Positions 1 through 57,977 of a stretch of 57,977 nt of DNA are shown here, in pieces (the stretch's first letter is position 1; each line of letters starts with the position of its first letter). Made by a program: the position numbers and the translations under genes. The stretch spans positions 1-57,977 of the forward strand of contig SVRZ01000014.1 of assembly GCA_015064555.1 (NCBI GenBank), in the 5' to 3' direction. The notes under the pieces are model-generated. The model was not told the origin of the DNA. It did not search any database and was given only the letters and a program-made list of their open reading frames with translations. Source of the DNA: Oscillospiraceae bacterium (GTDB lineage Bacteria > Bacillota > Clostridia > Oscillospirales > CAG-272).

Positions 1-25
1 TCCTCTTTTCGTCATACTCTTTTTT

Positions 26-46
26 GCCTCATTTTGAGGCTTTTTT
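26..46 (+). terminator. Intrinsic terminator of a gene left of the window
   Basis: A 6-bp stem (GCCTCA/TGAGGC, 3-nt loop) is followed directly by six T on the plus strand. No plus-strand gene precedes it inside the window, so it probably ends a transcript that enters from the left edge. Confidence 0.6.
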
Positions 47-80
47 GTTTTCTTTAGGCTTTTTGCTCAATTAGCAATTA

Positions 81-122
81 AAAAAGAAACTAGCTCAAAC
101 ACAAATTAATGCATTTGAGCTA
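81..122 (-). terminator. Terminator of the 65-aa peptide gene, overlapping its stop codon
   Basis: On the minus strand a 9-bp perfect stem (TAGCTCAAA/TTTGAGCTA, 91-99 with 114-122, 14-nt loop) is followed by a T-rich run at 81-88. The TGA stop of the peptide gene (95-97) lies inside the stem, so ribosomes finishing translation would touch the hairpin. The core CTCAAA...TTTGAG recurs in other hairpins of this window. Confidence 0.65.
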
Positions 123-292
123 GCCCCAGGATAGTCGATCGCAACACTATCCTCAAGTGTGTATGCAGAATCATCCTGTTTAAGAATCCTAAGACCACCT
201 CCGGACGTCTCAACCGATGCCGATACCGCAATCACGGTTATCAGAACGATCAGCAAGGAGAGTGTCGCAAAAAGTATTTTTTTGTTTCTCAT
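95..292 (-). CDS. Small exported peptide, 65 aa
   Basis: I do not recognise this gene. The start at 292 is chosen because GGAGG lies 8 nt upstream; longer in-frame starts have no such site. Residues 1-6 are basic (MRNKKI), 7-25 form a hydrophobic segment, and a plausible signal peptidase site follows AVSA near residue 25. The mature part would be about 40 residues, acidic, with a GGG near its start and one Cys next to the C-terminus (ALICV). It is divergently transcribed from an AraC-type regulator, so the two may be co-regulated. It could be a secreted signal peptide, a small surface protein or a short membrane protein. It is unlikely to be a random ORF because it has its own RBS, signal-like N-terminus and terminator. 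Confidence 0.6.
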   Translation of the reverse strand: MRNKKILFATLSLLIVLITVIAVSASVETSGGGLRILKQDDSAYTLEDSVAIDYPGASSNALICV

Positions 293-314
293 ACAAGCTT
301 CCTCCATTTTTTTA

Positions 315-420
315 ATGTAAATTATTGACAAGTATGTATTATCTTGTTATACTAATTCTACAATACCAAACAATTCTTCGCAATTTAAATTATTGAGCAA
401 AAAGATGTAAATTATTGACA
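315..420 (+). promoter_or_regulatory. Divergent control region: sigma-A promoter and repeated 16-nt sites
   Basis: TTGACA (325-330) and TATACT (348-353) are separated by exactly 17 nt and point towards the AraC gene. A 16-nt sequence ending in ATTATTGACA occurs twice without mismatch (315-330 and 405-420), and a weaker version lies between them (about 381-396). Two identical direct repeats, one over the -35 box and one just before the RBS, look like regulator sites, perhaps for AraC autoregulation. A weaker minus-strand promoter for the peptide (TTGTTT, 16 nt, TATAAC) overlaps at about 346-373. Confidence 0.6.
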
Positions 421-447
421 TCGCAAATCATAAACGGAGGAAAGAGG

Positions 448-1305
448 ATGAACTACAGTCAGTTGAAACCGTACGTACGGCAGATCAAGGAAAAGACTAT
501 CGATAAACCATCCACATTACCGATACGATATCTTGTGGGATACCAGATAATAATAGTTATCAAAGGTGCGGCAACAATAAAATTTACTGATACTTCATAC
601 ATTCTGAATGCAGGCGACTGTATGCTTGTTCCTCCAAATGAGCCGCACTCCTATGAGATCGCAGAGAACTATGAGTGCCTTTTCATAGATTTTGACCCAA
701 ACTACAGCGAGATCAGCAGAATGCGCAATATATCCTCATCCATACCGCCAAATGATCTGCCAAATCACAGGAAAAAGTATATTCAGGATAATATTTACAA
801 CAATCTTCCCTTCCTTTTCACACCGGACAATATTGACCGGTATATGAAATACTTTTATGAGATAAGGGAAGCTGTTATCGAAAACAACTCGATAATTGCT
901 GAAGAAAGAATGATCAAGATGCTAAATCTGTTTCACCGTGCCATGGGCATAGAAACGGTAAAGACCCGTCCTGATTATTGCGCTGCCGCAAAAAGCTTTA
1001 TGGACGCACGATATCTGGAATCTCTGACTCTCGATATAATTTCCGAAATATGCAACGTAAATAAATTCACCTTGGAAAGAAGGTTTAAAACCAGATACGG
1101 AACCAGTATAATTGCATATTACAACGGCCTGAGATTAGAGCATGCGAAATCCGCTTTGCAAAATGGAGCACGCATTCGCGATATATCAGAGGAGCTTAAT
1201 TTTTATGATGAGTATGCATTTTCAAGCTTCTTCAAAAAGCATACAGGCGTATCTCCGAAAAAATACAAGGAAACATATTTGGCAAAAAACAAAGATTCAA
1301 TATAA
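448..1305 (+). CDS. AraC-family transcriptional regulator
   Basis: The protein is 285 aa. The ATG at 448 is preceded by GGAGGAAAGAGG, which is far better than the in-frame TTG upstream. The N-terminal half is a cupin-type sensing domain, visible in a GDCMLVPPNEPHSYEI segment typical of AraC effector domains. The C-terminal 100 residues carry the two helix-turn-helix motifs and end with the family signature (FYDEYAFSSFFKKHTGVSPKKYKE). Such proteins commonly activate genes for sugar or glycan use, but the ligand cannot be told from sequence. The nearest candidate target is the divergent peptide gene, and repeated 16-nt sites lie in the shared upstream region. A terminator follows at 1343. Confidence 0.9.
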   Translation: MNYSQLKPYVRQIKEKTIDKPSTLPIRYLVGYQIIIVIKGAATIKFTDTSYILNAGDCMLVPPNEPHSYEIAENYECLFIDFDPNYSEISRMRNISSSIPPNDLPNHRKKYIQDNIYNNLPFLFTPDNIDRYMKYFYEIREAVIENNSIIAEERMIKMLNLFHRAMGIETVKTRPDYCAAAKSFMDARYLESLTLDIISEICNVNKFTLERRFKTRYGTSIIAYYNGLRLEHAKSALQNGARIRDISEELNFYDEYAFSSFFKKHTGVSPKKYKETYLAKNKDSI

Positions 1306-1342
1306 CACACTATCAATCTATCCTATATGGTTATATACCAAA

Positions 1343-1392
1343 GAGGGGGCTGTCTCAAATGCAAAATTAAGAGCGTTTGAGGCAGCTCTTTT
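1343..1392 (+). terminator. Terminator after the AraC gene
   Basis: A long imperfect hairpin pairs AGAG-GCTGTCTCAAATGC with GCGTTTGAGGCAGCTCT around a 10-nt loop and is followed by four T. It belongs to the related hairpin family described in the findings. Confidence 0.6.
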
Positions 1393-1460
1393 CCTATGCA
1401 TTGAAGCGAAAATACAGAAGAGAAAAAAGTACAGAAAACGGATTTTTTCTATGCTTTTTC

Positions 1461-1536
1461 TGGTCTGAGTGGCAAGACTTGAACTTGCGGCCTCTACCAC
1501 CCCAAGGTAGCGCGCTACCAACTGCGCCACACCCAG
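1461..1536 (-). tRNA. tRNA-Pro (anticodon GGG)
   Basis: The minus strand folds into a full cloverleaf: 7-bp acceptor CTGGGTG/CACTCAG (one G-T pair), D arm GCGC/GCGC, anticodon arm CTACC/GGTAG with loop TTGGGGT (anticodon GGG), 5-nt variable loop, T arm GCAAG/CTTGC with loop TTCAAGT, discriminator A and encoded CCA. All arm lengths are normal. The gene lies alone between the AraC terminator and a decayed oxidoreductase fragment. Confidence 0.93.
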
Positions 1537-1573
1537 ATATCTTTTTTCTAGACGAGGCGCATAACTTTTTTTA

Positions 1574-1723
1574 GAGCATACCATTGAGAACCCGTACGGT
1601 AAATCTATCTGCTCAATTGAGGAAACCTGCAGGAATCACTTAATTTCTTTCGCTGCAGAGAAATCGCGTATAAGCGGTGAGGTTGTCGATTTTAATTCCT
1701 ACGTAAACGAGCTTGGAGTGTAA
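1574..1723 (+). pseudogene. C-terminal remnant of a Gfo/Idh/MocA-type oxidoreductase
   Basis: From about 1574 to the TAA at 1721 one frame reads as the end of a protein: ENPYGKSICSIEETC, then HLISFAAEKSRISGEVVDF and YVNELGV. The pattern HxxxFAAExSR followed by G-VVDF is typical of the C-terminus of NAD(P)-dependent Gfo/Idh/MocA oxidoreductases. There is no start codon with an RBS, and the catalytic and nucleotide-binding parts, which normally make up about 300 residues, are missing. The break lies about 40 nt from the tRNA-Pro gene, so a deletion or recombination beside the tRNA is likely. The family assignment comes from motif memory only. Confidence 0.5.
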
Positions 1724-1753
1724 TTTGTAAAATTAACCTTACATAATATTAAT

Positions 1754-1811
1754 AAAAAGAAGAATTGATTAAAAAGTTATCCTTATGGTGATGAAGTTAA
1801 TTCTTCTTTTT
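1754..1811 (+). terminator. AT-rich hairpin, possible terminator
   Basis: Thirteen bases (AAAAAGAAGAATT, 1754-1766) pair perfectly with AATTCTTCTTTTT (1799-1811) across a 32-nt loop, and more T follows. It could be the old terminator of the decayed oxidoreductase gene. The stem is weak in GC. Confidence 0.4.
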
Positions 1812-1830
1812 GTCTTGCTTTTGATTCGAT

Positions 1831-1886
1831 AAATAGAAAAAGAGCCGTCTCAAACACTCTTTAAAATCGCATTTGAGACAGCCCTT
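1831..1886 (-). terminator. Terminator of the ADP-ribosylglycohydrolase gene
   Basis: On the minus strand AGGGCTGTCTCAAA pairs with TTTGAGACGGCTCT and is followed by TTTTCTATTT. It lies 35 nt past the stop of the minus-strand gene and has the same core as the hairpin at 1343-1392. Confidence 0.7.
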
Positions 1887-1920
1887 TTAATTCTCCGCAC
1901 GTAAGCGGTTATTCAGATAA

Positions 1921-2739
1921 TTATCGCTTCACGCGCTTTCCCTTTATTGTGTTGAAGGCATAGTATATGGTTTCAAGCTTTGGGAGCAGATAGGTCAGCG
2001 CCTTGTCCTCAAGCTCTATCGGCACGCCGTAGTATGCTTCGGCTATCGAGCCGGTTATCGCGCCTTGTGTGTCGGCATCTCCTCCGAGCGAAACGGCATT
2101 ACGGACGGCGTCCTCAAAAGAGGTCGATTCCAGGAAGCAAACGATTGCCTCGGGCACACTTCTCTGACAGGTAATAAACGTTCCGTCATCGACGTTGCAA
2201 TACTCGCGTATCTTATCGACCTTCAGGGTTGCTATCTCTGGGTAGTATTCTATCATTCTTTCGCGGATATCCTCCATAGAAGCCCCCATCCGTGCAAGAT
2301 ATATTGCCATAGCTACCGACTCCGCACCCTTCAGCCCCTCGGGGTGATTGTGAGAGACCTCGGTCACAAGCCTTGAGAAGTACCTGACGTCCTCCTCGCT
2401 CTGTGATATCCATCCGACCGGGCTTACTCTCATAGCCGCACCGTTTCCATAGCTTTCATACGGCACGGGGTTATACATAAACCATTCGTAGAAATTCTTT
2501 CCCCAGCTGCACGCCTGATGAGCTCTGCCCATTTCCACCATCTTTTCTATGACGAACCTCTGAAAGTCCGGCTCGCGCCAGCGACCGCGCCTAAGCGTGA
2601 AGGCATTCGCTATCGCGAGAGTCATAAGACTGTCATCGGTGTACGTACACGCGCCTGTGAATAGGGTGAATTTCTTGCTTTTGTTATTCTGCCATTCGTG
2701 CTGACTGCCAACAATATCTCCGATTATTGCTCCGAGCAT
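1921..2739 (-). CDS. ADP-ribosylglycohydrolase family protein
   Basis: The protein is 272 aa, a normal length for the ADP-ribosylglycohydrolase (DraG-like) family. The metal-binding motifs are present: GDIVGS at residues 7-12, TDDS at 34-37 and GGDADTQG near residue 220, so the dinuclear Mg site that removes ADP-ribose from proteins or small molecules looks intact. The start at 2739 has AGGAG upstream. No signal peptide, so it acts in the cytoplasm. A GNAT acetyltransferase gene lies upstream on the same strand, separated by a nested hairpin. The substrate is not predictable; no ADP-ribosyltransferase partner is visible nearby. Confidence 0.88.
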   Translation of the reverse strand: MLGAIIGDIVGSQHEWQNNKSKKFTLFTGACTYTDDSLMTLAIANAFTLRRGRWREPDFQRFVIEKMVEMGRAHQACSWGKNFYEWFMYNPVPYESYGNGAAMRVSPVGWISQSEEDVRYFSRLVTEVSHNHPEGLKGAESVAMAIYLARMGASMEDIRERMIEYYPEIATLKVDKIREYCNVDDGTFITCQRSVPEAIVCFLESTSFEDAVRNAVSLGGDADTQGAITGSIAEAYYGVPIELEDKALTYLLPKLETIYYAFNTIKGKRVKR

Positions 2740-2764
2740 TTATTTCACTCCTTTTTCTTCTATA

Positions 2765-2843
2765 GACCGCCAAAGCACAAAAAATATCGCATTTTATGCT
2801 TTATATGGAATGTTTTGTTTACAAAATTATGCGTTTCGCGGTC
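2765..2843 (-). repeat. Nested inverted repeat in the leader of the ADP-ribosylglycohydrolase gene
   Basis: Three nested inverted repeats share one centre: GACCGC (2765) with GCGGTC (2838), CGCATTTT (2788) with AAAATTATGCG, and GTTTTGT with ACAAAA near 2812-2827. They fill almost all the space between the GNAT stop codon and the RBS of the next gene. It may be a terminator, an RNA processing site or a small miniature element. Confidence 0.4.
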
Positions 2844-2844
2844 A

Positions 2845-3288
2845 TTACAGCTTCTTCGTAAGATAGATCATATCAATAAGCTGCGCACCGCATTCGTATA
2901 TCGGATGATCGTAATTGTCGGTGAAAAAGTTCTTCACCTTATGCGAAGGGATAAATCCGCATTTTTCATAAAATGGTACCGTCGCAGGGCTGTCACCCGT
3001 GCCGACCTGAAGAACGGAATATACCCCGGAATACTCCCTCACCAAAAAGTCGATCAATGCCCTTGCATACCCCTTAGTGCGATGATCGGGGTGAGTGGCG
3101 ATATTTTTGATCTCGAGAATACCCTCTCCCTCGTCGGTAACAACGCATTCTCCCTTGATACCGCCATCATCGATGATATACATCCTGCCTCTTTCCAGAT
3201 ATCGGTCTATCATACTCTCCTGCTCGTCCGCGAGCAAAAGCAGATCTATATACCGTTTTTTATTTTCCTTTACCTCGATAATTCTCAT
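2845..3288 (-). CDS. GNAT-family N-acetyltransferase
   Basis: The protein is 147 aa. It has the GNAT core: a beta-strand with EIKNIATHPDHRTKGYARAL, where RTKGYA is the acetyl-CoA pyrophosphate loop (R/QxxGxG/A), followed by YEKCGFIP, the usual FYEKxGF motif. GNAT enzymes transfer an acetyl group from acetyl-CoA to an amine, but the substrate cannot be told. The start at 3288 has AGGA upstream and lies 12 nt after the stop of a 54-aa gene, so the two are probably one transcript read from the promoter at 3576-3604. Confidence 0.85.
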   Translation of the reverse strand: MRIIEVKENKKRYIDLLLLADEQESMIDRYLERGRMYIIDDGGIKGECVVTDEGEGILEIKNIATHPDHRTKGYARALIDFLVREYSGVYSVLQVGTGDSPATVPFYEKCGFIPSHKVKNFFTDNYDHPIYECGAQLIDMIYLTKKL

Positions 3289-3300
3289 AATTTATCCTGC

Positions 3301-3465
3301 TCAGGCGAGCGCGCCCGTCATAAACACGCCACACGGAATATATACGCATACATCCTCGGTGCAGCCGTCAAGCGTGATCGAATAAAGCGGCAAAAAGTCA
3401 AGCTCCCATTCCTCATCCCACCATAGTGTGATCTCATTCTCGTGAAATATAGAATCAACAGTCAT
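3301..3465 (-). CDS. Small hypothetical protein, 54 aa
   Basis: I do not recognise this protein. The ATG at 3465 has GGAGGGGAG directly upstream, a very strong RBS. The product is acidic and aromatic (ITLWWDEEWELDFLPLY), has two Cys near residues 35-44 and no signal peptide or clear membrane segment. It lies 12 nt before the GNAT gene and is probably cotranscribed with it. It may be a small partner or substrate of the acetyltransferase, but this is only an inference from position. Confidence 0.6.
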   Translation of the reverse strand: MTVDSIFHENEITLWWDEEWELDFLPLYSITLDGCTEDVCVYIPCGVFMTGALA

Positions 3466-3529
3466 AATCTCCCCTCCGGATGCCGGCATTCACGGCATAA
3501 TATGGGTAGCCTTGCTTCTCATACCGCAT
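3455..3529 (-). CDS. Possible 24-aa leader ORF
   Basis: An ATG at 3529 follows AGGAG and opens a 24-codon frame (MRYEKQGYPYYAVN and so on) whose TGA stop overlaps the start of the 54-aa gene by 11 nt. Overlap of this kind allows translational coupling. The RBS spacing is long, so this is tentative. Confidence 0.25.
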   Translation of the reverse strand: MRYEKQGYPYYAVNAGIRRGDYDC

Positions 3530-3575
3530 TAATAACCTTTTCTCCTATTATTTTATTAAGAGAAATCCCGTGTTT

Positions 3576-3604
3576 ATTATATACACGATTTTCGCATTTG
3601 TCAA
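3576..3604 (-). promoter_or_regulatory. Consensus sigma-A promoter of the 54-aa/GNAT genes
   Basis: On the minus strand TTGACA (3599-3604) and TATAAT (3576-3581) are separated by 17 nt, a full consensus match. The expected start is near 3569, giving a leader of about 100 nt that contains the possible 24-aa ORF. Confidence 0.8.
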
Positions 3605-3634
3605 GAATTTTTCATATCTCAGCAGCTTCCCGGG

Positions 3635-3678
3635 AGAAATTTAAAGGACCGACTCGAGCGAAAAGCAAGAGCCGGTCC
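3635..3678 (-). terminator. Terminator of the lipoprotein transcript
   Basis: On the minus strand GGACCGGCTC pairs with the GAGTCGGTCC arm (3646-3678, loop and a small internal mismatch) and is followed by TTTAAATTT. It lies 55 nt past the small lipoprotein gene and probably ends the transcript that begins at the giant lipoprotein gene. Confidence 0.6.
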
Positions 3679-3732
3679 AATATTATATACTTCTGTGAAT
3701 AAATGCGTAAACTCGCCTAAAACTAAATCAAT

Positions 3733-3978
3733 CTACTCTGTTTCCGTTGCAGCTTTAGTTTCAGTTCCTTGTTCCCACTCGTGTTCTGCGTTGTCTATAC
3801 TTTCGCTTGTGTGACCACAAGTCGCTGAATACCAGTGATGGCTCTCATTGCTCGTCCATTCGTCCGAATATGTGTGAGCGTGTTTCATCTCCGTCGAACA
3901 CGCTACCAACACTAACAAATTTAGAACAATTATGAAGAGAACAACCAACCTTTTAGTATAATTCAAAATGCATTTCAT
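3733..3978 (-). CDS. Small, probably truncated, surface lipoprotein
   Basis: The product is 81 aa: basic N-terminus, hydrophobic stretch and a lipobox LVLVAC with Cys at about residue 27, so it should be exported and lipid-anchored. The mature part starts with HAHTYSDEWTSNESHHWY, then CGH and HEWEQGTETKAATE, a pattern common in clostridial surface proteins where it is normally followed by a second Cys motif (such as T-T-CxxC) and further repeats. Here a stop comes right after KAATETE, so the usual continuation is missing. The start lies 19 nt after the stop of the 11.6-kb gene and has no good RBS, so translation may depend on coupling. It is either a short stand-alone member or a remnant of a longer protein. 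Confidence 0.6.
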   Translation of the reverse strand: MKCILNYTKRLVVLFIIVLNLLVLVACSTEMKHAHTYSDEWTSNESHHWYSATCGHTSESIDNAEHEWEQGTETKAATETE

Positions 3979-3997
3979 AATTTATGATACCATAGTT

Positions 3998-6900
3998 TTA
4001 TGATTTTTCTCTCAAAGTTATTGTATAGTCACTTAGATATACATCATAACCATTACTATCACTCCACATTGCCCATGTTCTATTACCTTTAAATGCAGAA
4101 ACACATATATCGGATAATGTATAATTATCATCTTTCCATTGAAGGTTAAACCACCAGTACTCATTATCCGAACACCAACGTTCGGAATCACTATTCTTTT
4201 TAAGTTGAATTGTTGTAAGGTTAGTACATCCCTCGAATGCGCCGGCTTTGATACATGTCAATGTCGACGGCAAAGAAATTCCAGATATTTTAGAACCTGC
4301 AAATATAGTGGTTAGTGTTCTTACACCTTCCGGAACTGTAATGTTTCCAGTTAATGCTTCGGGAACAGCAATAATAAACACTTGATAGGTAGTAGAGCCT
4401 TTATCGTATAATACACCATCTACACTATAATAGTATGTATTGCCACTAGCCACCGTAAACGTTTTCAATCTACTACAACCATCAAATGTATCATAATGAT
4501 GCGTACCTCCATAGTAATTTACTACGGAATCACCAGTTACCCATGCTTGCAAATCAAAAATTCTAGTTACATTTTTGGGTATATGAATTGTTTGTAGTGA
4601 AGAACATCCATAGAATGCTCCTTGATGAATAGTCACAACGCTATCAGGGATAGTTACACTAGTTAAAGAACTACAATTGGCAAAAATACACTCCGATAAT
4701 GCCTTCAAATTGTTAGGAAGCGTTACCTTAAAAAGAGATGAACAATTGATAAAAGCGAAATTACCAATGGATGTTACTGTGTTTGGAATTGAAACCGATT
4801 TTAATGTAGTACAACATGCAAACGCATGCGCGCCAATTCTTGTAATACTACCATCACTAGGAATCGTCACATTTGTACCATAGCCCCATAAAAGTGTCTT
4901 GTTGACTATGTCGATAAGCAAATTATTGTTAGATTTAAATGCGGTGTTTGCCGAATCTACGTATACCGATTGCAAACTAGTGTTAGCAAGAGCATCTTCG
5001 TCTATACTTGTAATATCCTTACCAACAACCAATTCATTTAAACTCTCAATATTATGCAATGCACCCTTATGTAATTCTCCTTTATTAACAGAAAGCGACT
5101 TTAAGGATGATGGAATATAATATACAACATTTTTAGTATCGTCGTCATTGTAACAATAATATTGTTCTATCGCTACCCCACCACTATAACTTGTTGTGCC
5201 AAAAATATATCCCAAAGGATACTTGTAACTATAATTCATAGAATAACCAATAAACGGTATCTCTAAACTGGTTATATTTCCACATCCGGATAACGCACCT
5301 GAACCAATTGTGACAACCGAATCAGGAATAATGATACTAGTCAAACCAAAACAGTTTTTAAATGCATATGCACCTATACTCGTCACCTTTTCGCCAATGT
5401 TGATATCGTTCAACATTGAGCAATTATAGAATGCACCATACAATATCTTTCCACCGGATATATTCACGGTCTTAAGTGAAGAAGGAATATAGTTGTAGGT
5501 GTAATCATAGGTGGATGATGAATAATACTGCTGTACCGAATTATATTGTCCCGTCGGGCCGCGTCCAAAAACATATCCAAACAATGTAGAAGACGATGCA
5601 GATGTAGCTGTTCCATTACTTCCTACAAACGGCAAAGTAATCGTTTGTAACGATCCACAACCTGCAAACGCACCTTGTCCAATCGAAGTAACCGTTTCCG
5701 GAACTACAATTTCTGTAACGCCAGATGCGCCTGCAAAGGCATATGCTCTTATAGAAGTAATTGTACTTGGAATTGTCAGTTTTCCTGTAACTACATTAGT
5801 TCCACCAATATAAAGATTGCCAGTGTAGTACATTGGATTAGAATATGCATTTTCAAAAGTTATACCACACCAACTATCCAAAGTGCCCTTATAAGAGAGC
5901 TTTGTTAAGCCTGTACAGCCTTCGAACACCGATTGACCAATGGAAACAATTCCGCTTGGCAACGTAACTGAAGTGATATTTTCGCATTTTATGAATGCAT
6001 AATCACTTATTTGCGTTACACTTGACGACAAAGTAATCTCAGTAAGTTCCACATCGTTAATATGCAGTTTGCCTACATAGTATAAGGGGTTGGCATAAGT
6101 ATTTTCAAATACAATACCGCACCAAGTATCAACACTTCCGAGATAATTTACTTTGGTAAGACTTGTGCAACCTTCGAACGACGATTGACCAATGGAAACA
6201 ATTCCACTAGGCAGCGTAACCGAAGTGATATTTTCGCATTTTATGAATGCATAATCACTTATTTGCGTTACACTTGACGACAAAGTAATCTCAGTAAGTT
6301 CCACATTATTAATATGCAGTTTGCCTACATAGTACAAGGGATTGGCATAAGTATTTTCAAATACGATACCACTCCAAGTATCAACACTTCCGAGATAATT
6401 AACTTTGGTAAGACTTGTGCATCCTTCAAATGCCGATTTCCCGATTGATATAACCGCACTAGGAATTGTAATCGAAATTATACTAGTTTGATTTTGGAAT
6501 GCATATTCATAAATTCCATAATTTTTACCGTTATAATTATTCGGCAGCACAAGAGCCGTTTCCGAACCACTATATCCAATCAAATATACATTCGTGCCAT
6601 CATCGTAGAAAATAAATCCATTATCATCTACTTTAACTCCTGCAGAGTTTTCATCGGTAACAATTCTTTCTGCGTAATATCCTACATAACCGTAAGAAGA
6701 CGAGCCTGCGGTGATACCAAGAGCTGATTTGTTAACAACTTCAATTAATTTGTTGCAGTAATAGAACGCATTTGAACCAATTGAGTTAACGGAAGTACCA
6801 AGAGTAACGGTCGTAAGTTTTTTGTTGTTATAGAAAGCGTTAGAGCCTATCTTTGAAACTCCATCACCTATAATCACGTTACTCAAATTAGTTGCCCCAT

Positions 6901-9900
6901 AAAATGCATAATCACCAATCTCAGTAACCATATTCGGTATTGTCAATTTCGTTACTTTGGTATAATTGTAGAATGCGTATTTATATATTGCATACGCTTT
7001 GTCCTGATAAGTTTCGGGAAGAACAATATTGGTTGCATCTCCATGATAAGCAATCAAATACACCATTGTACCGTCATCGTAGAACACATATCCATCTTCA
7101 TTTTTATTTAAATAAGATTCTTCTTTCGAAGCTGCGATATGCTGCGCGTAATAACCTGCGTATCCATAAGAACTAGAACCAACTTGGATGCTTAATTTGG
7201 ATTCATTTATAACTTCAATTAGTTTATAGCAATAATAGAATGCGTTTGAACCAATAGAAGTCACTTTGCTCCCAATTGTTATAGTGTACAATTTAGTGCA
7301 ATTTGCAAATGCATATGTTCCTATAGATGTAACACTACTACCCATTTGAACATTTGTTAAGTTCGTACATCCATAGAATGCTCTTTCGCTAATTGTTTTT
7401 ATTCCATTTCCAATTTTTACGCTTTCAAGTGATGAGCATCCGTTAAAAGCATATGTTCCAAGTGAAGTTATGTCATCAGACAAAACAATTTCCTTGATAC
7501 TAGTACAACCAGAAAACGCATATGAACCAATCGAAGTTTTTGCCTCGTCAAAATCCAATGTTTTGATACTTGTACAATACGCAAAGGCATATGTTCCAAT
7601 ACTTTCAACCGCACTAGGAATTGTGACTGATTCAAGCGATGTACATGATCTGAATGCATAATCACCAATGCTTACGAGGTTATTTGTAAATGAAATGTTT
7701 TTCAATGCACTGCAATAAGCAAATGCGTAGTTTCCAATACTAGTAAGGTTATCGCCAAACTCGACATTGGTTAATTTAGTACAGTTGTAGAATGCACCTT
7801 CTTCGATCTTAATAACATTCGCAAAAGTTACGGTCTCTAATTTAGAACAACCTGAGAATGCGTAACTATTAATGTCCGTTATGTTTTCTGTACCGGTAAT
7901 CTCTACGAGATTTGAGCAATTGTAAAATGCATAAGTATTAACTGCCTCAATTCTAGAAGACAACTTCACAGAGGTCAGATTGGTACATCCATAGAATGCG
8001 TAATCTGCAAGTTCCGTAGTATTAAGGGTTACAGTCTCAATGTTAGCACAGTTATAAAATGCCCCATACTGCAAATTGCCACCATTAATAATTACAGTTT
8101 TAAGACTGCTAGGTATGTAGTAAGTTGTCGATGAACTACCATAAGACTGTCTTGTAGATGTTCCACCTTCATAAGAGTCTGTGCCAAACACAAAACCAAA
8201 CAAAGAATTTGCAGACGGTTCGGTTATATCAGAACTTCCTCCAACAAAAGGTAGTGTTATTTGTTTCAAACTACTACATCCCGAAAAAGCACCTTTTCCT
8301 ATTTTAGTAACCGAATTGGGCACACTAATAGATTCAACAGTTGTATTGTTTGCAAATGCTTTTTCTGCGATCTCTGTGCATCCATCCGCAACAACAACAT
8401 TTTTGCTTGTTCCCGTATAATTTGTTAATACAATATTCGAACCATTTGATTTATACGTATAACCATTACCGGAAACAATATAAGGATACTCTGCCATCAC
8501 AGTATTGCCAGCGTAATCAGTTGCCGTCACTTGTAAATAAACCAAATTTCCAATGGCCATTTCTCCCTTAAGTGTGACTTCTGAATATACTTCTTCTCCA
8601 AACGTATCAGTCACCGTAAAGAAGTAAGCATAATTTACACCGACTTCTAACACATCTTTGGTTTGGGTGATTGTAGGCATACCATAAACCATAATGTTAG
8701 GTATTGCCTCACTATAAACCTTATTACCAACTTTATCAGTCGCAACCAAATAAATGGTAATAGTTTTGCCAGCTTCCAAGGTAAACCCTTCGGCGGCTTC
8801 TATTGAAATGTCGCACAAATTACCAAAACTGTCTGTTGCAGTGGCATAGAATTCTTCACCTTTGCTAGTCAGCTTTATAAAGTTACTTGCGCCAGCCATG
8901 TAGCCGATATCATTCTGTTTGAACTTCTGCTCAAAATCGATGTCATTAATATCATAAATGGCAATCGGTGCTGTATTGATAGTTGTAATATTGCCAACAC
9001 TATCTTCAGCCGTAAGTGTGTAAATTACATATTGACCTCCTACAAGCACCGTATCAGTAGAAGCAACAACTTTGAGTTCATTGCCAAAACTATCTACTGC
9101 TTTCGCATTAAGAATATCGTTTGCACCAGTAAGAGTACACTTACCTCCTGCTTCGGGAGTTGAAGCACCTGTCACATAGAAGTATACATAAGAGCTAGAA
9201 CTGTATTTATAATTTCTTACATAGATTACATCGCCAGCATTTACACTGAAGGAAACAGATGACCACGAAGTAGAAGACAGCAAAGTTTCTGCTTTTATTT
9301 CCTTACCTTGTGTTACGTTATACACATAGAAGTAATTCCGGTAGGAAGAAGAACTTGAACTGTTTCTGAAATAAAGCTTGTATGTACCGCTAGTCAATGC
9401 TGTGAAATAAGTATATCTTGCCGACGAACTACTAGTTCCTGAATTGGATGCAGAATAATAGTTACTACTGCTATTGTAATTTCTTATGTTAATGGCAGTA
9501 TTACTATAGCCAGATGTACTCATGCTATGCCAACCTGCATAAACAGTAACATCTCCAACAATATTTTTACTGAAATCGAAAATTTCAGTACATTCAGAAT
9601 CAACATACCATCCAGTGAATATGTATCCGCTTCTACTTGGAATCGATGGATAGGTTAATCCAACTGTTGCAGATATGGTTTGCTTCGCAGGAGCAGTTCC
9701 TGTACCTCCGTTAAGATAAAATGTAACGGTATGAGTTGCATTTTCTGCAGTAACATCATCAGTAATATCTATTGAATCTCGATCGTACGTGATAACGGGC
9801 GCACCATAAATTTTTACAGAGTACTCTTTATTAGTTGTATTGCCCGCAATATCAGTTGCAGAAACCTTGCATACTACTATATTGCCACCCTTGATTTCAC

Positions 9901-12900
9901 CTTCAATCGTTAAAGAAACATTAAGAGCGTTACCAAAAGAGTCCTGTGCTGTAATACCTAATGCATCTATGGTAATCAAATCGGTTTCTTTGAAATCTGT
10001 TTTTGTAGGTGCTGTGATTGTAGGCGATCCATAAACCGAAACAGAAACATCCACATACGAAGTATTACCTTTCGAGTCTGTCGCAGTTAATCTAATAACA
10101 ATCACATTTCCGGCAGACATGGTTCCGCTATATCGTGTTGCACTAACAGTTACTGTTTCGCCAAAACTATCAACAGCAGAAAGATTAAAGAGCGTGGAAT
10201 TAATAGTATCAGTAGTTTTTATTACTGTTTTTGTTGTATCATAGGAAATTACAGGCGCACCATATACCATAACATCTTCGATGTATCCATAAGTGGAGTT
10301 TCCGGCAATATCCTTGGCTTCTATAACAATAGTAACATAATCACCTGCTTCGTAATAACCGTCCACATATACATCAATCGCGGTTGATGCACCGTAGGTG
10401 TCAGTTCCAGAAGCATTATACCAACTTGCGCTTAAACCATCCTTAACATTAAAATACTTAATGGTATTATCAAAAGTTAATGTAGGAGAGCCGTAAACTT
10501 TAATATTGCTTATAGTCAACACACCAGTTCCAACTTGAGGTTTAAATCTAATTGTAATTGTTTCTCCAGCGGCAACTGTTCCGTCGATGGAGTCAAGGGC
10601 AAACACAACTAGATCTCCATTGGTATCAAGACACATTACGCTAAATAGTTCAGCCGTAATTTCGTCATCTACGCTGATATATGTTTTGTCAATATCGTAT
10701 TTAATATCGCCTAATCCGTATTTCACCCATTTAGCATAAAGAATTATGTTTTCGTCGGGCATAACAGATGCATTATAAACATCTCCTGAACAAGCAGCAT
10801 TATCATACCAGCCGACAAAAGACCAATTAGCTCTAGTAGTAATATATTGATTTATGTTAAAGCGAGTACCTGCGGCTAAAGTAACATCATCAATCTCGCT
10901 ACCGCCATTAGTAACAAATATTACGGTATAAACCGTTCTTTCCCACTTTGATACAAGAGTTGTTTCAGAGTCTTTATCCCAAACCTTAACACTAGCTCCA
11001 GTTGCATCAGTGTACATTACGCCGTTCTCATCGGCGTATCCAAGGAATTTGTATCCCTCTCTTGCATTCGGCACATTAAGTGTGAAGTTCTGTCCGTATG
11101 TGGCAGATCCTTTGGATGCAGTAATAGCATATCCTCCGTCCATAACAGTCGTGCTACCTGCAATACTTACAGTAGCAGTGCCTGTGGTAGTAGAGCTGAA
11201 TGCTCTCGCTCCAATGTAATAAGTTTCGCCTGCGGTTACGTTGTAAACGATGAGGAAGTTACTTTCGTCGTAAGCGTTATCGTCATCTTGAGCAAGTGCA
11301 ACCATCTCGGAGCTGTAAAGCACGCCAAAAGTATCGTAGCTTCCCGATGCGGTGATCGTAATATTACCGGATACGAGGGGTATGAACATAAGCATCTGCT
11401 CATACTTTCCATTAAGAGTAACATTCGAGCTGCCGTTTATTGCAATGGCAGTCGCATTCTCAACCTTTACCCATTTTGCATAGAGGGTTGTGTCGCTCGT
11501 TACAACAGCGGTAAAGTCATAGAGAGAGCCTGTGCAGTTCTCATTCTCATACCAACCTGCAAAGATATAGCCATCTCTTGTAGGTACGGTAGGATATTTA
11601 AGAGTTGCAGTAGGAGTTACCGTCTGACTTGCAATTGTTCCTTCTGCTCCGTTAAGGTTGAAGGATACAACATAGCTTGCTTCTTCATTACCGTCAAGCC
11701 ATACATTGTAAGTATTTGCAGTAAACTTAGCATAAATAGTCTTGTTTCCGATCTCGCCGCCGGCAACGGTAGTTACGGCAGTTGCATAGGAATCATCGGT
11801 GTACCAACCGCCAAACGCATGACCTTTCAAGGTTGCATCTGCGAGAGTGGTCAGATCTGTTTCATTCGTATAGGTGAGAATGTTGCTATGGGTTGCGCCG
11901 TCTGCCGTTACATAAGTAATGGTATATTCGGTAGCAGTCCATTTTGCGAACAACTCTACTACACCATAGCTTCCTGATGCAATTTCAGAAATTGCTTCTG
12001 TACATTCCGCATCATTATACCAACCTGCAAAGCTGTAACCAGTCTTTGTGGGAGCTTTAAGAGTAATCTTCGCGCTCGTTATGGTGTAAGTTGCAGGGTT
12101 GAATGAATTATTAGTTCCACCATTGAGGTTGTAGGTAATGTTATAGGTTTCAAGATTCCACTTTGCATACAGAGTAATATTATCTGCAGGCATGGTGGAG
12201 AATGTGTATCTGCTCGTAAGCGAAGCATTCGAATACCAACCTGCAAAGGTGTATCCGTTCTTCGAAGGTGCTTCGGGTGCGGTTACGCTAGTTGCGTAGT
12301 TCTGTGTAATTGCAGAAACGCTAGTTCCACCGTTGGATTCAAAGCTAATGGTGTATTGGTTGACTGAATAATGTGCGTAAAGAGTGATCTTTCCGCTAGT
12401 GCCGACCTTAAGCTCGGTTACAACTGAGGAAGTAAATTCCGCATCCGTGAACCAACCGATAAAGGTATATCCTACCTTGCTCGGAGCGTAAAGCTCGATC
12501 TTATCTTCCACGGTGTATTCGACAACGTTGTTTTCGGAGTTCGTACCGCCATTCAATACATACTCGATTTCATAAACAACAGGAGTCCATTTTGCGTAAA
12601 GAGTGATATCTTCTGCAGGTTGAGTTGCGAAGGAATAAACATTTTTCAATGCTGCATCGCTGTACCAGCCTGCAAAGGTGTAGTGTTCCTTCGTAGGTGC
12701 AACAGGTGCAGAGATAGCCGTTCCTTCTACATTGCTGATAGAATTAACAGGGCTACCGCCGTTGCTTTCAAAGGTTATGGTGGAGACATAATCCCAATGA
12801 GCATAGAGGATGATGTTTCCTGTGGTTCCGGCAGTAATTCCGGTTACCTTGCTACCACCTTCAGCTGCAGTATACCATCCCTTGAACACATATCCCGAAA

Positions 12901-15586
12901 GAGTTGCGTTATTGAAGGTGATGCTGTCGGTTATGATATATGTTGCCGGGTTTCCTGTAGCCGTTCCACCATAGGTTACATAGTCAATGGTATAAGTGAT
13001 AGGAGTCCATTTAGCATAAAGTGTAATATCTCCACTCGATCCCTTGGTAATGGTAAGGTTTGCAGGAGTTGTGCATTCTTCGTTGGCAAACCAACCGTCG
13101 AAGGTGTAACCCTCTTTGGTAAGAGGATAGATTGTAAATTCCTCACTGGCTGCGTTGTAGCGAGTGGGGTTTTTATTTGTTGAACCGTTCACATTGTTGT
13201 AGGTAATGTCGTATTCTTCAAGACCAAACTGTGCGTATACCGTGATATTTCCGCTTGTGCCTTTAGTTACGCCTGTTACCTTTGTACCTGTACCAACATT
13301 CTTCTCGGTAAACCAGCCGTCGAAGGTGTATCCTGCGGTCTTGCAGACGAGAGTTGCAAACTCGAACTCATCTTCTACGGTGTAGGTGGTCTTTACAACT
13401 GTTCCTTCTGCATAGTCACCGATTGCTTTGTCATAAAGGAATGTGATAGCGTATTCAACTGCTTCCCATTTTGCGTAAAGCATAACAGGTCCAGTAGTGC
13501 CAACCGAAATTTCGGTAACCTCATTATTAAACTCAGCATCACTGTACCAACCAAGGAAGGTATAGTGATCCTTGCTTGCATCAACGAGTGCGAGAGGTTG
13601 ATCTTCTACATTATAGGTTGTCGGATTGCTATTCGTTGCGCCTGATACATTGTTGTATGTAATGCCGTAAGTAACGAGAGAGTAAACAGCCTTTATTGTA
13701 ATATCTTCCGTACCGAGAGTATAACTCTCCCATGCCCCTGTGTATCCCACATGGTTAGGAACGGCAGGCTCGGTAATAGACTCACTCTCTACCGTGAACT
13801 TAACTTTTCCGACCTCAGTATCGCCATCCATGAAGGTTGCGGTGTACTCAATAGCTTCCCACTTTGCGTAAAGCACAACAGGTCCGGTAGTGCCAACCGA
13901 AATTTCGGTAACCTCATTATTAAACTCAGCATCACTGTACCAACCAAGGAAGGTATAGTGATCCTTGCTTGCATCAACGAGTGCGAGAGGCTGATCTTCT
14001 ACATTATAGGTTGTCGGATTGCTATTCGTTGCGCCTGATACATTGTTGTATGTAATGCCGTAAGTAACGAGAGAGTAAACAGCCTTTATTGTAATATCTT
14101 CCGTACCGAGAGTATAACTCTCCCATGCCCCTGTGTATCCCACATGGTTAGGAACGGCAGGCTCGGTAATAGACTCACTCTCTACCGTGAACTTAACTTT
14201 TCCGACCTCAGTATCGCCATCCATGAAGGTTGCGGTATACTCAATAGCTTCCCATCTTGCGTAAAGCGCAACATCGCCAGTCGTACCTACAGATATTTCA
14301 GTCACTCTGTTCGTGAATGCAGCATCAGAATACCAACCAAGGAAAGTATAATGATCCTTGCTTGCATCAACTAGTGTGAGAGGCTGATCTTCTACATTAT
14401 AGGTTGCAGGGTTGTTGTTCGTTGTTCCTGATACATTGTTATAAGTAATACCATAGCTAATAAGCGTATACACTGCATTTACCGTAATATTTTCCGTGCC
14501 AAGAGAGTAGCTCTCCCATGCACCTGTGTATCCCACATGGTTAGGAACAGCAGGCTCGGTGATGGATTCTGTTACTACCGTGAACTTAACAGTTTCAACA
14601 ATGGTATCACCATCCTTGAAGGTTACTGTATATTCAATAAGCTCCCATTTTGCATAGAGATTGATGTCACCGATAGTACCAATAGCAATTTCACTTACTT
14701 TGTTAGTAAGCGCTGCATCGGTATACCAACCAAGGAAACGGTAACCATCTTTGCTTGCATCAGAAAGTGCAAGAGGTTGATCTTCTACATCATAAGCTAT
14801 CGGATTGCTATTAGTCGCACCATCTACGTTATGATAGGTAATATCATAGCCAATTACGCTCCATTTTGCCGTAAGCGTAATATTTCCTGTGCTTCCTTTT
14901 GCAATCTCGGTTACTTTTTCATCTCCGTTGTACCATCCCTCAAACACATAACCGGTCTTTGAAAGATCCGAAAGAGTGATGGTATCAGTATTCACATTGT
15001 AGCTGGTAACGTTACTGTTTACCGCATCCATTGTATTGCCGTAGGAGATAGTATAGTTATTGATTTCAAATTTGGCATAAAGGGTGATTGCTCCCTTCGA
15101 GCCTGCCGAAACAGATTCTACCTTGGTGGTATATGCTGCATCGGAATACCAACCAACAAAGGTATATCCTTGTCTTTCAGCAGCGGACAAGGCAAAACTG
15201 TCCTCTATCGTGTACGATACAGGATTGCTATGCGTGCCACCGTCATTTTCGTATGTAATGTCATATTTAATCGCGCTGAACTTTGCGTAAACAGACATAT
15301 CGCTTGAAATGGGAGCGTCCAGCAAAGAATTAGCCGTAAAGGGCTTGCTCCACACGTCTTTATCCCAATACCAACCATCGAAGGTATATCCTTCTTTGGT
15401 AGGATTTTCGGGAATGGCTACTACCTCAGAGCCATTTGTGCTTATTGTAGAATAACTTTCACCGTCCACTTTGAAGGACAGATTGAAGTTCTCAACTTTG
15501 CCACCGCAAGCAGAAAAAGCGAACATACTCACAATAAGCATTAACAAGCATAAGACACTTATTGTAAATCTTTTCTTGTTAGTCAT
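3998..15586 (-). CDS. Giant surface lipoprotein with InlB B-repeats, Ig-like domains and BspA-type LRRs
   Basis: The protein is 3862 aa. The ATG at 15586 is chosen because GGAGG lies 8 nt upstream. Residues 1-30 form a lipoprotein signal with lipobox FSAC. Residues about 35-1360 hold around 17 InlB/Listeria-Bacteroides B-repeats (pattern GYTFxGWYxD...LYAKW), and three more follow later. About 1380-1480 resembles a pre-peptidase C-terminal fold (NVTAGETYYIGA). About 1640-2360 has repeated Ig/HYR-like domains (A-DSFGN, ATDxxGN, VYGxPxI) and a Ser/Tyr-rich stretch near 2020-2140. From about 2370 to the end are LRR_5 repeats (xxIGxYAFxxCxxLxxVxIP). B-repeats and LRR_5 mediate adhesion and protein or host contact in known surface proteins; no enzyme domain is seen. 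No sortase motif, so the lipid is the only anchor. The LRR half is visibly AT-richer than neighbouring genes. A structured leader RNA with a terminator precedes it. Confidence 0.9.
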   Translation of the reverse strand: MTNKKRFTISVLCLLMLIVSMFAFSACGGKVENFNLSFKVDGESYSTISTNGSEVVAIPENPTKEGYTFDGWYWDKDVWSKPFTANSLLDAPISSDMSVYAKFSAIKYDITYENDGGTHSNPVSYTIEDSFALSAAERQGYTFVGWYSDAAYTTKVESVSAGSKGAITLYAKFEINNYTISYGNTMDAVNSNVTSYNVNTDTITLSDLSKTGYVFEGWYNGDEKVTEIAKGSTGNITLTAKWSVIGYDITYHNVDGATNSNPIAYDVEDQPLALSDASKDGYRFLGWYTDAALTNKVSEIAIGTIGDINLYAKWELIEYTVTFKDGDTIVETVKFTVVTESITEPAVPNHVGYTGAWESYSLGTENITVNAVYTLISYGITYNNVSGTTNNNPATYNVEDQPLTLVDASKDHYTFLGWYSDAAFTNRVTEISVGTTGDVALYARWEAIEYTATFMDGDTEVGKVKFTVESESITEPAVPNHVGYTGAWESYTLGTEDITIKAVYSLVTYGITYNNVSGATNSNPTTYNVEDQPLALVDASKDHYTFLGWYSDAEFNNEVTEISVGTTGPVVLYAKWEAIEYTATFMDGDTEVGKVKFTVESESITEPAVPNHVGYTGAWESYTLGTEDITIKAVYSLVTYGITYNNVSGATNSNPTTYNVEDQPLALVDASKDHYTFLGWYSDAEFNNEVTEISVGTTGPVMLYAKWEAVEYAITFLYDKAIGDYAEGTVVKTTYTVEDEFEFATLVCKTAGYTFDGWFTEKNVGTGTKVTGVTKGTSGNITVYAQFGLEEYDITYNNVNGSTNKNPTRYNAASEEFTIYPLTKEGYTFDGWFANEECTTPANLTITKGSSGDITLYAKWTPITYTIDYVTYGGTATGNPATYIITDSITFNNATLSGYVFKGWYTAAEGGSKVTGITAGTTGNIILYAHWDYVSTITFESNGGSPVNSISNVEGTAISAPVAPTKEHYTFAGWYSDAALKNVYSFATQPAEDITLYAKWTPVVYEIEYVLNGGTNSENNVVEYTVEDKIELYAPSKVGYTFIGWFTDAEFTSSVVTELKVGTSGKITLYAHYSVNQYTISFESNGGTSVSAITQNYATSVTAPEAPSKNGYTFAGWYSNASLTSRYTFSTMPADNITLYAKWNLETYNITYNLNGGTNNSFNPATYTITSAKITLKAPTKTGYSFAGWYNDAECTEAISEIASGSYGVVELFAKWTATEYTITYVTADGATHSNILTYTNETDLTTLADATLKGHAFGGWYTDDSYATAVTTVAGGEIGNKTIYAKFTANTYNVWLDGNEEASYVVSFNLNGAEGTIASQTVTPTATLKYPTVPTRDGYIFAGWYENENCTGSLYDFTAVVTSDTTLYAKWVKVENATAIAINGSSNVTLNGKYEQMLMFIPLVSGNITITASGSYDTFGVLYSSEMVALAQDDDNAYDESNFLIVYNVTAGETYYIGARAFSSTTTGTATVSIAGSTTVMDGGYAITASKGSATYGQNFTLNVPNAREGYKFLGYADENGVMYTDATGASVKVWDKDSETTLVSKWERTVYTVIFVTNGGSEIDDVTLAAGTRFNINQYITTRANWSFVGWYDNAACSGDVYNASVMPDENIILYAKWVKYGLGDIKYDIDKTYISVDDEITAELFSVMCLDTNGDLVVFALDSIDGTVAAGETITIRFKPQVGTGVLTISNIKVYGSPTLTFDNTIKYFNVKDGLSASWYNASGTDTYGASTAIDVYVDGYYEAGDYVTIVIEAKDIAGNSTYGYIEDVMVYGAPVISYDTTKTVIKTTDTINSTLFNLSAVDSFGETVTVSATRYSGTMSAGNVIVIRLTATDSKGNTSYVDVSVSVYGSPTITAPTKTDFKETDLITIDALGITAQDSFGNALNVSLTIEGEIKGGNIVVCKVSATDIAGNTTNKEYSVKIYGAPVITYDRDSIDITDDVTAENATHTVTFYLNGGTGTAPAKQTISATVGLTYPSIPSRSGYIFTGWYVDSECTEIFDFSKNIVGDVTVYAGWHSMSTSGYSNTAINIRNYNSSSNYYSASNSGTSSSSARYTYFTALTSGTYKLYFRNSSSSSSYRNYFYVYNVTQGKEIKAETLLSSTSWSSVSFSVNAGDVIYVRNYKYSSSSYVYFYVTGASTPEAGGKCTLTGANDILNAKAVDSFGNELKVVASTDTVLVGGQYVIYTLTAEDSVGNITTINTAPIAIYDINDIDFEQKFKQNDIGYMAGASNFIKLTSKGEEFYATATDSFGNLCDISIEAAEGFTLEAGKTITIYLVATDKVGNKVYSEAIPNIMVYGMPTITQTKDVLEVGVNYAYFFTVTDTFGEEVYSEVTLKGEMAIGNLVYLQVTATDYAGNTVMAEYPYIVSGNGYTYKSNGSNIVLTNYTGTSKNVVVADGCTEIAEKAFANNTTVESISVPNSVTKIGKGAFSGCSSLKQITLPFVGGSSDITEPSANSLFGFVFGTDSYEGGTSTRQSYGSSSTTYYIPSSLKTVIINGGNLQYGAFYNCANIETVTLNTTELADYAFYGCTNLTSVKLSSRIEAVNTYAFYNCSNLVEITGTENITDINSYAFSGCSKLETVTFANVIKIEEGAFYNCTKLTNVEFGDNLTSIGNYAFAYCSALKNISFTNNLVSIGDYAFRSCTSLESVTIPSAVESIGTYAFAYCTSIKTLDFDEAKTSIGSYAFSGCTSIKEIVLSDDITSLGTYAFNGCSSLESVKIGNGIKTISERAFYGCTNLTNVQMGSSVTSIGTYAFANCTKLYTITIGSKVTSIGSNAFYYCYKLIEVINESKLSIQVGSSSYGYAGYYAQHIAASKEESYLNKNEDGYVFYDDGTMVYLIAYHGDATNIVLPETYQDKAYAIYKYAFYNYTKVTKLTIPNMVTEIGDYAFYGATNLSNVIIGDGVSKIGSNAFYNNKKLTTVTLGTSVNSIGSNAFYYCNKLIEVVNKSALGITAGSSSYGYVGYYAERIVTDENSAGVKVDDNGFIFYDDGTNVYLIGYSGSETALVLPNNYNGKNYGIYEYAFQNQTSIISITIPSAVISIGKSAFEGCTSLTKVNYLGSVDTWSGIVFENTYANPLYYVGKLHINNVELTEITLSSSVTQISDYAFIKCENITSVTLPSGIVSIGQSSFEGCTSLTKVNYLGSVDTWCGIVFENTYANPLYYVGKLHINDVELTEITLSSSVTQISDYAFIKCENITSVTLPSGIVSIGQSVFEGCTGLTKLSYKGTLDSWCGITFENAYSNPMYYTGNLYIGGTNVVTGKLTIPSTITSIRAYAFAGASGVTEIVVPETVTSIGQGAFAGCGSLQTITLPFVGSNGTATSASSSTLFGYVFGRGPTGQYNSVQQYYSSSTYDYTYNYIPSSLKTVNISGGKILYGAFYNCSMLNDINIGEKVTSIGAYAFKNCFGLTSIIIPDSVVTIGSGALSGCGNITSLEIPFIGYSMNYSYKYPLGYIFGTTSYSGGVAIEQYYCYNDDDTKNVVYYIPSSLKSLSVNKGELHKGALHNIESLNELVVGKDITSIDEDALANTSLQSVYVDSANTAFKSNNNLLIDIVNKTLLWGYGTNVTIPSDGSITRIGAHAFACCTTLKSVSIPNTVTSIGNFAFINCSSLFKVTLPNNLKALSECIFANCSSLTSVTIPDSVVTIHQGAFYGCSSLQTIHIPKNVTRIFDLQAWVTGDSVVNYYGGTHHYDTFDGCSRLKTFTVASGNTYYYSVDGVLYDKGSTTYQVFIIAVPEALTGNITVPEGVRTLTTIFAGSKISGISLPSTLTCIKAGAFEGCTNLTTIQLKKNSDSERWCSDNEYWWFNLQWKDDNYTLSDICVSAFKGNRTWAMWSDSNGYDVYLSDYTITLREKS
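5941..6444 (-). repeat. 252-nt tandem duplication in the LRR region
   Basis: Two adjacent copies (5941-6192 and 6193-6444) differ at only scattered positions. Each codes for 84 residues with the landmarks YLGSVDTW, YANPLYYVGKLHIN and VTLPSGIVSIGQS. A weaker third unit lies next to them towards 5800. The period is in frame, so unequal crossing over would change repeat number without breaking the gene. Confidence 0.8.
13470..14255 (-). repeat. 393-nt tandem duplication in the B-repeat region
   Basis: Two adjacent 393-nt units (about 13470-13862 and 13863-14255) are nearly identical at DNA level, and a third, more diverged unit follows to about 14650. Each codes for 131 residues: one variant module (VPNHVGYTGAWESY) plus one B-repeat (DHYTFLGWYSDAEF). 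The near identity points to a recent duplication or gene conversion. Confidence 0.85.
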
Positions 15587-15637
15587 TTTTTGTTCCTCCA
15601 TGATCTTAATTATTTGTAATTGCTTGAAACACGAAAT

Positions 15638-15665
15638 AAAAAAGGCGCTAACCGAAGTTAACGCC
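15638..15665 (-). terminator. Intrinsic terminator inside the giant gene's leader
   Basis: On the minus strand GGCGTTAAC pairs perfectly with GTTAGCGCC (one G-T) around a TTCG tetraloop and is followed by six T. It lies 50 nt before the start codon, so the 11.6-kb gene is transcribed only by readthrough or antitermination unless another promoter exists. Confidence 0.85.
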
Positions 15666-15860
15666 TAAAAAACGCAAACTCCGATAGTCGCCAAACTAAT
15701 TAATCCTTATGTAACGTAGCGCATAAAACGCTCACATTCTTATGTGGATGGAATTTGCATTTTTATCAAATTCAAACACATAAGAACGCAAAAAAGAGTA
15801 TAGTACCCCCTTGTAAAAAGAGACTGCGTTCTATACGTTACATTATTTAATTAGTTTGGC
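15638..15860 (-). ncRNA. Structured leader RNA or independent ncRNA upstream of the giant lipoprotein gene
   Basis: The predicted transcript start of the promoter at 15868-15896 coincides with the first base of a long closing helix. GCCAAACTAATTAA at the 5' end pairs perfectly with TTAATTAGTTTGGC about 170 nt later, and GTAACGTA pairs with TACGTTAC just inside. Within this closed domain are GAACGCA/TGCGTTC enclosing an ACAAGGGGGTACTATACTC segment, CTTATGTG/CACATAAG extended by GAATTTG/CAAATTC, and AGCG/CGCT. About 25 nt later comes a perfect 9-bp TTCG-capped terminator hairpin with T6 (15638-15665). The order promoter, closed multibranch domain, terminator, gene is that of a riboswitch or attenuator. 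It could also be a free-standing RNA of about 223 nt. I cannot assign it to a known class. Confidence 0.65.
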
Positions 15861-15867
15861 AATTTAT

Positions 15868-15896
15868 ATTATACTACAAATTTTGGAATATTTCAA
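15868..15896 (-). promoter_or_regulatory. Sigma-A promoter of the leader RNA and giant lipoprotein gene
   Basis: TTGAAA (15891-15896), 17-nt spacer and TATAAT (15868-15873) on the minus strand. The start is expected near 15860. Confidence 0.8.
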
Positions 15897-15921
15897 GTAG
15901 TTTCATATTATAAGGTAGTAT

Positions 15922-15965
15922 AAATGCGAAAAATCCATCAAAAACTTTCGTCCTTGATGGATTTT
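15922..15965 (-). terminator. Terminator of the protease operon
   Basis: AAAATCCATCAA pairs with TTGATGGATTTT across a 12-nt loop, with T runs on either strand. It lies 70 nt past the protease stop codon and directly upstream of the giant gene's promoter, so it insulates the two units. Confidence 0.75.
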
Positions 15966-16036
15966 CCTAATTCATTAAAAAATCGTTGTCAATATTTTTC
16001 AAGATATCTCAATTGCGCTCGAACACATACAGCATT

Positions 16037-19000
16037 TTAAGTAAAATCCGTATCCTGCTCCGAAGGGAGGTCCGGAATTCGGCGCTTTTTGCGCACGGCT
16101 ACCGTTATGCCGAGCGAGGCACCTGCCGCTACAGCGAGCGAGGACACCGAAAGAAGGGTTATCGCGAGGGCATCCGGGCGGTACTCCGCGTGTACGGTGT
16201 GATCGCGATCAATGTCCACAAAGGTGTAGCTGTCGACCGCGCCTATGCTCACTCCGTCGATAACGACGTCACTGAGCTTACATCCAAAGCTCGGCGAGAA
16301 ATCTATTCTCAGGCTTCCGCCGCGCGGCGCAACCGCCGATTCGGATATTCTGCCGTGAGCCGAGCTTGATGTGGTTATGCTGAATGCCGCCTGCTTGAAG
16401 GATATCTCCACAAGAGTATCCTTGGTGACATCGGTAAGCGTGAAGGCATTCGCTATATCTACCATTACTCCGTCCAGCTTAATGTGATCAATAGCAAAGA
16501 ACTCGTCCGGAGTGATATTGACCGTCATATTCTCGCCGTGATATACCTCGGACACTCCCGTGCGGTCTGCGCTTCCGTTTTCTCCGCAGATGACGGTTAC
16601 GGAATGCTTTATCCTTTCAAACTCAACCGAGAGCGTCTGATCGGAGGAAACGTCCGAGAAGGTGTAGCTCGAAAGTGCGCCCTTTGACTCTCCGTTTACC
16701 TTGACGTCCCTTACCTTGTATCCCTCGTCGGGGGTGAAGATATACGTATGTGTATCAAAACGAGTGATAATATTATCTCCGTCGGGTGTTATACTGCCGT
16801 TTTCCGCAGGGAGCACCGACACGGTGTACTCCATAATCACCGGCTCATACTCGGCGGTATAGGTGACGTTTGCGCTGACAGTAGCGATCTCCTTATCCCA
16901 GCCTGTGAAGACATATCTGTAGAAGCCGTCATCCTCTCTTACGGGAGTGTCTGCAGAATCGGCGGTCTTGTTACTGAAAACAGGTCTCTCTCCGTAATAA
17001 TATGAATCCGAATAGATAAGGCTTCCGTCCCAATTTCTCCAATATACCGTGTAGCTCTTTCTCTCTCGGTTGACGATTATACGGCCGAGATCGGGCTCTG
17101 CCGAATTTACGCAGATCGACATTCTGTACCACTGATTTCCGACGAGGGTGAAGTTATTCGGCACCACGTATCGGTAGGCAGCCGTATCGGCAGGCTTCTT
17201 TATGAACAGATACACTATCTGTCCCGCATCGTAGGTGGCGGTGTTCTTATCTCCGCTCGTCGCGTTTATATCCGAGGAAAGGTAATGATCCTCAACGTAA
17301 GATCCGACAGAATAGGTAACATCAACGCTCTCTATGAGGATCTTTGCCGCCGAGCCGACGTCTATCTTCTTCATCTTATCTCTGCTGTCTATAATCAGGC
17401 TTTTTCTGTATATTCCCTTCTCCTCCAAGGTATATGTGGTGGCATTCGCGGGAATGTAGGTATACCCTCCGTTATCATCGAAGACCTCAACCACAAGCGT
17501 AAACTCGCTTCCGAAGCCCGGGAACGGAAGAACAGGAATAAGAGTCCCTATCGCTCTATCAGCCTCACCGCCCTGAAGGAATAGCTCCTTATCGGTGATG
17601 GTCGGGTGGAATGGCAGCTCCCTCACAGCAAAATAATCGGCGGGAATAACGTCGCCGTCATAGAATTTTTTTGTTTCGCCGTTTTTGACCGCGAGGATAT
17701 AGGCGGTCTTGACGTTATCACCGTAATTCAACGAAAGATAAACACCCTCGGTGAAGGTCACCTCTACCGAAACATCCTCGGAAAGCTCCTTCAGCACAAG
17801 GCCGTAGCTGTTGACCTCCGCGAGTCGCTTTGAGTCTATTGGTGTGCCGTTCAGCTTGATCTCGGATATGCACATACCCGACTTGGGCTTCAGAATATAT
17901 CTGACCGAGTCCTCTGAGGATATGCTGATGGTATCGGTAATGCTTGAGCTTCCCTCTCCTGTGAGAGTGATATCAATGCTGTAATAGTCTATCTCCTCCC
18001 AACGCGCATAAACGAAAAGGGTGCTCGAGTTGTTGTAATATTTTGTGTAATACGAGCCTGCGTGAACGCCGGGTGCTTCGCCCATATGATGAATGTCCTC
18101 CCAGCTTACACGGAAGACACCGTTATCGCCCTCGAGCTTTCTCGAGCCATTGCCGTAATCAAGATACCAGCCCGCAAAGGTATATCCCGGGCGTGTAGGC
18201 TCGTAGAGTAAAAGCTCGGTCTCGGGACTCGCAAGCTCGGTATGATAATTTTCACCGTTATTAACACCGCCGCCGAGGTCATAATATACGCGGACGGGCA
18301 AAAGCGAGGTGTCGGTACAATAAACAAAGGTGAAATTATACTCAAGCTCATAGCCCGATGCCGACCTTATAACGTAGCTTTGGGTAACGCTCTCTCCATT
18401 CTTTATCTCATAGGAGAGCTTCGGCATGGACATATTCATTTCGGAATAGACAGACTGCGCTGTCGGTAAGAATGTAACCTCTCCGGAAAGCTTGTCGGTG
18501 TAGATCACGTAATTCTTATCAGAGGATATAATGCTGTGAAATTCAAGATCCCTGCCCGGGTTAAAGGCAAAGCTATTGTTTTCATAATCGTACTCTATCT
18601 CCTCACCGATAAGACCGTGAGTGACGAAGAAGTTGTTTAAATAGGTGTCGCTTTTCTCGCCGTTTCCGTATCTCGTGAGCAGCTTATACTGACCGTAGGC
18701 GGCATTGTCTGCCGAGATTGAGAACCTGCGGCTTTCATTGTCGATACTGACGTCAAAGCGGTCGGTCACGTTATGACCGTCAAGGTATATATCAATGCCC
18801 GTTACTGCCGCGCCCTCGGATGCCAGATAGGAATACTCAAGGTCAACGTCATTGTAGAATATATTCTTCTGCTTTGTAAGAGCCGTCGTTGCAGTATAGT
18901 CGCCGTAATACTTGCCCTTCACGGCGGTGGGATAGGCATATCCCTGCTCTATTTTATCATAGAAATAGAGATCCTTATTCATATCAGGCTCATATCTGTA

Positions 19001-19849
19001 GCCCTGAACGATGCCGATGTTGTCATCGTCATAGAACACCAAGGAGATACCGTCCTTTCCGTTCTTCTCGGTGTAGGAATTGAGGATGATCCAAGCACCC
19101 TTGAATACGGTAGGGGTTGACGAGCCGTTAAGATAGAATTCCCTCTCGTAGTTATCGTTCCAGCCTATTACCGAAACCGCATGATTTGAGTTGGTATTAG
19201 TCTGATTCGGCTCAAGGCAATAAGAGCCGATGCCGTCATATACGAATCCCGTTCTGAAGGTGAAGGTCATATAGACACTGCCGTGCTCATATATATGCCT
19301 CTTTATTTCATCTACCTCGCTTGACGAAAAGCTCGTATCCTTATCGGTTACAAGGCAATCCGCAAGATCTATATCCGAATGCTTTTCATAGAAATTGTAG
19401 TAGTCCTCGGCATTTTCATTGCTTACCGTATAAGAATACTGATACGGAAGGTCGCACTCAAGCATCAATCCCGATTGCTTCATCGCATCGTACTGATAGG
19501 AGATCGTTCCGCCCTGACCTATATTATTGTGCTTCGTGGTAGTTGCATTCAACGCGACTCCCGTCCATAATTCGGAGAAATCGTAATACTCCGAGGTTGC
19601 CTTCATTATGGTTGTGGATGCCGACATCGTAGCCGCAAAATTCCAGCAATAGCCAAGACTGTCCTGGTTCTGCGCATAGACTATGTATTCATCCCTCATA
19701 CAGTACTCGGAGGGGAGCTCGGTGAGCTCTGCCGATACGTCTGTTCCGTCGGCATATGCGATATGACCACCTATAGGCGTGATAAATAAAAGTGAAGCTA
19801 AGATCAATAATACCGCTGTAGCAGAGGATATGATCGTTTTTGTTTTCAT
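16037..19849 (-). CDS. Secreted, membrane-anchored papain-like (C1) cysteine protease
   Basis: The protein is 1270 aa; the start at 19849 has AAAGGAAAG upstream. A signal peptide covers residues 1-33. Residues about 40-265 form a papain-type peptidase with the complete active site: Q62 (oxyanion hole), C68 in YCWNFAATMS, H223 in NHAVSVIGW and N257 in WIILNSY. After a linker comes a B-repeat-like module (PGYTFAGWYLD, about 550-660), another near 955-1025, and three tandem repeats of about 75 residues (SVLPAENGSI, VICGENGSAD, TSSSAHGRIS patterns). A hydrophobic segment near 1230-1252 followed by RKKRR and a short tail anchors the C-terminus in the membrane. The enzyme would face the outside and cut surface or environmental proteins. 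It is the last gene of an operon behind a DUF1349 protein and a flavin reductase-like protein. Confidence 0.85.
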   Translation of the reverse strand: MKTKTIISSATAVLLILASLLFITPIGGHIAYADGTDVSAELTELPSEYCMRDEYIVYAQNQDSLGYCWNFAATMSASTTIMKATSEYYDFSELWTGVALNATTTKHNNIGQGGTISYQYDAMKQSGLMLECDLPYQYSYTVSNENAEDYYNFYEKHSDIDLADCLVTDKDTSFSSSEVDEIKRHIYEHGSVYMTFTFRTGFVYDGIGSYCLEPNQTNTNSNHAVSVIGWNDNYEREFYLNGSSTPTVFKGAWIILNSYTEKNGKDGISLVFYDDDNIGIVQGYRYEPDMNKDLYFYDKIEQGYAYPTAVKGKYYGDYTATTALTKQKNIFYNDVDLEYSYLASEGAAVTGIDIYLDGHNVTDRFDVSIDNESRRFSISADNAAYGQYKLLTRYGNGEKSDTYLNNFFVTHGLIGEEIEYDYENNSFAFNPGRDLEFHSIISSDKNYVIYTDKLSGEVTFLPTAQSVYSEMNMSMPKLSYEIKNGESVTQSYVIRSASGYELEYNFTFVYCTDTSLLPVRVYYDLGGGVNNGENYHTELASPETELLLYEPTRPGYTFAGWYLDYGNGSRKLEGDNGVFRVSWEDIHHMGEAPGVHAGSYYTKYYNNSSTLFVYARWEEIDYYSIDITLTGEGSSSITDTISISSEDSVRYILKPKSGMCISEIKLNGTPIDSKRLAEVNSYGLVLKELSEDVSVEVTFTEGVYLSLNYGDNVKTAYILAVKNGETKKFYDGDVIPADYFAVRELPFHPTITDKELFLQGGEADRAIGTLIPVLPFPGFGSEFTLVVEVFDDNGGYTYIPANATTYTLEEKGIYRKSLIIDSRDKMKKIDVGSAAKILIESVDVTYSVGSYVEDHYLSSDINATSGDKNTATYDAGQIVYLFIKKPADTAAYRYVVPNNFTLVGNQWYRMSICVNSAEPDLGRIIVNRERKSYTVYWRNWDGSLIYSDSYYYGERPVFSNKTADSADTPVREDDGFYRYVFTGWDKEIATVSANVTYTAEYEPVIMEYTVSVLPAENGSITPDGDNIITRFDTHTYIFTPDEGYKVRDVKVNGESKGALSSYTFSDVSSDQTLSVEFERIKHSVTVICGENGSADRTGVSEVYHGENMTVNITPDEFFAIDHIKLDGVMVDIANAFTLTDVTKDTLVEISFKQAAFSITTSSSAHGRISESAVAPRGGSLRIDFSPSFGCKLSDVVIDGVSIGAVDSYTFVDIDRDHTVHAEYRPDALAITLLSVSSLAVAAGASLGITVAVRKKRRIPDLPSEQDTDFT

Positions 19850-19875
19850 TTATTTCTTTCCTTTGATGTTGATAG

Positions 19876-20490
19876 TTATTCCGCATCCGGCTGCTGACCT
19901 TTATGTGCCTGCCATTTACACTCGCCAAGGAGCATATCGGTAAACACGGCAGTAAAGGATGAGTCCTCGGGGCTTGCTGCGTATATACCAAATTGCACAC
20001 GTCCGCCGCCGTTCCACATATGGCATACGCGCATCTGGCGGAAGCTTACGCCGTCCGACGAGCATTCTATCAGATAGTCATCCTCGCGGCGACTGAGCCT
20101 GTACCACATTGACCTTATATCCGCATTTATCTCTGTTGTTGCCCAGTCTGAATATCCGTGATTTGTTACAACGCTGCCGAGATGCTGAAAATCCGCGTTC
20201 TCGTATTCTATCGATGCCTTCAGCCAATTTTCCGAGTCGAGATACATAACGATGCCGCACTGATCAAATCTGTGCTTGCTGTCAAACTGCGTCCTTACGG
20301 TGAAGGAAAAGAATTTTTCATCCGTTTCCATCTGCAGAAGAGGTGCATTATCGTTTCTGAAGTGATAATAGGTCCTCTGCCACAGGTCGGTATGGGGCTC
20401 GGTTACTATCTCTATTCGCTCGTCGGATATACTGTATTTTTTCGGCGCTCTTATCCACTCAAGCCGATCCTTATCAAATTTCATATGCAT
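19876..20490 (-). CDS. DUF1349 family protein (concanavalin-like fold)
   Basis: The protein is 204 aa. The sequence follows the DUF1349 pattern: WIRAPKKYSISDERIEI, DLWQRTYYHF, DQCGIVMYLDSENWLKASIEY, WYRLSRREDDYLIECSSDG and VQFGIYAASP. This family adopts a lectin-like beta-sandwich and probably binds or acts on small carbohydrates; its role in bacteria is not settled. There is no signal peptide. The start at 20490 has AGAGG 8 nt upstream. It lies 16 nt after the flavin reductase-like gene and 26 nt before the protease gene, so the three are one operon. Confidence 0.85.
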   Translation of the reverse strand: MHMKFDKDRLEWIRAPKKYSISDERIEIVTEPHTDLWQRTYYHFRNDNAPLLQMETDEKFFSFTVRTQFDSKHRFDQCGIVMYLDSENWLKASIEYENADFQHLGSVVTNHGYSDWATTEINADIRSMWYRLSRREDDYLIECSSDGVSFRQMRVCHMWNGGGRVQFGIYAASPEDSSFTAVFTDMLLGECKWQAHKGQQPDAE

Positions 20491-20506
20491 CGCAAGGTCC
20501 TCTCGG

Positions 20507-21064
20507 TTACTTTATAGTCTTTCCGTCCGAAAATGCCTGTCCGACCTTTTCTCCGATACTCCAATAGGCATGAGATACACTATCATAGATTATAGGATCA
20601 AGCCTTTTCGCATCTATTCTGCCATTCTCGTCAAGGATAGCCTCATCAGCCGAAATATTCACTATCTCACCGATGCAGATGCCATCCTCGTTGAAGCCTC
20701 GGAGTCTGCACTCGACAGCCATAGGCAATTCATCAATGAGCGGTGCATCCACAAAGGCACTCCTCGTTGCGTGGAATCCCGCCCTCTCAAATTTATCGGG
20801 CACGTCATTTGCCGACACGATGCCGACGTAATCGCAAGGTACAACGGTGCCGGCAGTGGCAAAGCTTACCGTGAATGCACCGGTCCTCTTTATATTGTCG
20901 GTGGTCTTGTGATCGTCCGCAAGGCATACCATTACAAGGTTGGTATCATAAATGCCGCCCCAAGCCGCGTTCATCGCATTTGGCACCAGGTTTTCGTCAT
21001 AGCTGCCGACGATAAGCACCGGCATAGGAAAAAGCCAGGTCTTGGCTCCAAAATTCTTACGCAT
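20507..21064 (-). CDS. Flavin reductase-like (flavoredoxin) family protein
   Basis: The protein is 185 aa. Conserved features of the FMN-binding flavin reductase-like domain are visible: PMPVLIVGSYDENLVPNAMN near the N-terminus, TTDNIKRTGAFTVSFAT, and a segment GICIGEIVNISADEAILD towards the end. Members use FMN for electron transfer or reductase activity in the cytoplasm. The start at 21064 follows GGAG. It is the first gene of the operon read from the promoter at 21098-21126, ahead of DUF1349 and the surface protease. The functional link to those two is unclear. Confidence 0.85.
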   Translation of the reverse strand: MRKNFGAKTWLFPMPVLIVGSYDENLVPNAMNAAWGGIYDTNLVMVCLADDHKTTDNIKRTGAFTVSFATAGTVVPCDYVGIVSANDVPDKFERAGFHATRSAFVDAPLIDELPMAVECRLRGFNEDGICIGEIVNISADEAILDENGRIDAKRLDPIIYDSVSHAYWSIGEKVGQAFSDGKTIK

Positions 21065-21097
21065 AGCAATTTCTCCTCGATATATATTTATATATAG

Positions 21098-21126
21098 ATT
21101 TTATCACACTTTTATACGGTTTGCAA
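21098..21126 (-). promoter_or_regulatory. Promoter of the flavin reductase/DUF1349/protease operon
   Basis: TTGCAA (21121-21126), 17-nt spacer, TAAAAT (21098-21103) on the minus strand, 34 nt upstream of the first start codon. The 200 nt between this and the plus-strand gene at 21331 hold no ORF that I can support. Confidence 0.6.
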
Positions 21127-21330
21127 GTAGATTGTGTACGTTTTGCGGCGTAGGAAGGAAAACTACAGAAACAGAAGAATTTTTCACAGCATCCGTGCAA
21201 TTTTTGCTGTGCGATCCCAAAAGACCGACAAGTCCTGTCTTAAGCCGGACAAAATAAACTAAGACCGTGTCGGGAATAATCGCGCACGCCTCGTAATATA
21301 CTATTCTAAAAGACGTCGGAGGAAAAAACA

Positions 21331-21834
21331 ATGAAAAGACATACAGGACTATGGTCGCTCGTTGGCTTTGCTGTCAGCTCGCTCTTTGGCACGATACTGC
21401 ATTTTCTTTACGAGTGGCTCGGTGAGCCGCGGTGGATAGCCCCATTTTCCGGGATCAATGAATCCACCTGGGAGCATATGAAGCTATTGTTCTGGCCGAT
21501 GCTGATCTTTGCTGCCGTGCAGGCATTCTTCTTTCGCGGCGAGAGAGCCTTCATCTGCATCAAGCTCCGCGGCATACTGCTCGGCATCTCGCTTATCCCG
21601 ATAATTTTCTACACGTACAACGGCGTGATAGGCAGCTCGCCCGATTGGATAAATATTACCATCTTCTTTGTTTCGGCTGCCGCGGCATATATCTATGAAG
21701 CCGCGCTTTTCAAAAAGGGAACGGCAGAATGCCGCCATCCCATAGCTGCCGCACTGTCACTCGGCATAATTGCCGTCATGTTTGTAATCTTCACCTTCTA
21801 TCCACCCGGGCTTGCAATCTTCATGGATCCGTAA
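21331..21834 (+). CDS. Integral membrane protein, DUF6512-like
   Basis: The protein is 167 aa with about five hydrophobic segments. The N-terminal half has GTILHFLYEWLGEPRWIAPF and INESTWEHMKLLFWPML, the pattern I associate with the DUF6512 membrane family of Firmicutes. The function is not known. GGAGG lies 8 nt before the ATG. It stands alone, divergent from the flavin reductase operon, and ends at a bidirectional terminator. Confidence 0.7.
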   Translation: MKRHTGLWSLVGFAVSSLFGTILHFLYEWLGEPRWIAPFSGINESTWEHMKLLFWPMLIFAAVQAFFFRGERAFICIKLRGILLGISLIPIIFYTYNGVIGSSPDWINITIFFVSAAAAYIYEAALFKKGTAECRHPIAAALSLGIIAVMFVIFTFYPPGLAIFMDP

Positions 21835-21859
21835 ATTTAAGATCAAGCTCTGCTATACA

Positions 21860-21907
21860 GTTAAAAAAGGTTGAGCGCGCAGCAAGATGCGTACTCAACC
21901 TTTTTTA
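21860..21907 (+). terminator. Bidirectional terminator
   Basis: AAAAAAGGTTGAG pairs with CTCAACCTTTTTT (21863-21875 with 21894-21906). The A run before and the T run after the stem make it work on both strands, ending the plus-strand membrane protein gene and the minus-strand gene that stops at 21967. Confidence 0.8.
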
Positions 21908-21966
21908 TAAAGAAAATATATACTATTGTTTACAATATCGGCATCAAATCATCAAGTTGCAACACA

Positions 21967-23460
21967 TCACACCTGTTGGCTACTCATTGCATCTATACGC
22001 TTCAATGCCTCTATAACAGCATAATCTACATCTGCGATTGCCGAGGAGAGCTGAGCTCTCGTCAGATCGGGATCCACAATATGGTTACCGTTTGCATCAA
22101 CGGTGTAATAATGAGCGTATTTGATATAAGCCTCCTCCACGAGGTCTATTCCGATACCTGCGTATTTCTGATTATCTATTATTCTTTTCGCATCGGTTAT
22201 GAGAGTTTTGAAGGCGTTTGTGGCATTCTGATCCTTAGCCATAACTATACTCTCTATATTTCCTCCCGCAGATACCGAATACGAATATCCTTCGAGCGAG
22301 AATTCTTCACCGTCAATATTATATGAATAGCCTTCGACTACGGTATAGGTTTCGTTATATGATCTCCAGTTATCGGTGACGAAGGAGCCCGTTCCGTTTC
22401 CACCGTCATAGGTAACGACGTTTGCCTCGCCGGAATATGTATCTCCGACCCTGTACCAGTCGCTGACGATATTGCCGTTCTCATCCCTGTCGCAGGTGAA
22501 TACCACCGCATAAACCGGAACGTATTGCCCCGCTGCGGTCAGAGGATCTATCGTCATATAGAAGGTCATCTCACATCCATATCCGTAGAATGGGGAGCCG
22601 ACGTTGTTTTCGTTTCTGGCGACGTAATCGTCACCCGTTTTAGTATTTCCATCAAGGTTCTCGTGCTTGATAAGTACCGTCGCATCCTTTTTGTCGGTGC
22701 CGACGGTTATTTGCAGCTGTCCTGCAAACAGCGTGTTGACTATCATCGAGTCCGCGCTCGTAGAGCCCGTAACGTTTCCTATATAGTTTGACGTCCATTC
22801 CTGTCTTCCGTCATACTTATTATCAAGACCGTCTATAAGCTGAAGATATGTCGAGGGCGTGTTAAGAATATTGATGAATTTCTCTTCTATAACCTCCAGC
22901 GCCTCCTTCTCTCCGTCAACATTTATACCAAACTGGAAGTTTATAAGAGTACTCCAATCTGTCTGAGCGCTTAAATTTCTGCCCACGGTATAGGTAACCA
23001 CAAATTCAAGAGTTTCTCCGGGAGCTACCTTCTTGTTGGCATCGGAAAGGTTTGCAAGTCCGCAGACGACGCCTATTTTTCTGCTATTGTTGGTAGTCTG
23101 TACCTGAGCATTTCCATTGTATTCCGAAAGGTTAGCCTGGAAATAAATTTTCCTGTAGCTGTATACCAGATCGGTATTGTTAAGCACGGTTATACGGTAG
23201 GTGACCGAGCCCGCATTTGATCCCGATCTGCTTATTTTAGACTTTACCGTAGTTGTATAATCGAGGAATTCATACTCGTTTTTATCAACGTTGCTGGTCC
23301 CATCTACTTCTATGTTGGTTATGAACAGACCGGACGGAATTTCTATCTTTGCCGATCCCCTTATGCTAAGCGTATCGGTCAGAGCCGCATAGCCTATGCA
23401 CATGAAGGAGAACATCAGCACGAACACCGCAAAGGCGGTGGCTTTTATCCAAAGTTTCAT
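21967..23460 (-). CDS. Secreted protein with TasA/camelysin-like N-terminus
   Basis: The protein is 497 aa. A signal peptide (residues 1-25, ending GYA) is followed by ALTDTLSIRGSAKIEIP, the start pattern of TasA/camelysin-like proteins and of many clostridial surface proteins exported with them. About residues 60-200 look like a beta-sandwich (GSVTYRITVLNNTDLVYSY; PGETLEFVVTYTVGRNL). The remaining 300 residues have no motif I recognise and end in a short helical region (RAQLSSAIADVDYAVIEAL). No sortase motif or C-terminal membrane segment. The start at 23460 has AGGAG upstream. It is monocistronic, with a good promoter and a terminator. A role in matrix or cell surface is likely; a SipW-type peptidase gene is not in the window. 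Confidence 0.65.
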   Translation of the reverse strand: MKLWIKATAFAVFVLMFSFMCIGYAALTDTLSIRGSAKIEIPSGLFITNIEVDGTSNVDKNEYEFLDYTTTVKSKISRSGSNAGSVTYRITVLNNTDLVYSYRKIYFQANLSEYNGNAQVQTTNNSRKIGVVCGLANLSDANKKVAPGETLEFVVTYTVGRNLSAQTDWSTLINFQFGINVDGEKEALEVIEEKFINILNTPSTYLQLIDGLDNKYDGRQEWTSNYIGNVTGSTSADSMIVNTLFAGQLQITVGTDKKDATVLIKHENLDGNTKTGDDYVARNENNVGSPFYGYGCEMTFYMTIDPLTAAGQYVPVYAVVFTCDRDENGNIVSDWYRVGDTYSGEANVVTYDGGNGTGSFVTDNWRSYNETYTVVEGYSYNIDGEEFSLEGYSYSVSAGGNIESIVMAKDQNATNAFKTLITDAKRIIDNQKYAGIGIDLVEEAYIKYAHYYTVDANGNHIVDPDLTRAQLSSAIADVDYAVIEALKRIDAMSSQQV

Positions 23461-23504
23461 ATCCGCTCCTATTTTTAAGGAAATTACAGTTTATCGTGTA
23501 AAAT

Positions 23505-23533
23505 ATTTTAACATTTTATTGTTGATCTGTCAA
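23505..23533 (-). promoter_or_regulatory. Sigma-A promoter of the secreted TasA-like gene
   Basis: TTGACA (23528-23533), 17-nt spacer, TAAAAT (23505-23510) on the minus strand. Confidence 0.75.
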
Positions 23534-23581
23534 TAGTATTATTACAAAATCTTGTATATCTCCTCTTTTGGTCCTCCTATA

Positions 23582-23610
23582 TTGACATCCGCGGAAATAA
23601 ATGCTATAAT
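23582..23610 (+). promoter_or_regulatory. Consensus sigma-A promoter of the acyltransferase gene
   Basis: TTGACA (23582-23587), 17-nt spacer, TATAAT (23605-23610), 44 nt before the start codon. Confidence 0.85.
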
Positions 23611-23654
23611 TCAAATTAGCATAACCACATTTATTAACAAAATCGGAGTGCAAC

Positions 23655-24881
23655 ATGGATAAGAAAAAGAAATCCAAAAAGAAGATAGGAAAGGCTAATC
23701 CCCTCTTCTATGCCGCAATATATGCCTTTTTCAAGCACAAGTACACGAAAAAATATAATATCACCTTTGACAAATCGGCTATCAAGGGGCTGAAGGGTCC
23801 TGCGGTAGTAATTGCAACTCACACCTGTGACAAGGATCATATTCTCTCCGCGCTTACCCTCTACCCGCTACGCCCGACGTATATCGTAAGCGAGCACTTC
23901 ATTCACGACAGATCGTCTGCGGGGCTTCTGAAGCCTCTGCACGTTATAACAAAAAAGATGTTTACCCCCGATCCCACGACTATTATGAAGGTAATGCGCG
24001 CAAAGCGCGAAAATGCCGTTATAGTCATATTCCCCGAGGGAAGACTTTCCTGCTACGGGCATACTTTGCCTGTTGCCGAGGGAACGGCGGAGCTGATCAA
24101 AAAGCTCGGAGTTCCCCTCTACATATGGAAGGCAGATGGTGCATATCTCACCTTCCCGAAATGGCGAAACAAGGGTGACGACAGACCGGGTAAGATAAAT
24201 TCATCGGTAAAGCTTCTTCTGAGTGCGGAAGAGGTTGCCGCAATGGATACGAAGGATATAAAGAGCATCACAGAAGCCGCTGTGCTACACGATGACGAGC
24301 TTGCGATGCAGGGTGTCGAATACCGTTCGGACACTATGGCAGAGGGTGCAGACAAGGTTCTCTTTAAATGCCCGAATTGCCTGAAGGAGGGCACTATAAC
24401 CACAGAGGGCAGACATATAAGATGCGAATGCGGTCTTGATGCCGAGCTTGATAACTTCTACCGTCTGCACAATGCCCCCTTCGAAAGACTTAACGAATGG
24501 TTCGAGTGGCAGCAGACATCAATAGATACCGAAACCGAGTTTATGAAGACCGAAGCAAGGCTCGGCTGCTGCGGCGAGGACGGCTTTATGAACCCGAATG
24601 CCGGAGAGGGCGAGGTCTATATGGATAAGGACGTCTTCAGAATGAAGGGCACTCTCCATGGAGAGCCAATAGAATTCTCGATAGCCAGCGAGAAGATCGG
24701 CGCATTCCCTATCTCTCCCGGAGATCACTTTGATATCTATCACGAAGGAAGACTCATATACGTTTACCCCAAGCCGGATCTCAGAGCCACGGTTAAATGG
24801 GTATGCTTCCTTGATAATCTTATGGACAAGAAAAGAGCCGAGAAAGAGAAAACGGCAAAGAAAGAAGCATTAACTGTCTAA
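23655..24881 (+). CDS. PlsC-type lysophospholipid/glycerol-phosphate acyltransferase
   Basis: The protein is 408 aa. The acyltransferase motifs are present: block I H56-T-C-D-K-D61 (HX4D) and block III FPEGRLS, followed by VPLYIWKADGAYLTFPKW. These enzymes transfer an acyl chain to lysophosphatidate or a related acceptor at the inner membrane face. The N-terminus is very basic (MDKKKKSKKK), suited to contact with acidic lipids. A C-terminal extension of about 170 residues contains a Cys4 zinc ribbon (CPNC and CECG, about residues 237-260), which is unusual for PlsC and might regulate the enzyme. The RBS is GGAG. It is monocistronic with its own promoter and a long terminator. The exact acceptor is unknown. 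Confidence 0.8.
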   Translation: MDKKKKSKKKIGKANPLFYAAIYAFFKHKYTKKYNITFDKSAIKGLKGPAVVIATHTCDKDHILSALTLYPLRPTYIVSEHFIHDRSSAGLLKPLHVITKKMFTPDPTTIMKVMRAKRENAVIVIFPEGRLSCYGHTLPVAEGTAELIKKLGVPLYIWKADGAYLTFPKWRNKGDDRPGKINSSVKLLLSAEEVAAMDTKDIKSITEAAVLHDDELAMQGVEYRSDTMAEGADKVLFKCPNCLKEGTITTEGRHIRCECGLDAELDNFYRLHNAPFERLNEWFEWQQTSIDTETEFMKTEARLGCCGEDGFMNPNAGEGEVYMDKDVFRMKGTLHGEPIEFSIASEKIGAFPISPGDHFDIYHEGRLIYVYPKPDLRATVKWVCFLDNLMDKKRAEKEKTAKKEALTV

Positions 24882-24934
24882 AAATACGAGGGTAGCTCAA
24901 GTTACAAAAAATGAGCTACCCTCGTATTTTTTAT
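24880..24934 (+). terminator. Long perfect terminator hairpin
   Basis: A stem of about 19 bp (AAAATACGAGGGTAGCTCA with its complement, 12-nt loop) followed by a T run, starting at the stop codon of the acyltransferase gene. Confidence 0.85.
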
Positions 24935-24939
24935 ACCGC

Positions 24940-25120
24940 TAATGGGATATTGGAATCCCGAGAGAAAATTTGCGTTCTCTTAAAATGCTCCACGCCCAAA
25001 GCTTATGAAAATCCGATGATGTTTTTCAAAAAAGAGCGAAGCTAAGTGCGGACTTTGCGAGCGAATTTTCGAAAAACAGCGCGGATTTTCATTGCTTTAG
25101 GCATCTTAGCTTGGGATGAA
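24940..25120. repeat. Non-coding imperfect inverted-repeat element
   Basis: About 36 nt at 24995-25031 (landmarks CCCAAAGC, ATGAAAATCCG, GTTTTTC) recur in reverse complement at 25067-25102. The centre (25032-25066) has GCGAAGCTAAGTGCGG. No ORF with an RBS is present and no T run follows, so it does not look like a simple terminator. It may be a dispersed palindromic element or an unrecognised RNA. Confidence 0.5.
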
Positions 25121-25154
25121 ATTAATGATACAGTACGATTACGTATCTGAAAAC

Positions 25155-25769
25155 TTATTTCTTCGGATAAAATTCATATTCATCCTTCATATCGTCGAAG
25201 GAATGAAAAACCTTGCAAAAGCATTCATCAAGATTATTCCATGAATCAACTATGTCCTTTTGATTTCTCACGCATGCGTACACCTTTTCTGTTTCTGTAT
25301 CTATGAAAATATCACATACGTTATAAAAATCATAATTTCGCTTATAAGTTCCACATTTAAGCCAGCTATCAGGAATATCATCGTGACGTCCTAAATCCTC
25401 GATCCTCATATCAAATGGTTCTTCCATATCGGCAGTTCTGGCAAATGGCGGTGTTTTGGGCAATCCGAATATGGTAAACAGTCCACTGGTTGTAGGAATT
25501 TTTTTCTTCTTTATATTATGCCACATTTTAGTGTTGCACAAATCCGCACCGTTTGTATACTTGAGAAATTCAATATATTGCTTCGGAAATTTATAAACAT
25601 ACTGAGATATCAAAAATTTCTCAATAAATTCATCATCAAGCGGCTTAAATAGCATATGGCGCGCTCGAGGCACACCCCGAGGGGAAAGCAAAATCGTTCC
25701 GTTTCCTCGTATTATCATGTCATCCTTATATTGTTCCTTCAATGAATCAAGTATCTTGAAAAATTCCAT
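25155..25769 (-). CDS. SMI1/KNR4 (SUKH) family protein
   Basis: The protein is 204 aa. The core SUKH pattern is visible: a helix with FPKQYIEFLKYTNGADL near residues 60-77, a TSGLFTIFGLP strand, and a late CDIFIDTETEKVYAC strand pair. SUKH proteins often act as immunity proteins against polymorphic toxins, but many stand alone. No toxin gene lies next to it here. The start at 25769 has AGGAG 7 nt upstream. The structured RNA at 25897-26007 lies 128 nt upstream on the same strand. Confidence 0.75.
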   Translation of the reverse strand: MEFFKILDSLKEQYKDDMIIRGNGTILLSPRGVPRARHMLFKPLDDEFIEKFLISQYVYKFPKQYIEFLKYTNGADLCNTKMWHNIKKKKIPTTSGLFTIFGLPKTPPFARTADMEEPFDMRIEDLGRHDDIPDSWLKCGTYKRNYDFYNVCDIFIDTETEKVYACVRNQKDIVDSWNNLDECFCKVFHSFDDMKDEYEFYPKK

Positions 25770-25896
25770 AATTAATCTCCTATTATAAATCGTCCATGTG
25801 TAATATTTCTAGAGTATCATTGTATACGGCAACAATATCTCCCTGCAAATTCTTTTCATAGCGGGACTCATACCCACCGGGCAAGGTGAAAATACG

Positions 25897-26007
25897 CAAA
25901 AAGAGCACAGAACCACCGTGTCCGACGGTGATTCAAGGCAAACAAAACCTTATCCGGATAAGGCTCCGCTTGCGTAAGAAAACGCGCGGATAGATCTCCT
26001 ATGCTCT
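25897..26007 (-). ncRNA. Compact structured RNA of about 111 nt
   Basis: TATAAT at 26014-26019 (minus) places the transcript start at about 26007, exactly the first base of AGAGCATAG (26007-25999). This pairs over 9 bp (one G-T) with CTGTGCTCT (25910-25902), followed by five T, so the 5' and 3' ends close on each other and termination occurs right after the closing helix. Inside are three hairpins: CCGC/GCGG with inner GCG/CGC (25966-25989), the palindrome CCTTATCCGGATAAGG (25948-25963), and CACCG/CGGTG (25914-25930). There is no ORF. I cannot match it to 4.5S, 6S, tmRNA or a riboswitch class by eye. Confidence 0.6.
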
Positions 26008-26013
26008 AGATTT

Positions 26014-26044
26014 ATTATACAATAAATGGAAGGCTCGATGCAAT
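26014..26044 (-). promoter_or_regulatory. Promoter of the structured RNA
   Basis: TATAAT (26014-26019) is a perfect -10. The best -35 is TTGCAT (26039-26044) at 19 nt, so the -35 match is only fair. Confidence 0.5.
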
Positions 26045-26184
26045 AGATTTGTGTCGCCGGCGGTGTAAAAATTTCATGATGGTTTTTGTGCAGATTGTCA
26101 AAATACGAACCATATAATATATTTCCCGAATGAAAATCGTGGCGATTTATTTTATCCGTGGGGCTCTGTTTTCGCGTTTGCGTA

Positions 26185-26244
26185 TTGACTTTCGTCTTTA
26201 TATTTGTTATAATAGTTGCGCTTGAAACTGTTGCAAGTGCAACT
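26185..26244 (+). promoter_or_regulatory. Promoter and MarR operator of the ABC exporter operon
   Basis: TTGACT (26185-26190), 17-nt spacer, TATAAT (26208-26213). Starting one base after the -10 is an inverted repeat, AGTTGCGCTTG (26214-26224) with CAAGTGCAACT (26234-26244), one mismatch, 9-nt centre. It covers the transcript start, the expected place for repression by the MarR protein encoded next. Seven T follow the repeat, so an RNA hairpin could also attenuate transcription. Confidence 0.7.
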
Positions 26245-26264
26245 ATTTTTTTGTGAGGTGAAAT

Positions 26265-26696
26265 ATGGCTAAATTCATGAAGATGCTTAACAATGTCAGC
26301 CGTTCACAGGCGGTATACAGGCATTCGAGGATATCTGCCCCCGAGCTTCAGCCGGGGCACTACGCCTTCACTCTTGCTATCTGCCGCGAGCCCGGGCGCT
26401 CGCAGGAGGAGCTGGCACGGGAGCTGTGCATAAACAAGAGCACCGTGACGAGAAACCTCAATTATCTTGAGGAGCACGGATATATCAAAAGACACGCTCT
26501 TCCGAGCGACAAGCGTCAGCTTTCGGTTCATCCGACCGAAAAGCTGCTGGCTGTGATTCCCGAAATAAGGGCGGTATCCGATGATTGGATGACTCTTTTA
26601 TCCGAGGGGATCTCCGAGGAGGAGCTGACAATATTCAACTCGGTGCTTGCACGCATGGAGGCAAGGGCACGCGAGATCACGGAGGCTCAGGAATAA
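26265..26696 (+). CDS. MarR-family transcriptional regulator
   Basis: The protein is 143 aa, a typical MarR size. The winged helix is clear: GRSQEELARELCINKSTVTRNLNYLEEHGYIKR, then the wing SDKRQLSVHPTEK. A leading and a trailing helix would form the dimer interface. RBS GAGGTG precedes the ATG. The gene is 3 nt before the first ABC exporter gene, so it almost certainly represses this operon through the inverted repeat at 26214-26244 and releases it when a drug or metabolite binds. Confidence 0.92.
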   Translation: MAKFMKMLNNVSRSQAVYRHSRISAPELQPGHYAFTLAICREPGRSQEELARELCINKSTVTRNLNYLEEHGYIKRHALPSDKRQLSVHPTEKLLAVIPEIRAVSDDWMTLLSEGISEEELTIFNSVLARMEARAREITEAQE

Positions 26697-26699
26697 CAG

Positions 26700-28418
26700 A
26701 TGAATTGGATCTTAAAATACTTATCGCCGCTGAAAAGAAGGATAACGGTGGGTATTTCGGTAAAGGTAATCGGTACTCTTGCCGAGCTTATGATCCCCTT
26801 CCTACTTTCGCACATACTTGAAAACGTCATAGTTACCAACAGCATCAGAGGTATTGTGCTCTACGGAGTGCTTATGGCGGTATTCGCCTTCATCGCCTGC
26901 ATAGGAAATATCATTGCCAACAGGATGGCGGCGAAAACCACTATGATATTCTCTACCGAGATGCGCAGAAATCTTTTCTTGAAAACGCTGAGTCTTTCGG
27001 CAAGGAGCACCGACCGATTTACTATTCCCTCGCTTGAGTCGAGGATAACCTCGGATACATACAACGTTCAGAACTTTGTCGGAATGATGCAGAGGATGGG
27101 TATACGAGCACCGATACTCCTGATCGGAGGAACCGTTATCACTATGATAATGGACAGAAGACTCTCTCTGGTTATGCTTGCGACTCTTCCTGTCATATTT
27201 ACGGTGGTATACAGCATTTCGCGCCGCGGAGTTCCGCTTTACTCGGACGTTCAGAAATCGGTTGACGGAATGGTGAGAGTGGTGCGCGAGGATGCACAGG
27301 GTATCCGCGTTATCAAGGCTCTCTCAAAGGTCGATTACGAGAATGCGCGCTATGACCGCGCCAATATGGCTCTTCGGAAAAAGGAAACACGCGCAGGTGT
27401 CATTATGGGCTCGGTGAATCCCATTATGACTCTGCTTATGAATCTTGGAATTATTGCCGTTATAGGCTTCAGCGCGTATTTCGTGGCGAAGGGTGTTTCA
27501 AGAGCTACCACGGTTATCGCCTTTATGCAGTATTTTACCCTCATTTCGATGGCGATGATGTCGCTTTCGAGAATGTTCGTTATGTATACTAAGTGTGCCG
27601 CATCGGCAAAGCGCATTTCCACGGTAATGGAATGTGAGGACGAGCTTACCGTCATTCCAGATGACGGATGCGGCGACAGCTCGCTACATATATCCTTTGA
27701 AAACGTCAGCTTCTCCTACCTCGGCAAAAAGGAGAATCTGAAGGATATCTCATTCGGTCTTAAGAAGGGCGAGTCGCTCGGTATAATCGGTGCTACGGGA
27801 AGCGGAAAATCCACTCTGCTCCGCCTGCTTATGCGCTTTTACGACTCTGATTCGGGAACGGTACGAATAAACGGACGTGACGTTCGCTCCTACGAAAAGG
27901 AGGAGCTTACCTCTATGTTCGGAGTGGTGTTCCAGAATGACTTTATATATGCCGACACGATAGAGGAAAACATCCGCTTCGGCAGAGATATTCCGACAGA
28001 GGATATTATCACAGCGGCTAAAACTGCTCAGGCGCACGACTTCATAACCTCCTTCAAGGACGGCTATTCTCACGAGGTGTCCACCGCCGGAACAAACCTC
28101 TCGGGCGGACAAAGACAGCGCCTGCTTATCTCCCGCGCTATCGCGGCACGCCCCGAGATACTTATACTTGACGATTCATCCTCCGCGCTCGACTACAAGA
28201 CAGATGCCGCCCTTCGGCGCGCACTTGCAGAGGGCTTGCCGGATTCCACGGTCATAACCGTGGCTCAGCGAGTCAGCTCGGTCAAGGACTGCGACCTCAT
28301 ACTCGTTATTGAGGACGGAGAGATAATCGGCTGCGGCAAGCACGGCGACCTTATGGAATCCTGCTCCGAATACAAAGAAATAAGCGACTCGCAGATGGGA
28401 GGTGCTTTCCTTGACTGA
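26700..28418 (+). CDS. ABC exporter, half-transporter with degenerate ATP site
   Basis: The protein is 572 aa: a six-helix membrane domain (about 1-300) and an ATPase domain. Walker A is GATGSGKST (about residue 364), the Q loop follows in VVFQNDF, the signature is canonical LSGGQRQRL, but Walker B reads ILILDDSSSALD with Asp in place of the catalytic Glu, and the switch residue is Gln (VAQRVSS) in place of His. This is the degenerate half of a heterodimeric type IV exporter such as the TM287/288 or BmrCD pairs. The partner is encoded next, with an 8-nt overlap. The complex would expel drugs or other amphiphilic compounds and be controlled by the MarR protein. Confidence 0.92.
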   Translation: MNWILKYLSPLKRRITVGISVKVIGTLAELMIPFLLSHILENVIVTNSIRGIVLYGVLMAVFAFIACIGNIIANRMAAKTTMIFSTEMRRNLFLKTLSLSARSTDRFTIPSLESRITSDTYNVQNFVGMMQRMGIRAPILLIGGTVITMIMDRRLSLVMLATLPVIFTVVYSISRRGVPLYSDVQKSVDGMVRVVREDAQGIRVIKALSKVDYENARYDRANMALRKKETRAGVIMGSVNPIMTLLMNLGIIAVIGFSAYFVAKGVSRATTVIAFMQYFTLISMAMMSLSRMFVMYTKCAASAKRISTVMECEDELTVIPDDGCGDSSLHISFENVSFSYLGKKENLKDISFGLKKGESLGIIGATGSGKSTLLRLLMRFYDSDSGTVRINGRDVRSYEKEELTSMFGVVFQNDFIYADTIEENIRFGRDIPTEDIITAAKTAQAHDFITSFKDGYSHEVSTAGTNLSGGQRQRLLISRAIAARPEILILDDSSSALDYKTDAALRRALAEGLPDSTVITVAQRVSSVKDCDLILVIEDGEIIGCGKHGDLMESCSEYKEISDSQMGGAFLD

Positions 28419-30207
28419 AAATAAAAAGCCCGAAAGAAAAAAGGCAAGGATGGGTATCTTCCTGCGGCTCGGAAGATACGTGATAGGACAGTGGCCGCTG
28501 TTTATCACGGCTCTCATTCTTACACTCGGAGCGAATCAGCTCTCGCTTCTCGGCCCGAAATATTCGGGCGCGGCAATAGATGCCATAGAGCTATCGGAGG
28601 GTGTTGATTTTTCCGCAGTATGGGAAAACATATTCCGTATGCTCGCTTGCTACGTCATTTCGGCGATCCTCTCCTACGTCTTGTCGGTAATTATGATACA
28701 CCTCAGCCAAAGGATCATATACAAGATGCGTAAGCAGGTGTTTGAAAAGCTTACCACCCTACCCGTGGGATATTTTGACACCCACGCCACAGGTGATATC
28801 ATAAGCCACCTCTCATACGATATCGACACGATAAACGCCACCCTTTCTCACGATCTCATCCAGGTAATGACAAGTCTTTACACGGTGATAGGCTCGCTTA
28901 TCTTTATGTGGAGAATATCAAGACCGATGATACTTATCTTCGTTCTGACAGTACCCGTGTCTATTCTTTTCACAAGATATCGTTCCAAGACGGTTCGTCC
29001 CTTGTTCAGGAAAAGAGCGAAAAAGTACGGTGAGCTGAACGGCTATGCCGAGGAGATGCTCACAGGCTCGCGGACGATCTCGGCTTACGGCAGACAAAGG
29101 GTGATATCCTCGCGCTTCAACAAAATAAACGACGAGGCTATGAACGCCTTCCACGATGCCGAATACGGCGCCGCGCTCCTCTTCCCCTCGATAAACCTTA
29201 TAAACAACATATCGCTTACCCTGGTTGCCGTGATGGGCGGAATACTCTATATGTATTCGCAAAACGGAAGGGTGCTTGCCACCTCGATCTTCTTCATCAC
29301 GCTCGGAGGTGTTGCGCAGTTCGTTCAGTATTCCAGAAAGTTCGCAGGACCTATCAATGAATTTTCAAATATTCTTCATGAATTTCAATCGGCATTCTCT
29401 GCTGCGGAGCGTGTCTTTACAATACTTGACGAGCAGCCCGAGAAGCCCGATACCCCCGAGGCAAGAGAGCTCACCGACGTTAAGGGCGAGGTCAGCCTTG
29501 AGGACGTTACCTTCGGGTACACCGAGGACAAGACCATACTCAAGAACGTGTCAGTTCATGCCTCGCGCGGTCAGACGGTTGCCATAGTCGGACCGACGGG
29601 CGCCGGCAAGACCACTATAATCAATCTGCTTATGCGCTTTTACGATCAGCAGTCAGGCAGGATACTTATAGACGGTATACCGACAAACGAGATAAAGCGC
29701 GCCGATCTCAGACACGCATTCACTATGGTGCTTCAGGAAACCTGGCTATTCTGCGGAACGATATACGAAAACATCGTTTACGGACGCGAGGATGCTACTC
29801 CCGAGGAGGTCTATGCAGCGGCAAGACAGGCACATATATCCTCCTATATCGAGAGTCTGCCCGACGGATATAATACCGTCCTTTCGGATGACGGAATCAA
29901 TATCTCAAAGGGACAGAAGCAGCTTATCACCATAGCACGCGCCTTTCTTTCCAAGGCTCCTATACTCATACTCGACGAGGCGACCTCAAACGTTGACTCA
30001 CGCACCGAGATACAGATACAGACGGCTATGACCGCTCTTATGAAAAACAAGACCTGCTTTATCATAGCTCACAGGCTTTCGACTATAAAGAATGCCGATA
30101 CCATTCTCGTTGTGAAGGACGGAGCTATAATTGAGCAAGGTAATCACGATGAGCTTATCTCTAAGGGCGGATTCTATAGCACGCTTTATAACTCGCAATT
30201 CAATTAA
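28411..30207 (+). CDS. ABC exporter, catalytic half-transporter
   Basis: The protein is 598 aa. A TTG start at 28411 is preferred: GGGAGG lies 8 nt upstream, whereas the in-frame GTG at 28402 overlaps that site. A six-helix membrane domain is followed by an ATPase domain with Walker A GPTGAGKTT (about residue 394), Walker B ILILDEATSNVD with the catalytic Glu, and His in IAHRLST. The signature is altered to ISKGQKQ. Combined with the first subunit, the canonical site is this Walker A/B with the other subunit's LSGGQ, and the degenerate site is the reverse pairing. The start overlaps the upstream gene's stop by 8 nt, so translation is coupled and equal amounts are expected. Confidence 0.92.
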   Translation: MTENKKPERKKARMGIFLRLGRYVIGQWPLFITALILTLGANQLSLLGPKYSGAAIDAIELSEGVDFSAVWENIFRMLACYVISAILSYVLSVIMIHLSQRIIYKMRKQVFEKLTTLPVGYFDTHATGDIISHLSYDIDTINATLSHDLIQVMTSLYTVIGSLIFMWRISRPMILIFVLTVPVSILFTRYRSKTVRPLFRKRAKKYGELNGYAEEMLTGSRTISAYGRQRVISSRFNKINDEAMNAFHDAEYGAALLFPSINLINNISLTLVAVMGGILYMYSQNGRVLATSIFFITLGGVAQFVQYSRKFAGPINEFSNILHEFQSAFSAAERVFTILDEQPEKPDTPEARELTDVKGEVSLEDVTFGYTEDKTILKNVSVHASRGQTVAIVGPTGAGKTTIINLLMRFYDQQSGRILIDGIPTNEIKRADLRHAFTMVLQETWLFCGTIYENIVYGREDATPEEVYAAARQAHISSYIESLPDGYNTVLSDDGINISKGQKQLITIARAFLSKAPILILDEATSNVDSRTEIQIQTAMTALMKNKTCFIIAHRLSTIKNADTILVVKDGAIIEQGNHDELISKGGFYSTLYNSQFN

Positions 30208-30217
30208 TTGATAACAC

Positions 30218-30266
30218 AAGGGCTCTCCCAAACGCATAACAGATTTGGGAAAGCCCTTATTTTTTA
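30218..30266 (+). terminator. Terminator of the ABC exporter operon
   Basis: AAGGGCTCTCCCAAA pairs with TTTGGGAAAGCCCTT (one mismatch, 11-nt loop) and is followed by ATTTTTT. Confidence 0.85.
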
Positions 30267-30304
30267 ATATAAAACCGATATTTTACAAACTTTTATTTAC
30301 AAAT

Positions 30305-30835
30305 TCACTCAATTGTCTTTACAAGCTCATCCATGCTCTTCCGCTTTTTCACTCTGAGCTTATCATCATCTTTTGCATATCCAAGCGTGATCACAAGGCG
30401 CACAGGACTATCGAGAGAGCATATCTTTCTTATCTGTGAATCATTAAGCCAGCCAAGAATACAGCTGCCTAAACCCTCTGCCGTTGCCGCGAGGGTTATA
30501 CATGCAGCGAGTATGCCAATATCTATAGAGCGATAGTCGTTGCCCTTGGCCTTGGCTCCTATGGCAGCCGTTTTTGTATATGCCGCTTCGGATATAACGA
30601 GCATTACGGGGGCATCTGTGGCGAATTTATTCATCCCCATCCCCTGAGTTGCCCTCGCTACGCGCTTTGCCGCCTCGCCGCGGCAAAGCGTCATACGGTA
30701 TGGCTGAGCATTACACGCGGAGGGAGAGAGCCGTGCCGATTCAAGTATTCTACCAAGCTTCTCGTCCTCGATTTCTCTTGATGCATCGTAGCTTCGGCAG
30801 GACTGCCTTGCTTCTGCAATTTCGGTAAAATTCAT
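30305..30835 (-). CDS. Nitroreductase family protein
   Basis: The protein is 176 aa. The start at 30835 is chosen for GGAG 6 nt upstream; the frame is open further but without an RBS. The FMN-binding nitroreductase pattern is present: ARQSCRSYDASREIEDEKL at the N-terminus, ARLSPSACNAQPY, and GLGSCILGWLNDSQI near the C-terminus. Such enzymes reduce nitro groups, quinones or flavins with NAD(P)H in the cytoplasm. It lies 13 nt after an uncharacterised gene and shares its promoter at 31567-31595. Confidence 0.88.
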   Translation of the reverse strand: MNFTEIAEARQSCRSYDASREIEDEKLGRILESARLSPSACNAQPYRMTLCRGEAAKRVARATQGMGMNKFATDAPVMLVISEAAYTKTAAIGAKAKGNDYRSIDIGILAACITLAATAEGLGSCILGWLNDSQIRKICSLDSPVRLVITLGYAKDDDKLRVKKRKSMDELVKTIE

Positions 30836-30848
30836 ATAATTCTCCTTT

Positions 30849-31529
30849 TTAATCCAGATTTGGGTACATATCCATAGATTGATCCTCGTCCCCAAAGAGC
30901 GACAATAATTTCCTGAAATTATACGGATAGTCGTTACTTCCGCATACCTTGTACGGCTTCCTTCCGTCGCTGTATTCTGCAGACAAGCTCCAGGAAATTC
31001 CGTCGGACATAAAAGACTTGAAGCGATAGGGACTGTAGCAGTCAAGCCATTCTCCTATATGTATCCGAGAGAGCTTTGATATAAAATCCTCTCTGTCCAT
31101 ATCAAATTCATATATATCCTTTTCAGTATAGCTGTAATCCTTGTATATACTTTTCTCAAACCGTACCTTGTCCCCCTCGACTGCGCATGTTATACTCATC
31201 GCACCGCCGCCGAAAACAGGTGTTACGGACAGCTTAAGATCGGTTATATCCTGTATATTCGCGTTAAATTCCATATCCCTTTTCTCTTTTTCAGAGGGAT
31301 CATACTCACCGCCCGCCTCGATGAGTGCACGCTTTGCTCCTTCAAGATATTCGCGCGCAAAAAGGATCTCTGTATATGCAAAGGGACAGGCTTTTTTATT
31401 ATAACGGTGCTTTTCCATCATAAGCTTTAAGCTTTCGATTTTTTCCCGAAGGGCGTTTATATGCACTGTGATCGTCGCGGTATCCTTACCCTTCAGATAC
31501 TCATTGTAATAGGTGCCCGGCGAAATCAT
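30849..31529 (-). CDS. Hypothetical protein, 226 aa
   Basis: I do not recognise a named family. The start at 31529 is chosen because the predicted transcript begins near 31560, which would leave the upstream ATGs almost leaderless, and GGAGG lies 11 nt before this ATG. The N-terminal half is helical with charged heptads (ALREKIESLKLMMEKH). The C-terminal half ends ISWSLSAEYSDGRKPYKVCG followed by NDYPYNFRKLLSLFG, a pattern seen in several clostridial proteins of unknown role. No signal peptide. It precedes the nitroreductase gene by 13 nt. Confidence 0.65.
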   Translation of the reverse strand: MISPGTYYNEYLKGKDTATITVHINALREKIESLKLMMEKHRYNKKACPFAYTEILFAREYLEGAKRALIEAGGEYDPSEKEKRDMEFNANIQDITDLKLSVTPVFGGGAMSITCAVEGDKVRFEKSIYKDYSYTEKDIYEFDMDREDFISKLSRIHIGEWLDCYSPYRFKSFMSDGISWSLSAEYSDGRKPYKVCGSNDYPYNFRKLLSLFGDEDQSMDMYPNLD

Positions 31530-31566
31530 TACATCCGATACCTCCTTATCAGTCATCGTCAATACA

Positions 31567-31595
31567 ATTTTATCATATACAGCTCACATTTGCAA
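31567..31595 (-). promoter_or_regulatory. Promoter of the hypothetical/nitroreductase pair
   Basis: TTGCAA (31590-31595), 17-nt spacer, TAAAAT (31567-31572) on the minus strand. Confidence 0.6.
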
Positions 31596-31707
31596 GTCTG
31601 CTCTGATAAAAATCACCTGTAGAATTTTTTGTATGCCAAAATATCTCCGAAGTCATATACTGTTAAGGATGCAGAGCTATGATAATACTCTGCGAAGGAG
31701 GTTAAAA

Positions 31708-32565
31708 ATGGCAATATTTTTCAATCAGGCAACCCTTTCTTATGGCGGTAACACCGTAAATTCCAACACGACCGAGGCAGAGCTGCTCTCAGGCCTTGAG
31801 ATCACGAAGACGGCAGTCACGCCGTCCTACTCGGCGGGCGGAAACGCGGTATACGTTATCACCGTCAGCAATATGGGCGGTACGGCTTATAATGCGCTCA
31901 CCGTGAATGACGATCTCGGTGCATACGCGCTCCCCGGCGGCGGCACGGCAGTTCCTCTCTCCTATTCGGATGGAAGCATTTTGTATTATCTTGACGGCGT
32001 GCTTCAGCCTGCACCTACCGTGACGGCGGCAAACGGTCTTGCAATAAGCGGCATAAATCTTCCCGGAGGAAGCACCGCAACCTTTATCTATGAGGCAGAG
32101 GTCAATGAATTTGCACCCGTGGCGGCAGGCTCTACCATCACCAACACGGCATCGACAAACGGCGGTACAGGTGTCGGCATTATTTCCGCGAGCGCCACCG
32201 TCACCGTAGATGAAGCTCCTCAATTGACCATAGCCAAGGCGGTGTGTCCGCCTGTGCTCAGCGATAATGACAGACTGACCTACACGATAATAATCCAGAA
32301 TCTCGGAAACACACCCATAATCGCAACCGACGGCGTCATCATCCGCGACGTATTCAATCCTGTGCTTTCGGATATCACCGTTACTCTTGACGGCACAGAG
32401 CTCGCGCTTGGAACCGGATATACCTATAATACGGCAACCGGTGAATTTGCTACGACAAACGGCGCGATAACCGTTCCTGCCGCGACCTATACCGCCGATG
32501 CCGCAACAGGCGCGATAACCACCACTCCGGGAGTTGCTATCCTCACGATCACCGGAACTGTATAA
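31708..32565 (+). CDS. DUF11 domain protein without signal peptide
   Basis: The protein is 285 aa. The ATG at 31708 has GAAGGAGG upstream. It contains two DUF11-type beta-sandwich domains, at about 35-175 (GLEITKTAVTPSYSAGGNAV ... TNTAST) and 180-280 (LTIAKAVCPPVLSDNDRLTY ... IIIQNLGN), usually found in surface proteins and sometimes closed by isopeptide bonds. It begins directly with MAIFFNQATLSYGGNTVNSN and has no export signal, so it may be released by another route, for example as part of a spore coat or after lysis. The short inverted repeat GCAGAG/CTCTGC (31671-31693) just before the RBS could affect translation. Monocistronic. Confidence 0.75.
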   Translation: MAIFFNQATLSYGGNTVNSNTTEAELLSGLEITKTAVTPSYSAGGNAVYVITVSNMGGTAYNALTVNDDLGAYALPGGGTAVPLSYSDGSILYYLDGVLQPAPTVTAANGLAISGINLPGGSTATFIYEAEVNEFAPVAAGSTITNTASTNGGTGVGIISASATVTVDEAPQLTIAKAVCPPVLSDNDRLTYTIIIQNLGNTPIIATDGVIIRDVFNPVLSDITVTLDGTELALGTGYTYNTATGEFATTNGAITVPAATYTADAATGAITTTPGVAILTITGTV

Positions 32566-32607
32566 GCTGAAGTAAATATTCCGCACGCAGCCTAAAGGTC
32601 CCGACGC

Positions 32608-32682
32608 AGGGCTGAGTTGTTGAGAATCTTCTTTTCTCCGTTTTCATAAAACGAAGGCATTCTCAATTACTCAGCCCTTTTA
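32608..32682 (+). terminator. Terminator of the DUF11 gene
   Basis: AGGGCTGAGT-TTGAGAAT pairs with ATTCTCAA-ACTCAGCCCT over 20 positions with two mismatches, and four T follow. Confidence 0.8.
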
Positions 32683-32748
32683 TCGATAATTTTGTATATA
32701 TAAATTTACAAAATCGCGATATATTCGGAAAAATATTTTTAATACCAC

Positions 32749-32777
32749 TTGATATTATATAAGGTTTTTATTATAAT
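32749..32777 (+). promoter_or_regulatory. Sigma-A promoter of the SGNH hydrolase gene
   Basis: TTGATA (32749-32754), 17-nt spacer, TATAAT (32772-32777), 36 nt before the start codon. Confidence 0.75.
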
Positions 32778-32813
32778 ATACTAAAGCAATAAACTTTCAG
32801 AGAGGATAACAGA

Positions 32814-33461
32814 ATGACCGAAGGACTAAGGCTATCCATACTTGGTGACAGTATTTCCACCTACCGGGGAATATCGGATAACGGAGATATAAATTCACAC
32901 CTTATATATAACCCATATTATTACACATCCCCCCTTCTACCGGAGAATACATACTGGGGATTGCTTATCGGGCGTCTCGGATTTACACTATGCGTCAACA
33001 ATTCCTATTCGGGCGGAAATCTCTCAGGCAGAGATAACCCTGACTCGGGTGTCAATCGGGCGCACAATCTTTCTCAAAATGACGGCACGTCCCCCGACGT
33101 TATCATAGTTTTTATGGGGATAAACGACCTTGGACGCGGAGTCGATCCCGACGTCTTTGCGGAGGATTACGCGCTTACGCTGCAGATCATAAAAAGCACT
33201 TATCCGAATGCCGGCGTCTGCTGTGTCAACCTGCCTGACAGGGACCCTGTGCTTAAAAAGCGCGCCGAAGCCTTCAATAATGCGATAAGCCGCGCGGCAG
33301 AGGCGGCGGGCGGATCGGTCTTTATTGCCGATCTTTTCGGGAGTCGGTTGAATAACGATTTTTATTATATGAACACGCGTGACGGTCTGCACCCCGACGA
33401 GGACGGAATGAGGATCATCGCAGACATTATAGAGGATGCCATCCGCCGATTTATGGCATAA
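32814..33461 (+). CDS. SGNH/GDSL-type esterase
   Basis: The protein is 215 aa. All SGNH blocks are visible: GDSIS with Ser13 (block I), Gly in NSYSGG (block II), GIND with N104 (block III) and D190-G-L-H193 (block V), so the Ser-His-Asp triad and oxyanion hole are complete. These enzymes remove acyl groups from sugars, lipids or peptides. There is no signal peptide, so it acts inside the cell. It has its own promoter and RBS (AGAGG) and is not in an operon. The substrate cannot be deduced. Confidence 0.88.
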   Translation: MTEGLRLSILGDSISTYRGISDNGDINSHLIYNPYYYTSPLLPENTYWGLLIGRLGFTLCVNNSYSGGNLSGRDNPDSGVNRAHNLSQNDGTSPDVIIVFMGINDLGRGVDPDVFAEDYALTLQIIKSTYPNAGVCCVNLPDRDPVLKKRAEAFNNAISRAAEAAGGSVFIADLFGSRLNNDFYYMNTRDGLHPDEDGMRIIADIIEDAIRRFMA

Positions 33462-33518
33462 ACAAAAGAAACGGGAGGTACAAAGGACTGAAAATACGCC
33501 ATCCCGATCTGATTACAT

Positions 33519-33564
33519 ATAACGAGGCTATCTCAATGCAAATTGCATTTGGGATAGCCTCGTT
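33519..33564. repeat. Long hairpin between convergent genes
   Basis: TAACGAGGCTATCTCAATGC pairs with the opposite arm ending GATAGCCTCGTTA over about 22 bp with one mismatch and one bulge. It lacks a T run of usual length, so termination is uncertain, but it sits where a shared terminator of the SGNH and ATC-hydrolase-like genes is expected and shares the hairpin-family core. Confidence 0.55.
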
Positions 33565-33585
33565 ATTGCTACTTGCAGAATAGGA

Positions 33586-34116
33586 TCATTCCTTCTCGGA
33601 GTCCGAAAGCTCCACGTCCTTCTTATGGTAGCGCAGAGCGCATTTATCGTCACCCTTTGCGATGCATTTAGGAAGGTCAAGCACACTGCCGTAGCACTCT
33701 CCGATGCCGTGGTCGCCACACATAGCGATATCGCAGAGCATAGCTATCTCCTCATCGGTGCATCCCGCCTTCTGCCAAGCCTTGACGAGTGGGCAGTAGT
33801 GAAAGTCGATAAAGAGCTTATCATCGGTGGACTTGAGTATATCCATCTCAAAAACAAACTGAGCGGGCTTTGTAAACAAAGTCTTGCGAAGCCCCTTGAG
33901 GCTATCGGTATTTCCCTTTTTCACAAGATCTGCACCCTGGGAAAGTCCACAGCGTTTTATCGCGTCCGATGCAAAATCACGGGGATCAAGCCCTCTTTTC
34001 TTTGCCTCATCGCAAAGAAGATAGAGCCAGAGTGCCCTGTGCTCAAGCTGCGCACGTATCGCCTGTAAAAGGCCGTTTTTGTACTTAGGATCGTTTTTTA
34101 CCTTGCTGTTACTCAT
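33586..34116 (-). CDS. L-2-amino-thiazoline-4-carboxylate hydrolase-like protein
   Basis: The protein is 176 aa. The family pattern is clear: FHYCPLVKAWQKAGCTDEEI, then CDIAMCGDHGI and KGDDKCALRYH at the C-terminus. The founding enzyme opens the thiazoline ring to make S-carbamoyl-cysteine, but most clostridial members are untested and may act on other cyclic amides. RBS AAAGGAG. It is the last gene of a minus-strand run, 22 nt after an M20 peptidase gene, which fits a role in salvage of small amino-acid derivatives. Confidence 0.8.
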   Translation of the reverse strand: MSNSKVKNDPKYKNGLLQAIRAQLEHRALWLYLLCDEAKKRGLDPRDFASDAIKRCGLSQGADLVKKGNTDSLKGLRKTLFTKPAQFVFEMDILKSTDDKLFIDFHYCPLVKAWQKAGCTDEEIAMLCDIAMCGDHGIGECYGSVLDLPKCIAKGDDKCALRYHKKDVELSDSEKE

Positions 34117-34138
34117 AATGCTTCTCCTTTATGTAGCT

Positions 34139-35530
34139 TTATATTGATTTTATGAACTCCTTGTAAAACGCGACACATTCCCCGACGTTTTTCACAGCTA
34201 TATGCTCATCGGGCGCGTGTATGGTGCTGAACTGTTTTTTGCTGAGATCTATGGGCGCGAAACGGAGTATATTATCCGCAACGTCTGTGAAGCGCCGAGC
34301 ATCCGTGCCCGCTGTTAGCAGGAACGGAACAACTGCAACATCGGGAAAATTCTTACGAAGGACTCTCTCCACACATCCGAATGCCTCACCGCAAAAATCG
34401 GTGGGACGGCAATAGTCGCGCTCTACCTCTTCAACAGTCACACCATGCTTCTTTCCGATAGCCTTTATCCTTTCAAGACCGCTGTAAAGATCATCCTCGC
34501 GCACACATCTCAGCATCATCAACGCCTCAGCGAACTCGGCACGGATACCCGGCGTGTTAGCGTCACCCCCATTTATAACAGTGAAGCTTAGCGAGGTTGA
34601 AAGCATTGCGCCGGCGGCGGGGATCCCCATCATTATCTTCTTTATAAGAGGTGAGAAAATGCCTATATTTCCGAAGAGAAGCTTCATAGGGAAGGACATA
34701 TACGGAACGTGGCCTTCAAAGGTCGCTCTTACCTCGGGATAAAATTTGCCCTTGTATATTTTGTTTTTCTTGTCGGTGACCTCACTTATAAAGCGACTTA
34801 GTCTTTCGACGGCGTTATCCGATGCGCCTCCGAAGCCACCGTGTCCTTTCGTATCGCGAACGGCACGGCACTTAAAAAGATGTCTGCTCTTTTCGTGAAC
34901 CGCGACCACCGCACTCTTGCAGGCAACTCCGGGAATCTGCCCCTCGGTTATTGCACCGCCCTCATCGAGCACCGTGTAAAATCTTATGCCGTTTTTTCTG
35001 AAATATTCGGTAGCGAGAACCATACCGTCACCGGATACCTCCTCATTATCGGATGAACCGATATACAGGTCTGTGCCGTCAAACTCATAGCCCTCGTTAA
35101 GCAGCTCCTCGCACGCCTGGAGCTCAGCAAAAAGCGGTGTCTTTGTATCTATCGTTCCTCTGCCGTAAAGATATCCATCCTTTACTGTCGGAGTAAATGG
35201 ATCGGTCTGCCAGCCACTGCCGCCATCGACTACGTCGTGGTGCGACATAAGCATAATATTCCTGTTCTCTTTTCCCTCTTTTCTCTTACCTCTTATCATG
35301 TAAACGAAGCAACCTGTGCCGAATTCAAGCCGCTGTGCTCTTTGTGAAAGAGTTGGGAAAAGCTCTTGGATAAGGCTATAGAATCTTTTGAACTCACCGT
35401 TATTTTCTCCGCTAAGCGAATAAACCGTCTTACAGGCGATCATTTTCGACAGAGAATCTATATAACGCGCATTTTGCTCTGCACTCACCGAAATCCGCTC
35501 GGACTCCGGCTTTAAATCAATTTTCTTCAT
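34139..35530 (-). CDS. M20-family metallopeptidase
   Basis: The protein is 463 aa. Zinc ligands and catalytic residues of the M20/M28 fold are visible: MLMSHHDVV (His ligand and Asp), YGRGTIDTK (bridging Asp), SSDNEEVSGDG (catalytic and ligand Glu) and LDEGG, with a dimerisation domain after VHEKSRHLFKC. The long form resembles carboxypeptidase S-like M20 enzymes. There is no signal peptide, so it cleaves imported peptides or N-acyl amino acids in the cytoplasm. RBS GGAGA. It lies 33 nt after a GPH-type symporter gene, which could import its substrate. Confidence 0.87.
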   Translation of the reverse strand: MKKIDLKPESERISVSAEQNARYIDSLSKMIACKTVYSLSGENNGEFKRFYSLIQELFPTLSQRAQRLEFGTGCFVYMIRGKRKEGKENRNIMLMSHHDVVDGGSGWQTDPFTPTVKDGYLYGRGTIDTKTPLFAELQACEELLNEGYEFDGTDLYIGSSDNEEVSGDGMVLATEYFRKNGIRFYTVLDEGGAITEGQIPGVACKSAVVAVHEKSRHLFKCRAVRDTKGHGGFGGASDNAVERLSRFISEVTDKKNKIYKGKFYPEVRATFEGHVPYMSFPMKLLFGNIGIFSPLIKKIMMGIPAAGAMLSTSLSFTVINGGDANTPGIRAEFAEALMMLRCVREDDLYSGLERIKAIGKKHGVTVEEVERDYCRPTDFCGEAFGCVERVLRKNFPDVAVVPFLLTAGTDARRFTDVADNILRFAPIDLSKKQFSTIHAPDEHIAVKNVGECVAFYKEFIKSI

Positions 35531-35563
35531 AACGTATCTCTCCGTAAAGCTTTTGCCGTGTAT

Positions 35564-36952
35564 TCAATCGGCAGACCTGTTTTTCTCTATAAATTCTGTC
35601 ACTCCGCGCTCGTTGTAAAGCATAAAGAATATCAGCGAAAGAAGGCTGAATACGCCGGCAAACACACCTGTCAACTTGACACCGAGCATACCTACAGACT
35701 CGCCCTCGCCCGCACCTATTGCAAGCACGCTGGAAACGACCACCATAGCCACCGAATAGGCTATCTTTTCAATAAAGGTCTTTGTGGCAGAGAAGAGTCC
35801 TTCGCGGTTAACACCGTTTTCGATGCTGTCCTTCTGTATGATATCCGACATACAGGATTGAGGAAGTATATTGATAGCCGCAAACGGGAAGGAAACCACA
35901 ACGCCCATAAACAAGCCGAGAAGAAGCTCATAGCCCTTTACAAGCGAGGCAAGCTTATCTCCGAAGAAGATGAATGCAAACACCACGGTAAATACGATGC
36001 TGGCTATGACCAGCATATTCTTTTTGCCGTATTTCTTACTGAATTTCACTATCATCGGGAACAGGCACAGAGCAACGCCGATAGCAGATAGCATAACCAA
36101 GAAGGACTGCGACTCAGGCACGTTCAGGAGCATGGTTATATAATAAAGCATAGCTGTCTGGAAGAACGCCATTGAGATATAACTGAAAAGATCGCCCGCA
36201 AAGAAGGTCACGAATATCTTGTTTTTAAGGATGCTCCTTGCCGATGAAAGAAGCGGCTGAGGGGGTGCGGTGCGCGCATCAACGTAATCGTTCTCACGGA
36301 ATGCGGTGGCACCGAGTAAAAGACAGGTAAGACCTATCGCGGCGAAAACGGTAAAGACTATTCTCCACGACCATAGCGCACTCACGCCGAAGCCCTTGAA
36401 AATATCCACGAAAAGAGTTGCCGCATACATAAACGAGCTTGATCCCATAAAGAAGGCTGTGCTTATGCCGTAATATCCGACTCTGTCCTTGGCATCCGGG
36501 ATAGCCTCGGGGATGAGCGCATTTCTCGGAATAAAGAAGAAGGTGTAGGACGTGTAATAAATGAGAAGAAAAACGCACACCCAGACAGCATTAAGCACCG
36601 AGCCCTCGCGAAACGGTGCCATGAATATAAGGAGCACCGAGAAGGCATACGGAGCAGCGGCATATTTCAGGAAGGGCATTCTGCGCCCGTCCTTGTGCTT
36701 ACATCTGTCGGAAAGATCTGCAACCCACGGATCTGTTATTGCATCGATAACCTTGCCGAGTCCTGTGATCAATGCCATTACCGTAATAAATCCTAAAAGC
36801 TTATTCTCCGGCAAAAGAGTCGGCAGACCGCTTTTTACGGTCGGCTGGAAGAAATAAAGAAGATAGTTTCCTATCATACCGTTAAAAAGTCCCTTCGCTA
36901 TATCCGAAAGGCAGTAGCGCACCATCTTGCGCTTTGGAAGCTTGTTTTTCAT
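35564..36952 (-). CDS. GPH-type (MFS) sugar/cation symporter
   Basis: The protein is 462 aa with about 12 hydrophobic segments. The start at 36952 is preferred because GGAG lies 6 nt upstream; an ATG 12 nt earlier has no RBS. The GPH pattern is present in the first third: GLGKVIDAITDPWVADLSDR, then KDGRRMPFLKYAA. Members of this family carry glycosides, other sugars or small anions with Na+ or H+. It lies 30 nt after a DUF1810 gene and 33 nt before the M20 peptidase. Substrate not predictable. Confidence 0.87.
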   Translation of the reverse strand: MKNKLPKRKMVRYCLSDIAKGLFNGMIGNYLLYFFQPTVKSGLPTLLPENKLLGFITVMALITGLGKVIDAITDPWVADLSDRCKHKDGRRMPFLKYAAAPYAFSVLLIFMAPFREGSVLNAVWVCVFLLIYYTSYTFFFIPRNALIPEAIPDAKDRVGYYGISTAFFMGSSSFMYAATLFVDIFKGFGVSALWSWRIVFTVFAAIGLTCLLLGATAFRENDYVDARTAPPQPLLSSARSILKNKIFVTFFAGDLFSYISMAFFQTAMLYYITMLLNVPESQSFLVMLSAIGVALCLFPMIVKFSKKYGKKNMLVIASIVFTVVFAFIFFGDKLASLVKGYELLLGLFMGVVVSFPFAAINILPQSCMSDIIQKDSIENGVNREGLFSATKTFIEKIAYSVAMVVVSSVLAIGAGEGESVGMLGVKLTGVFAGVFSLLSLIFFMLYNERGVTEFIEKNRSAD

Positions 36953-36982
36953 ACTGTTCTCCATTTTATATTTTTTCGGAGC

Positions 36983-37408
36983 TTAATCCGATTTAAGCAT
37001 ATTCAGCGTTATTTCATCCATCTCGCCGGCGTAATACTTATCAAGGACTCTCGAAAATGGCGAGCCCATGTCGCTTACTGTGGCAAAAAGAGTCATCGAC
37101 GAGCGGAGCTTCATTGCATCGGTATAACCGAATACAGACACAGGATCGCTGCCGTCCAGTGAAAGAAGCGCCTCGGTTATTTCGATGAGCCTCGCGGAAA
37201 GAAGCGGATGCTTAAGGTATGCCACGGCCTCGCTCGCCCCGTTTATACCATAGGTATATGCGTTTATACTCATACCGAGTCCGCGAAGCTGGGGGAATAT
37301 ATACCACATCCAATGAGAGCGCTTCTTGCCCGACCTTATCTCTCTTAATGCGGTAGCATATGTATCTCTCTGCGCCAAAACGAATCTATCAAGCGAATTC
37401 ATATCCAT
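36983..37408 (-). CDS. DUF1810 family protein
   Basis: The protein is 141 aa, the normal DUF1810 length. Hallmarks are LDRFVLAQRDTYATALREIR, GKKRSHWMWYIFPQLRGLG, AYLKHPLL and VFGYTDAMKLRSSMTLF. The family is widespread, with a suggested calcium/calpain-like origin of the name but no settled function. The start at 37408 has only a weak RBS. It may be the first gene of the run that continues with the symporter, peptidase and hydrolase. Confidence 0.85.
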   Translation of the reverse strand: MDMNSLDRFVLAQRDTYATALREIRSGKKRSHWMWYIFPQLRGLGMSINAYTYGINGASEAVAYLKHPLLSARLIEITEALLSLDGSDPVSVFGYTDAMKLRSSMTLFATVSDMGSPFSRVLDKYYAGEMDEITLNMLKSD

Positions 37409-37466
37409 ATCTATTTATCTCGTCAAAATGTATATATTTATTTGCATAATCGAGCGTATCAGACTT

Positions 37467-38234
37467 CTATTCAGATGTATACGATCCTGTATCTTCTCCG
37501 CTTTTTCCGATGCTATCGCGCTTCATTGAAAGCGCAAGATAGAGAGCATACGCACCTGATATCACCGTCAGGCAGAGGCAGACTATTATATTCTCCGTCA
37601 TACCGACAGATTCCTCGGCAAATACACTGAGGGCATTGAAAAGCCCATGAAAGGCGATACAGCAGAGAATGCTTCCCGACTTACAATAGATCATAACGAA
37701 CATAAAGCCTGCCGCCGTGGCATAAATTATCTGCAGCAGATTTGGAATGACCTCAGCACCCGAGCCGTTCACAAGATTGATGATATGACCGATGCCGAAG
37801 GTGATGCTCGATACTATCACCGCCGCTCTGGGATTATCCCTCCGCATAGACTCAAATAGAAGGCCGCGGAATATGATCTCCTCCAAGAAGCCAACGCACA
37901 GCATTGCAAGAATATAGAGCACCGCTTCGACTATAGTAGAATTAAGTGTCAACCCGTGTATAAGATTCAGGGGCAAAAGAAGCACAAGAGGCATATACCA
38001 CAGCATTGCGCGTGCCGATGCATTCGGGCGGCAAATGCCGTATTTTGCACCGAGCTTGTTCTTCAAGAGGAATAACAAAAGCACTCCCGAGAGGCATGAT
38101 CCTATTATCAGGGTAACAAGCTTTTGCACTCCTATCATCTCCGAGAGCATATCTCCTACAGACATAGCTACACAATAAATGACGATACACACTATCGAAA
38201 AGGCGAGCTCGCTTTTTTCATATAATTTTTTCAT
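37467..38234 (-). CDS. CPBP-family intramembrane metalloprotease
   Basis: The protein is 255 aa with about eight hydrophobic segments. The CPBP (Abi/CAAX) active-site motifs are present: FLEEIIFRGLLFESMRR, FGIGHIINL and a later AFHGLFNAL. These enzymes cut prenylated or membrane peptides; in Firmicutes many serve in bacteriocin maturation or self-immunity, but no bacteriocin gene is near. The start at 38234 is 10 nt after GGGAG. A good promoter lies at 38323-38351. The DUF1810 gene follows after 58 nt, so readthrough into the next operon is possible. Confidence 0.87.
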   Translation of the reverse strand: MKKLYEKSELAFSIVCIVIYCVAMSVGDMLSEMIGVQKLVTLIIGSCLSGVLLLFLLKNKLGAKYGICRPNASARAMLWYMPLVLLLPLNLIHGLTLNSTIVEAVLYILAMLCVGFLEEIIFRGLLFESMRRDNPRAAVIVSSITFGIGHIINLVNGSGAEVIPNLLQIIYATAAGFMFVMIYCKSGSILCCIAFHGLFNALSVFAEESVGMTENIIVCLCLTVISGAYALYLALSMKRDSIGKSGEDTGSYTSE

Positions 38235-38322
38235 TCAAGTAAATCTCCCAAGCATCACACCGCATAGCAGGAGCGCAGTGCCGACTGTACATCCGCCGCA
38301 GTATGCGATTCTTTTTAACAAA

Positions 38323-38351
38323 AGTATAGCACACTAAATCTCTTTTTTCAA
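38323..38351 (-). promoter_or_regulatory. Sigma-A promoter of the CPBP gene
   Basis: TTGAAA (38346-38351), 17-nt spacer, TATACT (38323-38328) on the minus strand, giving a leader of about 80 nt. Confidence 0.7.
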
Positions 38352-38402
38352 TGAAAAACGGTATTTTTATTTTTCTCGGCTGCAAATTTCCCGAAGCCTC
38401 AC

Positions 38403-38450
38403 AAATTAAAATACCGTCATCCCCATCAGTGAATGAAGATTGACGGTATT
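38403..38450 (-). terminator. Terminator of the small membrane protein gene
   Basis: On the minus strand AATACCGTCA pairs with TGACGGTATT around a 21-nt loop, followed by TTAATTTG. Confidence 0.65.
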
Positions 38451-38467
38451 CAGTATATTATTTTATA

Positions 38468-38746
38468 TCACGCCGCTGTCTTGAACAACTGATAAATCGC
38501 AATCGGCAAAGCAATATATATTCCGATAAACGCAAACACAATTGATGCCACGCTGCTCCACCCGCTGTCACATGCATAATTCCAGCAGATCGGTACACTT
38601 ATCCAGCACAGCAATACAGATGCGGCAGCATAAAATATGATAGCAAATTCCTTGAATCCTTTTTCCAGTCCTATAGCCTCAGCAGGCATGAATATCGCTA
38701 TAAGCAAGGCTATAAAAATCAACGCAAGAATAATCTTTTTCTTCAT
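38468..38746 (-). CDS. Small membrane protein, 92 aa
   Basis: I do not recognise this protein. It has three hydrophobic segments (about 4-22, 33-55 and 66-88), separated by short loops; the first may be a signal anchor. Two Cys lie around residues 47-60 (LLCW, WNYACDSGW). The RBS is weak. It lies 73 nt after the coiled-coil membrane protein gene on the same strand and may share its transcript; a hairpin (38773-38806) lies between the two. It might be a partner of that protein. Confidence 0.55.
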   Translation of the reverse strand: MKKKIILALIFIALLIAIFMPAEAIGLEKGFKEFAIIFYAAASVLLCWISVPICWNYACDSGWSSVASIVFAFIGIYIALPIAIYQLFKTAA

Positions 38747-38819
38747 AATTAATCTAACACTCCAATCCTAGTCGAGCGAAACCTTATTCGAATACGTTTT
38801 CACTCGCCTACACATAATA

Positions 38820-39767
38820 TCATATAAATTTAGTTTTGGTTACCTTTTCAAACTCCGCACAGCTTACGAATGCCGCTTCTTTATAATCGCAAACAAGCGC
38901 ATATGCCTTTGCTTCATCTTCACCCGCAGAAAGCTGCCAAGTATTAAAATCATAACAGTAAACCAAATCTCCGTCAGAATAGCAGGTGTTTTGTATTTTA
39001 AAAGAATGCAATCCGGGGGTGAGTCTTATCCTTATAATATCGTGTCCTCTTACAGTATCGTAAGGAGCACCGTCAAGGTATATATTGTATCGATTATTTC
39101 TCTGCTTACCCCAGAAGAAAATACTACCGTTGTACTCATAATTAAATTCAACGTCCTGTATTTCGGTGACCAGCTCGTTTTCGCGGTTAATGATCTCATC
39201 AAGACGGCGCTTCAGCTCCGACTGCTGTTTTTTCAAGTCTTCAAGATTCTTTTCGGTAGATCTCTTGTTTCTCAGAAGCTGCTTGAAAAGCTCGTCCGAT
39301 TTTTTATCAAACTCTATCATTGCCGGTGCTTCGCTTATTTCCTTGTGCTTGCGCTTGTATGAGCCTACGAGAAGTCCAAGAGACACTTTATACAGCAGCA
39401 CACCTGCAACCGCGGCTGCGATATACAAAAGAACCGACTCTCCCGTGCTTGACGGTTCAATTACTCCTTCAATCGCAGAAATTGCAAAAAGAACGTAAAC
39501 AATTCCCAGAATTACCGTCACAAAACCGCACAATTTCATTTTCTTCTTCAGACCGTCTCTCTTTTGGAGAAGCTTTTTCCCCTCATCATCAAGACCGTCC
39601 TTTAATTTCTTCTCGGCTTTTTCAAAAGCATTCCAATCATCCATAATATCCGTGCTGTCTCTCTTTTCCTTTACGGCTTCAATGCTTTTGCTAACCTCAT
39701 CCTTTTCGCGTCTTACAGCCTCTAACTGCTCATTAAGGGCTGCTTCGACCTCATGCTTATCACGCAT
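38820..39767 (-). CDS. Coiled-coil membrane protein with C-terminal beta domain
   Basis: The protein is 315 aa and I do not recognise a named family. Residues 1-75 are a charged coiled coil (KDEVSKSIEAVKEKRD). Two membrane segments follow (about 80-98 and 108-130). A second coiled coil (about 140-205; LEDLKKQQSELKRRLDEII) leads to a C-terminal domain of about 100 residues with a PEGA/DUF2846-like strand pattern (NIYLDGAPYDTVRGHDIIRI, then GLHSFKI). Both coiled coils are predicted to be cytoplasmic. It is divergent from a 71-aa XRE regulator, with a consensus promoter flanked by an inverted repeat, so it is probably repressed by that protein. Confidence 0.65.
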   Translation of the reverse strand: MRDKHEVEAALNEQLEAVRREKDEVSKSIEAVKEKRDSTDIMDDWNAFEKAEKKLKDGLDDEGKKLLQKRDGLKKKMKLCGFVTVILGIVYVLFAISAIEGVIEPSSTGESVLLYIAAAVAGVLLYKVSLGLLVGSYKRKHKEISEAPAMIEFDKKSDELFKQLLRNKRSTEKNLEDLKKQQSELKRRLDEIINRENELVTEIQDVEFNYEYNGSIFFWGKQRNNRYNIYLDGAPYDTVRGHDIIRIRLTPGLHSFKIQNTCYSDGDLVYCYDFNTWQLSAGEDEAKAYALVCDYKEAAFVSCAEFEKVTKTKFI

Positions 39768-39800
39768 CAGACTATTTCAACTCCTTTTTTAAAAATATTA

Positions 39801-39872
39801 CACGATACTCCGCTATTTTCGTATCGCGTGATTATTATAACCTATTTCAGGTTAAATGTCAATACCCTGAAA
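39801..39872 (-). promoter_or_regulatory. Promoter with two inverted repeats between XRE and coiled-coil genes
   Basis: Minus strand: TTGACA (39857-39862), 17-nt spacer, TATAAT (39834-39839). TTTCAGG (39845-39851) and CCTGAAA (39866-39872) form a perfect inverted repeat around the -35 box. A second repeat, CACGATAC/GTATCGCGTG (39801-39830), covers the transcript start. Both are good candidates for binding by the divergent XRE protein. A TATAAT at 39883-39888 on the plus strand may serve the XRE gene itself. Confidence 0.65.
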
Positions 39873-39924
39873 CAGATTAAATTATAATTTATTTGGTGCA
39901 AATGATTTTAGAACGGAGGGGTTT

Positions 39925-40140
39925 ATGAAATACGTGAGAATCCGCGATATGCGCGAGGATAAGGATATGAATCAGACACAGGTTGCAAAACTGCTTGGAA
40001 TGTCGCAAACCGGTTATTCAAAATATGAAACGGGTGAGAACGATATCCCAACAGCGGTGCTTATAAAGCTCGCCCGCTTTTACAATACCAGCATCGACTA
40101 TTTGCTGGGTGAAACCGACGAGCCTACGAGATATAAGTAA
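39925..40140 (+). CDS. XRE-family HTH regulator, 71 aa
   Basis: The protein consists of a single helix-turn-helix domain: MREDKDMNQTQVAKLLGMSQ, then YSKYETGENDIP and YYTSIDYLLG-like end (RFYNTSIDYLLGETDEP). GGAGGGG precedes the ATG. Proteins of this size are usually repressors of a neighbouring gene. Its divergent neighbour is the coiled-coil membrane protein, and inverted repeats lie in the shared control region. A strong terminator follows. Confidence 0.88.
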   Translation: MKYVRIRDMREDKDMNQTQVAKLLGMSQTGYSKYETGENDIPTAVLIKLARFYNTSIDYLLGETDEPTRYK

Positions 40141-40181
40141 TCAACTCATAGCGCGGCAAGCATACTTTTATTAAATCAGAT

Positions 40182-40226
40182 CAAAAAACGACAAAAACGG
40201 CATAGGTGCCGTTTTTGTCGTTTTCT
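40182..40226 (+). terminator. Bidirectional terminator
   Basis: AACGACAAAAACGGC pairs perfectly with GCCGTTTTTGTCGTT around a 6-nt loop, with an A run before and T run after. It ends both the XRE gene and the minus-strand glycosidase gene. Confidence 0.85.
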
Positions 40227-40254
40227 GATGAATTTTATGCCGGTGAGCTTACAG

Positions 40255-41355
40255 TCACTTTTCAGCCGCATTTTTATCTGCCAGCTCATTGAACTGCTTG
40301 ATAAGATCGATCTCCTTAGGATCGTATGGATGACGCGCACCCGGGCGATAGAGATCGTGCTGCCATTTGGTAAAATCGTAGTCTACCTGCTTATTCGGAT
40401 CGTAATAATGCTTCCAGAACATTTCCCAGGGCTCGTTTGTCTGTGTCTTTCCAACTACGAAGCCCCAGCAATAGCAACCAATCTTCTCGAGGAAGTATAT
40501 CGGATATATATCCTTCACTTCATTGTGGTTTATTCTGTTCATCCATTCGGTACAGACGAGCGGTCTTCCATATTTTCTGAGAGTGTCTATAGTGATGACC
40601 GTTTTCGCAAGGTTGCCGTAGCAATGGAAGTTAACGAAGTCGGAAAGCTCTATAGCGCGCTCCTCCTCGGGGGTTCCGGCATGTCCTCCGGACACGCTTC
40701 TCCATATATCCGCCGTTACAGGCTGGCTGGGATCACATGATCTTACCACCTCGAACACCTTTTCGAGGATGGGAATCGCCTCTCTTGCAAGCGCGATGCC
40801 CGGCTCGTTGTAAACGTCCCAGAAAAGAATCCTCTCGTCATCCTTGTACTTGGTAACTATCTCGGTGAGCATTTCAACGAACTTTTCACGAAGACCGTCC
40901 CTTGAAAGATAGTGATACGGCTTCTTTGCAAGCTCATCCTCAGGCACAGGGAATCTTCCCTGATGATATCCGAGAGCATACTGCTGCTCGCCGAGCTTCT
41001 TCGGCACGAAGGGCTCGTCTATGCCTCTCGGAAGCATTACCTCGGTGGCGAGAACGTAGCATACCGATATACCGTGCTTTGCCGCGATGGTGAGATATTC
41101 TTCAAGCACGCTCATATAGCTTTCTCGCTCCTGAAGCCATACGTCAAAGTCGGCTATAATTCTTATCGTATTAAAACCTATCGATGCCGCAAGCTCGAGC
41201 TCACGGTCAGCGACCTTCATTCTCTCCTCTCTGCCATAGCTCTGCCATTGATCCAGTCGGTTGGCGCAGTCGCTTCCTATAAAATTACATCCGCGAATCC
41301 AAGGACGAGCGTTATACCACTCCCATATCTTCGCCTTGCTCCATTTTCTTTTCAT
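40255..41355 (-). CDS. Cytoplasmic GH5-like (clan GH-A) glycoside hydrolase
   Basis: The protein is 366 aa with a TIM-barrel glycosidase pattern. The acid/base Glu lies in FWDVYNEPG and the probable nucleophile Glu in PLVCTEWMNR, both at strand ends as expected for clan GH-A. GFNTIRIIADFDVW and DFVNFHCYG also match. No signal peptide, so it would work on imported oligosaccharides. The start at 41355 follows AAGGAAA. Upstream on the same strand are the 42-aa ORF and the 2468-aa secreted protein, so this gene may complete degradation of a glycan attacked outside by the giant proteins. Its closest subfamily (cellulase, mannanase or other) cannot be set by eye. Confidence 0.8.
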   Translation of the reverse strand: MKRKWSKAKIWEWYNARPWIRGCNFIGSDCANRLDQWQSYGREERMKVADRELELAASIGFNTIRIIADFDVWLQERESYMSVLEEYLTIAAKHGISVCYVLATEVMLPRGIDEPFVPKKLGEQQYALGYHQGRFPVPEDELAKKPYHYLSRDGLREKFVEMLTEIVTKYKDDERILFWDVYNEPGIALAREAIPILEKVFEVVRSCDPSQPVTADIWRSVSGGHAGTPEEERAIELSDFVNFHCYGNLAKTVITIDTLRKYGRPLVCTEWMNRINHNEVKDIYPIYFLEKIGCYCWGFVVGKTQTNEPWEMFWKHYYDPNKQVDYDFTKWQHDLYRPGARHPYDPKEIDLIKQFNELADKNAAEK

Positions 41356-41411
41356 TCTGTATTTCCTTTTCCAAAATCAGTCGTAGTTTAAAACGTCATT
41401 TTCTTAAATTT

Positions 41412-41451
41412 ATACTGTGTTTTGCAAATAATGATTTACAAAACACAGTAT
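41412..41451. repeat. Perfect 13-bp hairpin between the 42-aa ORF and the glycosidase gene
   Basis: ATACTGTGTTTTG pairs perfectly with CAAAACACAGTAT across 14 nt. On the minus strand no T run follows, so it is not a clear terminator; it may be an mRNA processing or stability element in the operon. Confidence 0.5.
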
Positions 41452-41522
41452 TTACTTTTCTATCAGCCTACGGTATTTCGCTGTTTTTAAAACGAAATGA
41501 TTTCGCCCGACGAGAGTGGATT

Positions 41523-41651
41523 TTACAAATCCAGATCCCAGATTCCGTCGTTTTCTTCTTTGGGAGTCGTTTCGGTCCCGGGCGAGGAGGTTATGATATC
41601 CTCTGCCGAAAGCTTTACAATCTCAATTTCGGGATCAACGTATTTTTTCAT
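41523..41651 (-). CDS. Very small conserved-type peptide, 42 aa
   Basis: The ATG at 41651 has AAAGGAG 8 nt upstream. The product starts MKKYVDPEIEIVKLSAEDI, then ITSSPGTETTP and ends GIWDLDL. I recall many peptides of 40-55 aa in clostridial genomes with the same layout (MKKY, PE-E-(I/V), acidic EDI-I-TS, acidic tail), usually left unannotated. It has no signal peptide, no Cys and a strongly acidic C-terminal half. It lies 34 nt after the giant secreted protein gene and 167 nt before the glycosidase gene, so it is probably cotranscribed. Function unknown; a modified-peptide precursor and a small regulator are both possible. Confidence 0.6.
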   Translation of the reverse strand: MKKYVDPEIEIVKLSAEDIITSSPGTETTPKEENDGIWDLDL

Positions 41652-41685
41652 CTTGTTTTCTCCTTTCATTTTCCATTGTCAGCCT

Positions 41686-44600
41686 TCAATTTTCAACTCC
41701 GATTACTGCACGTCTGTAATCGGCTGCACTCTCGCAATATTTTGCGAAGCGCAGAACAAGCTTTACGAGGTTATCGTTATTCTCGGTCTTTGCCCATTCG
41801 TAATAGCACCTGATGTGGCAGGAATCGCTCTCACCGTTTACGGTGTAGTCAACCGTTTCGGCAAGCTCGTATGCATAGAGCTTGACTTCAACGTACTTAC
41901 CATTAGCATCGCTTCCTTCCTCTGCCGCTACCGCTTTGCCGTTTATCGAGAATGCGAAATCGGATGCCTTAAATCCTTCCGCAAGATAGAATCTGAGTCC
42001 GGGCTTTGCGGTGAGGTTATAGGTAACAGCCGTGATGCCGAGAGTGGGCTTTTCTGCGCTGCCGTTCATCACGGGAGCACTGCCTTCATCATAATTCTCA
42101 CCAAGAAGCTCGTCTATCTTAGCAAGCGCCTCGGCATCGGTGGTGCCGAAGTATGCGTATGCAGCCTTAACGTAGGACAGAACGTCCTTTACAAGAGTCT
42201 TTTCAACAGATGTGATCTTCGAATCCGAAAGAAGCTTTTCTGCGTATCTCGGGATAGAGAAGTTGAATCTTCCTCTCAGTGTTTCTCCGTTCACCCTAAG
42301 GGTAGCAACAAGAGAAATATTTCTTGCCGCTTCTCTTGCGCCGAGGGTAACCGTCACAAGATAGTAGCCGTCCTTTTCGGTAAGACTCTTCATATCGACT
42401 GCCGCACCGTCAAGCTCCAGAGCCGTGAGGTTTTCGTGAATAGGAATGTAAATATTGAAGGTCAGCTCGCTTCCGAGAGTTATGCTTGCCTCGGGAACGA
42501 ATTCAAGCTCTGCCGCCGCCTCGGGCATCATTCTGTACACAACACTCTTTCCGTCCTCGGAGATCTTATGGAATACAAGTGCCGTTCCGTTCTCGGTGTA
42601 ATATACGGTTGTGGGCTTTGTATGAGTCTTCGGGAAGACGAAGGTGGTGTAATTTATACCGTCCTCGCGCTCGAAGCAGAATGTTGAGCCGCTTGTGACA
42701 TTCATGCCCTGAATTGCAGGCCTTACCGAGCCGAAAACGACCTTTCCGCCGATGAGCTTGACATTTGCGCCTATGCCCACGTGGCTAGCCCATATTTTCA
42801 TACTCGTGCTCTGACAGCCGGTAACGTCAATGTTGCAGTTTCTTACTATTACGTTATTATTGTGTATCTTTTGGGTATATCCGCTCGATGCCTGAGTATA
42901 AAGCAGTGCATAAGTCGGAAGAAGCGCGGTGTTCTCGGTGAGAACGAAGTCAAGACCGTCAAGGATTATATAGAAGTTATGAAGCTTCGAATAATCGGTG
43001 TTATCAAAGTAGCTGACTGTGCTTCCGTCCTCAAGAGTAACCGTAGGAACTCTGCCGGTTATTGCAGAGAATCTTACTATGGGATCCTTACCCACTATAA
43101 ACTTACCGTTCTTTACGGTTATGTAGCTGTTATATCCGCAAGCATAAGCCTCGGCTCTTATGAAGCCGTCAGCGCTTCCGCCGTTACCCATATTGACGGT
43201 GAAGCCCGCGAGATCTACAGTGAGCGAGCCATTGAGAGTGGATATGCTCTGAGCTCCGCTCGACTGCTTGTTCGTATCCATATCGAAGTCACGACGAAGG
43301 TAGATAACAGCACCGTCACCCGCCGCGCAAGCCTTCTGTGCAACGGTGGTAGTGAACGCAGTTCCTGCATATACGCAAGTGCCGTCCTTATCAAAGACTA
43401 CCCAAGGATACTTGAGCGCTGATACATAGGTTGATGTTATTTCTCCGTAGGGAGTTATCATCGGGAGAAGTCGGTATACCGTATTCGTTCCCTCAACGGC
43501 ATACTCGGAAAGACGGAGGTTGCCGATCTCGGCATCGTCCGCCGCACCGTAGGTAACGGTTGGGATGGCAGAGCCTGTGGGAATTGTAAGCTCTATATAT
43601 TTTCCATCCTTGCCCTTCGCATAGGTGCACACGCTTCCCGTACCCATACTTGTGAGCAGGAGCGTGCCGCCGCCGTCATGGCTCACGGTGCATCCTACTA
43701 CCGTAGCATTTATCGGAACATTATTGACCGATGATACTATATAATGCTTATCGGTCATTCCGCGAATGGTAAGCTCGCAATCCTTTACTATAAGATTGTT
43801 ATTGAAGCCCTGTGCCACGGTTCCGGATGCTCCGCCGTAGGATATCAGTCTGGTTCCGCTCTCGGCTGCATCCCAGCTTATCTCAAGCGAATCAAGAGTA
43901 ACGTAGAACTTGTGAGGATTTGTTGCGCTGGCGGAATCATAGCCCGAGGAGAATCTTGAGCCTATGGATGCATATCTTACGACAGGATCCTTACCGCCTA
44001 TTATTTTACCGTTAATAACGTTTATTATGCTGACATAACCGGCAATATGCGCCTCGCACCTGATAAAGCCGTCTGCAGAGCCGCCGTTGCCCATCGTAAG
44101 TGTATTGCCGCCAAGGTCTACCGTGATGGTGCCGTTGAGCGTAGAGATGCTGTTGGCTCCGCTCGCCTGCTTGTCGGTATCCATATTGAAGTTGCGGCGC
44201 AGATAAATTACAGCTCCGTCGCCCGCCGCACAAGCCTGCTTCGAAACCTCTGTGGTGAATAGAGTACCGCCGTATAGACACCTTCCGCTCTTATCAAATA
44301 CCACCCAGGGATAGTCCTCTATAGAGGCATATTCTTTGGATATATTGCCGTAAGGAGTGGAAAGACTGCTCTTGGTAAGCGTGTAGACGGTATTATCACC
44401 GCTCGTGCCTACCGCCTCAAGCTGCATTATTCCATTCGCCGATTCAAATCCGTTCGCCGGAACGGAATCGCCTGTGGGGAGAGTTATCTTAAGATATTCT
44501 CCATCCTCATTCTTGTTGAAGTATATCGAGCTTCCGGTGTTTTCCTTAAGCTCGTAAACGTTCAGATAAGAGCCGTTATCCGCTATTATCTCACATCCGT

Positions 44601-47600
44601 TCAGGGTGTAATTACCGGTAAGAACCTGACCTCCGTTATAATTACCTACGGTAAACAGAGTCACAGCTGCAGATGCACCGCTGATATCGAACTTACAATC
44701 GGTGAAGGTCATCTCGTTGGTCGCGGGACCTGCGCTGGATGCGCCTCTTTCGTAATTGTAGGTTACAAGCGAGGTTGTCGTTGCTCCGCTTGCAAGCTTG
44801 AATTCAACGTTGGTGAAATCAAAGTTGAATGCCTTGGGCTGAGATATATCATATCCGTCTACCTTCCAGCCGAGTATTCTTATCGCACCGAGCGAGGTGA
44901 CAGCTACATTACCGTTTATAGTATGAACGGTAATGTCACCGTTCGTCTTGGCATCAGCATTGTAAAGCATCGTGCCGTCGCAGGTGACGGTGTGACCGCC
45001 GAGATCATACGTTACGCTTCCCTTACCCTTAGAAAGGTTATCAAATTTTGTGGAGTGAGTGATATCTCTTCTGAGAACTATGAACCACTCGTCCGACTCG
45101 CTCTCCGAATAGGTAGCGAAGTAATTAAGAGGTCCGTGGAAGGTGTTGTATGCCTTGATGAAATTACCTTCGCCATCGAAGATAATTGCGGGATAATCGT
45201 CGACCGAGGCATATTCCTCGGGTATCATTCCGTACTTTGTCGAGAGCTCACCTATATTGAGCTCATATTCAGTGAACTCGGCACCAACCGTTGAAGGTAC
45301 GTAATTTGCAGTACCCATCTCCGTATAATATCCTACCGAAGTGTCTGCCGCGTATGCATTGGGAAGAATGAGTGAGGTAAGCTTGGAATTGGCATCGGGC
45401 AAGAACGTCACAGTCTTGAGATCGTTTATTACCTTAAGCCATCTCTCAGAGGCAAGACGGAGTTCTCCGCCCTTTACGGTATAGGAAAGATCGAGCACAT
45501 CAGACTTACCAAAGAGAGTTGTGGTTATGTAAGGCAGATTTTCCTTCTTTATACCGAAAATACAGTCATCAAAGCTGATGCTTGCTTTGAGTCCATATCC
45601 CTCGGCATCGGTGGAAGCGGCAATATTGGCTGCCATAGTTCTGCCGATAATTCCGAAGTATACGTCGGTGAAGTTCACCTTGAAGGCTCTGCCCTCACCC
45701 AATGCGGTCGTGCCGCCGAAGGTCACAAGAGGCGCATCGATCATATATATCGAGCCGCCGTAAACATTTACGACAGTAGTGATATCAGAGACGGATGCCG
45801 CGCTGAGCCATATAACACCGTTTTCCTCGGTGTCGGCAACAATTCTGTAGCCGTTCAGGTCTATATCAACCCTTGTGAAGGAGGACATAGCCGCCGAATT
45901 ATTCGCATCGGTAATGGTTATATCCGAGAGAAGTCTTACGGTATATCCAATCTTGTAAGCCGCAAGAGCCTCGCCGAGGCTTGCGTGTGCCGAAACGAGC
46001 GTTTCGCCCGAATAAAGTGCCACAGGAGAGGCAGCATTAACAGATGCCTTCAATTCCTTGCCGCCGTCATCGGTAACCGCAACGTGTGCGCTTGATATCT
46101 CTATATCGGTGACGGTTTCCTTGACCGATATATAATCGACGTACATAGGATATTCAACCCTATCACCGTTTTCCATATATCCCTCGGGGCTCGTCTCAAG
46201 CATAAGCCTCTTGGGCTCGTAATCGGATGCAACGCCGAAGTCGGACTCGTATACGGTGTAATCAACGGTGATCTCGATCCACTCGCCCGCTACGGTATTT
46301 ACCCTCTTGATGGGATGGTTATAATCCATCGTGTCGTATGCGTTATCGAGATAATAGCCTGACATTGATTCAAGATAAAGCAGCATATCTCGGCTGGTAG
46401 TATCGTAGATACGCATAGTGATAGTGAATTTTCTGCCGTAATCGTCCTTGGTAAGCTTTTCACCGCCGTTTATCACATTATCGGTGAAGAGTGTCTGGGT
46501 AAGTCTTGCATAGAACTCGTTATCATACTCATATTCGGGATTGTTGGGATATCTCGATCCGTTCATACCGACGATGAACCTGACCGCAGATGCTCCGTCA
46601 AAGTTAACCGCAGAATACTTCTCGCCCGCCGCATAAACCGAATCAGCGCTTCTTACGTAATTTGCAAATCGCGACTTGTTACCATCGGTGTAGCCGGATT
46701 TTGCAAGAGCTGCGAAATCATCGCGGAAGGTTTCGCTGACACCTGCCGACTTCTCTGCCTTAACGAGGAATATTACCTCCTCGCCCACCGTCTTGGTCGA
46801 AAGATAACCGGTGGCATCTATCGAATAAAGGCCCTTGCCCGAAAGATTTACCGAGCCAAGATACGTGCCTGTGGTATCGCCCTTTGCCGCTACCGCGTAA
46901 AGGCTTGCGATGTTTGCTGCATCGTTTGATACGTTGAAGGTAACCGCATATCCGTTACCGCCATTAAGCGCGGGAACGGTGGAGGTTATGTAAAGTCCGT
47001 CCACCTCTGCCGCCTCGGATACTTCACTTTCGGTAGTGAAGCTCATCATGTAATCGGAGGCGAGAGTTGTTTCGTTATCGCCCCTGACCGATGCGGGAAC
47101 TGTTACGGTATAGGTCATACCGCCTCTGAGTGGCTCGGAGGGAGTAAATGTCCACTCGGTGTTGCCGTAGAGGCTGCTCCAGGTACCTACAGCCGCATTC
47201 CCCTGCGAATCAAGAATAGTTACCTTTGCTATCTCGGAGGCATCAATCGAACCTATAAACTTAACAGTAATCGGATCGGTCACCGAAACACCAGCATCCG
47301 AACCCAAGGGCGTGGTGTATACCACCTTGGTATTTTCACCCTTGAGATAATAGCCGAAGAAATCAAAGAATGCATCGTAAGTGTCAACACCGTGTGTGAT
47401 ATCCTTACTGTGAGTAAGCATATGACCTACGGGAGATTCAAATGCAAGTGAGGGAGTGTCAAGCGCTCTTGCCAGGTTGATCCTTATATTCGACGAGCCC
47501 CATGCCGAGGAATAATTATCAAACATATTACTCGTGATGAATATGGGAGCACCTCCGATATCCATATCCTCATATGCCGGACCGCAGCAGGCATAGAGCA

Positions 47601-49092
47601 CGTTTGCGTAAGCGAGTATCTCCTCGCCCGCTCTTTCACCCGACGCATATGTGAGCCATGGCTGAAGCTCGCCGCCGTCAATGAGAATGCCGTCACGCGC
47701 GGTGTCGGATGTCTTGCCGTTCTGATAATAGGTCTCGCCTGCGTGGTGCGGGAATTCGCGCTTGGAGGTATAGGAATTGATCCTCGCATCCATAGCCTCC
47801 GCAAGCTCCATACCCTCGGGAACCGGAGTGTAATCGTGAAGCTCCTCGGAGCCTAAGAAGGTGAACCAGCCGCCCTTCGAGTTTCCGTAAACGCCGAAAG
47901 CGTCCTCGTTGAAGTTGAATTCGGTCTGATTCTCGTTGTTTATATACCTGAGATAACGCATAGCGGCGGTGTAAACGCGCTTGTCGTTATATATCATCAA
48001 GGAATAATTCATCTGGTCGCCGGTGTAGCCGCCGAGCCTCGTCTGACCGTCAAAGTAGTCATATGATGCGGCTCTTGCCATGGGCTGCCAAAGATAATCG
48101 AACACAACGCTTGCATAGCCGTTAAATAAGAATCCGTTTGTATGCGGTCTCTGGTCAGCACTCGTTATTCCGCTTGTCGGGAAGGTGGAGGAGTTTGAGA
48201 GCGATACCACCGGTACGGGGGATGTCGGACTGTCGGGGTATACTATATTGATGTAAAGATTAAGGTCCACAGGTGTACCATCGGGGTTCACGCAATCGTG
48301 AATATCATTCGCCCAGGTGTACTTCACCTTGGTGTACACACCCGTGCCGTCTGTATTTACCGTCTTGCCTGCGGCATCGGAATACCAGATAGGTGCAGTG
48401 TCGTCCTTTATACCGTTTCTGGTGGACTTTCTGTTATTCTCGGAGTCCACCCATTTAACAATCTTCTCGCCGTGATAAGCGCGGAAATCGTTATTCCAGG
48501 TCTCAACTACCTTCTCGAGAGTACCGTCAGCACCGTGCTTGTCAGCCTCCCAGAAAACGTTGCCGAGAGAAACGTTACAGCCCGCGGGAGCAACAAAGGT
48601 CTCGGGATAAGTGCCGGTGGGGATAACTCCGCCATTGAAATACTTACCCTGCGAGGTGTTTTTGCGAAGAAGCTGAACCGACCAGTCTATAGCCGGGCTT
48701 ACCGCCTTTGCGTGATTGAGATAATCGAACACGGTAACTATGTATCCGCGCTCAAGCATAGATCTGATTATATTGACGTCGGTCTCGGTTCCCGTCCTCA
48801 CGGTACGGGTATTCACAACGTAGATTATGACCGGAGTTCCTCCGTTTGCCATATAATCGGTCTTCGCGATATGATTTTCCGCATCGAAATAGGCCGAGAT
48901 CTCCATCGGAATGCCGATATATCCGTCATCCGTAAGCTCTGTTGTCGTGCCTACCTTGAAGTCGGAAAGAGCCGCCTCAATTTCGGTCATGGCGTCTGCG
49001 GGTGAATCCGCCGAGACAATTACCGCCACGAGCGATACCGAGAGCAGGATCAGCATAACGACCAAGGCTAATAGCTTGTGCTGTCTTTTCAT
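41686..49092 (-). CDS. Giant secreted protein: alpha/beta-hydrolase esterase plus beta-helix modules
   Basis: The protein is 2468 aa; AGGAG precedes the start at 49092. A signal peptide covers residues 1-28 (ending VSA). Residues about 60-580 are an alpha/beta-hydrolase domain, with a nucleophile elbow GNSKGG (Ser near 403) and late His residues (GHMLTHS). About 595-690 is a Big_5/SbsA-type Ig domain (WTFTPSEPLRGGMTYTVTVP). About 790-995 looks like a jelly-roll binding domain. Then come a degenerate and three full beta-helix modules of about 295-300 residues, starting near 1020, 1290, 1583 and 1880 (YG-I-..YxSxxxYPWVVF ... LRRDF ... VDLGG). The last 260 residues contain IRCYYEWAKTENNDNLVKL, seen at the end of other clostridial surface proteins. 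No sortase or membrane anchor. Probably an extracellular esterase/carbohydrate-binding protein. Confidence 0.8.
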   Translation of the reverse strand: MKRQHKLLALVVMLILLSVSLVAVIVSADSPADAMTEIEAALSDFKVGTTTELTDDGYIGIPMEISAYFDAENHIAKTDYMANGGTPVIIYVVNTRTVRTGTETDVNIIRSMLERGYIVTVFDYLNHAKAVSPAIDWSVQLLRKNTSQGKYFNGGVIPTGTYPETFVAPAGCNVSLGNVFWEADKHGADGTLEKVVETWNNDFRAYHGEKIVKWVDSENNRKSTRNGIKDDTAPIWYSDAAGKTVNTDGTGVYTKVKYTWANDIHDCVNPDGTPVDLNLYINIVYPDSPTSPVPVVSLSNSSTFPTSGITSADQRPHTNGFLFNGYASVVFDYLWQPMARAASYDYFDGQTRLGGYTGDQMNYSLMIYNDKRVYTAAMRYLRYINNENQTEFNFNEDAFGVYGNSKGGWFTFLGSEELHDYTPVPEGMELAEAMDARINSYTSKREFPHHAGETYYQNGKTSDTARDGILIDGGELQPWLTYASGERAGEEILAYANVLYACCGPAYEDMDIGGAPIFITSNMFDNYSSAWGSSNIRINLARALDTPSLAFESPVGHMLTHSKDITHGVDTYDAFFDFFGYYLKGENTKVVYTTPLGSDAGVSVTDPITVKFIGSIDASEIAKVTILDSQGNAAVGTWSSLYGNTEWTFTPSEPLRGGMTYTVTVPASVRGDNETTLASDYMMSFTTESEVSEAAEVDGLYITSTVPALNGGNGYAVTFNVSNDAANIASLYAVAAKGDTTGTYLGSVNLSGKGLYSIDATGYLSTKTVGEEVIFLVKAEKSAGVSETFRDDFAALAKSGYTDGNKSRFANYVRSADSVYAAGEKYSAVNFDGASAVRFIVGMNGSRYPNNPEYEYDNEFYARLTQTLFTDNVINGGEKLTKDDYGRKFTITMRIYDTTSRDMLLYLESMSGYYLDNAYDTMDYNHPIKRVNTVAGEWIEITVDYTVYESDFGVASDYEPKRLMLETSPEGYMENGDRVEYPMYVDYISVKETVTDIEISSAHVAVTDDGGKELKASVNAASPVALYSGETLVSAHASLGEALAAYKIGYTVRLLSDITITDANNSAAMSSFTRVDIDLNGYRIVADTEENGVIWLSAASVSDITTVVNVYGGSIYMIDAPLVTFGGTTALGEGRAFKVNFTDVYFGIIGRTMAANIAASTDAEGYGLKASISFDDCIFGIKKENLPYITTTLFGKSDVLDLSYTVKGGELRLASERWLKVINDLKTVTFLPDANSKLTSLILPNAYAADTSVGYYTEMGTANYVPSTVGAEFTEYELNIGELSTKYGMIPEEYASVDDYPAIIFDGEGNFIKAYNTFHGPLNYFATYSESESDEWFIVLRRDITHSTKFDNLSKGKGSVTYDLGGHTVTCDGTMLYNADAKTNGDITVHTINGNVAVTSLGAIRILGWKVDGYDISQPKAFNFDFTNVEFKLASGATTTSLVTYNYERGASSAGPATNEMTFTDCKFDISGASAAVTLFTVGNYNGGQVLTGNYTLNGCEIIADNGSYLNVYELKENTGSSIYFNKNEDGEYLKITLPTGDSVPANGFESANGIMQLEAVGTSGDNTVYTLTKSSLSTPYGNISKEYASIEDYPWVVFDKSGRCLYGGTLFTTEVSKQACAAGDGAVIYLRRNFNMDTDKQASGANSISTLNGTITVDLGGNTLTMGNGGSADGFIRCEAHIAGYVSIINVINGKIIGGKDPVVRYASIGSRFSSGYDSASATNPHKFYVTLDSLEISWDAAESGTRLISYGGASGTVAQGFNNNLIVKDCELTIRGMTDKHYIVSSVNNVPINATVVGCTVSHDGGGTLLLTSMGTGSVCTYAKGKDGKYIELTIPTGSAIPTVTYGAADDAEIGNLRLSEYAVEGTNTVYRLLPMITPYGEITSTYVSALKYPWVVFDKDGTCVYAGTAFTTTVAQKACAAGDGAVIYLRRDFDMDTNKQSSGAQSISTLNGSLTVDLAGFTVNMGNGGSADGFIRAEAYACGYNSYITVKNGKFIVGKDPIVRFSAITGRVPTVTLEDGSTVSYFDNTDYSKLHNFYIILDGLDFVLTENTALLPTYALLYTQASSGYTQKIHNNNVIVRNCNIDVTGCQSTSMKIWASHVGIGANVKLIGGKVVFGSVRPAIQGMNVTSGSTFCFEREDGINYTTFVFPKTHTKPTTVYYTENGTALVFHKISEDGKSVVYRMMPEAAAELEFVPEASITLGSELTFNIYIPIHENLTALELDGAAVDMKSLTEKDGYYLVTVTLGAREAARNISLVATLRVNGETLRGRFNFSIPRYAEKLLSDSKITSVEKTLVKDVLSYVKAAYAYFGTTDAEALAKIDELLGENYDEGSAPVMNGSAEKPTLGITAVTYNLTAKPGLRFYLAEGFKASDFAFSINGKAVAAEEGSDANGKYVEVKLYAYELAETVDYTVNGESDSCHIRCYYEWAKTENNDNLVKLVLRFAKYCESAADYRRAVIGVEN

Positions 49093-49161
49093 AGCATTTC
49101 TCCTTTAATAATTGATATATGTATACATTTAAGTATCTATTATCATTTTATCACCATAATC

Positions 49162-49205
49162 TTGACAAAAAGACACTAAGTGTGTTATAATTACTAACAA
49201 AAAGT
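49162..49205 (+). promoter_or_regulatory. Divergent promoter of the AraC and giant esterase genes
   Basis: Plus strand: TTGACA (49162-49167), 18-nt spacer, TATAAT (49186-49191). The spacer contains the palindrome ACACTAAGTGT, and CTAAC/GTTAG (49194-49208) follows. On the minus strand a back-to-back TTGTCA with GATAAT at 18 nt overlaps the same -35 bases. AraC binding here would control both genes. Confidence 0.6.
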
Positions 49206-49227
49206 TAGATTATTAAAGGTCCAATAT

Positions 49228-50043
49228 ATGAAAATTTTTGACAAGGAATTCGGATACGGTGAGATCTGCCGCGCCTCACACAGAAATCAGCGTTACGATA
49301 TAGCGCCGCACATACACCAGTTCTCCGAAATCATCTACGTATTCAATGGCACCATCCATATTAACGTAGACGGCATCGAATACATACTGACCACAGGAGA
49401 TGCTGCGGTCATAACCCCGTTCCGGATACATAGCGTCAATAGTATCGGAGTTGCCGAATTCTGGATATGCGTTTTCTCGGTCAACTGCGTGCCGGATCAC
49501 ATCTCCGAGAGCGATTTCTTCCAAGACAGGACAAGCTCGGTATTCAGACCGAGCGAAGTACTGACGGCGTACATCCGCGATATGCTCGCAAGATATCCGC
49601 ACCCGATATACCTCTCGGATTGCGTTGTGCCAAGGCGGATCAAATCGGTGCTGTATTCGGTATTTTGCGAATATATTGATGCCGTGCCGGAGGTCACAGA
49701 GACAAAGAAGCGCGATGTTCTCTCCTCGGTCATCCTCTACGTGAACGAGCACTACCTTGAGGATATAAATCTTTCCTCGGTGGGAAAGGCACTCGGATAT
49801 AACGTAAAATATCTTTCTCAGGCACTCGGCGCGATACCCGATATGAACTTTCCGACGCTTCTCAATTCACTACGCATCGACCACGCAAAAAGCCTTCTGC
49901 TCAGCTCAGACTTCAAAATAATAGATATAGCATATGAATGCGCCTTTAAAAATGAACAGAGCTTCTACCGCGCATTTAAAAAGATCACGGGTATGACACC
50001 AATCGATTACAAAAGGCGCAACCAAGCAAAGAAAAAAAGATGA
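49228..50043 (+). CDS. AraC-family regulator of the giant esterase gene
   Basis: The protein is 271 aa. The N-terminal cupin is visible (PHIHQFSEIIYVFNGTIHIN, then GDAAVITPFRIHSV), and the C-terminal HTH pair ends with the AraC signature (ECAFKNEQSFYRAFKKITGM TPIDYKRR, split here by the two helices). The RBS AAAGG is 8 nt upstream. It is divergent from the 2468-aa secreted protein gene and shares its control region, so it probably activates it in response to a sugar product. An alpha/beta-hydrolase gene follows after 71 nt. Confidence 0.88.
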   Translation: MKIFDKEFGYGEICRASHRNQRYDIAPHIHQFSEIIYVFNGTIHINVDGIEYILTTGDAAVITPFRIHSVNSIGVAEFWICVFSVNCVPDHISESDFFQDRTSSVFRPSEVLTAYIRDMLARYPHPIYLSDCVVPRRIKSVLYSVFCEYIDAVPEVTETKKRDVLSSVILYVNEHYLEDINLSSVGKALGYNVKYLSQALGAIPDMNFPTLLNSLRIDHAKSLLLSSDFKIIDIAYECAFKNEQSFYRAFKKITGMTPIDYKRRNQAKKKR

Positions 50044-50114
50044 GATACCGCAAAAACGGCTGATTTTGACAACTATTATAGTCATTATCGTGTTTTGTTA
50101 CGAAGGAGGCATAT

Positions 50115-50912
50115 ATGTTTTTCAAATTAAATAACGGCAAGATACCAATAGGTGAAAGCTATATTGATTATGCCGCATTCGGCAAGGGGAGCCGCGCTCT
50201 GGTTATAATTCCCGGATTGTCCCTGCGCGACGTCCGCGGCGCGGGAGCGGCACTTGCTCTTATGTACCGCATATTTGCAAAGGACTTCCGCGTTTACGTA
50301 ATAGATAAAAAGAGGGATATACCCGAGGGATATAGCGTATCGGATATCGCGCGCGACACGAAGGATGCGATGCTTGCGCTCGGAATTGAGCGCGCATCAG
50401 TTCTCGGCGTATCTCTTGGCGGCATGGTGGCATCAGACCTTGCGATAAGCAACCCCGATCTCGTTGAAAGCCTTGTGCTCGGCGTTACAGCCTCGCGCAC
50501 TAATCCCACGATCGAAGCGGTTATCGGAAGATGGGTTGAATTTGCCACGGGTGGCAACTTCGGCGATATTATCTCGGATATGATGAGGCTTATGTATTCG
50601 GAGAGATACGTAAAAAAATACCGTCTTCTCTTCCCCATTCTCGCGAAATTTTATCGCCCGAAGAACCCGGAGCGTTTTATCAGGCTTGCGAAGGCTTGTC
50701 TTACCTGTGACACGTACGGCCGCCTTCACGAAATAAAGTGCAGAGCTCTCGTTCTCGGCGGCGAATGCGATATGATAGTTACCCCCGAAGCCTCGCGCGA
50801 GATCGCAGAAGCGCTCGGCTGCGAGATACATATGTATGCGGACCTCGGCCACTCGGCATATGAGGAGGCTCCCGATTTCAACAAGAGAATATATGATTTT
50901 CTTTCTTTATAA
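50115..50912 (+). CDS. Cytoplasmic alpha/beta hydrolase
   Basis: The protein is 265 aa. The nucleophile elbow GVSLGG (Ser near residue 99), the acid in GGECDMIV and the His in LGHSAYEE complete the triad; the oxyanion-side PGLSLRD replaces the usual HG motif. Many enzymes with this layout are esterases or lactonases. RBS AAGGAGG. No signal peptide. It lies behind the AraC gene and may be cotranscribed, so it could process esters from the glycan taken up. Substrate unknown. Confidence 0.85.
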   Translation: MFFKLNNGKIPIGESYIDYAAFGKGSRALVIIPGLSLRDVRGAGAALALMYRIFAKDFRVYVIDKKRDIPEGYSVSDIARDTKDAMLALGIERASVLGVSLGGMVASDLAISNPDLVESLVLGVTASRTNPTIEAVIGRWVEFATGGNFGDIISDMMRLMYSERYVKKYRLLFPILAKFYRPKNPERFIRLAKACLTCDTYGRLHEIKCRALVLGGECDMIVTPEASREIAEALGCEIHMYADLGHSAYEEAPDFNKRIYDFLSL

Positions 50913-50963
50913 AGACTTCTATTCTACTATTCGGTCGAATACGAAAGCAAAAAACACCATGCA

Positions 50964-51014
50964 AACAAAAAATGGAGAAAACCCAGATCAAACCGTGGTT
51001 TTCTCCATTTTTTA
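50964..51014 (+). terminator. Bidirectional terminator
   Basis: AAAAAATGGAGAAAACC pairs perfectly with GGTTTTCTCCATTTTTT around 13 nt, with A and T runs on the two sides. It ends the hydrolase gene and the minus-strand AraC gene. Confidence 0.85.
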
Positions 51015-51128
51015 TGCGGTATAAGCGCAATTTTTTGTATTCTTGCCGTTTTTCTTTGCGCTTAATACCCAGGGCTGCTTTAATTTTTGACCGATTCTCA
51101 AAGATACATCCTTCAGCCGAAATCCGAT

Positions 51129-52013
51129 CTATTGATCGCTCTTCTCTCTGGATGCCTTTCTGAATTGCAATGGCGACATCCCCGTCTTTTCCTTAAAGCA
51201 ATTTGAAAAATAGTACTGAGATGAAAAGCAAAGGTATTCACCTATCTCCTTCACCGATTTCTGAGTGGTGGAAAGAAGCTTTTTGGCGAGCTCCGTCCTG
51301 AGATCGATGAGATATGCATACGGCGTTATTCCGTATTCCTTTTTAAAGCTGCGTATTATATCGTTCTTGGAGTAGAAGACCTCCTTTTCCAGATCCTCAA
51401 GCGTTATCGGAACGGAAAGCGAATGCTGAAGGATATCCTTTACCCTTGCCGCAAGTCCCCACTTGCCGAGAGCGGCGGTGCTCCTTTTATATTCAAGTAT
51501 ATCAAGCATAATGGAAACAAGTATCCTTGTAGCCGGTATATACAGCTCATCATTTCTTTGCGATATCAATTCCAAAGCAAATATCTCGGCAAACCTCTCG
51601 CTAAGATCTATCCCGCGTATGATTCTGTCATTTATATCATACTGCTCCAAAAATTCAAAGAAATGGTTCGACCGGAAGTTTATCCAATATTTTTCATAGG
51701 GCTCGTCAGCATCTGCCCAATACTCGCAGAAGTCACCGGGATGTATGATATAGGTATCGCCGGAAGATAAATTATACCGCTTACCGTTCAGCTTTATATA
51801 CCCCTTTCCGGAAGCTACATATTCGATTATAAAGCATGGCGATGGGCTTCTTTTTATCTTATAATCCTTATCCGGATGTGTTATTCCGAAGCAGCTTATC
51901 TCCAGCGGAAGCAACCCGACACCCGGCAGAGGTGCAAAAAGCTCCTCCTCGCCAAGACCGCTGTATTCCTCGATGTCAGACTTTCTTATATAGTATTTTT
52001 TGTATTTTTCCAT
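51129..52013 (-). CDS. AraC-family regulator of the LamG/phosphoesterase giant
   Basis: The protein is 294 aa with a cupin N-terminal domain (CFIIEYVASGKGYIKLNG, then SGDTYIIHPGDFCEYW) and a C-terminal HTH pair ending LCFSSQYYFSNCFKEKTGMS. It resembles rhamnose/arabinose-type AraC activators. The start has no good RBS; the leader is about 75 nt from a consensus promoter at 52089-52117. The gene is divergent from the partial giant at 52144 and a 7-7-7 palindrome lies in the shared region, so it probably controls that gene and itself. Confidence 0.88.
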   Translation of the reverse strand: MEKYKKYYIRKSDIEEYSGLGEEELFAPLPGVGLLPLEISCFGITHPDKDYKIKRSPSPCFIIEYVASGKGYIKLNGKRYNLSSGDTYIIHPGDFCEYWADADEPYEKYWINFRSNHFFEFLEQYDINDRIIRGIDLSERFAEIFALELISQRNDELYIPATRILVSIMLDILEYKRSTAALGKWGLAARVKDILQHSLSVPITLEDLEKEVFYSKNDIIRSFKKEYGITPYAYLIDLRTELAKKLLSTTQKSVKEIGEYLCFSSQYYFSNCFKEKTGMSPLQFRKASREKSDQ

Positions 52014-52084
52014 AATGATTATATTCCGTATATTTCACCTTAAAATCTAATATTTATTGCATTTATTTCTTAAATTTCCGATGA

Positions 52085-52119
52085 TATAATTATAACAGAT
52101 ACTTGATGATATGTCAAGT
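52085..52119 (-). promoter_or_regulatory. Divergent promoter with palindromic operator
   Basis: Minus strand: TTGACA (52112-52117), 17-nt spacer, TATAAT (52089-52094). A TATAAT for the plus strand overlaps it (52085-52090), so the two -10 boxes share bases. TACTTGA-N7-TCAAGTA (52100-52120) is a perfect 7-bp inverted repeat over the minus -35, a likely AraC or other regulator site. Confidence 0.7.
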
Positions 52120-52143
52120 AAATACTCACATAAGGAGAAAACT

Positions 52144-55100
52144 ATGAAAACAAGCTTCAAACCCAAGCTACGCAAATTCATAGCTGTGCTTATCGCTCTT
52201 ACGGCAATGATAGCGGCATTGTGTGCCGTGATGCTCACCGCAAATGCTTCAACGAGTGATCTCAGCACAGGTAAGACCTTCTCGGCAAAGGAGGTCTATG
52301 CACTCGAGAAAAATATAACTCCGAACGGTTCTATAACCTTTGAGGCGGAGCTGTATATTCCCGAAGCATACAGAACCGGAAGAGCCGGCTCTATCATCTC
52401 CAACTATGACGGAGGATCATATAAGGAATCGTGGGCATTCGAGATCCGTAACGGGCGCCTGTTTATATTTGCAGATAACGGCAGCTGTTACAATGACAAA
52501 ATGACCTACAATATCACTTCCGAAATGGGTACTGACGATGCTCCCCGCTATGTTAAGATAGCGGTGCTGGGCGATACCGCAACAGGTGACGTTTCGCTTT
52601 ACGTCAACGGTGTGCTCAGAGACAAGACAAATTATGCCGGTGCCGCAGACGATATGTATAACACCGCAGAAACGCTCTGCATCGGTGCCGACAGACGCCC
52701 CGGAAATGCATCGTATTTCAAAGGCAACTTAAGAAGTGCTGCTTTGTATAAGGGGCTTCGCAGCGAAGACCAGATAAAGGCCGATTTCGACAGTAGCTTC
52801 TATGACACAGAGGATTCCTCTATACTCTTTGCACTTGATATGAGTAATAAGGGCGAAGGTTATATAAACGATCTTTCTCCCAACCTGAACCGTGCATTTG
52901 ACGAAAACCGCGCTATGAGCTTCAGCGCAAATAAGCTGAACGAGCTCAAAAGCAATATCAACCCGAACGGTCCTATTACCTTCGAGGCTGAAATATATCT
53001 CCCAGATGCATATCACAATCAGCGCTCGGGTGCGATAATTTCAAACTACAGAGATACCTACTATGCCGAAGCATGGGCATTTGAGATAATGGCAGGCGGT
53101 AAGGTCAGAGTATTTTCCATAAACCGCGGTGACGTAACAATTAATTATGACGTTACCTCGCTTATGGGAACTGATGCCGAGCCTAAATTCGTTAAAATAG
53201 CCGTTACGGTAGACACGACCAACGGAAGCATAATTCTTTATGCAAACGGTAAGCAAGTGGCAACCGCGACCAACAGTGATACGGACCGAATCGCAAATAT
53301 GTATAACACTACCGAAACGCTCTGTATCGGTGGCGACAGACGCTCCGGTAATGCTCAGTACTTCAAGGGAAGCATTAAAAACGTTTCTATGTTTGCCGGT
53401 GTAAGATCGGCAACAGAGATCGCGGCAGATTATGCGCGCGCACTGCCGGATCCGTCCGACCCTAATCTTCTCTTCTCTATCGACCTCAATCATTCGAGGG
53501 ACGGATTTGCAGAGGATATATCGAAGAACAAAAACCACCTTAGCCTAAAGAACTGGTCTACCGATGAAGGAAGATCATTCCAGGCCGCAGACGAGCCTCT
53601 TTATACCGCCAAGGATATAACCGAAGCTCCTCTCACCTACGAAGCACTTGTATATGCTCCCACAAATATAGACAGAACAGGTGTTCTCTTCGGTAACTAC
53701 CCCAATGCAAACGGAAGCTGTATCAACTTTGAGATATACTCAGGCGGAAAGCCATCACTTTATATTTATGAAAACGGTGCGCTACGTACAAATTATAAAT
53801 TCAATTATGACGTAAGACGCAACGCATGGGTTCACCTCGTAGTAACGCAGGAAACCGTCTACAACACCTCCTCCGAGGTGAACGACACCGTATTCAAGTG
53901 CTACGTTGACGGAAAGCTTGTTGATACCTACACTCAGGCGAACTACACGTACGAGCTTGATATGAAAGAGATACAGCTGACAGGCAATATCTCCATAGGA
54001 CGCGACGTGCGCGATGCCCAGGTATACAAGGGCAGGATAAAGAACGTTGCGATACATAACAAAACTCTGACCGCAGATGAGATCAAGGCATCCTACTACC
54101 TCGGCGCAGAAGCAAACGCAGACAGCTTTATTGCATACTATGATATGACCGACGAGAATGCTGCATCGCCCTCCATTGATGATAAGTCGGGTAACGGCTA
54201 TGATATGCAGAAGCTCTTCTTCGAAAAGAATTTTGAAACCGAGGATTATGACTTCTCATTCGCAGTAGTCGGAGATACGCAGTTCATGGTTTATAAGGAC
54301 GCCGTGAACGGAACGAATTACACCGAGTACATCTATGATTACATCAAGAATAATTATGACTCAAAGAAGATGAAATACGTCTTCGGTCTCGGTGATATAA
54401 TCGATAACGGTAAAATGATCAACGAAGAAGGCGAAGAGGTATCCTCAGCGGCACTTGAGTGGGCTTATGCCAAGAATCTTATAGTAAACAAGCTCGGTGC
54501 AAACAATATTCCCTACTCGCTTATCGGCGGTAACCACGACTTTATGCGTCCTTGGGATACCGGATTTAACAGCAATTTCCAAAGCGAGCCTACCTTTACC
54601 GACAATATCACGGGATATTATAACGGCACAGACGTTTATAACTACTATATGAACTTCGACGTTGAGGGCACTCCCTATATGCTCCTCGCGCTCGAATACG
54701 GTGCTAACGATGACATTCTTGCATGGGCAAACAGCGTTATTGCACAGAACAAGCACAGACGTGTTATAATAACCACTCACGGATATATGAACCGTGACGG
54801 TACAACGCTTGACGGTGGCGATCATGCCGCCCCCAAGCCCAACGGAACTGACAACGAGCACTATCTTAAGTATAACAACGGCGATGAGATGTGGGATGAG
54901 ATGGTAAAGCTCCATCCCAACGTTATAATGGTTCTTTCCGGTCATATAGACTACAACAACATCGTTATGCGCGAGGACAAGGGAATCCACGGCAACACCG
55001 TTCACCAGTTCCTCATAGATCCTCAGGCTATGGACAAAGCATATGGCTATGAGACCGGTATGGTGGCTATGTTCTACTTCAGAAACGGCGGAAAGGATGT

Positions 55101-57977
55101 TTCCGTAGAATACGTTTCCACCTACAAAACCGCACATAACAACAATAAAGAGGTTCTCTTCAACGGAAGAAATCAGATGAGCTTTACTATAGAGGAAGCA
55201 CCCAAGGAAAGCGACAAGGGCGAGATCAACGTATGGCTCATCGGCGGACAGTCGAATGCTGTCGGCTACGGCTACGATCTTTCCGATTCGGATATCAGAT
55301 ATCAGAACGGCTTCAATAACGTGCTTTACTACGGATATTCCGAGGTTTGGCACACAGGCTTCGATCCCGTTAAGCTCGGTCTCGGAAGAGATTCCGGCAC
55401 GTCGGGCGCGGAGATAGGAATAGCAGAGGCACTCGGAAATACCGGCGAGATGAACGCCGTTATCAAGTATGCACATGGTGCAACCGCGCTTTACCCCACA
55501 ACGGAAGGCAATGCCGCGATCAACTTCGGCACATGGACCTCTCCGTCCTATATCAGCAAATACTCTGTAAATACAGACGGAACAAAGACAGGACTTCTTT
55601 ACACCAGCTTCATCAACACCGTTGAAAGCGCTCTTGCGGAGCTTGTACGCATGGGCTACACACCCGTTATAAAGGGTATGTGGTGGATGCAGGGCGAGGA
55701 GGAGACCTATAACGGCGGCGCGAACGTATACTCCGAGATGCTCGGTCTTCTCGCCTCCGATATAAGACGCGACCTCGGCGCAGAAAATATGCCCTTCGTT
55801 ATAGGAAAGGTATACACTCCCTCGAATTCCTTCGCAGACCTTGCTACAGTAAGAGATCAGCAGGAGGCTTATGCTGCCAAAGATCCTTACGGAGCAATAG
55901 TAGATCCTCAGGGCTTCTATTCATTCGCACAGCACGATAACTGGCACTTCGATGCAGCTACTCAGCGCTATCTCGGTGAAAGCTTTGTAAAGAAGGCTTG
56001 CGAGATAAACGGCGATATCATAGTAAAAACAAGCTGTGACAGCGTAAGCCTTACGGGCGGTGGTATCTTCGCGGCAACCGACAGAAATACCGTTACCGTA
56101 ACCATTACCCCAAATGAGGGTGTAGATATACTCGGCGCAGAGCTCGTCCTTGACGGCGGAGAGCCCATAGCAATAGAGCTTACAGACGGTGCATATCAGC
56201 TCACCCTCTCGGGCAAGTCGGCTACCTTCAACGTACAGACCGACAATGCTGACGTAAGCACAAAATACGGAACCATTCCCGCGGCATACACCGACGCGCA
56301 GGCATTCCCGCTCGTTGTATTCACCGAGAGGCAGTTCATTGGTGCTTATTCCACCTGGAAGGATGCATCGTATGCCCTTCAGAACGCAGTAAGCGGTTCT
56401 GCACACAAAGACCATGAGGCACAGCTTCTTTTAAGACGCGACTTTACCAACTACAACAACGGCGCACCCGCATCCATATGCGCGGCAACTAACATACTTA
56501 TCGACCTCGGCGGCTATACCTTCACAAACGAGTATACCGGTCTTGACCTTGTCGGCAATTATCCCGCAGCCCCCTACACCACTACGATAAGGGTTACAAA
56601 CGGTACTATGCTTATGGGCATGATCGCCTTCATCGACAGCCAGATATTCACCGCAACAGATGCGGGTGAAAAGAAATTCGACGTGATCTTTGACGGTATC
56701 ACCATAGGAGTATCCGCAAGCGCGGGAACTACGGGAGATTTCTGGGGAGATCTTATCCACACCTCCTGGACAGGTGCTGCCAGCACATACGGTGTACGCA
56801 CAGCTATGAGCTTCAACGATTGTACCATAGACCTTTCGGGCTACACCAGAACCGATAAGAATATGGTAGTATTCGCAGCGGCAGACGGAAATAACGTGCT
56901 CAACGTTGACGTCAGGATCAACGGCGGTGAGATCATAACCGCAGATCTCTCGGGGATAACCTTCTTCAGCGGCGGACAAAATGATTCTATCCTGGTCGGA
57001 AACGGCTCGGATGGCAAACTTCCCACCCTCACGGTCAAGGGAAATAACGAGCCGCTTGCAGATATCTTCCACACAGAGGATGGCAGAAAGCTCTGCTTTA
57101 CCCTCATTGACGGCTCTGCAGACAAGTATGAGCTTACCGCAAGCGAGATAGAAACTCCTTACGGTACGATTCCCGGAACCTATAAGGACGTTAACAAATA
57201 CCCCTTCGTTGTATTCCGTAACGGACAGTTCGTCGGTGCATTCGAATACTTCGGCAGGGATAACGCACCCAGCGCACTCAGTAATTCGAAGACCGCAGGC
57301 TCTATTATCCTGATGCGCCGCGATTTCACCTATACCGAAAGTCAGTATAATAATTTAAGCCAGACCTACGGAATAACCCTGGATCTTGGCGGATTTACCT
57401 TCACCACGACCGACAGAATCATGTTCTCGGCACAGAAGAAGACTGCAAACGATACCTCTGTCGTAATAAAGAACGGTAGTATTATCCTTGGCTCCAAGGC
57501 GCTTATGTCGCTCTCGACCTGGAACCCTGCGGCTTCCAACATCGAATGGGCAGCATATACCGGAGGCAATGGCTTCATCTTCACCTTTGACGGAGTTAGC
57601 ATCACCCTCGCGGCAGGTGCGACCACCACCGACCTTATCTGCTACAATGCATTCAAGACCACAGACCCCACTCAGTTCCTGAACGTAACCTTCAATAACT
57701 GTGTATTTGATCTTTCCGCGGCAAAGCATCAGCTCAGCTTCTTCGATATGACCGATGCACACTGCACTACCACCGCTGTCATAAACGGCTGTAAGATCAT
57801 AGCATCGGGTGCAGAGCTTATTCTTTCGGATATGACGGGAGCAAACGCACTCTCCTCGCTCACCTTCACAAAGCCCGAGGGCGGTAATTACACTACCCTT
57901 GAGATACCCTCCGCATCCTCGCTCAACGTGAGCGCGGCAAACGGCGGCGAGCTTGTATTCGTCAAGATAAGCGATAA
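52144..57977 (+). CDS. Giant secreted protein: LamG x3, calcineurin-like phosphoesterase, SGNH acetylesterase, beta-helix (3' end outside window)
   Basis: The frame is open from the ATG (RBS AAGGAG) to the window edge: 1944 codons so far. Residues 1-35 are a signal peptide. Three LamG/concanavalin-like domains follow at about 40-240, 255-455 and 475-660 (motifs FEAEIY, LCIGGDRR, YFKGSIKN). About 700-1000 is a calcineurin-like metallophosphoesterase with a full metal set: D711 in GDTQ, D751 in GDIID, N797-H798-D799, H879 and H934 in SGH. About 1030-1300 is a sialate-O-acetylesterase/DUF303-like SGNH domain: Ser1037 in IGGQSN, WWMQGEEE, and D1265-N-W-H1268. From about 1375 come two beta-helix modules like those of the 2468-aa protein (YGTIP ... 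LRRDF ... IDLGGYTF). It probably removes phosphate and acetyl groups from extracellular glycans. Confidence 0.85.
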   Translation, partial: MKTSFKPKLRKFIAVLIALTAMIAALCAVMLTANASTSDLSTGKTFSAKEVYALEKNITPNGSITFEAELYIPEAYRTGRAGSIISNYDGGSYKESWAFEIRNGRLFIFADNGSCYNDKMTYNITSEMGTDDAPRYVKIAVLGDTATGDVSLYVNGVLRDKTNYAGAADDMYNTAETLCIGADRRPGNASYFKGNLRSAALYKGLRSEDQIKADFDSSFYDTEDSSILFALDMSNKGEGYINDLSPNLNRAFDENRAMSFSANKLNELKSNINPNGPITFEAEIYLPDAYHNQRSGAIISNYRDTYYAEAWAFEIMAGGKVRVFSINRGDVTINYDVTSLMGTDAEPKFVKIAVTVDTTNGSIILYANGKQVATATNSDTDRIANMYNTTETLCIGGDRRSGNAQYFKGSIKNVSMFAGVRSATEIAADYARALPDPSDPNLLFSIDLNHSRDGFAEDISKNKNHLSLKNWSTDEGRSFQAADEPLYTAKDITEAPLTYEALVYAPTNIDRTGVLFGNYPNANGSCINFEIYSGGKPSLYIYENGALRTNYKFNYDVRRNAWVHLVVTQETVYNTSSEVNDTVFKCYVDGKLVDTYTQANYTYELDMKEIQLTGNISIGRDVRDAQVYKGRIKNVAIHNKTLTADEIKASYYLGAEANADSFIAYYDMTDENAASPSIDDKSGNGYDMQKLFFEKNFETEDYDFSFAVVGDTQFMVYKDAVNGTNYTEYIYDYIKNNYDSKKMKYVFGLGDIIDNGKMINEEGEEVSSAALEWAYAKNLIVNKLGANNIPYSLIGGNHDFMRPWDTGFNSNFQSEPTFTDNITGYYNGTDVYNYYMNFDVEGTPYMLLALEYGANDDILAWANSVIAQNKHRRVIITTHGYMNRDGTTLDGGDHAAPKPNGTDNEHYLKYNNGDEMWDEMVKLHPNVIMVLSGHIDYNNIVMREDKGIHGNTVHQFLIDPQAMDKAYGYETGMVAMFYFRNGGKDVSVEYVSTYKTAHNNNKEVLFNGRNQMSFTIEEAPKESDKGEINVWLIGGQSNAVGYGYDLSDSDIRYQNGFNNVLYYGYSEVWHTGFDPVKLGLGRDSGTSGAEIGIAEALGNTGEMNAVIKYAHGATALYPTTEGNAAINFGTWTSPSYISKYSVNTDGTKTGLLYTSFINTVESALAELVRMGYTPVIKGMWWMQGEEETYNGGANVYSEMLGLLASDIRRDLGAENMPFVIGKVYTPSNSFADLATVRDQQEAYAAKDPYGAIVDPQGFYSFAQHDNWHFDAATQRYLGESFVKKACEINGDIIVKTSCDSVSLTGGGIFAATDRNTVTVTITPNEGVDILGAELVLDGGEPIAIELTDGAYQLTLSGKSATFNVQTDNADVSTKYGTIPAAYTDAQAFPLVVFTERQFIGAYSTWKDASYALQNAVSGSAHKDHEAQLLLRRDFTNYNNGAPASICAATNILIDLGGYTFTNEYTGLDLVGNYPAAPYTTTIRVTNGTMLMGMIAFIDSQIFTATDAGEKKFDVIFDGITIGVSASAGTTGDFWGDLIHTSWTGAASTYGVRTAMSFNDCTIDLSGYTRTDKNMVVFAAADGNNVLNVDVRINGGEIITADLSGITFFSGGQNDSILVGNGSDGKLPTLTVKGNNEPLADIFHTEDGRKLCFTLIDGSADKYELTASEIETPYGTIPGTYKDVNKYPFVVFRNGQFVGAFEYFGRDNAPSALSNSKTAGSIILMRRDFTYTESQYNNLSQTYGITLDLGGFTFTTTDRIMFSAQKKTANDTSVVIKNGSIILGSKALMSLSTWNPAASNIEWAAYTGGNGFIFTFDGVSITLAAGATTTDLICYNAFKTTDPTQFLNVTFNNCVFDLSAAKHQLSFFDMTDAHCTTTAVINGCKIIASGAELILSDMTGANALSSLTFTKPEGGNYTTLEIPSASSLNVSAANGGELVFVKISD

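Follow-up and report, generated by a model that had tools for sequence, protein, structure and literature searches.

The window, a stretch of 57,977 nucleotides from an Oscillospiraceae bacterium, holds a large structured element (15634-15860, minus strand) upstream of a gene encoding a lipoprotein-type protein of 3862 amino acids with InlB/List_Bact repeats and BspA-type LRRs (3998-15586, minus strand). The question raised by this locus is whether the element controls the gene behind it, and by what means. Based on folding and comparative sequence analysis we consider it very probable that the element is an attenuator acting in cis, and we hold with good confidence that it is a riboswitch-type transcription attenuator and one copy of a Clostridia-wide family. 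The mechanism appears to be of a known kind, riboswitch-type attenuation, and the novelty appears to lie in the RNA family, in its scale and in its targets.

The leader and its promoter

A sequence-only reading of the window had proposed a 14-bp closing helix with an inner 8-bp helix and hairpins inside it, and all of these are present in the sequence and in the fold. From 5' to 3' the order is promoter, P1, P2, P3, P4 with its apical hairpin, the P1 3' strand, a strand that we call X, and the terminator, all on the minus strand. The closing helix P1, found by folding, pairs 15847-15860 with 15690-15703 over 14 bp. Within it, P2 consists of a 5' strand at 15826-15843, contributing 8 bp (ATGTAACG) and 10 bp (TATAGAACGC), and a 3' strand at 15709-15731 (segments 15709-15716 and 15722-15731), the inner 8-bp helix being that of 15836-15843 with 15709-15716. 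The P3 hairpin or box GGGGGTACTATACTCTTTTTT (15790-15810) is moderately conserved, and P4 (15777-15788 with 15735-15746), identified by folding and coupling, carries on top the apical hairpin GAATTTG/CAAATTC (15751-15773). The loop and 3' arm of this hairpin overlap the pseudoknot strand AAAAATGCAAATTCC (15750-15764), which has 15 bp with 15668-15682, a part of strand X (ATCGGAGTTTGCGTTTTT, 15668-15685). The second partner of X, the antiterminator partner, lies at 15651-15663 and comprises the 5' arm, the loop and the first 3' bases of the terminator. This intrinsic terminator, found by a terminator scan and by folding, is a hairpin of 10 bp with a TTCG loop (15643-15666) followed by a U-rich tract (15634-15642). 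Its TTCG cap and the distance of about 50 nt to the ATG at 15586 are as had been described, and a ribosome-binding site GGAGG is found at 15595-15599.

The leader folded at -81 kcal/mol, compared with a mean of -45.05 (sd 4.04) for 200 dinucleotide shuffles (z -8.9), and none of the 200 shuffles reached its stability. The segment ACAAGGGGGTACTATACTC had been taken for a conserved core, but in the 94 long copies of the family it was only moderately conserved, with columns mostly at 70-90% or lower; conservation is higher in P1, in the apical AAAAnGCaaattCC, in X and in the terminator, and a conserved AATA adjoins P1.

Upstream of P1 lies the promoter TTGAAA-17-TATAAT (15868-15896), which matches the consensus at 11 of 12 positions. 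Its predicted start falls on P1's first base, and 7 nt separate the -10 box from P1. A promoter scan, which as such is no evidence of function, gave no other promoter-like site on the same strand in 15400-16200, and none therefore between the terminator and the gene. The arrangement was also examined in 145 of 146 copies of the family, one being too near a contig end. At least 5 of 6 matches to the -10 box were found in 132 of the 145, and the gap between this box and P1 was exactly 6 nt in 126 of these 132. For the -35 box the same level was reached in 101 of the 145 copies, and in 3 of 145 when each had been base-shuffled once. The RNA should therefore start at or beside the first base of P1, and the promoter that the copies share is of the sigma-70 type and placed for a start at that base.

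Between the leader promoter and the upstream gene (16037-19849, minus strand; 1270 amino acids, with matches to papain-type cysteine protease and to InlB-type repeats) we read by eye a hairpin with a T-rich tail at 15929-15965 on the minus strand (AAAATCCATCAA...TTGATGGATTTTT). It is not among the entries of the terminator scan and may insulate the leader from the upstream gene.

The RNA family and its spread

Rfam 15 gave no match above the gathering score at the element, neither in the window nor in the relative loci scanned, and this included raiA, the check that had been suggested. The sub-threshold matches at the element (rli38, plant and animal miRNAs) appeared under permissive thresholds only and look like chance matches.

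A DNA search of the window's genome found three further places with E below 1e-4, one of them in two pieces and one with the 3' half only, and a weak match (C44, E 0.33) turned out to be a full copy. From four full copies we built the covariance model R1, which gave 22 matches in the same genome at E up to 10. From these we counted, once opposite-strand shadows and the three weakest had been set aside, about 14 full copies and one partial copy; the weakest accepted was L309 (E 0.016), and L049 was accepted by its scores alone. Among relatives, R1 matched 39 of 59 genomes in 10 of 24 genera, with 15 matches in G002 and 14 in G030. With E limited to 1e-4, its matches in the class-wide sample covered 85 of 391 genomes, belonging to 51 of 223 genera; as the class and phylum searches scored 5 (R1) or 7 (R2) candidates per genome, these class-wide figures are minimum values. 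A sample of 398 genomes from the whole phylum serves as a specificity control for R1 and R2, both of which matched only the window's own genome there; of the genomes listed in it at least 14 belong to the same order or class, and none of these matched. The window's own genome is included in all three counts (39 of 59, 85 of 391 and 1 of 398). Additionally, a pattern scan of named genomes returned at least 118 stretches, identified by the pattern alone; the 80 stretches listed among them are, by title, from Clostridia-type metagenome-assembled genomes, many of herbivore gut and one titled Bacillota.

For the comparisons described below, 119 model matches from 100 sources were reduced to 106 copies by dropping 13 weak opposite-strand shadows, and a further 40 and 23 places were read, including partial or degraded ones such as L285, L298, L311 and the first of L339. 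The copies fall into a long subtype of about 200-230 nt and a short subtype of about 140-185 nt. The short subtype is by eye often without P3 and keeps P1, the stem, the apical segment, X and the terminator; one of 42 short copies was without a U-run and was dropped. Both subtypes coexist in the same genomes, including that of the window (G000), and the model of the short subtype, R2, also recognises long copies, among them the window's.

Tandem pairs were seen at L063, L152, L153 and L339, most copies having their own promoter-like box. The partial or degraded copies L002 (3' half only), L285, L298 and L311 suggest turnover of the element. A phage collection gave one 51-nt match, which led to a full copy with an R1 score of 114 bits (L342, 338-535, plus strand); its scaffold is an unverified phage one of human faecal origin. 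The copy lies about 40 nt upstream of an ORF of 382 amino acids that resembles a DNA methyltransferase. The conserved 3' pattern of the family had no exact match in viral contigs, and no relative of the 3862-aa protein was found in them. A Gut-1 RNA (RF01706) was found near a copy at L293 (1350-1424), and a sub-threshold one in L003.

The two partners of strand X and the proposed switch

Coupling was tested by comparing how well a strand pairs with the partner from the same copy and with partners taken from other copies. The test covered 99 of the 106 copies, the anchor finder having failed for L083, L112, L139, L142, L147 and two copies of L153. Partners from the same copy paired much better, with z -26 for P1, -24 for P2, -35 for P4 and -21 for the terminator. 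The values for P1 and the terminator are inflated, since it was their own pairing that set the limits of these strands, which is not so for the strands of the pseudoknot and the antiterminator. Strand X was coupled to the apical loop (pseudoknot, z -13.6) and also to the terminator 5' arm and loop (antiterminator, z -8.5). The copies tested are related, and two control pairings on the same copies were flat (z +0.9 and -1.1). Removal of duplicate segments left 93 of the 99 copies and 36 of 41 short copies, and for the 36 unique X strands of the short subtype z was -10.3 for the pseudoknot and -9.6 for the antiterminator, with controls at 0.0 and -0.6.

Similarly, pairing was counted column by column in 94 copies, in an alignment that was fitted to P1 and whose model includes P1 and the terminator but leaves out both the pseudoknot and the antiterminator. 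The first 10 bp of P1 were 99.7% paired, with 7 of 10 pairs changed on both sides and 100 two-sided cells in P1. For the pseudoknot 97.9% of cells were paired and 8 of 15 pairs had changed on both sides, and for the antiterminator the values were 91.4% and 7 of 12. Sliding the partner by 1-3 columns gave 37-45% pairing for P1, 40-63% for the pseudoknot and 17-64% for the antiterminator. One antiterminator pair was open in 39 of 93 copies. Negative double cycles in the long subtype amounted to 16% for the pseudoknot and 21% for the antiterminator, a modest coupling that is explained by the conservation of X in this subtype. X and the terminator loop change together in L138, L154 and L131, and by eye also in L299, L302 and L306. 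The domain is conserved, structured and extensively covarying among its homologues, covariation being a check that the sequence-only reading had suggested.

X cannot pair with both of its partners, and the antiterminator and the terminator share the terminator 5' arm; by sequence and folding, these mutually exclusive pairings would set whether the terminator forms. In a transcript ending at the terminator loop, an antiterminator of at least 5 pairs folded in 97 of 99 copies. Full-length folds with ViennaRNA, which are without the pseudoknot, gave 54 antiterminators and 45 terminators. In the window copy the antiterminator (-14.0 to -14.9 kcal/mol) and the terminator (-14.1 kcal/mol) are about equal when the segment after P1 is folded alone, and the duplex of X with the apical loop (-16.8 kcal/mol) is set against an apical hairpin of -3.2 kcal/mol.

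In the mechanism that we propose, RNA polymerase would start at the first base of P1 and transcribe the closed multihelix domain, the putative sensor, after which strand X would emerge, and then the terminator just upstream of the ribosome-binding site. Formation of the pseudoknot between X and the apical loop would let the terminator form, so that transcription would stop and the gene would be off. If X is free, it would capture the 5' arm and loop of the terminator as they emerge, and the resulting antiterminator would allow read-through, with the gene on. A signal acting on the closed domain would set the accessibility of the apical loop to X. The folding balance and the shared strands make this sign, pseudoknot off and free X on, rather probable. 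Comparison of the sequences supports the promoter position, the closed domain, the terminator, both pairings of X, the position of the start codon, the spread of the family and the enrichment of its targets; what we infer is that termination and read-through take place and that the domain senses some ligand or factor. Copies that are terminated may in addition function as free RNAs.

A fuller account can be put forward tentatively, as one that may hold but is slightly less likely than not. According to it, the element belongs to a riboswitch class that Rfam does not recognise, present in about one fifth of the class-wide Clostridia sample and with up to about 15 copies per genome. All copies would sense one common signal and coordinately switch the lipoprotein and BspA/InlB-repeat surface proteome, through a competition of apical loop, X and terminator that is kept by three-way compensatory change.

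The attenuator could instead be controlled by a protein that binds the closed domain and blocks or causes the pseudoknot, with no small molecule involved, which we regard as possible though somewhat doubtful. This overlaps with the attenuator mechanism proposed above and competes only with its ligand-sensing form. The architecture is silent on what is sensed, and the many diverse targets per genome would suggest a global regulator. Against it, searches for two known families of antiterminator proteins gave no candidate: the window's genome (82% complete) and the copy-rich genomes G002, G030 and G035 yielded no ANTAR match, and CAT_RBD was found in none of 36 genomes of the genus. In the same four genomes GGDEF (PF00990) was not found either; among the 36, GGDEF was found in 5 and ANTAR in 5, and two of those with GGDEF (G007 and G021) also carry the RNA. 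That none of the three domains was found in the copy-rich genomes makes control by c-di-GMP, by ANTAR proteins or of the BglG type unlikely. For antitermination of the ANTAR or BglG type the searches gave no cognate protein in G000 (82% complete), G002, G030 and G035, and a c-di-GMP riboswitch is unlikely from the missing Rfam match together with the missing GGDEF in the window's genome. Attenuation by a leader peptide was also rejected, as an internal start with a strong ribosome-binding site (RBS) occurs in just 9 of 106 leaders.

It is improbable that the element represents a separate small RNA, about 220 nt long and complete with promoter and terminator, behind which the gene is incidental or transcribed on its own. 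The good -10 box in 132 of 145 copies together with the terminator would fit such an RNA, and so would the own promoter-like boxes of most tandem copies (L063, L152, L153). The position of the start codons, however, argues for a leader. A strong-RBS start with an ORF of at least 40 amino acids was found 5-60 nt past the element in 70 of 104 copies of the main set (2 of the 106 were dropped with less than 200 nt downstream); at random points the rate was 158 of 5000, and on the opposite side of the element 1 of 106. Under the same rule it was found in 20 of 40 and 10 of 23 copies of the two later sets, which take in partial copies. The 34 of 104 copies of the main set without such a start, some of them before degraded genes, would fit a free RNA, and so many were also without one in the later sets (20 of 40 and 13 of 23). 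With a looser rule (a site of at least 4 bases) a start lay behind 95 of 106 copies, at a median of 25 nt. Start codons so well placed favour a leader over a free RNA gene, and the element has, by position alone, the 5'-leader location of a riboswitch. The covariation of X with the terminator loop is as expected if termination is regulated, and in the window no second promoter-like site separates the terminator from the gene.

A mobile or recombination element scattered over the genome, whether MITE-like or similar to an attC cassette site, is very improbable: P1 does form terminal inverted repeats of the MITE kind, and there are many copies per genome and partial or degraded ones (L002, L285, L311), but P1 differs among copies with compensation, the promoter spacing is fixed, X is coupled to both loop and terminator, and a plasmid collection gave no match to the element. 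The ends of attC sites follow the consensus RYYYAAC/GTTRRRY, and ends of the RYYYAAC type were present in just 5 of 169 copies. No known mobile element was matched. The attenuator-like or riboswitch-like layout proposed from the window alone thus survives the Rfam, covariation, promoter and plasmid or mobile-element checks; the switch, in which the pseudoknot strand is also the antiterminator strand, and the class-wide family had escaped that reading.

Downstream genes and relation to known RNA systems

The first 380 amino acids of each of 109 downstream proteins were scanned with Pfam, after 17 of 126 ORFs judged doubtful had been left out. There were 20 proteins with BspA LRR_5, 8 with the Listeria-Bacteroides repeat and 5 of the MazE/AbrB type; zinc ribbons, lectin, SLH, bacterial PH and AMP-ligase were among the other matches listed. 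Of 88 downstream ORFs with 100 or more amino acids, 36 had lipobox-type N-termini, compared with 13 of 256 other ORFs of the same loci (Fisher p 1.8e-14), the lipobox being our own rough pattern with false positives (e.g. L129) and the background ORFs coming from a crude caller. By this sequence pattern, the targets of the RNA family are enriched in lipoprotein-type N-termini. The window has a second giant gene (41686-49092, minus strand; 2468 amino acids, Big_5 Ig-like domain), and the RNA models gave no copy upstream of it.

Several known RNA systems resemble the element in part. In preQ1-class riboswitches, which terminate transcription, one strand serves both the pseudoknot and the expression platform. 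Like these, our element is a 5' leader in which a pseudoknot competes with terminator and antiterminator through a shared strand, but its closed domain is much larger, its predicted start is at the first base of P1, and its targets are surface and accessory genes and not one pathway. T-box leaders also occur in several copies per genome, each choosing between terminator and antiterminator, as appears to be the case here. In contrast to them, the Rfam scans of the window and its relatives gave no T-box match, and the downstream Pfam families, as far as the first 25 of 55 go, are not aminoacylation genes. The c-di-GMP riboswitches precede surface-protein genes in Clostridia and share this kind of control with the element, which differs in having no Rfam match and no GGDEF in the window's genome, G002, G030 and G035. 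The raiA motif, a closed structured RNA of Bacillota and one of the families of the Rfam library, is alike in being a closed structured RNA in Clostridia; the window gave no raiA match even with E as high as 10, and the other loci scanned gave none above threshold.

An earlier description of the family was not found in the literature, where an unnamed entry in supplementary lists or a preprint is possible. The available parts of three papers on RNA discovery (PMC8040213, PMC11109978, PMC8632094) contain no description of it. In one of these, Fremin and Bhatt (2021; PMC8040213) reported 3161 candidate structured RNAs of human microbiomes, a list that could hold an unnamed member of the family, whereas the available part of their text describes no surface-gene leader of this kind.

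A widespread, multi-copy cis-regulatory RNA that Rfam does not recognise would represent an unannotated layer of gene control in gut Clostridia, and it would group surface proteins, mostly of unknown function, into one candidate regulon per genome. Finding the signal of the leaders would reveal what prompts a change of surface in these bacteria. The competition of three strands is conserved and would also be a clean natural system for the study of co-transcriptional strand exchange.

Some smaller gene families recur behind the element. A small Cys-rich family (ITGxELTPGxPxVCLGNGEQGFECCCDEC) was found behind both subtypes (L095, L104, L144, L289, L293, L306, L310); no Pfam match was obtained for L095 and L144 and no NCBIfam match for L095, L144 and L104, and some copies of the family look degraded. 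The short subtype precedes, in different families, genes that look alike by eye. One such pair is L151 and L328, where L151 is an AMP-binding enzyme by Pfam and L328 is alike by eye only; in the other, L154 and L337, the gene encodes an unnamed protein of 306-318 amino acids, again alike by eye.
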